Origin: Lophium mytilinum
Lineage: Eukaryota; Ascomycota; Dothideomycetes; Mytilinidiales; Mytilinidiaceae
Direction of reading: 5' to 3'
DNA: 64,000 nt
Assembly (NCBI GenBank): GCA_010093605.1
Contig: MU004186.1
Location: 17,765-81,764, forward strand
Part shown: positions 1-64,000 of the stretch, in pieces
How the letters are laid out: the number at the start of each line of letters is the position of its first letter
Numbering within the stretch: position 1 is the stretch's first letter
Program-made: the position numbers and the translations under genes
The notes under the pieces: model-generated
What the model was told of the DNA's origin: nothing
Seen by the model: only the letters and a program-made list of their open reading frames with translations
Database searches by the model: none

Positions 1-3000
1 GTTATGCTATATATAATTCTTAAAGGTTAATTTTCTCTATATTAAACTCGCTTCTCCCTATCTAACTCTAACCCTCTAGCCTCTATAATAGTACCTTTAG
101 CTAGTATATCTACTATATACTAGTATAGTATAAATATCTACTCTAGCTATTAATTCTCTTACTCTAGCTAGAATATAATCTCTATATAGTTAGAACCTTC
201 TATAGAAAATAGAAACTACTTAGCTTATATTTAATACTTTAGCTACTATTTAGAAGAAAGAACTCTTTTATTACTAGAATAGTTAAGAAATATAAAGCCT
301 AGTATAGTAATACTAGAGTTATCTATAATATTATTAAGGGTAAACTAGAAAATACTTAAGTTTCTTTTATTACCTATAAGAATATTATATATTAGTATCT
401 ATCTTACCTCTAGAAATAAGCCCTTTATACTAGCCTAGAAGTTAGAAATATATAGCTTAATTATTTTATAGAGTAGAATATTTTTCTACTACTCTACTAT
501 ATTCTAGATATTTTTATTTTATACTACCTTTATAAGATACCTATAAATATTAAGTATAAACTCTACTAGAGAAAAAGTCCCCCTAATTATAAAGTTATTT
601 ATTATATTTTATATATTTATAATAATAGTAGTTTTATACTTCTCTTTTTAGTCTATATAGGTATTAGTAATAGTCTAGATAACTATAAACTAACTAAGTT
701 TAATTATAGCTAAGAGGTAGCTAGAGTATACTTTAGGCTAGGCCTAGCTAGTATCTATAACTATAATAAGGGTAAGTACTAGAGTTAATAGAGCTTTATA
801 CTTATCTACCTAGATATAGTAGTATAGTAGAAATATATAAAACTTAAAATAGTACTATAGTAGTACTATATTAGTAACCTCTAGCTCTATTATATAGATT
901 ATAGCTATATAGGTAGTAGTAGCTATATCTAGAGTAGACTACTTTTCTTACTAGTAGTTTAGTAGCTAGTATACTAGATCTAGCCTAGAGAGGTTTTACT
1001 AGATATAGATAAAAAATATAAGTACTTTCTACTAGAGATAGTAGTAGTTAAAGAATAAAATATCTTTCTAGTAGAAGAGTAGAGACTTATATTTAGTTTC
1101 TACTAAGTTACGCGTAGCCTAGAATTATACTATTATTCTAGCGTTACTTATAGTACTATTTATCTAATAATAAAGGTAATATATTATACTATAAATAGTA
1201 ACTAGGCCTCTCTTAAATAGAATCTTACTACTTAGCTTATTAATAAGGTCTAGTAACGCCTTTATATTCTAGCTATTAAGCGCGTAGTACTACCGGGTTT
1301 ACTCTAGCTAGGGTAGCTACTTTTTATCTTTAATACTAAGCTAGATATTAAATATAGTATACTAGGTAGTAAACTTAGCTTCTACTTTATCTAGTATATA
1401 CTAAAGTTAGATATTAAAGGGGTCTATTTACTCTATACTCTCTCTAGACTCTAGACCCGCTACTAATATCTTAATATAGCGGCTACTAGCGTATACTATT
1501 TAGTAAACTAGAATAACTCTTATTAGAATTAGAGTTTAATTATACGCTATATATCTAGTAGTATCTATTAGCTACCTCTACTACTTATACTAGTTCTAGT
1601 TATAGTACTACTTAGAATACTTTTCTAGTATATTTATATTCTTATATATTCTACTATACTTATAGAGTACTAGCTAATACTAGATAGAATTCTAGTATAT
1701 TAGAATATATAGAAGAAGTATAGCGCCTTTAAACTAGATAGAAAAGTTATAATCTTATAAGAGGGAATAGCTCTTACTAAACTAGTTAACTTTATTCTAG
1801 ATCTAGATAGCATCTTTAAAGCGGGTAATAGAGTACTTTTCTTTTCTTCTCTTCTTACTATCTATATAGGCTTAGACTTTACTAAACTATAAAGTATAGC
1901 TATATACTAGGCCCTTATATATAATTACCTACTAATTAAAAAGATATACTAATAGTTTTAATAATATTAGTATATAAAATTTACTAAGATTTATTTATAC
2001 TATATACTAGGTAATCTAGCCTTATAAAAGGTAGCTAGTATAAAGTCTATACTATTAGGCTTTTCTAGTTATACTATTATAGATATAGTAGCTATAGTAA
2101 TTATTATATTAATAGAAATAGTTATTATAATTTATATAGTATAGTAAGCGTAGTATTTATTTTATTATATAAAGATAGATAAAATTAGAGGTATATATAA
2201 AGTATTTAGTTAGTAAGCTTTTTTTCTATTCTAAACGCGCTAGTATATAAGGCTATTAATTCTCTACCCTCTATTTTTCTCTACTTTATATTTAATTCTC
2301 TACCTTATTAATTATAGCTAAACGCGCGCTAATTAGATATAATATCTAACTAAGGCCTATTTTAGTAGGTACCCTTCTTAAGTAGCTGCGCAACTATATC
2401 TTAGAAAAGAGAACCTTTACTATCTAGCTAGATAATATATAATATAAGTTAAAACCTAGCTTCTTTTCTAAATTTCTATACTATATACTATAGTAGATTA
2501 TATAGTACTCTATTTTATCTATCTACTATCTACTTCTCTAAGCTATTACTATACTTAATAATCTAACCGCCGCCGTCTACTAAGCCTCTAGGGGGATAAT
2601 ATCTAATAATAATAAGAATAAAGTTCTAGGTAATAGTAGAACCTCTATTCTTTAAAGGGAGCCTAGGGCTAATAAATATAAGTTAGATTATAGAGAAAGC
2701 TTCTCTATAAAAGATAATATAGAACTATTTTTAGTTAGGTAGGCCCTAGGCTTTTAAGATTAAAAGAGGAGATATAATAGGTTAAAGTCTAAAGAGTTAA
2801 ATAAAGATAAAAGGCTAGTAAAATAGGTAACTAGTTCTATAGTTAGAATATTAATAGTTACTAGAAATAATTAGTAGAGGCTTACTAAAGCTAAATATAA
2901 GGTAGATATAGTATATAAAGCCGCCTTTACTACTAAGCTAAATAAGATTATAGTAGAATACTATAGTATTTAAGAGAAGGTATAGCTTACTTAGCTAGAA

Positions 3001-5788
3001 AAGTAATTAGTATTTTATAGAAATTAAGTAGGTAGAAACTTTACTAATATAGTAATATTCCGCGCTAGATAGTTAATAGAGTAGAGTTTATTCTAGAATC
3101 TCTATATTATTATTAAGTACTAGTACTAATACTTAGCCTTTTTAGATATTACTATAAGATAGTAGTATATAAATATTAGAAATATTATTATATAGGCCTA
3201 GAATAACTATCTATTCTTTACTACTTATGCCCGGAATATAGACTAAGTATTTAACTCTTTTACTAAGGTATATCTAACTATTATACTATATAACTCTATT
3301 AGTACTATTTTAGATCTACTATACTACTATACTCTTACCCGCCTATATTAGAAGTATAAGAATACTAACTATATACTAAAGAGTTATAAGTAGAAATAGC
3401 TTATAAAAAGGGCGCGTAGTATTAGTAATATAATACTAATTAAGTAATAGCTATATAATAAGGTGCGCTCTAGTACTATATATACTATCTTATTTTATTA
3501 TACTAGTACTAACTCTCTATCTAAGCTATCTAATACTAATAATAATAACCCTAAGCCTAATACTAAGTAGTAGAACTGCTTTAATTAGAATCTTACTTAA
3601 GGTAAGCGCTAGTATACTATATTTAATACTCTTAGTCTAGGTATATTTATACTAGTTTTAAGCTTAGTTATTTCTAATATCTAGCTAGAGTAAACCCTAA
3701 CTAAGCTATAGTTTATAACTTTTCTACTTCTTCTTAAGAAGAAGTTTTAAGCTATAGTATATCTAGAAGAGCTAGTTACCCTATTTATTACTACTGCCCT
3801 TTCTAGGGTAAATTCTTCTCCCCGCTAGCTACTATTTAAGAATATATTAGAAGAGAATATCTTTTTTATTAGTAGTTTTGCGCTTATAGTAGAAGAGTTA
3901 TAAGAGAAGCTAGAGCTTCTATCTAGAAGTACTCTATGCCTAATATAAAGTAGATTAGTTACTTCTAGTTAATATATAATATTTAAATCTATAATACCTA
4001 ACTATATAATAAAATTATAAGTTTAATAATCTATTTTAATCTTTATTACTATATATAGCTTTCTACTACTATATATATATACTAGTAAGAATAACTAGAT
4101 AAACTATAATATTCTATTTCTTATAGGTTATCTACTTTAGTAGATTAAACCTTAAGTTATAACTATTAAAGAGTTAGATAGGCTTATTACTATCTATAAA
4201 GATATTATAAAATCTATATTCTATCTTATTAGAGAAGCTAGCTATAGAATTAAGTAGAAGGTTATAAATATAGTAGATTTTAGTATTACCTAAAGGTAAA
4301 AGCGGCTAATTATTATTATAGCGCAGTAATTTAAATTTTAAACCTATATTTATAATATAAACTCTAATAAATTCTATTTAGTTGCGGGACCCTACTACTA
4401 CTATTCTTAAAATCTACCTATAGAGTGCCCGGGTCTAGGCTTAAGTATTTTAATTTAGAGCCTTTTTACTTATACCCTATAATAGATAATTATTATTATA
4501 ATTTAAAAGCTAAGGCTAGGCTTTATAATAAGCCTTATAACCTAAAAACTAAGATACTTCTAATAATAATATATAATAGGGGAGATAACTAGTATTATAA
4601 TAGATAGAGAAACTTTACTATCTAGAAATTTATATATTTATAAGACTTTTAAATTAGGTTTTACCTTACTAGAAGCCTAATAAAAGTATTATATATAGTT
4701 AGTAACGCTTAGCTATCTACTATAGCTAAGGCGGTCTTTAAATAAGTTAGGTATACTCTAGAAGTATTTAATAGAGGTAAAATTAGTAGAGAAAATATAC
4801 TATTACCCTTTAATATTAAAGAATCTAACTTCTAGAAACCTTATTATATTTAAAGATAATAACCTAATAAAACCTAATTAGTATTAATTCTTTAAATAAG
4901 AAGGTAAAACCCTCTTTATTTTCTTTATTACCTAGTAGTTATATAAAATCTAAATAGTAGTTATTTAGAGAATTAAGTACTTTATACTTTAAGTATTAGC
5001 TTTTAAATTATATATTTAGATTTTAATAAATATTCTATTTCTAGAGTAGACCCGGCTACTCTCTAGCTTAATATTTATAAAGTAACCCCCTAATACTTTT
5101 AGGCTCTTAAATAAGTAGATATAGAAGTAGCTTCTCTATTAGCTCTCTTAAAGGCCTTAAACTTATTAATTTAACTAATAACTCTCTACTAACCTTTTAA
5201 AAGTTCTAATTAAGTAGCTCTATAAGCTTTTCTTTATTATTAGAATAGCTTAGTTTCTAAAGCTTACTAATAATATATACTCTATCTAGGGTTTCTAGTT
5301 ATACTCTTTTCTCTCTATAGGCTACTATAATAAATTAACTAAGCTTATCTCTAGCTCTAAGTATAAATAGATATATAGTTTTATTTTTAATTAGTAGCTC
5401 TATAGGTAGACCTTATATTAGATTTTTAAAAGAGCCTTTATTTCTTTCTAGCTCTATATTATACTACTAGGTATCTTTCTACCTTCTTAAGGTTACTAAA
5501 TATATAGACTTAACTAAAGATTAAAGTAACCCTCTATATATAGGTAGAGTATACTTATAAAGTATATAATATATTAAAGTTACTATAATATAATTAATTA
5601 TATTTTTTATATCTCTCTATATATTAGTAGCTTAGCGCTATTAGTAATATTTACTTATCTTTCTTTCTTCTACTTCTACTTTCTTTATCTAGTAATTTCT
5701 AGTTTTATCTTTTATATTTAAAGTTATTTAAAGAGTATTCTATAGACTATATAATACTAGTACTCTTAAAAGTAGCCTAGGTAGAGTT

Positions 5789-5940
5789 TATAGTATATAT
5801 TTAAATACTATTCTTAGAAGCGGACCTAGTAAAGTTTATAGTACGCGTTTAAATACTATTTTTAGAAGTAGATCTAGTAAAGTTTATAGTATATATTCTA
5901 TTACTACTCTCTACTATAGAGTTAATCTAGTAAACTTTAT
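5789..5940. repeat. 48-bp tandem repeat inside the RIP block
   Basis: About three degenerate units start near 5789, 5837 and 5885, with a fourth partial start near 5938. Each begins TATAGT and the better-preserved ones run through TTTAAATACTAT and end in CTAGTAAAGT. The second unit keeps a CGCG island where its neighbours read ATAT. Confidence 0.7.
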
Positions 5941-7381
5941 AGTAGCTACTCTCTATATACCTATAGTATACTCTACTTATATTAATATAGATATAGGGCC
6001 CTAATACTATATCTTAAATATCTAAATTCTAGCTACTTACTATATAAATTATAGTTAAGAGCTATATATTCTATAATATTAAACTAGATTAAGTATAACT
6101 AGTATATTATTACTATTATATAGAGAAAGATAGATATATTTTTAAAGTTCTCTAGATAGTACTAGATAAAGCTAATAAGCTCTTTATAATAATAATTAGC
6201 TTTCTTTAAATAAATTTCTACTTACTACCTCTAAAGTAGTAGTAGAGTAGCTCTTTCTAGGCTTCTCTTCTCTAGTAAATCCCTACTAGACTTAAGCTAA
6301 TTTCTAATTATATACTTCTTCTCTTAATCTTTAATCTTCTAGAGTACTAGAATTTTAAGAACCTTAGCTCTATATATAGAATAACTTAATATATATATTA
6401 CTATATATACTTAGATATATAGTTATCTAAATATATAATAGTAGAAGAGAATAATTACTTTATATCTATATTTAGATTTATAGTACTACTACTTATATAT
6501 TTAATACTATCTCTATAACTAGATTATATTATACTCTATATACTAGATTATAAAGCCTACTAGTAGATACACCCTCTTTTTAAGTTTTAGTAGGGTTAAG
6601 ATACTAAGTCTAGTAGTAGTCTTATTAGTTAAAACTAATACGCCCTAGTTATTCTATATATAAGAGAATACTATATATCTAACTAGAAGTACTACCTAGA
6701 TAGTAATTAGCTAGGGGTATTTATTTAACTACCTATTTCTTTCTTTATTACTAGAATTTACCCGCTAGTATATTACCTTATATAGAGTAGTATAGGCTAT
6801 AATAAAGGTATAGTAGTAGTAAAGTATTCTTATATATTGCTTATTATACTCTATAACTTCTATTTTAATAATTCTCTCTATATTATAGTAGTAAGCTTTT
6901 CTATCTAGTAATTTCTCTTCTAGCTATAGAGTTTAGTATAGCTAATAAAGGGGCGTAGTAAGAATAGAAAACTAACCTAATATTTAGAAGCTACTAAGTA
7001 AGATAGATAAAAATAATATAAGCTAGTTAGTTACTATTTATACTTTCTAGTTTAAAGGGTTTATATACTTATTAAATAGACGCTATAGAGAGCTAATATA
7101 ATTAGAATACTATATCTCTCTATATAGCTAGTTATCTAGATATAGAATATACTAATTAAATAAGCTACTAGCTAAAATTATTAAGGCTAAAGGTATTAAT
7201 ATATCTACTAAAAGTAATAATATAGTAACTATACCGCGGTAGAATATAAAGGTTAAGAGTAGTCTAGTTTATAAGCTAAAATAATTCTTAGTAGTAGTAC
7301 TAATCTACTCTATAACTAATTTCTATAAGCTTTACTAACTATATATATACTATTTATAGCTTTAACCTTATTCCTTTTTTT

Positions 7382-7513
7382 TAGTAATTTCTATTACTTT
7401 ATATAGCTTTACTAACTCTATTATTTAGTACTTTCTATTATTTTATATAGCTTTACTAACTCTATTATTTAGTAATTTCTATTATTTTATATAGCTTTAC
7501 TAACTCTATTATT
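7382..7513. repeat. 44-bp tandem repeat, three units
   Basis: Three nearly identical 44-bp units start near 7382, 7426 and 7470. Each contains TATATAGCTTTACTAACTCT followed by ATTATTTAG. They lie wholly inside the RIP-saturated block and differ at one or two positions, so they may have duplicated after most of the mutation. Confidence 0.8.
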
Positions 7514-10164
7514 TACTTTTAATTTTCTCTACTTATTTTTATAACTAATAACTAGAAAGAGGCTTAGTTTTACCTTAAAAAGGGTTATAAAGCTAAATTC
7601 TAAGTAATATATTTACCTCTATATAAGTTAAACTTAACTCTACTAGTATTATATAGTAGGGGGCTTATAGATAGAATTAATAATATTTATATATTAAGAG
7701 ATAAATTCTTATAGAATTATAATATATATAGAGGGCCTAGATATATTTAAGCCTAAAGTAAATATATAACTTATAGGGGCCTTATAAATTTATAGCTTAT
7801 AAGGCGCTATATAGAAAGAATATATATAGTTTTACTATTAAGCTATATAGTTTTACTATAAGCTATCTATTTACTATAGATACTTTAGTTACCTTATACT
7901 ACTTCTTCTATTAAAGAGTTTAACTCTAAATCTATATAGCCTTATTAAAATAACTCTAAAACTCTATAGGGAAAAAAATAAAAGAAATAAAGAGTACTAT
8001 AGTATATATAGAGTTATATATTACTAGTAAAAGCTATATATAAAAGTAGTATTAAATTTAAGTTTTAAATACTAGCTATTTAGTATAGATATTTATATCT
8101 TATATAGAGAGTTTATAATATAAAAAGTTTTATATTATTACTTTAAAGCTCTATTTCTATACTACTAGCTTTCTATAGAGAGGCTATATATAGTTATACT
8201 ATTAATTTAAGGTTCTAGCGCTAGTAGTAATAGTAATACTCTATATACTTATATATAGAGTATATATATAGCCTACTATATATATAGTAAAATTTAAAAA
8301 GACTTCTAATCTATAGTATAGAATACTACTATAGTTATTTAATAGAGTAATTACTATACTCTACTAGTAGGTTAGAGTAGATAAAAGGGCCTATAGATTT
8401 ATAATAATTATCTATTATAGAGTAGAGTTTTCTAATATCTATCTTAGATTTAGCTATCTTCTAAGGTTACTAAATATATAGATAGGTATTATTATATACT
8501 TTTTACTACCTTAGATTTAAATTCTAGTATATATATATTTTTCTTTTTACTTCTTATAGTATTATATTAGCTTTTAGTATATATAATATAGATATAGAGG
8601 CCTCTAAAAAATATTAATAATATAGGCCTTTATATCTAGTAGATAATATACTTATAGAAAGGCTATATATAGTATTACTATAGTATTATATAGTCTTTTA
8701 TTATATATAATATCTATAGAGGGCCTATATTCTAAAAAGAAAGTATAAAATAGAGGTAATATAATTATTCTTAGATCTTATAGTATAGAAATATCTTTAA
8801 TAGCCTTTTAGAGCCTTTAGAATCTTAGTACTACTATTTAAATATTTATATATATAGTATTAGGAGTTATACTAATATTATCTATATATATATTATATTA
8901 TTATTATAATTTAGTAGCTAGTAGCTATATAATCTAGTAGTAACCCTAATTAGATTTCTAAGTATAAGAATCTAACCTAGGCTCTCTTAGCTTTTTCTTC
9001 TCTATACTCTACTTCTTTAAAAGGTTTTAAATAGAAAAAGACTTAAAAGTATCTATACTCTTACTACTTAATTACTTATAAGTAGAATATTATATCTTTA
9101 AAAGCGGGGTAGATATTATAGTACTATAATAAGATATTAAATAATACTAAGCTATTACTCTTTAGTATATTATTTATAAACTATTCTACTATAATAGAAA
9201 ATATATTAACTAATTCTAGAAAACCTCTATAATTATCTAGCGTAGTTATATTTTTAATATTTACTTAAGCCTATTCTAAATATAAGAAAATAATAAAGTA
9301 ATTTATAGATATATATAAATAAATATAGAAGCTAAAAGATAAAAGAAAAAACTACCTAAGTTATTATAGAATAATTATATAATCTAATATAAGATAGAAT
9401 TTATTAACTACTATAATAAGTTCTTTAAAAATAGAAATAAATCTATTTTATATAATAAGTTTTATAACTCTATTAATAAGTATAAGTTTAAAAAATAGGT
9501 TCTTAACCTAGAAAGTCTTAAGCTAGTACTTAAGTAAACTATAACTACTTTAAACTTAACTATATTTACTCTTTCTATTTACCGCCTACTACTATCTTCT
9601 ATAGAGTTTAGTAACCTAAAGTAGACTTATAAATCTCTTTTTTAGTAGCCTTTAAGTATAGCGTCTATACTAGAAAGTAGGCACTTTTAAATATTACTAC
9701 TCTCTACTCTATTCTAGAAACTAAAAAGTAAGCTAACTCTATTTACTATAAGTGCGGTTTAGTTATATTATAATATAAGGTAAGTTACTAACTAAATATT
9801 AGGCTAAGAATAAAAATAATTATTCTAAATTAAAGGCTAGAATATATAGATATATAGATAAGAAGGCTTACTATAAAGTAAGATCTAAAACTTATTTATA
9901 AGTATATAGATAAGATTACTCTAAAGTAATAACTATAATCTATAGTTAAATAAATAAAAGAGGCCTTTTTTAAGGGTCTATAGATAACTATAAGTATAAA
10001 AATATAGTTAAGGCTAGAGATAGATATATATAGCCTCTTTTATAGAAAATATTAGTATAATATATAGATAGATATATACTAACTAAGTAAGTTATATAGC
10101 TAAATATATAGTATAAATTATATATTTTAAAAGAGGTTAGTATTTTTAGTATAGAAAGGTAGTT

Positions 10165-10700
10165 AAAAGAAGAAGCCTAAAAAGAAGTAGTACTATATAT
10201 CTAGTAGCTATTTTTTCTTTTTATCTATTAGAAATCTACTACTACTAAGAATATTAAAGAAGGTACTATATACCTAGTAGCTACCTTCCCCCTTTACTTA
10301 TCTAGAATCTACTGTTATCTACCTTCTACTACTACTAAGCAGGGCTTAGAGTTAATTAAACAGAGGGTACGATCGAGTTAATCTCGGGCCTTACAGTACC
10401 GTGTACGGTGGCATGGCCTTACAGTTGGTCCGAGATTAACTAGAAGCTCCTAATTAGTCGATTAAACCCGGGCCCTGCCACCGAGGACTTTAAAGATAGC
10501 ATTGCTATACCTTTAAATAGCTATCTCCTCCCTGCACTCACTAGGAATCCACTGCCACCAAGGACTTTAAAGATAGCCCTGCTACACATCCAAGCAGCTG
10601 CCTCATCCCTTCACTCACCAGGAATCTACTGCCACCGAGGACCTCGAAGAAGGCACTGCTACACCTCCAAGCCAGCATCTCAACCAATTCGGCCATCGCG
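10165..10700. repeat. 77-bp satellite crossing the RIP boundary
   Basis: Units carry a core GAATCTACTGCCACCGAGG followed by an AAG-GCACTGCTACACC stretch. Clean copies start near 10543 and 10620, exactly 77 bp apart, and a copy disrupted by the MITE lies before them. Left of 10340, copies at about 10228-10305 and 10306-10339 show the same unit with C-to-T and G-to-A changes throughout. The array therefore runs from RIP-mutated into unmutated DNA. Confidence 0.75.
10340..10477. mobile_element. 138-bp hAT-like MITE at the RIP boundary
   Basis: The element begins CAGGGCTTAGAG and ends with the reverse complement of CAGGGCCCGGGT. The two termini match over about 17 bases apart from mostly transition differences. 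It is flanked by 8-bp direct repeats: CTACTAAG (10332-10339) on the left and CCACCGAG (10478-10485) on the right, which differ only by RIP-type transitions. CAGGG ends with 8-bp target duplications are typical of hAT transposons. The interior folds on itself through GTTAATCTCGG and CCGAGATTAAC. It has no coding capacity. Confidence 0.75.
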
Positions 10701-11420
10701 TCACCACCCGTAGTCCTCAGGCACCCGGCCTGATATTCCCCCGTCCGACACCCAGCCATTTTCTTATTCATGCGCCCCCCGGAGGACTCTAGCATACGAG
10801 GTTGACCATAAAGCGCCCGCAGTCAATACTGCAGCTGCTTAGACCACTCCGGAAGGTTACGTGCCAGAAAGATTGCGACTTTTCTCGTTTGACAAACATA
10901 CACATGGAACAGAGGCAGCTTTACACACCCTTCAGTGGTCGCCCTATCCAGGTTCTAGTCCGCTACACCATCCAGCAGAGGAAGCCTCGACTCTAAACTA
11001 TGCTCGTGGATAACATCCCTAATCGTACCACGAGCATGTTGTGCATCCGAAACAGATACCTCCGACCCTCGACATCGACGTTTTTGCAGACCTGAGATAC
11101 GATACATGGGTCGTCCAAACTATCGTGGCCCATCTCGACAACAACGTAACCGCAAGATTCATTGGTAAGACTGGGTCAGATCACTGAACTCACTACACTG
11201 TCTCTTCAACCACAGCTGCGAATCCAATGTCAACTGGACGACTAAAGCTGACGAATGATGCTTAGTGGAGATATGGGCTTGCCCAGATGGTCAGAGAATC
11301 GGATGAAATCTATATCGGCTACTCAGAGGGTGCATCCATGTCGTCCATTAGGGACAGGTCTTCCGAGCCGGTGACGGAGGAGGCCTCTACTGCAGCGAGA
11401 TGAGCCTGCGGCTTAGATAT
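10700..11420. other. Gene-free stretch, nothing recognised
   Basis: Normal GC content with short open frames on both strands and no coherent family signal. I see no RNA gene or transposon ends. Confidence 0.4.
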
Positions 11421-11424
11421 CCAG

Positions 11425-11640
11425 GTTGTTGCAGCGGTCGCACAGCTGCACCGATTCGATTTCAGATGGAACGACATCTCTTCGTCTCTATCGTCTTCGT
11501 CTTTGTATCTTGACTGCGGTGAATACACTAGATCTTGCTCAAGTATTCCAGCACAGTAAGGCAGCGAAGAGTACGACGAAGGCAACAACAATAATTGAGA
11601 TGGCAGCACTGAAGATCGCTGACGCAAAATAGACGTCACG
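11425..11640 (-). pseudogene. Membrane-protein fragment
   Basis: On the minus strand an open stretch at about 11635-11539 encodes a convincing hydrophobic helix (VYFASAIFSAAISIIVVAF followed by VVLFAALLCW) and then stops. About 60 bases further on, in another frame near 11475-11428, is ESVQLCDRCNNLDI, resembling the LC-x-RC-x-x-LD start common in fungal heterokaryon-incompatibility (HET) proteins. That resemblance is weak and family-level only. No intact frame joins the pieces, so this is probably decayed, though a small intron-containing gene is possible. Confidence 0.25.
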
Positions 11641-13477
11641 TCGTGTGGCGAGGGGGATTGGGAAGCTTTGATCCAGCGTTCAACGTATTATTGTTTCTTC
11701 TCCAGAGTTTCTCTCGTCCGCTCTCTCGGCCGTTTTCAGAAGAATTTCAATTCGCCCTTGCATATCAGATTTTGGCAACACACCCCGGGACGGAAGAAGC
11801 GCCCTTGACCGTTGAGTGCCCGCTGGCAAGTCGAGTTCTACTTCTTCTCTCGCAGAGACTGAAGCAACACTTTGAAAAGGGAGAAGAGGAGAGGGAGAGT
11901 GTGCTGGCGGAAGGCTACAGCCACGGCGCTCAATTACCCTGTAGTGCAATCTTACATGCACTGGGCAAGACTCGAGAAGACTGTGAAAAACAACACCGGC
12001 AGATTTTGGCTACATCGCGCAAGGAGCCCGGGCGCGAGGCCCCGCGTAACTGGGGAATCACGGAAGAAGCAAGTCTGAAAAAGATGAAGGATGTGCAGAA
12101 GATGAAATGGAAGAACATTGGGATTGCGTGGGCAGAAGTCCTTTTACGGTGATGAACAACGAAAACTACCCCCCGCTGCACTTTTCATGCCGTATAGCAG
12201 AGGCATATTGAACTGCGGTGGTGCTTTGGGGGCCGGACGTGGAAGCGCGAAATGCAGAATGGAACACATAGAGTCCCACCAAGGTATCTATGGTGCTCTA
12301 CGAGAGACAGATTCAGCGGTCCATGTACGCGACATTCAGAATGGCTCGCCAACGGCAACCTACCATCTCTTATCGAGTCCACAAAAGCTGTCCAGCAACC
12401 CCCTCCAGCTTCCGCAGGAGCGATCACCCGTCCCCGAACGACATCGGTCGCAGGCAGAACATGCTGAGTGCGTTGATGCATTACTGCCCAAACACAAAGA
12501 ACGTCGAACTTTCCATTGACAGCAGCTTTTGGAACTCCAAGCCCTGGACCAAAAGCGCACGCACGACCTACGAGAGTCCATCCGGAAAGTCACCATTTCT
12601 ATACCAGACAAGAGCCAAATATGGATACGATAGATTGAAATACAGAAAAGCTTCCTGAAACTCACTGCTCGTTTCCACAACCAGACTTCAAGGTTGGGCA
12701 CGCACTGCCATTGCGAGACGATTTTCAAGACAACACAACGAACGCGGCAGTCTTTCGAGCATCTCTCCATATAGCAGCGAGACATCTAGATGACTTCCCA
12801 TATAGTGAGTTAGACACATCTGATATCTTGCCCTCTTGTTGCCATTACAGTTCCTTAATCTTTGTTTTTAACGCGCCGATCGAACGAACCACCTGTCTTG
12901 CTGCATCGCTGTCTCGACAACATTGACGGGGTGAGTTCGATTTCATGATCGCATCGACCACCTTGGAGAGTAGAATACTCCGATCAAGCGAAAAATATTG
13001 AACATTTTGAACATGAGAAGTTTTGGAACGTGTATCGAAATGGACTCGAAGTTGAGAAACTATCCGATTATCACGTGACGACGGAGCTTTTTGCCGCGGC
13101 ACCTCCGCTCCTCGCCGCAACTCACCACCACTCACCATTCTACCCACGGAGCCCCCTACCACCATCTTCATAATCTATTCGCATTCTCTCATCTGTTACC
13201 TGAGCTGCGACAGAGCCCCAGTCAAAGTTCTCAAACACCATGCATTTTGGAATCCGTCGCACTTCCTACTGGTGATGCTGCGTCGCGCGGACAACACGTC
13301 CAGCACCGTCTAGCCAACGGCCTCAACCACCTTCAACGGAGCTATCCCTCTTCGAGAAGGCTAGGCTAATCAATATTTGAATCTGTGGCAGTTTTCGCAA
13401 CCACTTGGCCCCCATTCAATCTACGATGGTGCCCGCCGACCCAGCCCACTACAAATTCGCGGAACCGCATCTCTACC
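11640..13477. other. Stretch without a supportable gene
   Basis: Open frames up to about 169 codons occur on overlapping strands (for example 11643-12152 plus and 12360-12785 minus). None has a recognisable domain, and the longest starts on GTG. I see no tRNA, no transposon ends and no clear splice pattern. Confidence 0.35.
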
Positions 13478-13522
13478 CTCACCGTCCCGCGCCTCACCGT
13501 CCCGCGCCTCACCGTCCCGCGC
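13478..13522. repeat. 15-bp microsatellite-like repeat, three perfect units
   Basis: CTCACCGTCCCGCGC is repeated three times without a mismatch at 13478, 13493 and 13508. The period is a multiple of three and all forward frames stay open across it, but no gene is recognised around it. Confidence 0.9.
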
Positions 13523-13850
13523 ATGCGAAACGAGTTCGACGAAACACTGCAAGGGAAGACAATGGCATCGTGTTGGAGCAGCGGAGATGGGTTGCTACAT
13601 GCACATGGTGGCCTTTGCCCTGTTTTGTAGTCTTACGCTCATGCAGAGAATTGACATTTACATGAGATGGCGCTCTGTCCTCCTTCGTGGTGACATTCTG
13701 CATTATAGCGTTTACATCCTGCCACTCACACGATCCACTGCATGACACAGCTTGATTTAGTGAAACGGCAAGACGGGCGCTGCCGCTTGGACTTCTCCCA
13801 TGCATGCAAGAACGCTTCAAATGTCAAGCTTAATACGTTCTCTTTTCATA

Positions 13851-14330
13851 TCAACTTTCTCGTCCTTTATATTCTACCCTCTTCTCCACGTTCAAAACAG
13901 TACGGCTCGGGGCGACCCTGAGATCTCTCGACCACGATAAAAGCACAGAAGAAAGGACTGTGGTTTTCTCTTCAAGCTTCCCGATCATCCAGAAGGCATT
14001 ATCGACCTCGACATCATCTGCGACAGTTTCACCTACAAGACGCACCGAATGTTCCGTTGCAGCTAGATTGATTTCAAAAGAGCTCGCGGCGGACTTCTCA
14101 AGGTCAGTATCAGCAATCCTGGCGACACATCTGGAAGCATATAGGAACCTCATTTGCGAAACTACCAACGTCAATAAGCGTGTCCTTGGTAACGCCATTC
14201 TCCATGTGCTGCTAACATACAAGAACACGAAAAGGAAACCAAAGTAGGCAAAAGAGGAAGCCACCAATGGCAAAGGAATAAGTGACTGGTCCGGCGCCAA
14301 AGATTGAATTTAGACCACCAGACGGTACAG
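13851..14330 (-). pseudogene. Decayed membrane-anchored protein gene
   Basis: The minus strand carries two overlapping coding-like frames. One begins with a hydrophobic segment (FGAGPVTYSFAIGGFLFCLL) and then meets a TAG. The other, open from 14300 to 13851, has FAYFGFLFVFLYV followed by a soluble part rich in acidic residues (ETVADDVEVDNAFWMIGKLE). The pattern fits one membrane protein split by a frameshift and a nonsense change. No family is recognised. An unrecognised intron is the alternative. Confidence 0.35.
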
Positions 14331-15030
14331 ACTCTCGTGTTAAAGCCAACTAAACCACACTGGATGGTATTGAATGGACACTTAATAGAAATAGCAACTC
14401 GATAAGTGTCGAGAAGAGATGGCATGCGCCTTTCAATATTACAACAAATGCTATCGGTGGGCTTATTCTAAATCTAGTAGCAGGCATTGCATACTCCTTC
14501 CCCTTTCGCATCTCCTTTCACTCAAGCATAGTTACTATCTTCTAACACACTTACACTGTATTCTCACGCTAACCAGTGCCTTTTTGTCTCACAATCATAT
14601 ATGTCACGCAAACTCAAACAGTGTCCAGATCACGTGGGCCCCTTTCCTTCAAGCTACCCGTAGACATAACCTACATTACGCGATTCTTCGAGCCCACAGG
14701 CCAGCGTATTGGTAATGACTCCGCTGAGAGTCACTCAATGAAGTCTCGTTTCGCGACAATTTACTCTACGACTGATACTGATACCCGAAGCGTTGCCCCT
14801 ATAACGTGGAATCGTGTAACTCGCCTTGCAAGATTGCTCCATGTCTGGAACTCAGCTCTATCCGGCGGGTCTGCGATGCAACTATGGCAAAGGTTCTTAT
14901 TGAACCCACCAGGCGCGACACTGGTGTGGTGTCGTCTTACTCAGCGCTGAGTTCGTGGAATCGACCAGGGCTCCCATTGGGTGGAGTTAGTGGCTTGGCG
15001 CTGGCGACGAGTGTTTACGTCAAGGTCGCT
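14331..15030. other. Stretch without a supportable gene
   Basis: Short open frames on the plus strand (14419-14715, 14576-14950, 14806-15246) look like chance or shadow frames. No repeat or RNA gene is seen. Confidence 0.35.
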
Positions 15031-15545
15031 TCATCCCAACTTCTCCTCTTTAAAGCGCGGGTTGTATTTTTTTCGTCTTCTAGATCTTCTATTCCGCAGC
15101 CTGATCCATCCTCTTCCGAAGGCGTCTGGCTTGGTCAAGTCTTCGTCTGCGCCACGGGCAGATATCCAGATCGTCGTTGGGGGTGGAGCCGTCAGGCGGT
15201 CGACCTCCCCTTTGTCATGAACGGGAGCAATCGTATCGCCTGGTAACTCCACCAACTGCAAGCACTTTCTCGTTATCATAAGTCCTACGGCACAGACGAA
15301 GGTGTCCACCCTGCTGAACCTTTGCCTCAGGCTCTCGATCGAAGTACTGTCGTCTAGACCTTCCAGAAGCCGGAGCTTACAATCGGCCCCCGGGGAGGGA
15401 TAGTGTACTCCTTATCGACCAACGCCTTTTATGCGATCCTCTTTGGAACCATTTTCTACCATCTTTTCTCCCTATGTGCTGTCATCTCCTTTAGAACCTC
15501 GTTCTGTCGTCTTCTCCCTTTACTTTTGATTGGACCTGTTTCTTG
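15031..15545 (-). pseudogene. Decayed gene fragment, basic C-terminus
   Basis: From about 15400 to 15031 a minus-strand frame reads like real protein (LRLLEGLDDSTSIESLRQRF, then VELPGDTIAPVHDKGEVDRL) and ends in an arginine/lysine-rich tail before TGA. The upstream part lies in another frame (ALVDKEYTIPPRGPI, preceded by VLKEMTAHREKRW) and contains two in-frame stops, TAG and TAA, of the kind CAG/TGG and CAA codons give after CpA-to-TpA mutation. I read this as one host gene broken by a frameshift and at least two nonsense changes. Function is not recognised. Confidence 0.4.
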
Positions 15546-15879
15546 GACCCTGTGTTGAACTCGTCACGGGGAATCTTCGTCCAGACTCGTTCTGAAATCA
15601 CCCTTGATCTTGACCTCCGATCTAGTTGTAGCCTATCATTCAAATCAAACGTCGAATTGACGCTGCAATCCTATCAGCCGCGTTCGAAACTCTGCCATAT
15701 TCAAGGTCGCGGATGCACCCGCGCACATAGTTTGATACCTACCATTTCCCCCACTTGTCGCGAACTTACTGATAGTAGCCTTTCTAGATCCCAGCCGTAC
15801 ATCGTCGTCTCTCACGCTGTCACAAAACCGATCATCGCTGACCCTGAACATCTACAGCATCGATACCCTCTCGCGTGAC

Positions 15880-16093
15880 GAGTACTCTGCCCCGCATCTT
15901 GTCTAGCTGTGACTATTGAGGGAGTGTAGACGCTGTTAGGCTCACCTGCGTGGGATGGTACACTCACAAAGCAGGCAGCGAGTCCCACCGCCGTAGATCT
16001 GAAGGACGAGTACCGCTGGCTAAAAGCTACATAGACACCGAACATCCACCACGTCAGGAACGAAACTTGTACTCACCACCCATGGTTGTATAA
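15880..16093 (-). other. Possible short exons on the minus strand
   Basis: The minus strand shows splice-like sites: a GGTGAGTAC donor near 16080, a TCTATGTAG acceptor near 16030 and another GTGAGTG donor near 15970. Between them lies a short coding-like stretch (QRYSSFRSTAVGLAACF). No complete model can be built and no family is recognised. Confidence 0.2.
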
Positions 16094-16345
16094 GTGGAAG
16101 CACTCAGCGATGCGTTATTGTACCGTCTAGAAACTGTCGGAGTCGCCCGCGAAGGTCATCAGGTCGAAGTCAGCGTCATCGAGACCGGGACCAAACGCCA
16201 GATCTGGCACCATGTGGGTAAGCTGGCTGGAGACACTACCGCGAGGGCCAGTTTCTTCGAATCTGTTCGCCACGCCGTGACGGCGTACTGTCTGCCTGAC
16301 AAACCAATGTCTACAACATCAGTTCACGATCCAGCCCCAAGCTGA
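16094..16345 (+). CDS. Coding-like exon, unknown protein
   Basis: An 83-codon open stretch has strongly protein-like composition (VAREGHQVEVSVIETGTKRQ, then HHVGKLAGDTTARASFFESV) and ends in TGA. It opens directly after a TAA with no ATG, so it would have to be an internal exon or the remains of a longer gene. No domain is recognised. It sits just upstream of a degenerate minisatellite (16505-17060) and an assembly gap. Confidence 0.3.
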   Translation: MEALSDALLYRLETVGVAREGHQVEVSVIETGTKRQIWHHVGKLAGDTTARASFFESVRHAVTAYCLPDKPMSTTSVHDPAPS

Positions 16346-16504
16346 ACCGGCAGGGGCATAAGATCAGAGCTCCCTCGCGCGTCGAGTCGCGATCGCGAGC
16401 TCGATGACCTGTGGTGTAAGTCTCCCCCTCAAAGCTGAGGCGATGAACCTCCTCAAGTAACTTCAGATCGTCTCATCGCCAAGTCTCCATCCCAAACCAT
16501 CAAG

Positions 16505-17060
16505 CGATACCGCGTCGCGGAGGGTGGCCCCGGTCCAAAAGAGTTTCTCGTCGCCTCACCCCATTGAGCCTGCGCCCCAAACCAAGACGATGTACCGCGT
16601 CGCGGAGGGTGTGGCTCGCCAAAAGGAAGTTCTTGTCGACGATCACATCATAGGCGTCGTGATGTGTGATGGAGTCGTCGTCCCAAGCCCATCAAGGCGA
16701 TATACCGCAGTGCGGAGGGCAGCACCTCCGTCCGTCTTGGAGGAATCTCTCGACGTCCATCAAGTCATCGGATCGACGGCTTCACTGCCCCCATTCGAAT
16801 GGCCAACCGCCAGAGCCGCTCTGGTTCTGCCCAGACTACCGCGACCTCGACTAGCTCGCTGCTCCCTTCGAANNNNNNNNNNNNNNNNNNNNNNNNNNNN
16901 NNNNNNNNNNNNNNNNNNNNNNNNNNNNNNNNNNNNNNNNNNAGAGCCGCTCTGGTTCTGCCCAGACTACCGCGACCTCGACTAGCTCGCTGCTCCCTTC
17001 GAAATACATGCATGGCTCGCGCCGCAAGGTCCGTACCGCGCCGCAGAAGGCGGCTCTATC
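16505..17060 (+). repeat. Degenerate minisatellite with YRVAEGG-like units
   Basis: A motif close to TACCGCGTCGCGGAGGGTG recurs near 16505, 16588, 16698 and 17031, so spacing ranges from 83 bp to a longer interval interrupted by the gap. On the plus strand the units read (K/T)xYRVAEG, followed in two copies by a KEFLV/KEVLV phrase. Spacing and reading frame drift between copies, so if this was a repeat protein it is degraded. Confidence 0.45.
16873..16942. other. Assembly gap (70 N) flanked by an identical 61-bp sequence
   Basis: The 61 bases before the gap (16812-16872) and the 61 after it (16943-17003) are identical. Either a tandem duplication is present or the two contigs overlap by 61 bases and the gap is false. 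Confidence 0.9.
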
Positions 17061-19396
17061 CAGATGTAATTTTTCGTCGTTCGTCGTGTCATCGACATTC
17101 ACGCCCTCGAGATCACTACAAGATAGGCCAAGCTTTCCTCAACAGCCATCTGGAAGTTTGCGACATCGACGCAGCAGACATGTACGAGCATCACCTATGT
17201 ACGATGTACTCTTCCGTTCAATCTTCTCATTTGACGAGCATCCCGATCAACAACATTTGGCACCCTGGAGAGGCTGCCACGACGACAAAACACTACGGCG
17301 TCTATGCAGGCAGAGCCCAAACCTCAAGAGTTAAAGTCTTCGTGGGTTGGTGAGGCCCAGCATCCCTCTTTAGCGTTCGAGCAGAGCGTATCCTGGTGCG
17401 TCGCACCTAACCTGTGGACCCCACGGGGAAGTTCTCGCGTTTTCATGGCTAGCCACCCACTCGCGGACTACATCCTCTCTTCAAGTGAACAGCAGCTGTA
17501 GCGGCCAGCAGTACGGACCGATACAGTCAGACGAAGCTGTCTCGAGTGGCCAACGCCCAGCTACTCCAATCATCTCTCACTGGCAGGTGAGCAGGTCGCA
17601 TTCTGAGATCCGTCTCCTCTAGGTATAGAGCCCTGCGTCTATCATACCTTGACGTGACCTGCGTGTCTGAAATGGTCTCATCATACTAGCTCTGTCTCCA
17701 CAGCTGCACATTTCCTTCAACTTCGACGTAAGAGACTCACGCCAAGCACAGAGGACCCCGCTGGCTCATCTTCGTATTGTCTACCATCAGTTTGCTTTTG
17801 AACAAGCTGATTCCCATTACATTCAGCCGACCCAGCCCAAAACCCCATTCCAAACACGACATCCACATGGTAGTATGACGTATCAAGATCAAGTCACGTG
17901 ACCAGAATTGAGTACCGCCAGCCACCTTCAATACCCTTTGGCCAAGCGATTGCTTCTGGATCGAATCGGCATCTTATTCTCAACGTTCAAACCAGGGCAT
18001 GGACTCACTATACCTCCTGCCTTTCATTTAGACGGCCGTTTCGAAGAGCAGCAGAAGCTGCATGCATATGCCAGAGCCAACTGAAATTCGATGCTACATG
18101 CAACGACTCGTGCTAAGTACGGACACCAGAGATCCACGACGCTTTCCTTCCTTTCCGCATCGAACACACCCCACTACTCAGTAAAGCTGTCATTGGCCTA
18201 CTCGGGGAGAGTTATCGTGAAAACAGCGAAGCTGAAAACGTTTCCAACCCACCGCAAATTTCACCTCAACACGAGATGTTGTCGCACCAATTACGGGACG
18301 CCATTTCGAACACGCTGACGCGAAACATATCGTCGACATCATTGCGAATCATTGCGTCCGCACTAGGAAACCCCAATGACCAGATCATTCGAGCGCCACA
18401 CTCTCACGATGACTGTATGCCTTCGCCTACTAACTACATCACTGCATCACCTCCACCTCAGCCATGGGACATCGAAGCGTGAGCCGACAAAAGGGATTGA
18501 AACACAAAAATGTGTTTGGCTAGCTATCAGAAGACAACATACTCGCGTCGGAAGTAACATGCCAACACAGCCCGTCTCTGCGCCATGAAACGACCGTCCT
18601 ACTATCTCTCGAAGACTCACCTGCTGGTGTACAGAGCGCCAAAGTCTGGTGTGAAAGAGCCTCTCGTGAGAAGACCTTGACCGCCAGCGCACCATCAACA
18701 CCATGAACTCGAACTCACACGAGACCAGACTACCAAAGTCAGAAGTCACGTGACAGTACCTCCGATCTCATATCGGGTTTTGAGGATCAAACACGGAGTC
18801 GCAGTATCAAGGAGACAACTGCAGCTGCGTCTAGTCACTCTGGCTATCATAATCTTCCATAGAAAATTGCATCCTCTTACTGTGTCGTTCATAGAGACCG
18901 CGCCACGTCAAAGCACTGTCATTGAGGTTCGATCCAAGACATCGACTAGAGTTTAGCCGAGCTGACTGATAGGTACCATGCCTGATTCGAGATCCATACA
19001 TCACAGTACACCCAGCCTGTCCAGGCGGCCCCAGCTGAGAGCGGGCCTAATGCAAGATGAGCTGGCCTGGCTGGGTGCGCTACGGTGGCGTCGGGAGCAC
19101 GCAACAAATAGGTCTCTGTGCGGCCTTGCTTCTCAAAATGAAACGGCCCCAGACATAGCCTATAACATACTTCACACGCAATAATCGACCATCCACATCC
19201 ATACGCGCAAATCGAGCAGAACTCACGTGATCCCAGCAATGAGCGACCTACCCCAGCCATCACCTACTGCAATAGCAGAAGCAGGAGAAGGTCGAACGCG
19301 AGGTGTGGTTTGCAAATGTCAACGGTGCGTCAAATCATCATCCATGCTGTGAAAAACCTGACGATTGATAGCAAATTTCAAAGACCTTGACGGGGT
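17060..19396. other. Gene-poor stretch without a supportable gene
   Basis: Only short open frames (60-110 codons) occur, on both strands, with no recognised domain. CACGTGAC-type palindromes occur near 17895 and 18748. I see no transposon ends, tRNA or long repeat. Confidence 0.4.
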
Positions 19397-19893
19397 CAGG
19401 GCTACCATCTATTCAACTCAATCATCGGATGGGGTCGCCGTTGATTGAATTGACACCTTAGTCAGCAGAGCTCTATATTGATCGATTGATTGACGTCAAC
19501 GATTAAAGTTATTAATTGGTTGACAAGGTAAAAAGTGGACATTCTTGGCAAAGTATATACGTGGTGTAAAGCTTACAACCTACACATTTAAAAGTTCTGC
19601 TTATATTCTTTTTCTAGACATTAAGCCTTTTTAGTGTGCAGCGGCATAGTAGTAGTAGAAAAATGGTAGTACTCGTAGAGGTGCTAAATCCTAATCAAGA
19701 ATCTGTAAAGTGCCGATATCCGGCAGCTGAATTATAGCCTTTCACGACACGGAATGTCACTCTTTCAATCAATCAAACCTCTCGATATTGATTGATTGAT
19801 CCTTTTCGGCTGGTCTATCAAATTCAATTGGTTGATGAAATCATCAATTAATTCCACTCAACGGGTGCGCCTGGTGATTGAATGGTAGTCCTG
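19397..19893. mobile_element. hAT-like MITE, copy A (497 bp)
   Basis: The left end is CAGGGCTACCAT and the right end is the reverse complement of CAGGACTACCAT. Similarity continues inward with ATTCAA/GATTGA-rich sequence. Flanking 8-mers (gacggggt, accggggg) share only CGGGG, so the target duplication is weak or decayed. Near the left end it carries the box CAGCAGAGCTCT shared with copies B and C. Many GATTGATTG and CAATCAATC motifs line the interior. There is no open frame, so it is non-autonomous. Confidence 0.7.
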
Positions 19894-20174
19894 ACCGGGG
19901 GAGAGGTCGGAGATGAGGGGGCAACCAGGAACACCACATGACGACCAATTTAAGACGTGAGAGAGATCCAGTCGGGCACAACTGGTCATGAGGCTCTTGC
20001 AGCTCTATCGGTGTCGTGCGTTGGTCGAGTCAATGCGTATAGAGCTACTGCAATAGGGAAAAACGATCAACTCACTCTCGGCGACATCGTCAGGTAACTC
20101 AAATTAGACGGTGTAGACTGCGTATTGATGCGCCAAGCATTAGACAACGACGGACCCCAGCACGACGACATAGA

Positions 20175-20381
20175 ATGGGACAACCAAGTCACACCGCACG
20201 GTTGTATCCTGGCGCTGCATTCGACATAGAAGAAAGAAGATCGAACCAGGAGTCATTCTGCCCATCGCCGCCGATTGGACTCTTTCTACTTGTTGTCATC
20301 GTCGATGAGAGTTGCATGTTTGTCAATAGTGTTCTGCCTGCCACTGTCAACAAGATTCAGCCTCTATGTCGCTGTCTATAG
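20175..20381 (+). other. Interval between MITE copies, weak open frame
   Basis: A 68-codon frame lies here without any recognised domain. The rest of 19894-20613 holds nothing I can support. Confidence 0.2.
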
Positions 20382-20613
20382 GGTCAAACGAAATCAGTTA
20401 GGTAATTTTAGTTGCTACTGCTTGCGACCTGTGCTTGACTTGTGACGGCTGTATGTCGCAGAGAAACTGCAAATCGAGGGCATAAGAGACGTGTTCGTGC
20501 GTCACGGCGCATGTGCATGTCGAAGAAAGTCGATGACAATGTATGGGATTGAGGCTGAAAGATGTCGAGCGTAAGGCTGGACGCCTGCTACTAATTAGTT
20601 TCCTGTCTTCATA

Positions 20614-21029
20614 CAGGGCTACTCTTCAATCAATCAACGAAAAAGGGAGTTTGTAATTGATAAAATTGTCGTCCTAGTTAGCAGAGGTCTCAGTTAATTG
20701 AATTGATTGAAGCAATATTGAATCGATTAATTGTTTAATGTATTTGGCGCGTGATACCTATTAGGCCTTAGCTATTCCAAAGGAGCGAAACTCGAGTATA
20801 TTTCACTTGCACTTGTCTCCAGTTAGGGATGGTGGTACCCTTTTTACAACTTGTATTTGAAAACTATCGCGTGTTTCAATAGAGCAACGGACATCAACCT
20901 TCGATTAATTGGGCCTCATGATATTAAGCAATTAAAGCTTTTCGAGATGTCTGATTGATTGATAATACCCGCCAAGACTGCAATAACTATCAATCAACGA
21001 GGCAATACAGTCAGCGAAGTGTAGCCCTG
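20614..21029. mobile_element. hAT-like MITE, copy B (416 bp)
   Basis: The ends are CAGGGCTACTCTTC and the reverse complement of CAGGGCTACACTTC, giving inverted repeats with a single mismatch over 14 bases. Flanking 8-mers TCTTCATA and TCTTCATG match at 7 of 8 positions, as expected for a hAT target duplication. About 85 bp inside the left end lies TTAGCAGAGGTCT, shared with copy C and nearly shared with copy A. The interior is rich in ATTGATTG and has no coding potential. This is the best preserved of the three copies. Confidence 0.8.
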
Positions 21030-21211
21030 TCTTCATGTGCTTTCATCTTCATCCCGTTGTGCACATAATAGAATCCTTACGTACATCACAGAGAGACCGT
21101 TACTAGTTGGGTTGGGATGGAAGCAAAATGAATATAAGGATCGGTAATTCTGAAATGTGATCTCAACGATCACTCCGTTATTTAAACGCACAACTCGTCT
21201 ACACAGTCTGA

Positions 21212-21574
21212 CGAGAAGAGAGACTGATTGAAAAAGCAGTTGCAGTTTGTCATCTCGGTTCTCAAGAGATATACCGCGCCGGTTGGGGCGCAGATGACGA
21301 CGACGAGAAGGACGGTGACAAGGAGCGAAAAGGCGAAGAGCCCGAGCTAGAGCAGCAACTCGCGCGAGTCATGATGGAGAGCCAGAGCCTTCGCACCAGG
21401 AACGACGTCAGCTACGCGGAAGTCATCAGATTCGACTGCGTAGAATTTGAGGAGGACGCCTTGTTGGACGACCTTACCGAGACGAGATACGAGGCGGGAT
21501 GGATATACAGCCTTCGTCGTGGGTACAGGAGTGTGTTGCCTCTGCCGTCAACGAAAACATCAATGGCTGAGTAG
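21212..21574 (+). pseudogene. Acidic coding-like fragment
   Basis: A frame open from 21212 to the TAG ending at 21574 (120 codons) has protein-like content: LIEKAVAVCHLGSQEIYRAG, a run of Asp/Glu/Lys (DDDDEKDGDKERKGEEPELE), then VSYAEVIRFDCVEFEEDALL. The only ATGs are internal, at 21371. It follows MITE copy B by about 180 bp. It could be an exon of an undetected gene or a remnant. No domain is recognised. Confidence 0.35.
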
Positions 21575-21887
21575 GGGCAGCAGTTGCTATCTTTCGCGCC
21601 GTTTCGATTCTCGATATTGCTCGAATGTAGCGTATCGAGTGACGAAGATAGAAGAACGCGTAAAGCGTGAAGCAAAGCCGGGAAAAGAGGAAGCACGTAG
21701 AGCCAGAGAGGAAGACGAATACAGAGGAAAGGTTTAGTATAGAATGTTTCGAGGTTGCGAAGCATTGTTCTGCGATGATTCTCTCCACACTCGAAGCAAG
21801 CCCCCCCCCGCAACCGATAGAGTGTCTCATCTTTGTTCATGACTCTGGATCTTGTGCTAGCCAGATCTGCCGTTTAACCAACCAATA

Positions 21888-22122
21888 ATTGATTGAAGCA
21901 ATCTACATTGCTTCAATCAATCGGCATCCTAGAAATGGATCAATCAATCAATCCGTAGGGCTTGAATCGGTCGACCATACAAATATCAGTCAATACTAAT
22001 AATATTAACAATATTAACGGATTTAATAAATGTAATTAAGACCTCTGCTAATTAAGGCGTTAACTAAATAAATATCGAGTGCCTGTTTTTATCAATTAAT
22101 TAATTGATGGGTAGCTCTAGTA
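21888..22122. mobile_element. MITE copy C, partial and RIP-affected
   Basis: The box AGACCTCTGCTAATTAAGGC lies in the opposite orientation to copy B, and the sequence ends near 22121 in GGGTAGCTCTAG, which reads in reverse as CTAGAGCTACCC, a mutated version of the CAGGGCTAC terminus. The other end is not identifiable. A perfect 15-bp hairpin (21888-21902 and 21907-21921, loop CTAC) marks the left part. From about 22000 onward the sequence is AT-rich like a mildly RIP-mutated copy. Confidence 0.5.
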
Positions 22123-22956
22123 CTAGCCTATTATTAGAAGTAGTTAGCTTAGGCTAACTAGTATTCTATTATAAGAGAATTTAGCCTAGTATAGGCACGA
22201 GTTAGATATATAGATAGCCCTATCCCCCCTCTTTCTAGATCAATCAATTAACTTAGTAATCCTTTCAACACTTATAACATCATCCCAATCTAATCCATGC
22301 AGCGCGGCGCTTGTTCTGTCGAAGAACCCTGCCTCAACTTCCTCTAAACCAGAACGCTTAATCTGTTATGTCGAGGGTACTGTCTATTCTAGCATCAATT
22401 GGGACTTCCGGACGTATACGGCGTCCTAGGTAGATATCGCAGAACTCGGGGTGACTGACTACGTTTAGGAAGAGGAGCCCGCACTGGGGGTCGTTGGACC
22501 TAAGAAACGCCAAAAGAGCTTAAACGGGGTAAATCATGAAGACGCTGAAGGACTTATGGTGGTGGGTTCCGTTTAAAGCAGGCCACTACGAGTAAGTTTT
22601 ATTATAGCTTGCAGAAATGGAGAACGTGATGGATGTAGACGAGTAAACAACGGAAGCTCTTTCGAGCGTATCGAACGCGAAGGAGCATCGAGTTTGCCTT
22701 AGTGGTTTCGCAAAGGAACGTGCGGTGGCAGGGCGGTTACCTCTGGTCGAACACAACAAGAATCATGGGCCATCAGAAAGTGATCAACTACTCGCATTCA
22801 ACTAACCTTACGATAACGTTAGGGCTCCCGTGCCATGAGCATACCTACCAAACTAAGGCGACCCACCGACGCAGATTGCTGGTCCTGCATCTTTTCTCGT
22901 AGAAGACGAGGAGCGCGCGCTGCAACAATAATCAACGAGATATTTGACCGGTGTCA
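22123..22956. other. Mildly RIP-like then gene-free stretch
   Basis: The first 140 bases resemble the TA-rich block in composition. The remainder carries only short frames and scattered TAG/TAA codons; I recognise no gene. Confidence 0.35.
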
Positions 22957-23399
22957 CTACATGCCTACAGCCTGATCATCATCACCACACAACATATAGC
23001 CGCCATCTAGGCCCGCGGTAGCCTTCTGGTCCTCGCCATAGCGACCGTTGATGCAGCGCGCTCGAGCCAGCTCCCATTTGCGAACCTCGGAGAGGCTGGC
23101 AAAGAGGATGTCACTGGTATGCCCAGCATCGTCAGCCCACGCATTTTTGGCGACGGCGGCAGCGAAGTCGGTGACGGGGCGTGCAGGAGGAATAACAGCA
23201 GCGACAGACCCGAGGAGAAAGCGCCGCTGTACTAGCTCCCTTGACATCTTGTAGGCTACCAGAGGCGGATAGGGTCAAGCGGAACGGCCGAGATATCATC
23301 ATCGTCGTTGTTAGCAGTGGCGGCGAGGGCGCGGGCAGGGTGCAGTATCCTCCAAAGGCCAGAGTCCTCTGATTCTCCATCACCAAGTCGGACATCCAT
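22957..23399 (-). pseudogene. Coding-like two-part gene or relic
   Basis: Two protein-like frames lie head to tail on the minus strand. The first starts at ATG 23399 (MDVRLGDGESEDSGLWRILH, then ANNDDDDISAVPLDPIRLW) and hits TAG. The second runs from about 23247 to 22957 (RRFLLGSVAAVIPPARPVTD, ending LDGGYMLCGDDDQAVGM). A GTAGCC donor sits at the junction, but I find no acceptor that keeps the frame with a plausible length. Either an unresolved small intron or a frameshift separates them. Family unknown. Confidence 0.35.
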
Positions 23400-24408
23400 C
23401 GTCTCTTCCTCAACGGGAGCGAGTCAGCCACTGCAACCTGCATCATTAACAGACCTAGACGACCACTGTCGCCAGAGAGTGAAACCTTAGAAAGAGGCGC
23501 GGTGGGTGGCGCGCTTCGTCGAGTACGTCGTCACAGACCTTTGAAAATCCGACCTAGTCGCTCTCGACCACGATGCTGTCGCGGATGCAGCAACTGGGGT
23601 TTATTTGGGGGAATCTAACGAAGGAAGATGGTCGCGAGAAGAGGGAGTATATATACAGAATGAGGAATGAAGGCTGACATGAGATTCCATTCCATTTCAA
23701 GACATTAAAGAAGAATCGTGTCAATTTCGTTAATCGCGCGTTCTTGTTGACAAAGGAAGGCAGAGGACTCGGGGCAGCGGTCTAGTAAACAGAGAGGGGT
23801 CAGTAAAGGTCTCGGTCTGAATGGAAGTCTAGGAGCTACTCATCTTGCCCGTGGACACAGAGTCGTCACGCCCTAGAACGATCCACTTCCACCACCCAGT
23901 CACGCCAGCCACCTTGTTAAAGGGCCTAGGAAGAACAGACCTGATAGGGCTCGCCGGGAACTAGATGTGGCTGCGCGACATCATGCTCCGCTGTATTTGG
24001 CACCCTTCATGCATATGGAATCCATCGGTGCGATAGGCTGTTGGAAGTGGGTTGGGGGTTGGAGGGCCCCAGAAAAACGAGTGAGTATGAATTTCCTAGC
24101 AACGACATGTGGCCCAAGGTGTATAGACTGCGAGTTATCAGCATTCATTCCTTGACGCGAGAGTTCAAGAAGGGCGGCTATCTAAAGAGTTTAGGCTGGA
24201 TCAAAACGACTACCCGCGCTCTGCGACGCGGCGACAGCTGAGTCGCGGAGTGATTGAATGTTGGTCTCGTCTCACCATAAACTAAGACACGTTCTGTTTC
24301 TACTCGAGACAGCAATTATATGTGAGGGCTGTGAATCGTGATCACCTTGCAGGCGTAAGTATGTTGTATGCTTCCTGCGGCCCCCGGAGAATTTTCTTGG
24401 TGTTTTCC
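23400..24408. other. Gene-free stretch, nothing recognised
   Basis: Short open frames only (for example 23967-24155 plus); no domain, repeat or RNA gene seen. Confidence 0.35.
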
Positions 24409-25324
24409 CTAGATGCCTCGAGAAGCTATTTCGTCACTGATTCGAGCAGAGTCCCGCCAGCCAAATACAACGGGAGAGGGTTCTTTAGGAGTTGGCCATG
24501 CGTATCGGACCCCCTCGACCAGGTCTTCGTACATCAGTCCAAGTAGATAGCTTACGAAAGGCTGGACCATCAAGCTTGACGCCGAACAAGTAGGCTCTGA
24601 GGAGGTTGCTGAACGGATCAGCCTCTGGGTGTTTCTTGTAGAGCCATCGAACGAAGATGCCAAAAAGGACGAGGATCGCGCGGTTGCTGAACCTGAAGCT
24701 TCGCGAAACGGGATCTTTGGTGCAAGCGACACCGGGGTTCTACAACAAGCCGGCGACGACAAGGAGCAACAAAGAATGCACAATGGACTTCACAAGTATC
24801 GGATTGATGCTGACAGCCTTCTGAAATATATTCGCGGAGGTTTTCGAGGACCTTTGGGAGGATCGTCTGCTGCTGAGGCCATTTCGAAAGAGTAGCAGCC
24901 AGCGGCGGTGCTCCTGAAGATCCTAACTGTTCCTTGAGAGCAGCGAAATTGCTGATCTTGTTGTTGTAGCGAGTTTGTTGTCATTCTTGCCTGCACTGCG
25001 AATAACATGCAAGAGTTTCGCCCATGACAGCCCCAGAGAAGCATGGAGAGTGTTTGTATGTTGGAGCGTAGGAGTGGACGGGAACGTAGGGCTCGTGAGA
25101 ACGTTCGAGGTCTGGGATTGCGGCAAGACATAGGAGTAGGAGGTGTCAATCGAAGCGGGGGAGCACACGCTTGCTGAGCCGTAGTTAGCTGGGTCTAGGA
25201 GGATGTACCGTTGTATACTGCAGTCCCCATATGATGACACGTACCCTGCAACGAATGTGGGTACGCTGCGTGCCAGATTTAGAACCAGCGCGAACATCGA
25301 TGCTACCGCCACCATCACTCCCAT
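24409..25324 (-). pseudogene. Decayed membrane-protein gene
   Basis: Starting at ATG 25324 the minus strand encodes a hydrophobic N-terminus (MGVMVAVASMFALVLNLARS) and a serine/threonine-rich region ending ASLGLSWAKLLHVIRSAGKN. The sense then shifts frame to KISNFAALKEQLGSSGAPPL and LPKVLENLREYI, and shifts again to a second hydrophobic helix (IVHSLLLLVVAGLL), a TAG, and then, in the same frame, FSNRAILVLFGIFVRWLYKK. No donor or acceptor explains the shifts. This reads as a host gene with at least two frameshifts and one nonsense change. The family is not recognised; a fungal-specific membrane protein is likely. Confidence 0.45.
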
Positions 25325-25410
25325 GCCATGAGAGGCGCAACGTACGTAGGAGACGTTCTGTCAAACCGTGAGAGACATTACCATATTCCCACCGAAGTGC
25401 TGTCGCGTGC

Positions 25411-25633
25411 CGATTCCTCTCGATATCTGCAAACCCGTCTTTCCGCAGGAGGTCGTTGCGCGTGTTGAAGAGAACGAGATGGGTTGAGCCCCCCTGCCCG
25501 CAAAAGGTTGTTGCGCGCGTCGAATAGAAGAAGATTGAGTTGAGCCCGCCGATTCCCCTCGATCTCTGCACGCCCGTCTTTCCGCAGGAGTTCGTTGCGA
25601 GTGTCGAAGAGAAGGAGATTGAGTTGAGCCGGC
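25411..25633 (-). repeat. 84-bp coding-like tandem repeat
   Basis: Two full units (25411 to about 25490, and 25550-25633) and one shortened unit between them share CCCGTCTTTCCGCAGGAG and GAAGATTGAGTTGAGCC-like blocks. On the minus strand each encodes about 28 residues, for example LNLLLFDTRNELLRKDGRAE followed by IEGNRR. The period keeps the frame except at the shortened unit. It lies just upstream of the decayed gene at 24409-25324, and a protein-like segment (TFREVVLVELWPNEATIRLI) precedes it on the same strand. Confidence 0.6.
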
Positions 25634-27643
25634 CGAATCCTACGCATTATGCCTATCAGACGAATGGTCGCCTCATTCGGCCAGAGTTCTACGAGCACGA
25701 CCTCACGAAATGTCCGCATTGCCTACAAACACTTGCACGATCTGCAAGGCGTCGGCCTATCTTGTTCTTCGCCCTGATGACCCCACCGCCAAGGCGCTGA
25801 CAGACCCCGCAAGTGAGAAGAAGTGGCAGCAATGTGCCAAATGGAAGCATGTGGTTGAGCTCGAGCTTGGTTGCTATTACATGATGTAACCTAGCCACCG
25901 CACTGTCTCCAGTCTCTGTCCCCAATGCATGTACTATTTCTCTGTCATCTGTGGTTATTGCAAATACTTCCGGGCATTTGGACGAGACTGAGAGTGCTAA
26001 GAGTCCAGGGGCCTAAATGCGGCCGCGTTGCCTCGATTCGTAAACGTAATGTGGCTGTCGCAGGGCGTGTTCGAGGCTCCAACGTAGACATTGAGCGGGA
26101 GGATCGAGCGAGGCTCTCCAAGACACGGAATGGCTGCCAGCATGGATGTTGAAGAGGAGAGGGAAACGCTTGGAGCGCTTTTTGATTGTCACGATGTGGC
26201 TGCTCTGGGTGGTCATGAGTGGTGATAGAGCAGTGGTGTTGAATGCGCCAGCCGTATGTTCCCCGCGTGGTCCAAGCGCGCAGATCCGGGGAACCCTGTC
26301 AGGGTCTGTTAGACAAAACCCAACACCAAAGCCCCTCACATCGTCAGCATCACGACATTTCTTCCGCCATAACTAGTTTCATGTTACCGTCCACATACCA
26401 GACACCCTCCACAGTTGCGCATACACTCGCCGCATTGCTCTCTTCTATATTTGTGTCGGCTGCACTTCTAACGCAATGCGCCACCCTCAATCTTGAACTC
26501 TCCATACGCCTCTTTCGACACACACCAACCCGCGTTACGGAACCTGCTGTGTGGAACTACAAGTGCGACGAAAACCCCTCCAGGCCTCGCGATACTACTG
26601 GTCTATTCTGCCCTCTTCTCATCGCGATCTTTGCCACGAGAAAGTCCCCGCCACACCACCATCGTCCTATACGCTTCGGCTAGTCGTAGTAGTCTCGCTC
26701 CTCCGACCTCAATACCAGGGCGAATCGGGCACGGGTGAGTGACACTCATAACACCGCACCTTCCTCCGTTGTATCTTACCCTAGCTTTTACTCGCCATCT
26801 CCTTGCCCTCATACCGTTGCCTCAACCAGTACTTTCACACACACGGCATCTATGATCGTTCCAATCGAAAGCAACGACATCGCCTCCACATAGACGTCTT
26901 CTCTTCCTAATCACACAGTCTCAGGAATCATGCCAAACTACCCGCACACGCTAACACTCACAGACTCTCCCGCAGCTCCGCGTCTCCGTTAATACACACG
27001 ACGGTCGTCATCCTTTAGACTAGCACCCGTTGTACCTCCAACGGATTCGAGCCCATTATAATCGAAGATACCGAACGGCCACTACAAAGCTCCTCTCCCA
27101 CCCCAACCCAGCGCCCAACTGCGACCTTGCGATGCCAGACACCAACCCCCCTCTTTACAAATGCACACACTATACCGTTTCTCACGAAGCATCGTCAGCA
27201 CGCCAGCGGCATCGCGAAGGATTGCTCTCATAAAGCAGCGCTGGAGAAATCAACGGTCGAGACACGCACACTTGGCTCCGATTCACGTTGTCAGGCGTGC
27301 GGGTAGTGAACACCAAGTTGATAGCGCAGACTTATGTCTACGGAATAACAAGGCGCGGTCAGTTGTTCTATAGTGCTCTTTCAGACAATATTGCAACCTG
27401 TTCAAGGCACGTCATGGTTGCTCTGCGTGTGGTCCCCTGTGCGAGCCGCTACCACTCTATTACATAGTCAGACAGACCCCAATACAGTCTCTCGCTCACA
27501 AGCTGGATGGGTAAACCGTCTTTGGATAGCCTCGTTCTTATTAAGTCTGTGGTCACCGGATGAAATACGCTTTAAGCAATGATGGAACTTGATGTCGAAA
27601 CACGAACATGTCTTGATGCAGTAATCCTAGAGGAGGTTGTTTG
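25634..27643. other. Gene-poor stretch without a supportable gene
   Basis: Open frames of 60-146 codons overlap on both strands (26013-26339 minus, 26243-26683 plus) with no recognised domain. I see no transposon ends or RNA genes. Confidence 0.35.
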
Positions 27644-28350
27644 TTAGTCGCATCCTATCCATCTTCCAACCCCCCCGCCCATCTCCTTCGGTCCGCAGAC
27701 AAGACGGAACGGACATAATCGGATCAATGCCTGTATGATGATCAACAGCAGGGCTACTTGGACTGCGCTTGCCCGAGGAAACCCCAAGCATGCAACGACT
27801 TCGATGATGTGCGCGGGTGCCGCTGTCTCCCATCCAACTCCATGATCTAGTTCTGCTGAGGCAGCATTCTTCGCCGCCATTACCGTTTCTCAGTATCTGC
27901 ACTTCGTTCGCTACACACTGCCGACAGTAGCACCAACGGCCGCCGCCTCGAGACGATTACTACCCAAGAACACCAACACCGACTCCAAGAACCAGGCCAA
28001 ACCTGAGCCATAAACTGCGGCAAGGGCTCCGCTCACAGCGCATCCTTTACGTTCGTGACAGTATCTCTTCGGGTCAGTATCACTACGTCCTGGAGCAAGA
28101 GGGGAAGGACATTAAGGCGGTCACGAAAGAAGTCGTTCTTGGATGAAATTTCGAATGTACTGTCGTTGTTGCCGGCAAGCGCGATGATATCTGCGCCTCC
28201 ACCAATGCGGGTAACGGACTCTACTTCTTCTCCTGCTGCTTTCGCTGCCTTTCGCTAGCCGTCCCACAGCCCTTGGACTTCTTCCAAGCCTCATTGATTA
28301 TGAGCATGTGGTCAACGACAATCTCTCAGATGCCTCTCAGCGTAGATAGA
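27644..28350 (-). pseudogene. Decayed multi-pass membrane-protein gene
   Basis: Four protein-like pieces follow each other on the minus strand in changing frames. They are EIVVDHMLIINEAWKKSKGC (about 28295), then VTRIGGGADIIALAGNNDST through LLLQDVVILTRRDTVTNVKD (28255-28035), a hydrophobic piece ALSGALAAVYGSGLAWFLES (about 28030), and MAAKNAASAELDHGVGWETA with the helix VALLLIIIQALIRL (27880-27644). Stops TAG, TGA and TAG separate them and no clean introns fit. I read it as a frameshifted host gene for a membrane protein of unknown family; a multi-intron gene is less likely. Confidence 0.4.
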
Positions 28351-28439
28351 TGGTTGCGTAGTGAATTCGCATTTTAACACGCTCTGCTACGAACTGATTT
28401 CGGCCAATCACAAACACGAGCAACCTCTCCGCCACTAAG

Positions 28440-29000
28440 AAACGCTCAAGAAATACCAGTTCATCGAAGGAGCGCCCGCCGTGCCACCAGTGGAAAGAAC
28501 AATAACGACTAGAACGACGAGATCTCTGAGAACTCGAAGCCGTGCCCAATTCGAAAGAGAAGCGTCGCAGAAGCCAACAGAGATACCGAGGCTGCTTCAC
28601 TCCAGTGCTCAAGAGCAGCCTCAACGGAACCGGACCCGCAGTGGGAATGATGTTTCTCGAGCAAACAATCACAAGCCAGACGCCATGACGAGACCTCCAA
28701 TTACTACCTCCACCCAGTCCAGGACGGAACCCAAGAAACAACAGTTCGTCAAATGAGCGCCTGCCGTACCACCAATGAAGGACGAGAACGAGGATGAAAA
28801 GAAAAAACATGATCAGAATGACCAAACCTTTGAAGAACTCGAAGCCGTGCCTATGTCACAAAGAGACGCATCGCGGAAGACAACAGAGACACTAAGGCTT
28901 CTTCCCTCGAAGACCTGTCCCCAATCGACACCAGCAACACGACTACCATTGGCAGACCTGGTCAGCAACTCGGAAGATGCCTCAAAACATGCTACCGCTC
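28440..29000. repeat. Degenerate tandem duplication, about 290-310 bp period
   Basis: Sequences near 28453 (AAATACCAGTTCATCGAAGG) and 28737 (AAACAACAGTTCGTCAAATG) begin two related units. Later matches include AACTCGAAGCCGTGCC in both and CAACAGAGATACCGAGGCT versus CAACAGAGACACTAAGGCT. Several frames are open on each strand, so the coding strand, if any, is unclear. Confidence 0.5.
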
Positions 29001-29169
29001 GAAACAACTCCCCGGGCGAACGAATGTACTGGCGGAACCTTCAATGCGACCCTTTCACCCCGTCGAAACAACGCCTCCACATTGACCTCAAGGATGTTTT
29101 CGCATAAGCAGCACCTATAGGTCGGAACCCTCGGCGCACGCCACCGGCCCTCTATACAAATTCCATCTC

Positions 29170-29270
29170 GAGTGCATTCGCACGAGCACCCTCCCCATCA
29201 ACTTCGCACGAGCACACTCTCCATCCGTCGCTCTCCGCACGAGTAGCGCCTCCATCTTCTATGCACGGAC
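29170..29270. repeat. Short minisatellite with CGCACGAG core
   Basis: CGCACGAGCAC or CGCACGAGTAG recurs at roughly 30-35-bp spacing with CTCCATC between copies, three to four units in all. Confidence 0.5.
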
Positions 29271-29491
29271 AAACCTTCCGACACGTAACTCTCCGTACAG
29301 CAACTCATCTGTCACTTGGGCACACGCGGCTCGTCCATCCATCCCCGCCCACAAACCCTTCCATCTCCGCACGAACAACCTCTCGATCTCGATCTGCGGT
29401 TAGCGATACGTTTCTACTTCTACTACAAGAGCAGCCCTTCAGCTGCAATTCGAGACTCTCAGCACAAGCGACGCCCCAACTTCGAGTTGCT

Positions 29492-30160
29492 TCACAGCCG
29501 CAACCCTCCAACTCGAAGCCCTCGGCGAAAGTATGCCTCTCTATCTCCTCCGCAAGAGCCACCTTTTTCTACACGAGCAAGTGTATGTATCAACTGGAAA
29601 GCGAGCTTGATGGCGACGTTTGTCGCGAATCCGATTCGAGGGGCGACACGGGGGGTCTCCAAGTCAGGCCCGTTATCGATCGCGTCCCATTTCCGGGCGC
29701 GCTTGGCAGACTCGCGCACGAGGATCATTGTGGGGAACGGAGGAGCAACCATCTGAGGAAGAGGTTGCTTTGGACGGCAAGGATCCAGGTTTGGGTTGAC
29801 GTGGCCTCGCCCAGCGTTCTGCCGTAAGACGAACGTAGTCGCCATTGGGCCTAATCCGTAGACACCGCTCTCTTGAGCGGCACGCATCATCTGCTAGAGG
29901 TCGGGCATGTTTGGAAATAACACTCAAGCAGCTTCAGGGTGTGGCTCTCGTGGGCCTCGCGCATGGACAAAATGGGCACTTTGCCGAGTCTGGCACTCAA
30001 CGATCCCGTGGGCCTCTTGCGTCTCGAGCTTCGACCATACATACATGCCTTGGACATCATCGTCGTGATACGGGCGCCCGCTGCGGCAAAGTCTATCTGG
30101 CTTGTCAGAGAAGGGATGTAAGCTTGTGTAACGTTGAAGATAGGCTTTACTAACTTTCTT
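29492..30160 (-). pseudogene. Decayed gene, unknown family
   Basis: The minus strand has a 132-codon frame from 29890 to 29492 that looks like protein (MMRAAQESGVYGLGPMATTF, then RGHVNPNLDPCRPKQPLPQM). It is preceded in the same frame by a TAG, as from a CAG codon (PDL-stop-QMMRAAQ). A further coding-like stretch lies upstream in another frame (LGKVPILSMREAHESHTLKL, LECYFQTCP). I interpret one host gene with one nonsense change and one frameshift. No domain is recognised. Confidence 0.4.
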
Positions 30161-31281
30161 GCTAGTCAGCATTACGCACCTCGGTTGCCATCTTCTAAAT
30201 TGTTTCCGTTCCCTCACGTCTGAAGAACTCCTGTCATCAGAAAAAGCCATTTCCTGCATCCTCAATCTACACCCTAGGCATTCGTGAACCTCCACGCCCT
30301 TTACGCGTCCGCACACTTCCGCCTCTGCGCGAAGCACAGTTGACTCAGACAATGGCGGGGTAGAAGTGGACTCTTTGCGGCTAGGCAAGCTTGATCACAG
30401 GCTCGTAGTGTGAGTCTGGGCTTCTTCGAGAGATCAGCAGTTTGGGTACTGCGTATCGAGCCCCGGGGCGGAAGGCAGGGAGGTTCAGGCGGTTCGCTGG
30501 GTGTCAAAGAAGCTGGCGTTCTTCTCGATCCATACTTGCGCTGCGCTGTCTGGTCTTGTGGCTATCCGTACATCTCTTTATCTGCTTCGTCGATGCCCAT
30601 TGTATTATCTATGCCGTAGGTAGGACTTCAATCTCGACGCCATAAGACTGTAACCTTGAGAGCACTTCTGAACTTTGATGCTGCTTTGGTTACAACTCTA
30701 AACTCTACTGTCTTCTCCTTTCCAATGCACTCTCCACGGGAGTCTCGAAGAAGCCTCCAAGGCTTTGCGCTGCGACAACGGATACGCCTCTGATGATCTA
30801 TGTAGTACAGCCCCCAACGTTCTGCGGCTTACTGAAGGTGCCTTCGATAACCTCCGCTAGATGGTCCCCAAGTTGTTGCGCTGCACCAAAGAAGCCTCCG
30901 ATGTCAAGTATTCAAGAGCGTGAGGCCGTTATCCAGCCAGAGGCTTCTGCTCACGACGACGACAAGTGGTTTGGCCAGCTTTACAAGCCCAACACGAGGC
31001 ACACCAGCTCTAGGCCATGATGGTCCCAGTTAAGATCTGCGTCTAGACCTAGACCCCCAGACCTGATGATGTCAGTCTCACATTCAAACATGGCCACTTT
31101 CACTTCAACATGAGGTACGGGAAATACAAAGCGTATACACGAAGAGAATAGCCCCACGACGACGCCTCTAAATACAAGATACTGTTCTCTCATTCACATC
31201 TTCGTGCCAAATCAAAGCAATAATGCGGATTGCGGAATTATATAAAATAACGTAAATCTTGACCGCAAGCCCTCAATTGAG
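30160..31281. other. Gene-free stretch, nothing recognised
   Basis: Overlapping short frames on both strands without a domain. The satellite at 31282 follows directly. Confidence 0.35.
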
Positions 31282-31865
31282 ACCATCTGGACCCCAAGCC
31301 ATCGTCACAGGCCTAGAAAGTAACACATACAGCCTAGAGAACCTCGTTGCACCATCTGGAGCCTCAGCCAACTGGGGCGCGAACTATCGCCACATATTCC
31401 CAAACCCAGAGAGTGACACAGACAGCCCAAGGCTTCCCCATAACGATCTGGATCCTCAAACTTCTAGAACATCAACCATCTGGAGCCTCAGCCAACTGGG
31501 GCGCCCACTATCGCCACATATTTCCACCCCAGAGAGTGACACAGACAGCCCAGAAAGCCGACGTTGAATCATCTGGAGCCTCAGCCAGATGGGCCCCGAA
31601 ACAGCGCCACATATTTCCACCCCAGAGAGTGACACAGACAGCCCAAGGCCCCTCCATACCGATCTGGACCCTCAACCCTCTATGATATCAACCATCTGGA
31701 GCCTCAGCCAGCGGGGGACATGAAACATCGCCACATATTTCCACCCCAGAAAGTGACACAGACAGCCCAGAGAACACACGTTGAACCATCTGGACCCCCA
31801 GCCATCGTCACATATTACCACCCCAGAGAGTGGCACAGACAGCCCAAGGCCCCTCCATTGAATAC
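31282..31865. repeat. Higher-order tandem repeat of alternating long and short units
   Basis: Units begin at 31282, 31351, 31475, 31568, 31691 and 31785, each with ACCATCTGG (ATCATCTGG in one), and contain CGCCACATATTTCCACCCCA and GAGTGACACAGACAGCCC. Lengths of the four full units are 124, 93, 123 and 94. Long units end in a GATCTGGA...CCTCAA...ATCA tail and short ones in a CGTTGA tail. The true period is therefore a long-plus-short pair of about 217 bp, repeated twice with partial units at each end. No protein role is evident. Confidence 0.85.
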
Positions 31866-32718
31866 ATGATACTAATGCCCTATCTGCAGCCTTGCGCCAG
31901 CGACGTTATGGCAGGCTGCAGACCTGTTCTAGCCACCACTCTTTTCGGCAACAGAAACACCTGGCACAGCGCTCTCCTCTGCCATAGACTTCACCAGCAC
32001 GGAACTCGGACGACATGGATGAAGGAGTGCGAGCGCTCAGATCGAGAAATCGGCGTGTAGCTTGGACGGAGGAGAGGGCAGGTAACGAGGCAAGGCTGTA
32101 GAATACGAATGAAGGATTGAACAGTTGAGAAGAGAATATCATACTTAAATATTCTCGAGTCTTTATTGCTTCCTTAGTTCTAAGCCACCCCAAACTCCTA
32201 CACAGCCTTCTTTGGCGCTGGTTATGCACATTCACTGGACTGGGTTTCATGTATCAAACGAACAGTTTTCGCCTCTTTTGGAGTTCTGTATTACGGCGTA
32301 ATTGCATGTGAAGTCGTATTTTCGTCGTGAGGCTTGGCAGTCTTGGCGTGGCTGCGGGAGGCTAACCCAACGTCAGCCCCGCGTCCCCAACCTTCCCTCT
32401 TCACCCTCTCAGCCACTGGCATACTTAAATACAGCTTCTTTTTTTTTTGTTTTTCTTAGCGTTTCTCGCGAGCCGCGACCCTAGACGGAGGCGATTCGTC
32501 GCTCGATGTCTTTGGGCGCGGTTTCGGCTTGATCCAAGTCTCCTTGCGAAGTTTGCTCGCGAAGGTGTTCCCAATCTCGTATGGGAGGACTGAGCATACG
32601 TAGCAAGGGAATTAGTGACAGCACTATTCAGACTCTAGTCTAGGCAAGCCCGTACTCGAGTTCTAGATCTCTATTCACGAGACATCAATTTTCGTTCAAC
32701 CACTATCCAACCACCAAT
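31866..32718. other. Upstream region of the nuclease-like gene
   Basis: No gene is supportable. A poly-T run lies near 32440. The last 150 bases are the presumed promoter and leader of the gene starting at 32719. Confidence 0.4.
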
Positions 32719-35717
32719 ATGGCGACCTTTGCACAATTGCGGGGCGAATTCTACGTCTGGGCCTTCGAACGTGCAGCCCACTGGGAAACTGCTCGGAAAC
32801 CCAGACTTCTGAGCTGGTTTCACACGCTGGCGATTCCAATCATCATCCTCTGCATCTGGGGACTCTTCCTCACGTCTGGTCACACGGAACCCGCACCAGT
32901 CGATCTATCCACGCCCTCGATCCCGCAACTCTCGACTTTTGAAAGTCTTTTGCAAGCAGTCCATCTTCGCAGCCAACCAGACTTGCCCGTCGAACCAGAA
33001 ACCCACGAGCCCGTGCCTCTAGATGTGCTCTGGACCCTCAGCACCTACAAGCCAGCAGCAGACGCCGTTATCGAGTTTTACGTAGGATGGTTATGGTGGA
33101 AAATGGTCGATGCCGTCGCCCTGCTGGTGGTCGGATTCTTTTACTCGCTTCGCTGGAGGATGGCTTCGGTCCTATATCGGCAAGGCAGCTTCGACAAGTA
33201 AGTCGAAACGATCATTGCTCTCAACCTACTAGTGCTAATTGTTCCAGGCGTACGTCAAAGCGGAAAGGAATGTATGCGAACGATGAGACGCTCACCATCC
33301 TACGCCAATTGTTCCCAGACCAGAACTGGCCGAATAAGATGAAGCCCACCGAGCTGAACAATCAGCTTCGAGACATCCTCAAAGTCAGCGGAACCAACAT
33401 CCGCCGACCACAGCTCACAGGATCATCCTCAACGGTAGCTGCCCTTCCTCTGCTGCAGCAAGAGACCTCTGCCCCCGCCAAAACCTCCGCAGCAATAGAA
33501 GGCGTCCTTCCTCATCACAGACCAGCCTCCGTCATGCCATCCTCTTCGACGTTAGCCTTCTCCTCGCAGCAGAAGCATGCAGCGAATCTTGCCGCCAATA
33601 CAGCCTCCACGTCCCAAATAATGGACCCGCAATCTACCAATCCACCCGCAACAACGTCCTATATCCACCAAAACACACGCACCTCGCCAGCTCGCTCAGA
33701 AACAATGCAATTCCCCGAATCGGACGGTCTCAGCAATACCCTGCAGTACGGCGACGACGAGTCTCCTGTCCAGCGAGTGATCGTCGACAAGGGCAAGGCG
33801 AGGGCTACAGACTCACAAGTTCAAGAACAAGAACGCAGTCACAGACCATGGCGCAAGCCGGTTTCCGCAACTGATCCGAGGTCTGATAGTCCATGGGAGG
33901 AAGAGCAGTCTCAGCCCGAATACGAGGACTCAGAACAAGAAGAAGAAGAGCCCACCGCGAGACGGAGACCAGGCAGAAAACCAATCACATGCGACAAGTG
34001 CCGCGTTGATAAGAGAAAGTGCAGCAAGACCCAGCCTTGTACATACTGTCAGGAGTGGGATGTCGAATGCACGTGGAATGTTCATTTTTCGAGAAATCAC
34101 TTGCTGAAGGTGTACGTCGACAGAAAAAATGGATCTGTCCCCGAAGAAGAGCACCAACCGATCGACGATGAAGCATCGAGACATGACTCTCGTGAGTTCG
34201 GATCATCACCTCCACATCCTGAGTCAGTCGAAAGCGTGTCCAAGCGACGTTTAGACGGAAACTCCCACTACGAACTCGATGCACCGCCTATCAAGAAGCC
34301 TCGACTCCAGACGTACGCCACTTCTCGGCGGACTATTCAAAACACGCCCGTGGTCGACAGCGAGGCAACAGACCCCGATCTTTCACCCTCTCTCAACCAG
34401 CTTCCCTCGTCAGATGCTTCCAGCATACACGACACCGTCACCGTCCAGCCTCCGCCTCCTGCGAGACGACATGTCACTCAATGGCCCTCAGGTTCAGTTA
34501 CAAAGAGTGGTTCGGGTATCCGCAAGATGGTGAAATCTAACGGAAAGGATTCTCTCATGAAAAAGGCCGTTCTCGCAAATGCAACTCTCCGCAACACCGC
34601 CAAAAACGCACCTGGGCAAAGTCACCAAATCCCGTCTCCTCTCGACGGCGCCGACCCTTACTCGCGCCTGCCTTCGTCTCAATTGTTTTCTGAATACATT
34701 CCGGGACTTCAATCCGATCCATCTGAGGACAGTACGCAAGACAGACGCCGTTTCAAGACTCGAAACTCCCCACCAGCCAGTCGAGCCCTCCTACATCAAC
34801 ATTCTACGGAGTTCATGCGAGCTGCAGAAGAGGACGTCCGCAGGCGGATCGAGGCCAGGTTAGCAGAGGAGCTAAAGCAACCGATAGAGAACATCTGCCG
34901 CCCGTCTCTCGTCGCACTTCAATCTGACTTTGACTCGTGGCGTCCGACTGCAATCATGGCATGGGTTATGCTCCGCCCATTCATTCCCAATCTCAAACCT
35001 TGGGGCATGCTCATTCGACAGACCATATTCGACACGAACGGACCGGAAGTCTTCGACGGCCATTGCATCGAGAACCCAGCTCAGGCCAGATGGCTTACCC
35101 GACTCCGCTTCTTCTGCGCAGGACATAAACACCCATGCTTTGTCCGTTTGCAGACAATTCTGATGCTCAAGCTTGGATGTGGCCTGCTCTCCGAGGAAGA
35201 GTGGACTCACTGGGTCTCCCCCGGGGACTTTGATGCTTCGCATCTATGCCATCGATCCTGGTGTTTCCGCCCGACGTGCATGGTGGTGGAACCAAAGCAA
35301 TCGAATCTCGCAAGGACCCGTTGCTGTGCATACAAGGAGTGCGTGTGTGGACTCACGCCGCGTTGCCGTATCGAGCTCTTCATTGAGAAGAAGAGTGTTG
35401 TTCAAGCAGCCACTGCGACTCGAATCGAACATGCAAACGTCTATCCGCTGCAATGCCCATATACTCATTGTCGTGGCAGCAAATTTGCAACGCTAAACAA
35501 GTTGCTGGAGCATTGTGTCAAACGTCATCCGACCTTCGAAGGTGAGGCTTTGTGTCCTTTCGAAGAGTGCAAGCGAAAGAATGCGAAGAGCTCTCAGAGC
35601 TTATTCCACCACGCGAGAGATTCCCACAGACTGTATGATATCTGGGAACAGGCTCATCTTTACACTCGTCTCCTCCCACCGTCGCTGCGTCGCGATGAGG
35701 ACGAGCATCCAGTTTAA
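32719..35717 (+). CDS. Membrane-anchored Zn2Cys6 / His-Me nuclease-like / C2H2 protein
   Basis: Two exons, 32719-33197 and 33248-35717, join across a 50-bp intron (GTAAGT donor, GCTAAT branch, CAG acceptor) to give 982 residues. Residues 30-53 (TLAIPIIILCIWGLFLTS) and 125-148 are hydrophobic helices. At about 407-433 lies a perfect fungal Zn2Cys6 cluster (C-x2-C-x6-C-x5-C-x2-C-x6-C) after a basic GRKP stretch and a long acidic, disordered region. At about 822-870 ASHLCHRSWC, then PTC and SNLARTRC, match the zinc-binding His-Me finger of I-PpoI-type homing endonucleases (ASHLCHNTRC in I-PpoI). The catalytic-type His and metal-type Asn are kept, while one zinc-ligand His is replaced by Cys. Two C2H2-like fingers follow (about 894-955). 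DNA binding and cleavage are inferences. A membrane-tethered factor is odd, and the first exon could be a separate short gene. Confidence 0.75.
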
Positions 35718-36004
35718 CCTGCTGTATCTTAGCCCCGTAAAAGTGGTTTCTCTCTAGTGGCGGTGCAATGTGTTGCGGACTCTCATCTCGAACCTTTTGG
35801 GAAGCAACAGGAAGCAATGAAAGGCTTTACGGCTACGGACGTACCAATGAACTCCTCACTGTACATTAACTACTCCCAGTAATACTATCTGCCTGCCCCC
35901 AATCAATTCAAGGTCCTCTATATAAGAAGCCTCCACCCCCCTCCAGCTAGTCGTGATAGCCTCACCTCTTCAACCTCACAACTCATCTAAACTCGACACC
36001 AGCC

Positions 36005-37264
36005 ATGGCGAATCCTTTCACGGGCGAGCCAGCATGGCTGACGACACCAGATCTCCCGCCTCTCATCACTTACCCATACGATCCAGACGAAAAGGACGTG
36101 ACCAAGCCAGTCGGCGCCACAACCAGCATTGGAGGTTACAACGACCAAGGGACCGAGAAGATGACAGCGGAACGCAGGAGAGCGACAGCAAAATTATTCT
36201 TCTTCCGATATGGCACTTTCACCAAGGACATGGCCGCCATCTCTGCCGGTAAGTGTTCAGATGCCGAGTTCCAGCGCCTGTGGAAAGAAGAGCTGTCAGG
36301 ACTCGACTCTCGATGGACAAGCGAAATGGTCTCAGCATCGTCATGGCTAAACAGCTTCGTTCGCGGACAAGTCATGTTTTTTGACTTCATGAATCACATG
36401 CACAACCTTGCCCGGCAAGCCAAGTTGCTTGAACTCCCACCCACCATTGGCACCGAAACTGCGAATCAGAAGCAGAAGCGAGAGCGAAAGGCCGCGCGTT
36501 TCAAGGACTCCTTCCTCAGTCACCAGTTGCGCCTCCGCACGAGAACAGGCTCTGCAGTCGCCCAAGCCGAGACGGAACGTACGGCTGCAAGGGCTGCAGC
36601 ACTCATTGCGACCAATGCCAAAGCTGCAGATATCCGCATAGCAACTGCGGAGCGAGCTCTCGCCCATTACCGGTCACTCGACGACAAAGCACGCGCTCCT
36701 GTGGCTTCCGATCGCCAGATCTTTTCTGCGTCTGACATGCCGGGCGAATTTATTCGCTACCGCCACCTCACACCTGAAGGCATCCAGCAATTCTGGCTCC
36801 AACGATTCTCGTTCGACGTAGCGAGGACATGGTGGTGGGAGTTTGCTGGCGTGGTAGCGATCCGGTAAGTTTATCATCTAAAAAGGCGGGAAACATAGCT
36901 AATTCAGTGTAGGGAAACGCTCCAAACGAAACCGATTGATCGACAACTCATACATCGGTTCGCCACAGCCTGTCATTACTTGTGGAAATTCGTTCTGGGT
37001 CGCGAATTAGAAAACGAAAGAGTGCAACAGCAGCTCGACGACACGGCCCTGAGGGTTGGCCTACGCCTACCCATCCTGCGCTTCAAGGTCGCCGATGCGA
37101 TTAGGACTATCCACTTCAGGTATTATCACGACGAGACGAAGTATCCTGGCATCAGCGCGATTATGGTCCCCCGCAAGACTACCAGCAAGAAGCGCAAAAG
37201 AGCTGCGGTCGATGACGACCACCTCCAATTTCCCGACAATTTCGATTTTGCGGCTATGAGCTGA
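36005..37264 (+). CDS. Unknown lineage-specific protein with nuclear-type basic tail
   Basis: Exons 36005-36864 and 36913-37264 join through a 48-bp intron (GTAAGT donor, GCTAAT branch, TAG acceptor) to give 403 residues. A TATA-like TATATAAG lies at 35919, 86 bp before the ATG. The N-terminus is proline-rich (LTTPDLPPLITYPYDPDEKD). Residues about 50-130 look helical, followed by a charged KQKRERKAARFKD segment and an alanine-rich helix that could form a coiled coil. The C-terminus has TSKKRKRAAVDDD, a classical nuclear-localisation pattern. No known domain is recognised. It lies 290 bp downstream of the nuclease-like gene on the same strand, and both have the same simple two-exon structure. 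Confidence 0.75.
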
Positions 37265-37553
37265 GCTGTCTGCTTCTCTGCGTTCCATCATCCTCATCTT
37301 CACATTGATATTCTTCTTTTCTTGGCGTCCTAAAACCTAGGTTTCATCATCTCTGAAGTTCTTGCAAGGGTCGTGGGCTGGGAGACGAGCAAGTAGAGCT
37401 TGCGAGTTCCAACACCGCAGTAGTCACTAGCAATATCATCTTCAAGGCATTATCTCCATTCAATCTCACGATCGGCCAATGTGTCCTCATTATCCTGATG
37501 GGCTTCGCCCCCCGGAAGATCCCATCCCTCCGCCCAGCAACTTCCCCTTCGCG

Positions 37554-37933
37554 CTAGACTGCCGACTCATTCGTCTTCGTCGTCCTCTCAGGAACGACCT
37601 TCCCGTCCTCGTCGCAGAGCATGAGCTCTATCTTCCCTTTGTAGTCATAGGAGTCAGGGTCGATGGGGTTCGTCGTGCCACCCGGCATTGTGTAGCTATG
37701 TCATCCTCAGTTGATATTTCTACACAGTGGAGAGAAGATGTACCTACGTAAAGCCTGCGATGAACTCGAAGTTCGTGCGAACTGTTCCTCCAGCACCTTT
37801 TACGGCCTCCACCAGGTTGAGAAAGAGGTGAGGATTTCTGTCGTCGACGACGATGAGCTGTTCTCATTAGAGGGGCTTGCCATCTTTACGGTGCTACTAA
37901 GCCACGTACTTGGAAAGTTTGCTTAGTTGACAT
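37554..37933 (-). CDS. Small 91-aa protein in three exons, unknown function
   Basis: No single open frame shows this gene. On the minus strand ATG 37933 opens exon 1 (37910-37933, MSTKQTFQ). A 52-bp intron (GTACGT, CTAAT, CAG) leads to exon 2 (37748-37857, LIVVDDRNPHLFLNLVEAVK...). A second 52-bp intron (GTAGGT, TAG) leads to exon 3 (37554-37695, ending ERTTKTNESAV and TAG). Phases agree at both junctions and the 276 coding bases give 91 residues with well-formed composition (DSYDYKGKIELMLCDEDGKV). There is no signal peptide, membrane helix or known motif. It is divergent from the RING gene, with 276 bp between the two ATGs, so the pair may share a promoter. Confidence 0.65.
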
Positions 37934-38209
37934 CGTGAGTATCGCAGTGGGGAACTTGGGTCGTATGTGGAGTTGTGGAGGTGGATTGAGGATTCTGGAT
38001 CGTGGAGTCGCAGGTTGGCGGAGTTGCAGAACATTCGGAAAGTGACGTGGCGCAGCACGAGCCGGGACGTGCGTGCCTCCGGGTACCTGCAGCGGGCCGC
38101 CCTGACGCTAGAATCGTCGAACATCATCTCGCCTAGCCCGCAGATCCACCCCTCACCCATCCAACCCAGAAACTCCACCAAGCATACACCACCCTTCCAA
38201 CGACTTCAA

Positions 38210-39113
38210 ATGGCGGCCAACATCACATACGGACCAGCCCAGATGGCATTCCACTGCTCAATTTGCCAAGAAGATGGCCTAGTTGACACCGCCAACACGG
38301 CACATACTGGATGCGGTCACCTTGTGCACGGTGACTGCATGTTCGATCACAACGCAAGCCGCATTGGAATGAATCGCACCATTCTCAGCTGCCCAGCCTG
38401 CCGCACCACTCTCGAAGCATCCCAAGTACAAGCCAGATCGGTGGACGCACCGCCCTCGATACCGGAAACGGCACAATTTCGAGAATACGCATCGCGCCGC
38501 GACGAGATTCTCAACCTTAACGCTATCGTGCTCGCTGCTGCGCGCCCCGCTGACCAGGCACTCCCCGAGAACCGTATCTCTCCTGAGCAGCTCGCGGTGG
38601 CGACGCGGCGGCTTCGGCAGCTGGAGGCGGAGGAAGCAGCACAACTGTAGGTGGGCCGAACTCCGTCCATCTTACACAGGACCTAATCATACCAACAGAC
38701 ATGCCACTCAGCGCCAGCAAATACGCACCGCACGCGAGCTGCGCATGCAGCAATCCGCTAGCACAGTGCCAATGCACATCCGCTTCCAGATCGACAGCAT
38801 GCATCACGCCTACCGTCAGACCGTCTCTCCGACCAACACTATATACTCGACCACGCTCGCAAGCCACCCCGGCGCACAGCCCATCCTACTACGTCTGCTC
38901 ATGGGCGACGGACACGCATACTTTGCTTGGATGAACCGAAGCGATACCGTGGGTGACGTCGGAAGTGCGTTGTTTGGGGTGCACTGGGGGTGGTTTGGTG
39001 GCGAGATACATAATCTTGCGCCTTGTCTGCACTACGGCGGTGAGCGTTTGCAATGGACAGACCGTTTGGCGGCAAAGGGCATCGGGATGGGCGGCTTAGT
39101 CAAATATGAATAG
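38210..39113 (+). CDS. RING-H2 finger protein, probable ubiquitin ligase
   Basis: Exons 38210-38646 and 38699-39113 (52-bp intron, GTAGGT donor, CCTAAT branch, CAG acceptor) give 283 residues. Residues about 12-65 hold a RING-H2: C-x2-C (CSIC), then CGHLVHGDC giving Cys, two His and Cys at canonical spacing, then CPAC. RING-H2 domains recruit an E2 enzyme for substrate ubiquitination. The middle is helical and charged (RRLRQLEAEEAAQL). The C-terminal part (IRFQIDSMHHAYRQ, then HWGWFGGEIHNLAPCLHYGG) has no known domain and is presumably the substrate-binding part. The ATG at 38210 was chosen because the open frame upstream to 37967 overlaps the divergent promoter; a longer N-terminus is possible. 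Confidence 0.8.
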
Positions 39114-39225
39114 ACAGGGAGGTCCTGGGGGAGGTTCTTAGGAGGTCTGCAGGAGGGTTGCGGGAGGTCCACAGGAGGGCTACAGGAGAGTTAAAGGAGG
39201 GTTACAGGAGGTTTCGAGACGTGGA
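39114..39225. repeat. Degenerate GGAGGKTYRCA repeat downstream of the RING gene
   Basis: AGGAGGTC, AGGAGGGTT and CAGGAGGGCTACAGG-type units repeat about eight times at roughly 14-16-bp spacing directly after the RING gene stop codon, in its presumed 3' untranslated region. Confidence 0.6.
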
Positions 39226-40021
39226 TTAGGTAATCAATATGGTTTGGGAGCTCCTCACTTTCTCTATGCTCGTTGCAATGCCATTACTTGGTTTATTTTG
39301 AACAACGTCTGATTGGTGGTGAGGATTGTGATTATTTTGGCTGTGGTGTTGGGGATCTTGGTGGGGGTGGCGTTGTGGCTGAGAACCACGCGCTACCGGA
39401 GTAATAGATCTTGCGACGCCCGGGAGATATAAACATCTACGGAGCCTTTCACTTCCAATTCTTTGCACCTCTTGTCCTGAGCTCTGCCAGCGTCCTGAAG
39501 GCAAACCTCGCGCCCTCAAATCATCAACGCAACGCGGCTGCACCGCAACGAGCCAACTTGCCTGCGATTGAAATCTTCACCTGAAGAAGGTATATCATCC
39601 GTCGTGTCCACGACTTCGAGCGGTTCCGCAACTCGTAGCGGAGGCAACCAAAGATCTGGGTTCGACGAGGACTTTCTTTCACGTTAGAACTCAAACGTAC
39701 GGCTGCGTTTACAGTCCCAGCTTGCACCGGGGTTTCGAAAGCCGTCGTATTATGCCACTGGCGGAACTTTTCAAAATTACTTTTATTAAAGACACCCGGC
39801 ATCGACTCCCACGGTTTTTCACTTGGCTCTAGCGCTCAGAAAGCGCGAGTGACGTCATTGTTCATCAACAGAAAAATTTTCTCTTCTACCTCACTTCGCT
39901 CGCCTTCAACAGCACACTCCTACACCTCCAACACCAACTCCAACACCTCCAACACCTCTTCACCACCCTTGTTGCATGAGCACACACTCCTCTCTCTCTA
40001 TCTCTTGTCGCTACAAGCAGC
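39226..40021. other. Promoter region of the helicase gene
   Basis: The last 140 bases are pyrimidine-rich with CAACACCTCCAACACC repeats, typical of fungal promoter and leader sequence, and precede ATG 40022. A 92-codon minus-strand frame from ATG 39802 to 39524 is present, but its composition is not convincing and I do not call it a gene. Confidence 0.45.
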
Positions 40022-43000
40022 ATGTCGTCGTCCGACTACGCCGCTGCGCGTAGCTACAGCAGGTCCACCGCGGTGTACCGCAACATCCACGCCGGTCATC
40101 GTGCTCGTTACGGCGCTCCCATCAAGGCCGAGGAGTACGAGGAAGAACAGCACGTTCTCGACTTAGATGGCGAGCAAAAAGCACCCGACACCGAGTACGA
40201 CGCTCTCGAAGAGGCTTTGAAGCAGAAGGTAGGTCTCACCTGGACCGCTGCCGTCTCTTTCCAGGTCCAGATCGACGCCGAACACCGCACCGGGTTCATA
40301 TACCCCGGCGACCTTCCAGACGTCGTTGATGCTGCGGCCCGCACGACTACAGACATTGAGGCTGCAATTGCTGCGCGAGCTGCCGAGCATGAGGCTGGGG
40401 ACATCAACCTGCCTCGCGTCAATCCTCGACGCGCCCGAGTCGCGGAGCGGGTTGCTACTGCCATCGCAGAAGAAGTACCCGCTGCACCAGCCACTCATGC
40501 CAATATCCCCGCTGAGGAAGAGGGTCTCGAGTCCACTTCAGAAGAGGCAGCGTCTCTCCCTCTACCAGTCACTCGTCCGGGTTCCCCCACTTCAGAAGAG
40601 GCAGCGTCTCTCCCTCTACCAGTCACTNNNNNNNNNNNNNNNNNNNNNNNNNNNNNNNNNNNNNNNNNNNNNNNNNNNNNNNNNNNNNNNNNNNNNNNNN
40701 NNNNNNNNNNNNNNNNNNNNNNNNNNNNNNNNNNNNNNNNNNNNNNNNNNNNNNNNNNNNNNNNNNNNNNNNNNNNNTCAGAAGAGGCAGCGTCTCTCCC
40801 TCTACCAGTCACTCGTCCGGGTTCCCCCACTTCAGAAGAGACAGCGTCTCTCCCTCTACCAGTCACTCGTCCCGGTTCCCCCACTTCAGAAGAGGCACCG
40901 TCTCTCCCTCTCACTGTTCGCTCTGCACCAGTCACTCGTCCCGGTACACCCGTTCAAGATGATACGGCCGCCACCGCAGAAGAGCCACGTTCGCCCTCCC
41001 CTACCTTTCACTCTGCACCCGTCACTCGTTCCGGCTCCCCTACTGGAGAAGAGACGCCCTGCGGTGCACAAGAGCCTCCGTCCCCCACTGAGGTATCCCC
41101 CTTCTTTGGACGCAAAGGCAAAGGACGCGCGACTGAGCCACCGGAAGAAGCAGAGATGCCCACCGGAAATGCTTCCGCTTCGGGCGAGCCGCAAGAGGAA
41201 GACACCGGAAGTGCTTCCGGCTCGGCAGACCCGTCAGGTGACGAGCAGAATGGCACACCTCTGTACGCCTTGTACTCGGTGGGAAAGATCACGAGAAATA
41301 GGGAGGTCATTACGGATGACGACGAGTTCCTTCCACCGGATCCGGTCAAAGACGCAGAGGTGACCACCGCAGAGGATGGCGGACGTAGGGGTCGACCTCG
41401 CATCACCCTCGAGGACCTGCAAGTCAAACGAAACCCGCTGCACTCGGCCGTCACGGTCAACTTCAAGACCTTCCGCAACTTGGAAGATCTCACGTATTGC
41501 GCGTTAGTCTTTAAGTCATACTTTGTCGACAACTCGCACAAGGAGCCCCGTCAAGACTATCGTCGTTTCGACATCCTGTTTGGTGCAGACGATATTGGCC
41601 GCCCAGACGACGCCGGGTCTTTCAAAACTATATCCTGTGAAACCGTCTCAGACGCCAGCAACATCCACCTTCTGCGCAAACTATTCCCCCACTTGTCTAG
41701 GGAATACTTTACCGAGCTCATTGACGAAATGACCACAGATAACGATCTGTATCTTGTCAGGCTTCACTGGAACCCAGACAAGGTATGGGCTTCTGGTCTC
41801 TGGGGGACAGACTCTTTGCATGATGTAAAGGGTCATCTGCACGAATCTCTGCGAGTGGTCCTCCGTCGCCCCACCACGTTCAACGTGCTGGTTCGTAGCC
41901 GAGACATGACGTCCGAAATGGACAAAATGGCCACGATCATGTCTCGCCAACGAGCCGTCAACCCCTACCAGAACTTCTGGCTGGATGCTGCAAATCGTAG
42001 AGGCCACTTCCCCGGCCTCGGCAACATGTGTGCGCGCGAGACCAGACCTTCCGTTATCGCTCCCCAGCGGAACAGCTTCCCCAGCTTCTATGAGTTCAAG
42101 ACGGCGGCCTCGGTTCACATCGTGAATCTCTATGAAGTCGAGCAAGCTGCTACAAAGGAGTGGTGTGCGACTGCATTCGCCATCCCTATCCCATTCATCG
42201 ATAACCATCAGAAGATCCTTCTGGTTATCAAGGCTCCAGGGCAGACCAACGACGATAATCAGCTTCTGAACGCCAAGAAGCTGCCACAGCTCGGTCTTGG
42301 AGACACAATTGAATTCCAAATGGGGATTGACACGGTCATGGGGCCTAACATGTGGAAAGCCACCGTGGTTGAGGACTCCGTGGTCTCGCCCTTCGACACC
42401 ATCACTCTGGAAGCACGGCGCCCAATCGACAAAGAGACGAAGGAGTTCATCGACATTCCTTTCCCTATCCCGTCCGAGACCCTCCTCGATCGGCGTATTG
42501 AGCATGCACGCCCAGTCGTAGCCAAGAACATGCCCGAGTTCACCATCACGGCGTGGAAAAAAGGGTCCAGCACCATGTTTAAAAAGTACCTGAATGGCTT
42601 GCGGAAACTTGAACCCATACTTGAGGACCAGACGACGGTTCCCATCGAGTACGAAGCAGCAAAATGGCGACGACAGTTCCTGACCGGCTCAGACTTCGAG
42701 GACATCCCCCGCACCGGCCTCAAGGACCTAGTGCCAGAAGAGATGCGCGAACGCGCTCTGGCTCTCGCTCTCGATGGCGCGAAACCCTCGACCCGAGAGG
42801 CTATTCTCTACCTCTGGGAGAATGGACTAGTCGCCCGCAATGGTCAGATCACTGGTGGGCCCGGAACCGGCAAGACGGACGCGCTGATTCGACTTGCGAT
42901 GGCATTGCAAGGACAAACCTGGTGGCACTTCTACGCGCCCGACCGCCTCACCGGGGCCTTAGAGACTCGCTACGGTTCCGCAGACGCACGTATTCTCATC

Positions 43001-45046
43001 GTCTCAACCGAGAATGCGACATGCGACGACATCTTTGAGAAGATTCGTCCGCGCCTTCGCCATGCGAAACAGCAACTGCTTCCCCATCTAACCCGCGCAC
43101 CAGTCATCGCGCGCGTCCACTCCATCAAACTAGAACTCGCAATCTTCGACTTCGTCAAAGACGAAGATAGTTTACGTGAGAGCCTCCCTGATATTCATGG
43201 AGACGAGTACGTCCAAGAATACCTGGCGGCAACGAGAGCTGGAAAGTCAACCGCAAACTCTATGATTCTTCATGATCACATCCGCACCAACACCAAAAAG
43301 TATGGCATGACCGACCGGAGAATGACTATTCCCAAGGAATCGCTAGGATACATCGCGGGTGGCTTGATTGGCATCCACACGCTACCCGAGGGTCTAGAAT
43401 TCCTCTTCAACCAGGCGGTTGCGGATCAGTTCGCCTTCTTGATAATCACTCACGGCAATCTACATGCGGACCCCCCCATCCAGCCCCAGGGACAAGAGCG
43501 CATCGATTACAAGAAAGGGAAGATGGATTTGTTTGCTGCGACCCTCGCCCTCGTCAATACTGCAGTCTGTACGGTATCAACTGCGATGGACAACCTCCTG
43601 GTCGAGCGCTCGGCGCATTTTATCGGTGTCGAAGAAGCTGGCCGCGCGCATCCGCGAGAGATTCATGCTCTAGAAGGCTTCTACCCCGCCTCGAATATCA
43701 TCCAGACTGGCGACCATCTTCAGCTAGCTCCCGAGGATATGATCTCGAACCGAGAAGATGGCTTCGCTGCACAAGCTAGCTTGTCAGAGCTGCACCGCCA
43801 ACTCATGAATGGTCTCCATACTCCCGTCATCCAGGAGACAAGCAGATTCTACAACTCTCAAGTCGCGGAAGTCTCACGGATTTTCAATTCGAGCCTCGTC
43901 CCAGACGAGAACATGCTCGCCAAGGTTCCCGACAAGGCGTGGCGAGACCTCGCACGCGATCTGACGGGCCTCCCAGAGGCAGACGCGTACATGATAAACA
44001 CTGAGGATGCGGCTGCCATAAAGAATGCCTCCGGATCCAAGTACAATACCCTCCACGCAGTGATAGCCATGAACATTTTAGAGCGCGCTATCGTCGTCTA
44101 CGACATCAAAGGCTCCGATCTGCTTTACCTGTCGCCATACCGTGGAGCCGTCGAAGTGCTACGACGTTTGATTTTCCATATGATCAACTTGGCCGATGGT
44201 TTCGATGATGGCCCGCTCGTCAAGTTCGCAAACGGCCTCAAAGAAGTCGCGTCACAGATCATGACTGTCGACAGCGCCATGGGTCGTGAGCGACGATACG
44301 CCATCTTTGACACCACAGTCTCCGGTACGCGAGGCTTCACTGACGATCGTGGTCGCCTGAACGTTGGATCGACCCGTGGACGAGCTGGGCTGATCGTCAT
44401 CATGGCTGTGAACGCTTGTCAGAAGTACAGGTCCCCAGATGGCAAGGCGTTTGACGAGATTATCCAGCACTTCCGGATCAATAATCGCCTCTTCACCATG
44501 TCGCACGCGCAGCGCGCACAGCTCCGCAGCTACGACGACATCCTCAGCTCCATGGGGCTGTGGCCGCTGAAGTTCCCCGGCAAGAAAGGCCCGAACTTCA
44601 ACGACTGGAGCAAGCATCTCGATGCCCGTGACTCCCTCGCCGAGCGCAAGCGACGCAAGGTAGACGATGACGCTTCAGACCCAATCCAAGAGTGGGCAAA
44701 GGGCGATACTCCCGCAGAGGATGAGACTGATGCGAACGACGTTGATTCGGGCAACAACACGAACGACGCTGATTGGGGCAACAAGACGTCAGGGAATGCG
44801 AACGACGCTGATTGGGGCAACAAGACGTCAGGGAATGCGAACGACGCTGACTGGGGCAACAACACGTCTGCGAATGCCAACTCTGGCTGGAACTCTACAG
44901 GGGTGGACGATCAGGGTTTCAACACCGCTGATGTCGATCTTGCGAAGCAACAGTCGCTCGAATCTCAGGCCGAGTGGAATGAGTTCGGCCCTCAATCCAA
45001 TGGCGAGTCGTCGCAGGCGGGTGCGCAGGGTGGCATCAAGTGGTAG
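40022..45046 (+). CDS. Large SF1 (UPF1/NFX1-like) helicase with repeat-bearing ends
   Basis: One uninterrupted frame of 1674 codons, 50 of them unknown because of a 150-base gap. Residues about 170-300 are a disordered region with 18-residue repeats (SEEAASLPLPVTRPGSPT). The central part has no motif I know. The helicase core has Walker A GGPGTGKT at 945-952, motif II VEEAGRA at 1203-1209, motif III GDHLQLAP at 1230-1237, and motifs V/VI with VDSAMGRERRYAIF and RLNVGSTRGRAGL (about 1445). EEA in place of DEA, with GDHxQL, resembles the NFX1/ZNFX1 branch of UPF1-like superfamily 1 helicases, which act on RNA or RNA-DNA; that placement is inference. Near the C-terminus come three or four NDADWGN(K/N)TSGNA repeats. 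The lack of introns in 5 kb is notable beside its intron-bearing neighbours. Confidence 0.85.
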   Translation: MSSSDYAAARSYSRSTAVYRNIHAGHRARYGAPIKAEEYEEEQHVLDLDGEQKAPDTEYDALEEALKQKVGLTWTAAVSFQVQIDAEHRTGFIYPGDLPDVVDAAARTTTDIEAAIAARAAEHEAGDINLPRVNPRRARVAERVATAIAEEVPAAPATHANIPAEEEGLESTSEEAASLPLPVTRPGSPTSEEAASLPLPVTXXXXXXXXXXXXXXXXXXXXXXXXXXXXXXXXXXXXXXXXXXXXXXXXXXSEEAASLPLPVTRPGSPTSEETASLPLPVTRPGSPTSEEAPSLPLTVRSAPVTRPGTPVQDDTAATAEEPRSPSPTFHSAPVTRSGSPTGEETPCGAQEPPSPTEVSPFFGRKGKGRATEPPEEAEMPTGNASASGEPQEEDTGSASGSADPSGDEQNGTPLYALYSVGKITRNREVITDDDEFLPPDPVKDAEVTTAEDGGRRGRPRITLEDLQVKRNPLHSAVTVNFKTFRNLEDLTYCALVFKSYFVDNSHKEPRQDYRRFDILFGADDIGRPDDAGSFKTISCETVSDASNIHLLRKLFPHLSREYFTELIDEMTTDNDLYLVRLHWNPDKVWASGLWGTDSLHDVKGHLHESLRVVLRRPTTFNVLVRSRDMTSEMDKMATIMSRQRAVNPYQNFWLDAANRRGHFPGLGNMCARETRPSVIAPQRNSFPSFYEFKTAASVHIVNLYEVEQAATKEWCATAFAIPIPFIDNHQKILLVIKAPGQTNDDNQLLNAKKLPQLGLGDTIEFQMGIDTVMGPNMWKATVVEDSVVSPFDTITLEARRPIDKETKEFIDIPFPIPSETLLDRRIEHARPVVAKNMPEFTITAWKKGSSTMFKKYLNGLRKLEPILEDQTTVPIEYEAAKWRRQFLTGSDFEDIPRTGLKDLVPEEMRERALALALDGAKPSTREAILYLWENGLVARNGQITGGPGTGKTDALIRLAMALQGQTWWHFYAPDRLTGALETRYGSADARILIVSTENATCDDIFEKIRPRLRHAKQQLLPHLTRAPVIARVHSIKLELAIFDFVKDEDSLRESLPDIHGDEYVQEYLAATRAGKSTANSMILHDHIRTNTKKYGMTDRRMTIPKESLGYIAGGLIGIHTLPEGLEFLFNQAVADQFAFLIITHGNLHADPPIQPQGQERIDYKKGKMDLFAATLALVNTAVCTVSTAMDNLLVERSAHFIGVEEAGRAHPREIHALEGFYPASNIIQTGDHLQLAPEDMISNREDGFAAQASLSELHRQLMNGLHTPVIQETSRFYNSQVAEVSRIFNSSLVPDENMLAKVPDKAWRDLARDLTGLPEADAYMINTEDAAAIKNASGSKYNTLHAVIAMNILERAIVVYDIKGSDLLYLSPYRGAVEVLRRLIFHMINLADGFDDGPLVKFANGLKEVASQIMTVDSAMGRERRYAIFDTTVSGTRGFTDDRGRLNVGSTRGRAGLIVIMAVNACQKYRSPDGKAFDEIIQHFRINNRLFTMSHAQRAQLRSYDDILSSMGLWPLKFPGKKGPNFNDWSKHLDARDSLAERKRRKVDDDASDPIQEWAKGDTPAEDETDANDVDSGNNTNDADWGNKTSGNANDADWGNKTSGNANDADWGNNTSANANSGWNSTGVDDQGFNTADVDLAKQQSLESQAEWNEFGPQSNGESSQAGAQGGIKW
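40537..40915 (+). repeat. 54-bp coding minisatellite (18-residue units) with gap
   Basis: Units of 54 bp encode SEEAASLPLPVTRPGSPT, with near-perfect copies before and after the gap and diverged copies at the 3' edge (SEEAPSLPLTV). The gap falls inside the array, so the true copy number is unknown. The period is a multiple of three, so length changes keep the frame. Confidence 0.9.
40628..40777. other. Assembly gap (150 N) in the helicase minisatellite
   Basis: The flanks are the same repeat unit, so this is a collapsed or unresolved tandem array. The gap keeps the frame as written, but its length is not evidence of the real copy number. Confidence 0.95.
44735..44885 (+). repeat. 39-bp coding repeat at the helicase C-terminus
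   Basis: Units of 39 bp encode NDADWGNKTSGNA. Two are almost identical at nucleotide level, followed by NDADWGNNTSANA and preceded by a shorter degenerate unit (NDVDSGNNT). The period again preserves the frame. Confidence 0.85.
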
Positions 45047-45458
45047 TGGTGTCACAGGTGATGAAGGTATGACGGAGAGTATAGATTGCAAGGCCTATCC
45101 TTGAGTCTTCGAGTTCATGGTTTGTAGTTCAAGAGCCTCTCTTAGGAGGGTTTCGTAGTGACACAATGAACTCCTTATAGTTGAAACAGCTGCCAATGCA
45201 ATTGTTTAGTGAAATGACAGAGTGTTTGTGTTGCATTCTATTCGCTTGAAAAGTCCAAAACTCCATGAGCACGGCGCAGCATGATGGCGAGATACGAACG
45301 TGGACGTTTTGTGCAGGCCCTCAAATTCAGTGACTGCCGTAACCAAATCCTACAGCTTGAAAACTGTTCCTCACTACATCCTCACCACACTCCTCCCACA
45401 CCCTTCTCACGCCCTCTCACGGCCCCTCCACCAATTCGCGCCATTGTCTAACCTGTCA
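45047..45458. other. Intergenic, helicase 3' end and next promoter
   Basis: No gene seen. CT-rich sequence at 45380-45450 may be the leader of the frame that starts at 45459. Confidence 0.4.
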
Positions 45459-46280
45459 ATGCCCGCGCACGATCTAACACTGCAGACCAGCTCCTTCGAA
45501 TCCACAACTCTCGAAATCACAGTGTCGAATAGCAGCGGACAAGCTTTGCAATACCACATACTGCAGCTTGGGAGCTCAGCGACACCAGAAACCTCGCGAT
45601 CGCATCTAGCAGACCGCGCCAGCAACGATGACACTCTTGCGTCGACCTCCACACCAGCAGCCTCATTTGCGCCATCTCTCCTCTACAGAACTCAGCAACC
45701 GTCGCTCCAGCAGCACGAAACCTGGTCAGCGTCAGAGTCTGTCTCAACAAGCATCGTAGAAAAAATGCTAACAACTTCAACAGCGAGCAGTGGCCCACAT
45801 GGGCCCAGCGCCTACATTCCTCTTCCTCCTCCTCCTCCTCCTGGTCCACGGACAGCGCGAAGGTTCGACAACTATCGAGACCTCAATACTCCCCATAACT
45901 CACAATGCCACCTTGCGTTGTCTCGGAAGAAGACTCGTTCCTCAACACGGTTCGAGGAAATGTAGCGCAATCGTGCTGCAATCTTCCCGAACGCTTCTTG
46001 CTGCCACGTCACAGCACGCACGCCTGGTACGAATTTGATGTGCAGCAGACACATGTCTTTCTACGCAAGGATGAGAGATCAACAAGAACAAGGAGCGTTG
46101 GTATTTTCGAAGGATGAGATTGGTTCCTACATGCTTTTTTACCTCGCCCAGACGGAGACTGCGGCGACTGCAGTGACAGTGCCTTCGGAAGACAGTTTGC
46201 TCAATGCGTTCCTCATCAGACTAGAGCTAGAGCATCATCAATTTCGTCTGTACGCCTACCCCAGTCATCCGTTTCATTGA
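45459..46280 (+). CDS. Putative proline/serine-rich protein, structure unresolved
   Basis: From ATG 45459 a frame reads SSFESTTLEITVSNSSGQAL, a Ser/Thr-rich middle and a proline run (PLPPPPPPGPR), reaching TAG at 45963. The same frame is then open again to TGA at 46280 (MRDQQEQGALVFSKDEIGSY, SEDSLLNAFLIRLELEHHQF). In the overlapping +2 frame, 45905-46117 also looks coding (LPRHSTHAWYEFDVQQTHVF). An intron removing the TAG, or a recent nonsense change, would explain this; I cannot choose the splice sites. It converges with the monooxygenase, 28 bp apart. No domain is recognised. Confidence 0.4.
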
Positions 46281-46307
46281 TTGCTCTGCTCTGCTAACAT
46301 CTATCGT

Positions 46308-47677
46308 CTATAGCCTTGCCTCGATCCCCAGCGGCTTCTCTTCTGCTGCTACTGCGTCTCTTAGCGCGGCGACGACGTCGTGTTCGTGTATCCAAGTTGG
46401 ATCTCCCCGATTCTTCATCCTCGCCCTCAATTCCTCATCCGTCTCCACTTTCCCAATCCTCTCAACCTTGGCCTTATTCCCCGAATGTACGGTATACAGC
46501 ACTTGATCTGTATGCGGCTTCCTTGTCCTACCGTACACTCTCAGAGATTTCGCAATATCTTCATCTCCCGGCAACTTTGTCGCGGAAGGCGGGAACACGT
46601 TCAATACAGATTGTGCGAATGACCACCCGTCATCAATCGCCAGACTCCCTCCGGCCGCAAACGCACCGCCATGAGCGTGTGCAGCATCACCCGCTAATGT
46701 GACCCTCCCGGCACCTAGCGTCCACGAGTCGAGTCCCTGCGCAGCAACGTTGGGATAGATGCGCGTGTGTGGGACCGCGTCCACGATAGCGCGGATAAGG
46801 GGGCTCCAGTCTTTGTAATATTTTCGCAAGACTGAAACGTCGCCGTCCGAATCCCAGACAGCATCTTTATACGGTGCATCAGCCGCATCCGGGTCGCTTT
46901 GGTAGGATCCCACGACGGTGAACAGATCTTTTCCCAGTTTGGAGACAAAGAGCGTGCGTTCGTGGCCCCAGAAATGAGTCGCCTCGTCCGGTAGATCTGG
47001 AATGTCGGAGACGTGGGAGAAGGGGAAGACGGAGCGAAAAGTGACCCAACCTGTCCATTGCGGTTGAGAGCTGGGGACGAAGAAACGTCGGACGGCAGAG
47101 TTTATGCCGTCGGCGCCCAGGAGGAGGTCCGCCGTAGTAGTTGAACCGTCGAGAAACTTGATGGTAAGTTCTTTCGGGCTGCTGCTGTACAAAATTGATA
47201 GGAATGCCTTCCCGAGATGGAGTTGCGCAGGATCGATATGCTCGAGGAGTGCTTGTTGCAGATGTGCGCGGTAGTATCGCGATGTGAGATGGCGATCTAT
47301 AACCTGGCCTTTGTGATGATCTGCTGAAACCACTTCGTTCGTCTTATAATGTCTACTTGTACGTTAGATTGACGTGATGATATTGGTACTCAAATTATCA
47401 CGTGATGTGCACGTGCTTACCGATATATCATTGGCAACTTCGTTTTGAGGTTTCGGAAAGCAATCGAGTCATCAATCGCATTATCGAGACCCAGGCGATC
47501 TAACGTCCTCAACCCGTTTGGCCCCAGTGCGATTGAAGCTCCGATCTCCTGCAACTTCGTCGCTCGCTCGTAGATCTGGACATCGATGCCTGGGTGAATC
47601 TTGAGCGCGATTGCGGCAGTGAGGCCAGCAATCCCAGCGCCAACGATGGCTATACGGAGTCTTGGTGTCTCTGACAT
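46308..47677 (-). CDS. FAD-dependent monooxygenase, salicylate-hydroxylase type
   Basis: Exon 1 (47421-47677) and exon 2 (46308-47352) join across a 68-bp intron (GTAAGC donor, CTAAC branch, TAG acceptor) to give 433 residues, a normal length for class A flavoprotein hydroxylases. The N-terminus has the Rossmann fingerprint VGAGIAGLTAAIAL (GxGxxG at 13-18). The DG motif is LLGADGINSAVRRF and the GD motif is VTLAGDAAHAHGGAFAAGGS, which bind FAD and the pyridine nucleotide. Such enzymes hydroxylate aromatic acids or phenols with NAD(P)H and O2; the substrate cannot be read from sequence. A minus-strand TATA-like CATATAAAG lies at 47714-47722. It is divergent from an allantoate-type permease. 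Confidence 0.9.
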
Positions 47678-48182
47678 GGTTGACCAAGGGATAGAATGTC
47701 TCTTGGATAGCTTCTTTATATGGACCTTGTCTTACATGTCGTCCTAGCCCGGGGTGCCCTTTTCTGTCTAGCCTCGAACCCCACACCGGCTTCAAGTCGG
47801 GAATTTCAAACCAACCACCAACATCACGCAAGATGCAACTACGATTCCGAATGCGCTCACTATCTGATTACCGACATACACCCTGAAACGCGTGTATCCT
47901 AGGATGCAGACACCCTGCGCCTGGGACGATGGGCCTATCCATCACTGTCTACGGAGACCACGACTCTTCGGGTAAGGGATGCAGTGCATCATTGATGCCT
48001 GCTATGATGAGCATCGGGGAAGAACCGGTGATACAGAGCACGAATTCGTGGTTGGTGCTCTCCTACAGGGCGGGGTCAACATAGCACAGCCGTGATATTT
48101 AAGACCACGACAGAAAGGCGGCTTTCATATGCAGCGCAACCTGGACCCTGACTTCAGGACCAAGTCACATCATCTTCCTACC
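47678..48182. promoter_or_regulatory. Shared divergent promoter, monooxygenase and permease
   Basis: This 505-bp interval separates two divergent start codons. A TATA-like CATATAAAG (minus) lies about 40 bp upstream of the monooxygenase ATG, and TATTTAAG (plus, about 48096) lies about 80 bp before the permease ATG. One HGATAR-type GATA site (CTATCT on the plus strand, near 47860) is visible, which would fit nitrogen regulation but could be chance. Confidence 0.5.
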
Positions 48183-49916
48183 ATGTCGTCGGATTCTTTG
48201 AAAGGCGACGACTCGACAGTCACGACCAGGAATGTGGCGCCTCCGAAGTTGCCCGACAAGTTCGCAGATGAAAGCTACAAGCTCTTCTCTCAAGTAATAG
48301 TGGAAGAACCAACGCCAGAGGAAGCAAAGAGGATTCAAAAGAAGCTCGTTCGACGAATATTACCGTTCATATGTGTCGGATACCATTTGATGTACGTAGA
48401 CAAGCAGACTGTGAGTATCAATCTTTGTTTTCCTGCCCTTCCAACCACGAAGCTCACAGTGATTAGCTTGGAAGCTCTGCCATTCTAGGGATATTGAAGG
48501 ATGGGCACCTGAATGCAAATCAATACAATTGGCTTTCGTCTATCTTCTACCTTGGATACTTGGTGGCGGAATGGCCGCAGAATCTAGCTTTGCAGCGTTT
48601 CCCCGTGGCGAAGTGGCTGGCCGGTAATCTGATTATTTGGTGAGAATCACGCTTCAGCTCTGTCTTCGATCCCGCTGACTTTCAATCAGGGGATGCATTC
48701 TACTGCTGCACATTCCTTGCAAGAACTTCGCGTCGCTCTTCGTCGTGCGGTTTTTCCTCGGCCTTGCAGAAGCCTGCATCGTGCCCTCGTTTTTACTTAT
48801 CCTGGGAATGTTCTTTACATATGACGAGCAGTCGGTGCTGATGCCTCTCATGTGGGCGGCCGGCAATGCTAGTCCTATCACCTCTGGCTTGCTGTCTTAC
48901 GGCGTTCTGTGGATTGATACTGGTAGCTTCTCGTCGTGGAAATGGTTCATGGGTAAGAGACTCCGTCCGTGACTCCAATCAAACTGTGACGAACACTAAC
49001 ACCAGGCTTAACAGTCATCACCGGCTCCTTGACCGTCATCTTCGGCATCTCGGTCTGGTTCTTCTTTCCAGACAGCCCGCTCACGGCAAGCTTCCTTACC
49101 CTTGAGGAACGCGCGCAAGCCATCCTTCGCATCCAATCCAATCATTCTGGTATCGAGCAGAAGCACTTTAAACGGCACCAGTTCATTGAAGCCATTCGCG
49201 ATCCGAAAACGTGGTTGTTTTTCCTGCACGCTTGGTCCCAAGAGATGGCCAACGGGCTCACCAACCAGTACTCCCTGATCATCAAATCGTTCGGCTTCAC
49301 TACTCTTCAAACCACCCTGCTCGGCTGCATCACAGGCCTTACCTCCCTTGTCTCTCTGCTCGCAGCTGCTGTCATACTAGCGAAGACACGGAACAGTCGA
49401 GCTTGGCTGAGTGCCGCAGCTTACATCCCGCCCATCATCTCCTGCATTCTTCTCATTGCACTTCCTTGGAGCAACCGCTGGGGTCTCTTATCAGCTATCT
49501 GGATCCGTTCGACTGGCGGTATCCCGTACGCCGTCGTCATGATATGGGCTGCAAACTGCTCGGCTGGTCATACGAAGAAGACGGCGGTCATCGCACTTTA
49601 CCACGTCGGATACGGCCTAGGAAACCTCCTCTCGCCACAGCTCTTCCAGCCGCAGTATGCGCCGCGGTATATTGTCACTTGGGCTGTGATTCTAGGGGTT
49701 GCGTGTGTACTCCCGTCCGCTATTGTGCTGTACTTAAGATGGTATTTGGTGAAGGAGAACAGGAGGCGGGACGCACTCGACCAGCAAGGGAAGGTTCAAG
49801 AGATTGGGATTGTGGAGCATCTTGATGAGAGCGGCGAGACGACTGAAGATGTGGTTGATGCCAGGCAACTTGATCTAACCGATCGGGAAAATTTGGCGTT
49901 TCGATACGTTCTATAG
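48183..49916 (+). CDS. MFS permease, allantoate (Dal5/anion:cation symporter) family
   Basis: Four exons (48183-48410, 48467-48639, 48690-48952, 49006-49916) with introns of 56, 50 and 53 bp and agreeing phases give 524 residues, the usual length for 12-helix family members. Diagnostic stretches are VRFFLGLAEACIVPSF in helix 4-5, WAAGNASPITSGLLSYG, and the post-helix-6 motif FPDSPLTASFLTLEERAQ. The charged N-terminus with PEEAKRIQKKLVRRILPF leads into helix 1. Members import small organic anions such as allantoate, nicotinate or phthalate with protons at the plasma membrane. The divergent monooxygenase suggests an aromatic acid substrate (inference). An in-frame ATG at 48129 would add 18 residues. 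Confidence 0.88.
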
Positions 49917-50532
49917 AGGAAGCTTTGCTCGCTGAACTCCTCCATGCGTGTCGTCTCAGAAACAGGCGTACTATCTGCTCATCACATCATCAGCGGCTCT
50001 ACAGACTGCTCCTCCATACATATATGCAAGAGTCAAGACACAAATCGATATTCTATTCCAGTCACGTGTAGCAGCGCTCTTCGCTCCGATTCGAACAGTG
50101 GCAGACATAAGCATTTCCCAAGACCCAGAGTACCGCATACGTGTACCCGCACCCTGCCTTATCGACGAACGTTTCCGATCCCTCGCCTCCGAGTCAGCGG
50201 GCGACCTGCAGATCCTGGTAGTTCCATGTGCGATATGTCGTTCGGATCGCGCCATCAACACCATGCAACGCGCAACACTGACATCGCCAAAGCTTAACGA
50301 CGGCAAATAGAGACCGTCTAAAGGTCCACTATTATACTAGAACTATGGACAATTGAACAGAGTCAGTTCGGGCCGATCTTTGCTAGCTTTGGAGTCGCGG
50401 GGTTCAAAATGTGAACCGTCTGCTCAACATGCAGCTGGTCCTCTGGTCCTGGGAGTTGCATCGCCTCTTCTTCTCTATTGTCTGAGTTTCTTCGAGCTTC
50501 AACGAAGCATATCAAGTTGAAATTACTTCGCA
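49917..50532. other. Intergenic between two permease genes
   Basis: Open frames of 111-120 codons overlap here on both strands (49948-50310 plus, 49971-50306 minus). One, ALFAPIRTVADISISQDPEY and PCAICRSDRAINTMQRATLT on the plus strand, is mildly protein-like but starts without context. I do not call it. Confidence 0.35.
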
Positions 50533-52217
50533 ATGGCGGCTAACGAGAAAGACGAAAATGTTAATATCGTTCCTTCATCTCCTTCAGCCTCCGACCATGA
50601 GCTAGACTCGCACCCTCGAGCGAAAGACAATGCGTGGATCAAGCTGATGACTTACCTCCACTGGTATCCGCACGACATGCCTAGCAAGGAAAAGGCCTTG
50701 ATTCTGAAGCTTGATCTGAGCATCTTGATCTTCGGATGCTTGTCATTCTTCACCAAATACCTAGACCAGCAGTCGTTAACGAATGCCTATGTCAGGTAAG
50801 CACATTCCCCAAAACGGAATGCGTGCCCCATCTAACTATCTCCAGTGGCATGAAAGAAGAGTTGGGCCTGCACGGCAAAGAAATCAATTACCTAACCGCC
50901 ACATTCTGGGCCTCGTACTGCACTTTCATGATTCCAGCCTGCTACTTTCTAACCCACTACCCTGCGAACATCGTACTACCCATTTTGGAAGTGGGATGGG
51001 GCCTCTCTACTTTCGGTCTAGCGTGGGCGCAGAACGTGCAAACGGTATATGCGATGCGCTTCTTCACCGGCATCTTCGAATGCTGCAGTTTCACGGGGAC
51101 AATCTACGTCATTGGGAGCTGGTACAAGCCGCAAGAGATTGGGAGACGTGTTGCGCTTTTCTTTATTGCGAGTCCGCTAGGCACCATGTTTGCAGGTTAC
51201 TTGCAGGCAGCGGCATACAAGAACCTGAATGGGGTTCATGGGCTGGCTGGCTGGAGGTAAGACCCCAACGGCCTCATCGTGCCCGACGTTATCTAACTTT
51301 ACTGGCTGAATCTAGGTGGCTCTTCATCGTCGACGCCATCATCACCCTACCCATCTGCCTCCTAGGCTTCTTCGTCTTCCCCGACGTCCCATCGCGCAGA
51401 AAGCCGCGATTCCTGACAGCCATCGACCAAGCTTTCGCACAAAAGCGTCTGCAAGGCTTCACAGCACCACCGCAGCTTCGAATCTCAAGGTCGATCTTCC
51501 GCCGCGTCTTCTCTCGCTGGCATTGGTATCTTTTCGTCGCGCAATGGGCCATTATGGACCAGAACTTCCTCCCAAGCGCGCAGCCCTTCTCCCTCTACCT
51601 GAAAGCAAAGAGCCATATCTACTCCGTCGTCCGTATCAACACGTTGCCCACGATTGCGACGGCCGTGAGTGTTGTTGCCGCTATCACGTGCGGAATCGTT
51701 GCGGATAGGACGGGCAGGTTCTGGGTCCCGGCCTATCTAGTAACACTCCCCGTGATTGTGGGGACGGCGCTGCTAGTAGCGTGGGATGTGGGTGAGAGCG
51801 GAAGATTGGCGGGCTTTATACTAACTGGATTTGAGGGAGGTGCGTTCATGTTATCTTCGGGCGTTCTTTGAAGTGATCAGCTAATCGTATCTAGCCATGT
51901 CTCCATTGACCATGGGATGGGCGACTGTAACCATGGCCGGTGATGCCGAGGAGCGTGCAGTCGTGACAGCGAGTATGAACGCGATCGGGCAAGGTATCAT
52001 GGCCGGAACGCAGGTGGTACAGTATTCTGCGACAAGTGCACCCAACTTCCATGGAGGATTCAGTAGTATTCTGGCGACGTCGGTGGTGCAGTTAGGTCTC
52101 ATCACAGCCATCTTGTACCTTACTTCCAGGGATAAAAAGAAAGCTGGGAACGGAGACTTGAAGAGTAGAGATGTCGAGGTCGGGGAGCCGGCTATTTTGG
52201 TTGCGGAAAAGCTGTGA
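50533..52217 (+). CDS. MFS permease, pantothenate/vitamin (Fen2/Liz1-like) type
   Basis: Four exons (50533-50795, 50846-51256, 51316-51839, 51895-52217) with introns of 50, 59 and 55 bp and matching phases give 506 residues. Helix 1 carries KALILKLDLSILIFGCLSFF followed by TKYLDQQSLTNAYVSGMKEE, the hallmark of the pantothenate/biotin branch of the anion:cation symporters. YAMRFFTGIFECCSFTG and FPDVPSRRKPRFLT follow at the expected places. It probably imports a carboxylated vitamin or related acid with protons; the exact substrate is not readable. It is co-directional with the allantoate-type permease, but with 616 bp between them they are separate transcription units. Confidence 0.88.
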
Positions 52218-52774
52218 CGAGTGGGAGACTGTAGAAGGGCGTACCTCGTCAATTTCGACGCATCTAGAGCTGCTATGACCTGGCCCTAGTCTCTAAGTTT
52301 TAAGCGATCGATGAATGAGAATGAGGCTTAGGACCGAAAATAGGGACCAGTATTCGTTATATTCTGCAGTTAAGAGCCTATAATAAAGGTAACACGTCGC
52401 TTATCGACATAGTATGACTCTACATACAAGTATCTTGAGAAACCGAGATAATCTCACCACTAGGGTTGTCGGGAGGATGGAGAAACGCTGCGTCAATCAT
52501 ACATAACAACACTAGCAAGATCATGGGAAGCGCGGGTTTTCAGCGGCCTGGCCGATATTCAAAGGTTGTACGAATAATGAAGCTCAGAAAGGCTTGCGCG
52601 AGGAAGGTCAATTTCATGAATCCTGCAACTTCCTTCCTCCAGCTCCGAATAGTGAGTTGCCGAATCTGGGACTGTAGTATCCCGAGTTTTGGTCCAGTAT
52701 AAGAGCAAGGCCAGCTTCAACAGCTCCAGCTCCTCTTCCACCGCTCGTCTCTTCCTCCTGGACAACTCATTTCT
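52218..52774. other. Intergenic between convergent genes
   Basis: No supportable gene. Short frames on both strands are not convincing. Confidence 0.4.
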
Positions 52775-54570
52775 TTAAGCCACGACCATCTCGAGATTTC
52801 TCACAATCTCTACCTGACGCTCTTCCCAGAAAGACCGCAACTTCTCACCAAGTGAACCAATTTGAACCGCCCCGAGCTCCTCATAAGCCTCCAGAATAGG
52901 TCTGAACATCCCCAAAGGCGTCTCCAAAGCCTTCGCTTTGTGCTCAGAAACTCGCCCGCCCTGCTCGTTGGTCACTTGGTGAGCTTCCTGGAGCGCCGAC
53001 TCCATCGTTCCCAGGATATACTCCCCAGGCAAGAGCTTTGGAAGGTTGCAACTGCGGGCAAGTAACGTGAGGGCGCTCAATCTGATAGCAGTCTCTTCGG
53101 TGTAGATATCCGCTCCATCTAAGACACATTCCACGAGAGCATTGCGTCCGCTCGCGTCAACCTCCTCCGCATCGGCCCCGTGCTGAATGAGCAGCTCGGC
53201 AATGGCAACGCGCTCTCTAGCCCAGGCCAGGGGCCCGCCACCACACAAGGCAATGACCAGAGCTCCTCTACGCAGCCCCCCTTCGACTGTCGTGTAACCA
53301 CGTGCATCGGCGCCGCGTTGTAGGAGTTCATGAACGCACTTCAACCGGAGTCTGGCATTGGTCTCATCCGGTGGAGTGCGGTAGAGGGCTTCGCACAGGT
53401 CGTTGGTGGCGGACAAGAACTTTTTCTTGCGCTTTGATCCGTAGCGGCGCACGTAGTATTTATTGGAGACAGACACGCCGGCCTCAATGAGCATGACTGC
53501 TGCTTCCAGTCTCCCAGTGAGAAGAGAAACTCGGAGCGCTTTTTGGCCGGTGGGTACGTAGTCGCCCATGTCGTCCCAGACTTTGTTGCTGTAAACCAGG
53601 TTGCGATCTACGTCGGCCGCTAGAAGAAGGCTGAGCTGCGTATTGGATCGAGTTATGTCCTTTTCGTAGATCACCTCTAGCAGAATCGGGTCGTGACTGC
53701 GATCGTACCAGCTTAGATTCGCTCCGTGCTGGACGAGTAGCTTGAAGATGTCGAGGCTCTGGAGCCGGACTACTCTATGGAGGAATGACGAAGCAATTGC
53801 ATTACCTGCACCTATGAGTCGTTAGTTGCCGTTTTTGATTACGCTGGGCAAGCAATCGTCTTGCTGCCGCTTGGGGCGCTGGAAAAGAGACGAAATTTCA
53901 TCAATTTGTGAATCACACAAGATTCCTTGGACAAGGCGGAGCGTCGGTGCGTTGACTTCTCTGCCGGTTGCATAACACAACGAAGTACCTCAAACAAAGT
54001 ATAAGAGTACAGTGACAAATGAAAAATGAACCTACATGATACTGTTACACCTGGCTGTACATTTGCCGTGGGATTGGCAGAATATTTCGAAAGAAGTAGC
54101 TCGATGGTTTCAACGATAGTCTGAACCCTTTGTCCTTGGCTGTCGAATTTGCAAGCAAGGCACGTCATCATGTCCAGCACTCTGGTGGCTTCATCCGCAC
54201 TGAGCCTTCCAAGCGTACCCGCTTTCACGACGAACAAGTAGATGATATCTGACTGCTCGTATCGTCCGCTGGTGACGTAAGTGTATAAAGGCCAGGGTCC
54301 TCCCGCACCATCGACGCCTGCGTTTCCATGCTCGAGAAGGTAGCGCACAAGTGCAGTCTTGGACTGCAGCACGGCCCAGTCGATTGCGTTGGTAGTTGAG
54401 CTTGCCGAGATCGAAGGGCCGATCCGGGGGGCGTTGGCTCTCCTGTGCAAATCAGTGAAGAGTTGGTCGTTGAACCGCCGACCGAGGCTGGAAAGTCGAC
54501 CAAGAGACGTGTCGTCAAGGTACCCGGCGATCTGTAATAGCAACTCGCTCGGCAGAGCACTCAGCCCCAT
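52775..54570 (-). CDS. F-box protein with ankyrin-like repeats
   Basis: The simplest model has exon 1 54036-54570 and exon 2 52775-53805 with a 230-bp intron (GTAGGT donor, CTAAC branch, CAG acceptor), giving 521 residues. An alternative adds a 36-base exon (53843-53878, PQAAARRLLAQ) behind an excellent TCTTTTCCAG acceptor, but that leaves a 37-bp intron, which is very short. Residues 4-40 are an F-box (LSALPSELLLQIAGYLDDTS), the Skp1-binding part of SCF ubiquitin ligases. Ankyrin-like repeats follow (AVLQSKTALVRYLLEHGNA; LHRVVRLQSLDIFKLLVQHG; VAIAELLIQHGADAEEVDAS). It probably selects substrates for ubiquitination, a common expanded family in Pezizomycotina. Target unknown. Confidence 0.75.
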
Positions 54571-54961
54571 GGCGGGTGATGTACTGTACGTTCTTGTTGA
54601 TACGGAGTAGTTGTGTGGTGGTGGTGTGAAGAAGTCGAGCGGCGACGATGGCGGGTCAAGTTTATGGGGCCCTATTTCTATTCACCTTTCTGGTGTGGAG
54701 CACCACGTTTTTTAGAGGCGAAATCTCCGGCACAGCCCTTCTCCTCACCTCACCTCGGACGTCACAAGTTGACCCGGCAGCTGGCGTAGTTACTGCTCCC
54801 TTGATACAGTAAGGGGTAGTACAGTTTAGTGTGAAGGCAGTTCGTAAGAAGTAGTTCGAATTGCACGGTATGAAACCTGATATCGCGCCTGAATTCTCAG
54901 ACTCTAGTTGAATGACCACAAGCATCAGTGACGAATGTGCACAAACTTCTGGTCCATCTCT
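54571..54961. other. Promoter region of the F-box gene
   Basis: Nothing beyond a likely promoter is seen. An 87-codon minus frame (54662-54925) is not convincing. Confidence 0.35.
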
Positions 54962-55130
54962 TCACACTCCACTCTCCTTCCTCTGCGCCTCCAGTATCTC
55001 CTCCTGGAGCTGCATTTCCAGCGCTTCTAGCTCCGCCAGTCGATACAGGCGCTCCTTTTCTGCACGTATAGCATCTATGCGATAGCGGAGAAAGTCGACA
55101 TGAGCAGAGTCGACCTGTGTAGGTTGGATT
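54962..55130 (-). CDS. Probable C-terminal coiled-coil exon of the upstream membrane protein
   Basis: A minus-strand frame reads DSAHVDFLRYRIDAIRAEKE, RLYRLAELEALEMQLQEEIL and EAQRKESGV before TGA. It is a clear amphipathic helix with heptad-like leucines. It is in the same frame as the stretch 55396-55139 (SSRSSTIAASVERPTDSIGV ... EYLPAEDHPSAAPEA), separated from it by one TGA. Fungal single-pass membrane proteins of the type encoded just upstream often end in such a helix, so unresolved introns probably connect these pieces. Could alternatively be a relic. Confidence 0.45.
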
Positions 55131-55322
55131 GAGTCCGGTCAAGCCTCTGGCGCAGCGCTCGGGTGATCCTCAGCAGGAAGGTACTCAGCGGGGTCAACCG
55201 CCGACGAGGAATCCAGAGTGGCGGTGACCGGCTCCGATCTCACGCCTATTGAATCGGTGGGTCGTTCCACGGAGGCTGCGATAGTGGACGATCTCGATGA
55301 ACTCCGGGCGTGAGTTGAAGCT

Positions 55323-56417
55323 TCAGCGGCCCTCTTCACCGGGAGATTGAGCTGCAGAGACCTGTAAAGGTTGGCGGCTATCAGATCCTGTCGCAATCAC
55401 ATCTGCACTCATTAAACCCACTGATTTATGCTCCAATGCTTCAGGTTGCGCACGAGACTCCGGAGGGCCAGAGCTACTACCATTTCCACCAGGCTCCCCA
55501 GCCCGTTGACGGCGCCGGTGTCGTATAAGAAAGAACAGCAACACAGACGCAACCGCGACAGCAAAAACAACACCCACCGCAATCCCAGCCTTCGCCCCTC
55601 CAGAAAGCCCATTTTGCCCGAAAGACGCAGGCGTTGGCGCAGGCGTCCCGGTCATGATCGCCAGCACCTCTCGATCAGTCGACTCCCAGAGCACCGAAAT
55701 CGGCAGAGCTGAAATGACAACAAGACTCGTGAACGTTGTCGATGCTTCCGTTGTAAACGCATTCGTGTCGACCTGCCTCACTACGCTGGTGACCCTTCCA
55801 GAGACTGTGCGCACGCATTGCTGAGCTCTCGGCATAGAGTCAGAGGGCAGTGAGGTATCGATTTCGCAGGACAGCCCGCTGCGAAGGACTGTGTGTTAGA
55901 GGATACGCTAGATTTAACGTGGGAGGATGCTCAAGAGGAGACAGGTAAGCTTACGAAGGGCAGCACACAGCTTGTATCCTCGCGCCGGCCGGAAACCCAA
56001 CGGGATCAACCCCAATGTTCCCAGCGACGTACGTTGGCGCGCACGCTGACGTCCAGCCATAGGGACACACTGCTGGGGAGTAGTAGAAAAACCCAGGATT
56101 GATTTTGTAATGGTTGCCCAACCGCGGAGGCCAAGACGGATAGCATTCTGGCATCCAGCCAGGAGCAGACGCTGGGGCTAGGACCACATGATCGCACCGT
56201 GGGTTGAAATACTTGCATTCACGATGGCACCACCACTCCGGATGTACTCTACGTCGTAAGTAACCGCAGTAGTTTTGAAACATGACTCAGGCGGTGTGAA
56301 GACAGTAGTTAATGGACCGAAATTGTAGAATTGAATGTCGGTTGGTGCTGTCAGGACGCCGACAAGAGAGGTAGCCTCTGCAAAGGTTTTTGACGGAGCG
56401 GCCGTCGTTGAAGTCAT
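55323..56417 (-). CDS. Single-pass membrane protein with cysteine-rich ectodomain
   Basis: Three exons (56253-56417, 55955-56211, 55323-55878) with introns of 41 and 76 bp give 325 residues. The first intron is short with a weak GTAGAG donor, so that junction is uncertain. The ectodomain holds CDHVVLAPASAPGWMPECYP, FFYYSPAVCPYGWTSACAPT and IQAVCCPSGLSC, the spaced cysteines of a common fungal family of surface proteins of unknown function. One helix (AGIAVGVVFAVAVASVLLFF) is followed by a basic stop-transfer stretch (RHRRRQR). I see no cleaved signal peptide after ATG 56417. The cytosolic tail as modelled ends at 55323 but probably continues to 54962 through introns I could not place. Confidence 0.65.
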
Positions 56418-57025
56418 ATTGTCAAGGTGAAAGGGTTCACAAGTGCTTGGAAGCGACAGGCAGGCTATGCGGGACAGGGAGGTGATGGCGCAGATGAAGA
56501 CAGGACGAGGCGCGCATGGCCAACTATTGAGAGGCTCGAAATAGGTACTTATATGAAATTTTGCAGGCCAGGGGGTGCATAGGCCCGGACCCCGGCTGTG
56601 TTGGTACAAAGTACACCGATACAACTCCCCTGCACTCGTCTATTATACCTTGAAAGGGCGAGCCGCAGATGGGGCCAAGGTCCCCAGAACGAGGAAGCGA
56701 AAAGGTGGAACGACTCTCTTCCTACCATTCTTTTGGGGTCGCTTTTCGTATCGAACGTCCTTCTTTTCTGACACTGTCGCGATGGGCTATGTCGCGATGG
56801 AGGTCAGCCGTTGCTGGTGTTGCTTTGACTAGGTCAAGGTAAGTACGACGAGTGGAAAGCGCTACCAGAACCCTAGACATTATTGCAATCTCGTCAATGT
56901 CGTGCCTATTCCCAAACCCCGCGTCCATCTCGTGTGTCCATTCATTTTCAAAGTTCAATTTCTTTCCTGTCTCTTTCCAATTTCTGCCCATGTATACTCA
57001 ATTTCTTTCTCGTCTTCTCTTCACT
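56418..57025. other. Intergenic between membrane protein and reductase genes
   Basis: A long pyrimidine-rich stretch (56900-57040, many TTTCTTTCC-type runs) lies in the presumed 3' untranslated region of the minus-strand reductase. No gene seen. Confidence 0.4.
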
Positions 57026-60000
57026 TCAAATCGGTTCATCTCTAGGTTCAATGAGCACCTCATTAACCGCCACATGTGCCGGCTGTCGTAGCGCATACAC
57101 GATACTATTTGCAACATCGTCCGCATCCAGAATCTTCGCTCCACTCGGCTCGCCATACTTCTTAACAGCTTCTTGATCGCGGCTCATGCCCAGCAACGCG
57201 GTCGCGGTATTACCCGGCTGCACGCTCGTAACCCTCAACCCAGTTCCAGCAGTCTCTAGACGTAGAGATTGCAAGGTAGCTTCAACGAAGAATTTACTCG
57301 CGCTATACACACCCAAGCCAGGGAAGACCTTCCGTCCAGCATCAGACGAAATAGCAACGATGTGTCCACTTCCTTTCGCTAGCATGTTAGGGATGGATGA
57401 AGCCAAAACGTGAAGGAGACCTTTGCAATTGACGTCGACGGTCCTATCCCAGTCGTCCACGTGAGTATTGGCCATCATGGTGAAGTACATGACACCGGCG
57501 CAGGAGACGACGATATCGACCGGACCCAGCTCGTCGTTGGCGGCCTTGAAGAGAGCGGTGACTTGCTCTGGGGACGTTACATCTGTCGGGCAAATGATAG
57601 CGCGGCCTTCGCGGACGACGAGACGGCGTTTCACATCTTCGAGGGCGTCCAAGCGACGAGCAGCGAGAGCGACGTGACACCCTTCTCTGGCGAGAGCGGA
57701 AGCGACAGCAGCACCAATGCCCGAGGACGCACCGGTTACGACTGCTACACGCCCACTGAGGGGTCCTTTGCGGATGGGCTGGGCAGATCCGCCAAGAGAG
57801 TGTTGGCGGGAGGGCGCTCGGGAGAGCCAGCCACGGGCAAACCAATGGCGAGTGTAGGTTTCGAGCAAGATACTGTCGACCTTTGGCCGTTCGACCACTA
57901 AGCGGAAGGGCCGGGTGGCAGCGTTGTTGAGAACGACAATACCACGGAGGAACTCAACCGTGGGCATACCGCTGCGGAGAATGTCGACGGTGAAGGAACC
58001 GTCACCACCTTTGACAGATCCTCTCTTCTCAGTCCAGAGAGACACCCATTCGTCAAAGCTCAGTCGCTGAGTTGAGTATCCAAGCTCCTTCAGATCCTCA
58101 AACACGTCCTTCGTGTCAACGGGGTCGGGGTCGCCCAGATGGAAGACGACTTGCTCTATGTCTGTCTGACAAGAGAGATGGATGATAGCTTTACTAACGA
58201 AGTCGACAGGAGTCATCTCAGCGCGCCATCCTTCAACGTCAGGGGCGTAGCCGAGTTGAATGGATTCCACAATCAAAGCCGTCAAAAGATCCCAGGCGTT
58301 GGCCGCACCCGTTGCACTGTGGCCGCTGATTGTGCCTGCTCGGTGGATCTTGACTGGGAGCCCACGACGGCCAGCCTCCAGCACAAGCTGCTCTGCCACC
58401 CACTTAGTCTGCCCATAGCCGTCTAGCAGCTTCGTAGGTACATCGTCGACATCGAGCATCTCGGATTCGGGCCAGCCTTTCTCTGGGGATGGCGGCAGAA
58501 CGCCATTGGTAGACACGTACTGCACGGTAGCGCCACCTTGGCATGCCAGGCGAAGAATTTCTCTCGTGCCTCCGACGTTGGGCGCTCGTAGTGGAGCATA
58601 GGGATACACCAAGTTGACGGTAGCGGCAGCGTGGACAATGACATCAACACGAGTAGCGAGCTTTTCAAAGGCGTCCGGGGACAGACCAAACCGCTTTCGA
58701 GACAAATTACCCGGGACAATCTCGACACGCTCCATGATGGAATCACGCCACAAACCCATATCTAGCAGATTTCGACGTATTCTCGCTATGCCTCCAGGCT
58801 GATCGTCCTCCTCAGGGTCGTTGAATCGTACAAGACATAAGATCTGTGCTGATGTGCTTTCCAATAGATCATTCAGTAGAAAAGCGCCCAAAAATCCAGT
58901 CACACCGGTTAAGAGGACTGTCTTTGCTTGACTGACTGAGCATATCTTGGTATCGCTGGAGGGTCGTATGTCATCATCAAGGGTGGCATCGGCACGCAGC
59001 ACAGCGGGAAGATCCGCTTGGACCGCCGCTGTGTGTCCGTCTCTCACATCGCGCACCGTCTTCAGGTGGCCAAGGAGGGTCGTATCTCCAGCAAGACGAG
59101 CGATAGGGATGCGGAAGCCGAAAGTCCTGGACAGCCTCGATGCAAGATCAGCGAGTGACAATGAATGTCCGCCCAGGTCAAAAAAGTTGTCTTCCGGTTT
59201 GATGAGATTTCGTGACGTTTTGAGGGCCGTTGCCCAAATTGTAGCGATGTCATCGATTCCAATTGGGTCCTCTTCTACCTTTTGACCATTGCCATTGACC
59301 GGGCTGGAGCTCCGTGGTGCGGGTAGGCGTTTCAGATCGACTTTGCCAGAGACTTCATGAGTAGGGAGTTCTTCGAGATCAACCCACAGAGCGGGGATCA
59401 TGTACGGTGCTAAATACGGCGCAAGAGTGCGACGCGCCGCTGGACTGTGGCCAGACTCGTTGATCTGTATGGCAGGGCGATTTGCTTTGTCGTCCTTGTC
59501 CTGGACGATGTACGCAACTAGTTGCCGTTCGAGGCCTTCACCATGGGCAACTACGGCGCAGCGGCTGACAGCTAGGTGCTTCACAATGTCGTTTTCTACT
59601 TTGCCAGGGACGACAGAGTAACCACGGAGCTTGATCATAGCCCCTACGCGACCAGTAATCTCGAGGAGCCCCGAAGGGAGCAACCGCGCGAGATCCCCGG
59701 TTCTATACATCAACGCTCCCGAAGTTGAATCGAACGGGTCCGGTAGAAATGCTTTTGCGGTGGTCTCGGGCCGGTTAAGATAACCCCTAGCAAGTAGAGG
59801 GCCGCCGACAAAGAGCTCTCCGCTCGTCCGCTCTTCTACTTTTTGGCCACTGTCATTGAGAATGTAAGTGTGCTTCAAGTCTAGCGGTGGACCAACGGGA
59901 CAATAGAAAGCATCTTCATCGAGCATTTCTTTGATGTCCCCGACAGCAACCTCATGAGTCTCACACGCACTGTAGCAATTGAGTAGCCGTGCCTTGGGAA

Positions 60001-60920
60001 GACCTCGAATGGCTCGACGGGCCAGGTCAGTCGTAACGACCTCGCCGTTCAGCCACAGCGTGCGTAGCTCTGGAAGACGGTCGTCAAGATGCGGGTTGCG
60101 GGCGAGTACGGTGGCTAGAAGGGTGGGAGTCATGAGAGTCTCGGTGATGTGCTTGGAAGCAAGCAGGTCAACCAGGGCAGCCGGGTCGTAGCTGACCTCG
60201 TCAGGAACAGCTACGACAGTTGCTCCTCGGAAAAGAGGACGCAGAATCTCCCATATGAAGAAGACGTTACAAGCTACACGGTCCCCTGGCTGGACGTCTT
60301 GGAAGCCGAATCTCAGCTCATATGAGAGAACTGGTGCTCTATGTGGGTTCGCAATGCCCTTTGGCTTCCCCGTGGTACCACTCGAATAAGCGACGAATCT
60401 AGGAAAGTTTAATAGAGCTGCGATGATAAGTATTCTGGCTTGCGAGATGAACATACGCAAGTCTCTCGAGGTCGTCATCCGCAGGTAGGGGAGAAGGCTC
60501 TTTCGTATGTCCATTGAGCTCCCGTGCTGGCTCATCGAGGGTTATGAGAGGAAAACCGCTCTTGATCTTACCGACCTCAGCCCTATACGTGACCACGACA
60601 GCCGGGTTGGCATCCTCAAGCACGTCGGCCAGAAGGTCTGGGGGATAGGCAAGCTCGAGCACCAAAAATGCGCCTCCCGCTCGAAGAGCTGCAAGACACG
60701 CAATCACATAGTGAGCACTCCGCGGTAGAAGCACACCAACGAGACTGTCGCGACCGACTCCGTAGCCGCGAAGGCGCTGGGAGAGGCGGTCAACCTCGTC
60801 ATCAAGCTCGGCGTACGTGTAGGTGGAACTCTCGTCTTCCAAGGCCACTAGATGGGGTGTTTGTTTAACCTGGTGGCGGAAGAGGGCGGCCAAGTCCTTG
60901 GTGGTGTCAATGATGGCCAT
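57026..60920 (-). CDS. ATRR: A-T-R-R NRPS-like reductase, probable glycine betaine reductase (ATRR)
   Basis: Exon 1 (60457-60920) and exon 2 (57026-60398) join across a 58-bp intron (GTATGT donor, TAG acceptor) to give 1278 residues. An adenylation domain has VAYSSGTTGKPKG (about 157-169), YSACET, YRTGDLARLLPSG, KLRGYSVVPGKVE and the catalytic-Lys motif SGKVDL. The carrier site is FFDLGGHSLSL, with the phosphopantetheine Ser near 566. The first reductase starts with LLTGVTGFLG (about 645) and has YGQTKWVAEQ. A second, short-chain dehydrogenase domain has TGASSGIG (about 1042) and YSASK (about 1185). This A-T-R1-R2 order and length match fungal ATRR, which reduces glycine betaine via its aldehyde to choline. 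Substrate is inferred from architecture only. No tailoring genes surround it, so it is not a biosynthetic cluster. Confidence 0.85.
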
Positions 60921-61754
60921 GATGTCGTGAGTTGGGAGAGGGATGCGGGTTCACGATGGGAAAATGGGGTTGACATTCGCGACCCACTTTTGGAGTCCGC
61001 TACCGTGGGCGGTGCGACCAGGGCCACATCGTCACAAAGCACCAGTGTCGTCACAGATGGGCATGACGTTATTCGAGCTGGACCCTTCATTGGCAGCCGC
61101 CTGGCACGCGGGGCAAAGAAAACCAATTCGTAGTGCGGACTAGGCCCAGAAATCGGGTTTAAAACGTTCTTTTTGTTGGGAGAAAGGAACAAAGTTGGTC
61201 GTGGCGCCCGCGTCTTGGTGTTGAAAAAGCGTTATCAGGCCCGAAGCGGTAAGGCGATCCCCCCTAGTGTGTGCCGAGGTGCTGGGCATGGGGTAGAAGA
61301 ACCCTGAGGATGTTGAGAGCCTCCTCTTTTACACAACTACATTTCCCTATATTTACGTAAATGAGAAAAAGCAAACGAACTATAGAACATCAAATTACGT
61401 CGTCTGGTACACACCTACGTTAAATGCACCTCACGTTCTCTTGCACGTGATGAGACACTCTGGTTTACTACTCTAATCCAACACTGCCGGATTCATGCAG
61501 CATAATCGAGATTCCAGGATGATACATGATGTGGCGCTTATCTCTCAGGAAGCCCCGCCAATAATGCCACCGTTCCAAGGTTGTATGTAGCTACATAGTT
61601 CTCTTGGGCACCTGACCGCATGCGTGCCGAGGCGGTGCAACATTGAAGCTACATCAATAAAAATTCGATAGACCGCAATCTACTTACCACGCTTTCTACT
61701 CTGCCAAACGATATTTCGCCAAGTAGAAGTCAGTATAACTAGTTTACTCGTGCT
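60921..61754. other. Divergent intergenic region, reductase and membrane protein
   Basis: 834 bp between divergent start codons. A CACGTGATG E-box-like site lies near 61445. No gene is supportable. Confidence 0.4.
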
Positions 61755-62780
61755 ATGTCGTACTTCGACATCCTGGTCGAAGAGGGCTACACCGTCCTTG
61801 TCGAGAACCTCACCAATCCACTGACGTGGAGTCTGTTACTGAAACCCGACACCATCTTAGTTACGCGTCGCATCCGAAAATACGTGCTGAATGGCGACAC
61901 AACAGAGGCATGGCGATTGAAGGAGTCCTACAAGGACACATTCGCTATGGAAGCCATCGCAGTAAGTTGATTCGTCCCAGTCAGAAACACTCTATCAGAA
62001 ATTACACAGGCGCAATGGAAGAAATCGTGCTGATCGGGCCATCTCAAGGCTGCCATCATCGCCCAAATCGCCATCACCATGCCCGGTCTCGCAGACTTCG
62101 GCAACATCCACTGGACCGCGACAGCCTTCGCCTACACCAGCCTTGTCAGCGGCCTGCTATCCACCTTCTTCTCCTTCTACGTCCAGCAGATCCTATCCGA
62201 CCTGCACCGTCCAGAAGACGTGCAAGAGTGGCTGACGTCTCCGCGCAAGACTCCCCTCGATCGCCTCCTCAGCAAGATCAGCGCGCGGCATCGTCGCTGG
62301 CAGGAGGCGCAAGCTGCCAAGTCAGAGAATGCAGTCGACAGGATCCCCTCCATCACCGCCGCAGCGGCGCTGACTGCTCCAAGCAGGCTGCTAGCTTTCT
62401 CGATTGTAACGCTTTTCGTGGCGCTGGGCGTCTATCTCGGCTCTGTGTACACCGCGAATCTCGGCACGCTGAAGGGCCCGAATGGCAATCTTGCAGTCTT
62501 GTTGTTCTTCATCGTCTTTACGACGTGGGCGATTGTGGAGGTCTTCCTCCCGCTGAATACTAAGCAAGTGGAGCAAATTGCCGGATTGCCAAACTTGTCA
62601 GGACGGCCAAGTACTGGTATTCGCAGCAACCAGGTTGATGCAGAGACGAGTGCGGCAACGGCGAACTCAGGCGGCACATCAGACACGGATGCGGTCATCC
62701 GGCGGGCGCTAGAAGCATCGATCCATGCTCAGGAGGAAAGCCTGAAAGCACAGAAGGCGCTATTGCGATTGTTGCTTTGA
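61755..62780 (+). CDS. Multi-pass membrane protein, unknown function
   Basis: Exon 1 (61755-61961) and exon 2 (62049-62780) join across an 87-bp intron (GTAAGT donor, CAAG acceptor) in phase 0 to give 312 residues. An alternative acceptor at 62009 leads to a stop. Hydrophobic segments are AAAIIAQIAITMPG, TAFAYTSLVSGLLSTFFSFY, FSIVTLFVALGVYLGSVYT and AVLLFFIVFTTWAIVEVFLP, so four helices are likely. The C-terminus is a charged helix (RRALEASIHAQEESLKAQKA). The ALTSLVSG-like segment after a GNIHWTA turn recalls a family of uncharacterised Pezizomycotina membrane proteins, from memory only. Confidence 0.75.
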
Positions 62781-63189
62781 CAGATTCGTGCAATTTGAGT
62801 CGTATTCACAAGCTCGTCTCTCTTGCCTTCCATGGGAATGCTATTTTCGCTCGCTTTGTGGCTGGATGATTCCTGCAATATCGTTTCGTACGGTGCATAA
62901 TTCCGCTGCTCTGAGTAGAAATAAACGGGCTGATTACTGGACAGGTCATTTTTCTAACGTCGAGGTCGACATCAACGATGGAAGTGCGCGCCATGCTCTT
63001 TTTTGAAGCCTCTGAATAGAAACGTGTGGAGGTAATGCCGCTCGATCTCGATCCGCGATGCGATCCACAGAGGGAGCTAGCTACCGTCAGTACGGTGTGC
63101 CTAGCTATGAACGACGGAGCTGAATCATATGATAGAACACCGTCTGAACATATCCATTTGGCACATAACTTGCTCTTCAGATGCTAGTC
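62781..63189. other. Intergenic between convergent genes
   Basis: Nothing recognised beyond likely 3' untranslated sequence. Confidence 0.4.
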
Positions 63190-63666
63190 TTAGACAGAAG
63201 CAGATAACAGACGCACTAGCATAACTGCTCGGGCTACTACGTCGACATCTATCTTGGTTGAGAGCGTGTCGATGATACCCCTTGCTGTTTCAGCAGCAGA
63301 GATATCGAATACATCTCCGTCGTCCGTATCGAATTCATCTGTATCGTCCGGACCGAAGTCATCTTCTTCATTCAGAGTGGTGGCGTCTTCCGGTGTGCTT
63401 TCTACGGTGGCGTCGAGGGGCGGTTTCCAGTTCAGACGCTTCGACTCGCCCTCCGCCAAAGTGACATCAGCCTTCCTTTTGCGAGTTCCCGTTTCATGGC
63501 CGTCAACTCTTTTCTTGAGAGCTTTTATTTCGCCATCGATGAAGGGCAGATGGAAGAAGCTGCTGGCTGATCAATGAATTGCTCGAATGGTGCAACGGTT
63601 CTGCTTTGGGATGTTCAAACCTGTCATTGTCATCAACAAGATGACGCGGTGCTGGGGTAACGTCAT
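63190..63666 (-). CDS. Small acidic protein with basic N-terminal half
   Basis: Exon 1 (63621-63666, MTLPQHRVILLMTMT) and exon 2 (63190-63566) join across a 54-bp intron (GTTTGA donor, CAG acceptor, phase 1) to give 140 residues. The first half is basic (GEIKALKKRVDGHETGTRKR). The second half is strongly acidic (EEDDFGPDDTDEFDTDDGDV) before a short helical end (DVVARAVMLVRLLSA). No domain is recognised. The donor is not consensus, and the coding-like stretch at 63870-63990 upstream may be an earlier exon of the same gene, in which case this start is wrong. Confidence 0.5.
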
Positions 63667-63869
63667 AAAACGACGTGGCCGGAGTGCTTCATGGCTCTGG
63701 AAGGTGTTCGGAACTAAACGCCCAAGCCACTACGCCTTCAATTCATGGTGTTCAGTGTCCAGACTGGGGCGTGGTCACTAATTCGATGATGGCTCTCAAC
63801 AACCAGAAGAAGATCATGGAGATACTCGCTGGTGGAAATAGTACGAACCAATGGCAGCTAGGTGGGCAG

Positions 63870-63990
63870 AAAAGGGAGAAAGGGCTGATTTCATCACCAA
63901 CCTCCCCTACCAATGCCTCTAAACATTCGACAGCTGCCGGCCACATGGAAGGGTGCCCCGCTTCTACTTCTTCCTTCGTGATCGCCTTTC
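63870..63990 (-). CDS. Partial exon at the window edge
   Basis: On the minus strand KAITKEEVEAGHPSMWPAAV then ECLEALVGEVGDEISPFSLF looks like real protein and is cut from upstream sequence by an in-frame TGA just before the right edge. It is probably an internal or 5' exon of a minus-strand gene that continues outside the window or into the acidic protein at 63190-63666. Not enough is visible to name it. Confidence 0.3.
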
Positions 63991-64000
63991 ATCCACCACG

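Follow-up and report, generated by a model that had tools for sequence, protein, structure and literature searches.

The gene at positions 32719-35717 of the window raises the question of what a fungal protein may do that joins a Zn2Cys6 cluster to a His-Cys-box domain of the I-PpoI type, and whether such a domain still cuts DNA when it is part of an ordinary host gene. The window, i.e. the whole stretch of DNA that was analyzed, comprises 64,000 nt of Lophium mytilinum (assembly GCA_010093605.1, contig MU004186.1, positions 17,765-81,764 of the forward strand; this contig is called C6 below). The reading that we favor, with a probability of just under one in two (about 0.48), is that the locus is one nuclear gene, in which a His-Cys-box domain has been domesticated within a DNA-targeted, membrane-tethered host protein that probably nicks or cuts DNA.

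The predicted gene lies on the plus strand, begins with an ATG at 32719, and consists of two exons, which together encode 982 amino acids in frame up to a stop at 35717. It contains the following features:

32719-33197, plus strand: exon 1, encoding two hydrophobic helices with an acidic loop between them; based on the open reading frame, the in-frame splice, and codon bias
32806-32880, plus strand: first hydrophobic helix, about residues 30-54; Kyte-Doolittle hydropathy up to 2.11 (from residue 34)
33076-33156, plus strand: second hydrophobic helix, the weaker of the two, spanning about residues 120-146, with a basic stretch after it; Kyte-Doolittle hydropathy up to 1.57 (from residue 122)
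33198-33247, plus strand: intron of the spliceosomal type, 50 nt, GTAAGT...CTAAT...CAG
33248-35717, plus strand: exon 2, a single open frame with the stop included; carries the Zn2Cys6 cluster, the His-Cys box, and the C-terminal finger candidates
33990-34070, plus strand: Zn2Cys6 binuclear cluster, residues 408-434; based on PF00172, the LAC9 and GAL4 matches, and the cysteine positions
34293-34304, plus strand: basic motif KKPR at residue 509; by motif match a possible nuclear import signal
34872-35381, plus strand: domain common to this protein and a paralogue on C18, residues about 702-871; BLASTP E = 2e-16
35232-35366, plus strand: His-Cys box (I-PpoI-type), residues 822-866; based on PF05551, the residue map, and the profile match to I-PpoI
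35454-35528, plus strand: C2H2-like finger candidate, residues 896-920; spacing only
35553-35627, plus strand: C2H2-like finger candidate, residues 929-953; spacing only

A regular expression for introns of this type found two places on the plus strand of 53.5 kb and none on the minus strand; over 30 mononucleotide-shuffled sequences, the average was 0.67. One of the two places is the intron described above, and the other, 36865-36912, is an in-frame intron that belongs to the next gene. Codon bias was trained on five further ORF pieces of the window. In each of the four gene segments it was positive for the annotated frame and negative for the remaining five, and this includes exon 1 (0.145 in frame vs. 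-0.068 to -0.403 in the five others). Only the two N-terminal hydrophobic helices depend on the splice that joins exon 1 to exon 2. The PF00172 and PF05551 matches share the one uninterrupted frame of exon 2, so their fusion is independent of splicing. The central proposal of a reading made earlier from the letters of this DNA (the sequence-only reading), a Zn2Cys6/I-PpoI-type fusion in one gene, thus holds, with both domains in a single frame and over their Pfam cutoffs.

Zn2Cys6 clusters are typical of fungal regulators and follow the spacing rule C-x2-C-x6-C-x5-12-C-x2-C-x6-8-C, which the protein satisfies with C408, C411, C418, C424, C427, and C434 (spacing 2-6-5-2-6). In hmmscan with the full protein, PF00172 (Zn2Cys6) matched residues 408-437 with 29.3 bits at a cutoff of 21, and phmmer with the cluster retrieved LAC9 (E = 8.5e-5) and GAL4 (E = 0.0051), in agreement with the textbook cluster that had been claimed. 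Besides PF00172 and PF05551, the 982-residue protein had no other Pfam match at E<=10; this includes the fungal regulatory (MHR) domain, which is common but not universal in Zn2Cys6 factors. Across the genome, PF00172 matches were present in at least 149 places (281 candidates, 150 scored), and PF05551 exceeded its cutoff in two of the two scored places. The frame in the window was the only one common to the two lists, with 150 of the 281 candidates scored for PF00172.

The PF05551 match, the zinc loop of I-PpoI-type endonucleases, covered residues 822-853 with 31.7 bits (cutoff 27) and corresponded only to positions 66-97 of the 131-position profile. The search for this loop and for Zn2Cys6 families that the sequence-only reading had proposed therefore placed both families above their curated cutoffs. 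To map the active site, the I-PpoI sequence was aligned to the protein without gaps, with identity at 12 of 31 residues. S824, H825, C827, C832, E841, N846, R849, and C852 are identical to I-PpoI S97, H98, C100, C105, E114, N119, R122, and C125. H825 and N846 lie 21 residues apart, as do their counterparts H98 and N119, and the catalytic-type His and Asn noted previously are accordingly present at I-PpoI spacing. None of 200,000 residue shuffles of residues 690-982 contained the core pattern, although this pattern was selected once the match was known.

The zinc-binding positions can be followed less strictly. H110 of I-PpoI is replaced by a cysteine (C837), C858, C860, and C866 occupy the places of C132, H134, and C138, each within one or two positions by manual reading, and C766 was paired with C41 by manual placement. 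The eight residues that we take to be the zinc ligands of I-PpoI would then correspond to C766, C827, C832, C837, C852, C858, C860, and C866, so that all eight positions are cysteines, two of which are histidines in I-PpoI, with C858 and C866 shifted by one. In gapped alignments with the C18 paralogue, C837 pairs with a cysteine four residues beyond the H110 position, which differs from the ungapped I-PpoI map and makes its assignment as a ligand insecure. Within the I-PpoI group, eight His and Cys residues are described as forming two zinc sites, and S97 and E114 as conserved (PMC9587614); H98 of I-PpoI is described as the primary proton acceptor (PMC11325842).

In the genome, the gene has one full-length place and one diverged paralogue, located on C18 (loci L002 and L007). 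Compared as a pair alone by BLASTP, the two proteins align with 28% identity over about 170 residues (19-188 of the 299-residue query; E as listed above), and tblastn gave 35% identity at E = 1.2e-7. In the paralogue, as read from the alignment, the catalytic His is replaced by Leu and the Asn by Gln, which suggests that the domain can persist in the genome without cleavage. Its 818-residue frame had no Pfam match at E<=5, so neither Zn2Cys6 nor PF05551 is recognized in it. The paralogue occupies 591-3044 of L007, and two finger-like motifs of the form C-x2-C...H were seen by eye upstream. A further protein, on C20 (loci L004 and L008), has a canonical I-PpoI-like box, with PF05551 scores of 27.5 bits (over the cutoff of 27) and 25.9 bits (just under it), and aligns weakly with the window protein (E = 0.068). 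Searches for relatives outside this genome gave no confirmed members: viral contigs contained 24 pattern stretches for the three-sequence alignment and two for the C20 segment, and bacterial and archaeal genome contigs contained 45 for the window domain, none of which was confirmed.

Sequence searches with the window protein alone did not reach I-PpoI. It was absent at E<=10 from the phmmer matches of residues 788-879, among which five formylglycine-enzyme matches (E = 1.2-1.3) were regarded as chance, and at the same threshold from the matches of a longer C-terminal piece against the PDB, where YY1 fingers were the sole match (E = 0.1). When the window sequence was combined with those from C18 and C20 into one profile, the best PDB match was I-PpoI (E = 0.0018). 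The same profile minus the C20 sequence found I-PpoI only at E = 0.67, and the C20 sequence alone gave E = 0.11, which indicates that the C20 sequence carries much of the signal. What ties the window protein to I-PpoI is chiefly PF05551, along with the residue pattern. Two AlphaFold2 models built from three-sequence alignments had mean pLDDT values of 34.0 and 40.3. The latter places a strand (824-827), a second strand (830-833), and a helix (842-855) around H825 and N846, in the expected order but at very low confidence, and its Foldseek search against the PDB returned eight matches at E<=10 and none at E<=0.001. Because the models are this poor, the His-Me assignment rests on sequence; of the His-Me finger of I-PpoI type that had been proposed, the sequence part stands (PF05551 and the residue map), and the fold is putative.

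The two C2H2 fingers that had also been read in the C-terminal part were not substantiated. Their spacing fits, but Pfam found no C2H2 match in the full protein at E<=10, and the YY1 match, which spans both candidates, is weak.

Hydropathy (Kyte-Doolittle, 19-residue mean) and charge are compatible with a transmembrane anchor at the N-terminus. The first helix is pronounced, and the second is weak and little above background, because hydropathy also reaches 1.42 within the nuclease-like domain (from residue 790). The sequence before the first helix contains five K/R and three D/E residues, the loop 52-118 two K/R and nine D/E, and the stretch 142-175 eight K/R and three D/E. By the positive-inside rule, basic flanks are found on the cytosolic side, and with an acidic loop between basic flanks, both termini of the protein would therefore face the cytosol or the nucleus. 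The pair of membrane helices that had been proposed is consequently in line with hydropathy and charge in its first member and only weakly so in its second.

In the favored reading, these helices would tether the protein to a membrane, plausibly the ER or the inner nuclear membrane, and leave its two ends facing the same side. A long low-complexity linker would lead to the Zn2Cys6 cluster, by which sites on the DNA would be chosen, and the His-Cys-box domain at the C-terminus would bind DNA and, because the catalytic residues are retained, would probably nick or cut it there with a divalent metal. As judged from these residues, cleavage is possible. A stronger version, in which the protein is an active membrane-tethered, zinc-cluster-targeted endonuclease that is kept at the nuclear envelope, or is set free from a membrane by a signal, and cuts selected sites in the cell's own or invading DNA, we consider unlikely.

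The first 10 kb of the window (1-10300) form an AT-rich, RIP-like block with near-complete depletion of CpA/TpG: over the first ten bins of 1 kb, GC is 0.21-0.26, (CA+TG)/(AC+GT) is 0.01-0.05, and the end at about 10,300 was set by 100-base bins. This block was said to adjoin the gene, which proved incorrect, as it lies 22 kb upstream. Within the gene itself, the RIP indices are normal (TA/AT 0.45, (CA+TG)/(AC+GT) 1.24) and the reading frame is intact, and a RIP connection was rejected. As the first base of the window is base 17,765 of C6, a subtelomeric location is likely, although no telomere was seen.

Several other features were observed nearby. About 0.9 kb upstream of the gene, an imperfect 217-bp tandem repeat (31315-31804) overlaps a 93-bp repeat (31477-31645). 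The next gene, at 36005-37264, has two exons and encodes 403 residues; neither exon has a Pfam match, and a genome search with the exon 1 part gave a single place at E<=1. It is followed by a frame with a RING-finger-like match just under the cutoff (37931-38650; 26.0 bits, cutoff 27.3) and by an open frame of 1688 residues (39980-45046) with internal tandem repeats and AAA_11/AAA_12 over the cutoff, which by these names we take to be a UPF1-like helicase. Short fragments similar to the latter, with stops, are found 9.3 kb from the far end of C6 (C6:2299394) and on C22. Further downstream, a long reverse-strand frame of 1171 residues (57026-60541) resembles, by eye, an NRPS-like adenylation-reductase protein.

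The most serious alternative to a cutting protein is a transcription regulator, in which the His-Cys box would be a non-cutting DNA-binding or structural zinc domain and the Zn2Cys6 cluster would give specificity. We hold this tentatively to be a real possibility. It is in keeping with the usual role of Zn2Cys6 clusters in fungi and their abundance in this genome, and with the loss of the catalytic His and Asn in the C18 paralogue. A precedent would be the Smad MH1 domain, for which an origin as a degraded homing endonuclease is proposed, reportedly so by the title of a 2001 paper by Grishin that PMC4999995 cites. However, the window protein keeps the catalytic-type S, H, E, and N at exact I-PpoI spacing, none of which a pure binding role needs, and has no MHR domain by Pfam at E<=10. 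On balance, a cutting protein seems to us slightly more probable than a regulator.

The two remaining alternatives concern the nature of the gene and its extent. It is distinctly improbable that the membrane exon is a separate gene and the product a soluble Zn2Cys6/His-Cys-box protein. Such a split would agree with the stop that unspliced exon 1 meets at the donor site and with the main frames of the C18 and C20 proteins, which have no strong hydrophobic helix (hydropathy maxima of 1.32 and 0.71); unassigned frames that precede the C18 gene contain stretches of up to 2.03, however, so that an upstream membrane exon may exist there as well. Moreover, the consensus 50-nt intron lies exactly at the frame joint, the frame continues across it, codon bias is seen in both exons, and the next gene has an intron of the same type. 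Least probable of all is that the gene is a selfish homing endonuclease gene standing on its own or encodes the nuclease of a transposon, for which KolobokP transposons, described as pairing an I-PpoI-like nuclease with a transposase (PMC9587614), provide a model. The single full-length place with one diverged paralogue speaks against mobility, no Rfam family, group I introns included, reached the gathering threshold in the window, and no transposase domain was found in the three neighboring ORFs given to Pfam or in the second exon of the next gene. A homing endonuclease gene would be expected inside a self-splicing intron or an intein, whereas the domain here belongs to an ordinary exon-intron gene, and the Pfam scan of the full protein gave no intein match at E<=10. 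The single full-length place and the Rfam result, together with the changed catalytic residues of the paralogue, make a domesticated homing endonuclease, as the sequence-only reading had suggested, a reasonable interpretation.

Compared with known systems, the parts of the protein are of known kinds, and what is new is their arrangement in one protein. Like I-PpoI, it has the catalytic His and Asn, the Ser and Glu, and counterparts of C100, C105, and C125 at the same spacing, and its remaining zinc positions, when placed manually, are cysteines too; unlike I-PpoI, it has cysteines for H110 and H134, and the domain is embedded in a 982-residue protein that also carries a zinc cluster and hydrophobic helices, with no group I intron over the Rfam threshold in the window. 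It shares cysteine spacing, PF00172, and the phmmer match to LAC9 with GAL4/LAC9-type regulators, but its cluster is central (residue 408) and a fungal regulatory domain is absent at E<=10. With Smad MH1, it would share the proposed recruitment of a homing-endonuclease fold into a regulator, although the window copy keeps the catalytic residues. The His-Me nuclease of KolobokP is likewise described as an I-PpoI-like nuclease outside group I introns (PMC9587614), but here there is one full-length place and no transposase among the ORFs scanned. In the open-licence PMC literature, searched by titles and abstract starts, we found no paper that describes a Zn2Cys6 and I-PpoI-type architecture, and none among the matches listed names both PF05551 and PF00172.

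Should the protein cut DNA, it would be a case in which nature has fused a fungal module for sequence-specific DNA binding to the active site of a homing endonuclease and tethered both to a membrane, and it would show how a host tames such nucleases. As an active, targeted endonuclease, it would parallel engineered zinc-finger nucleases as an example from nature. Should it not cut, the window copy, which has the catalytic residues, and the C18 paralogue, which has lost them, would be a pair suited to studying in a fungus how a nuclease turns into a regulator, as proposed for Smad.
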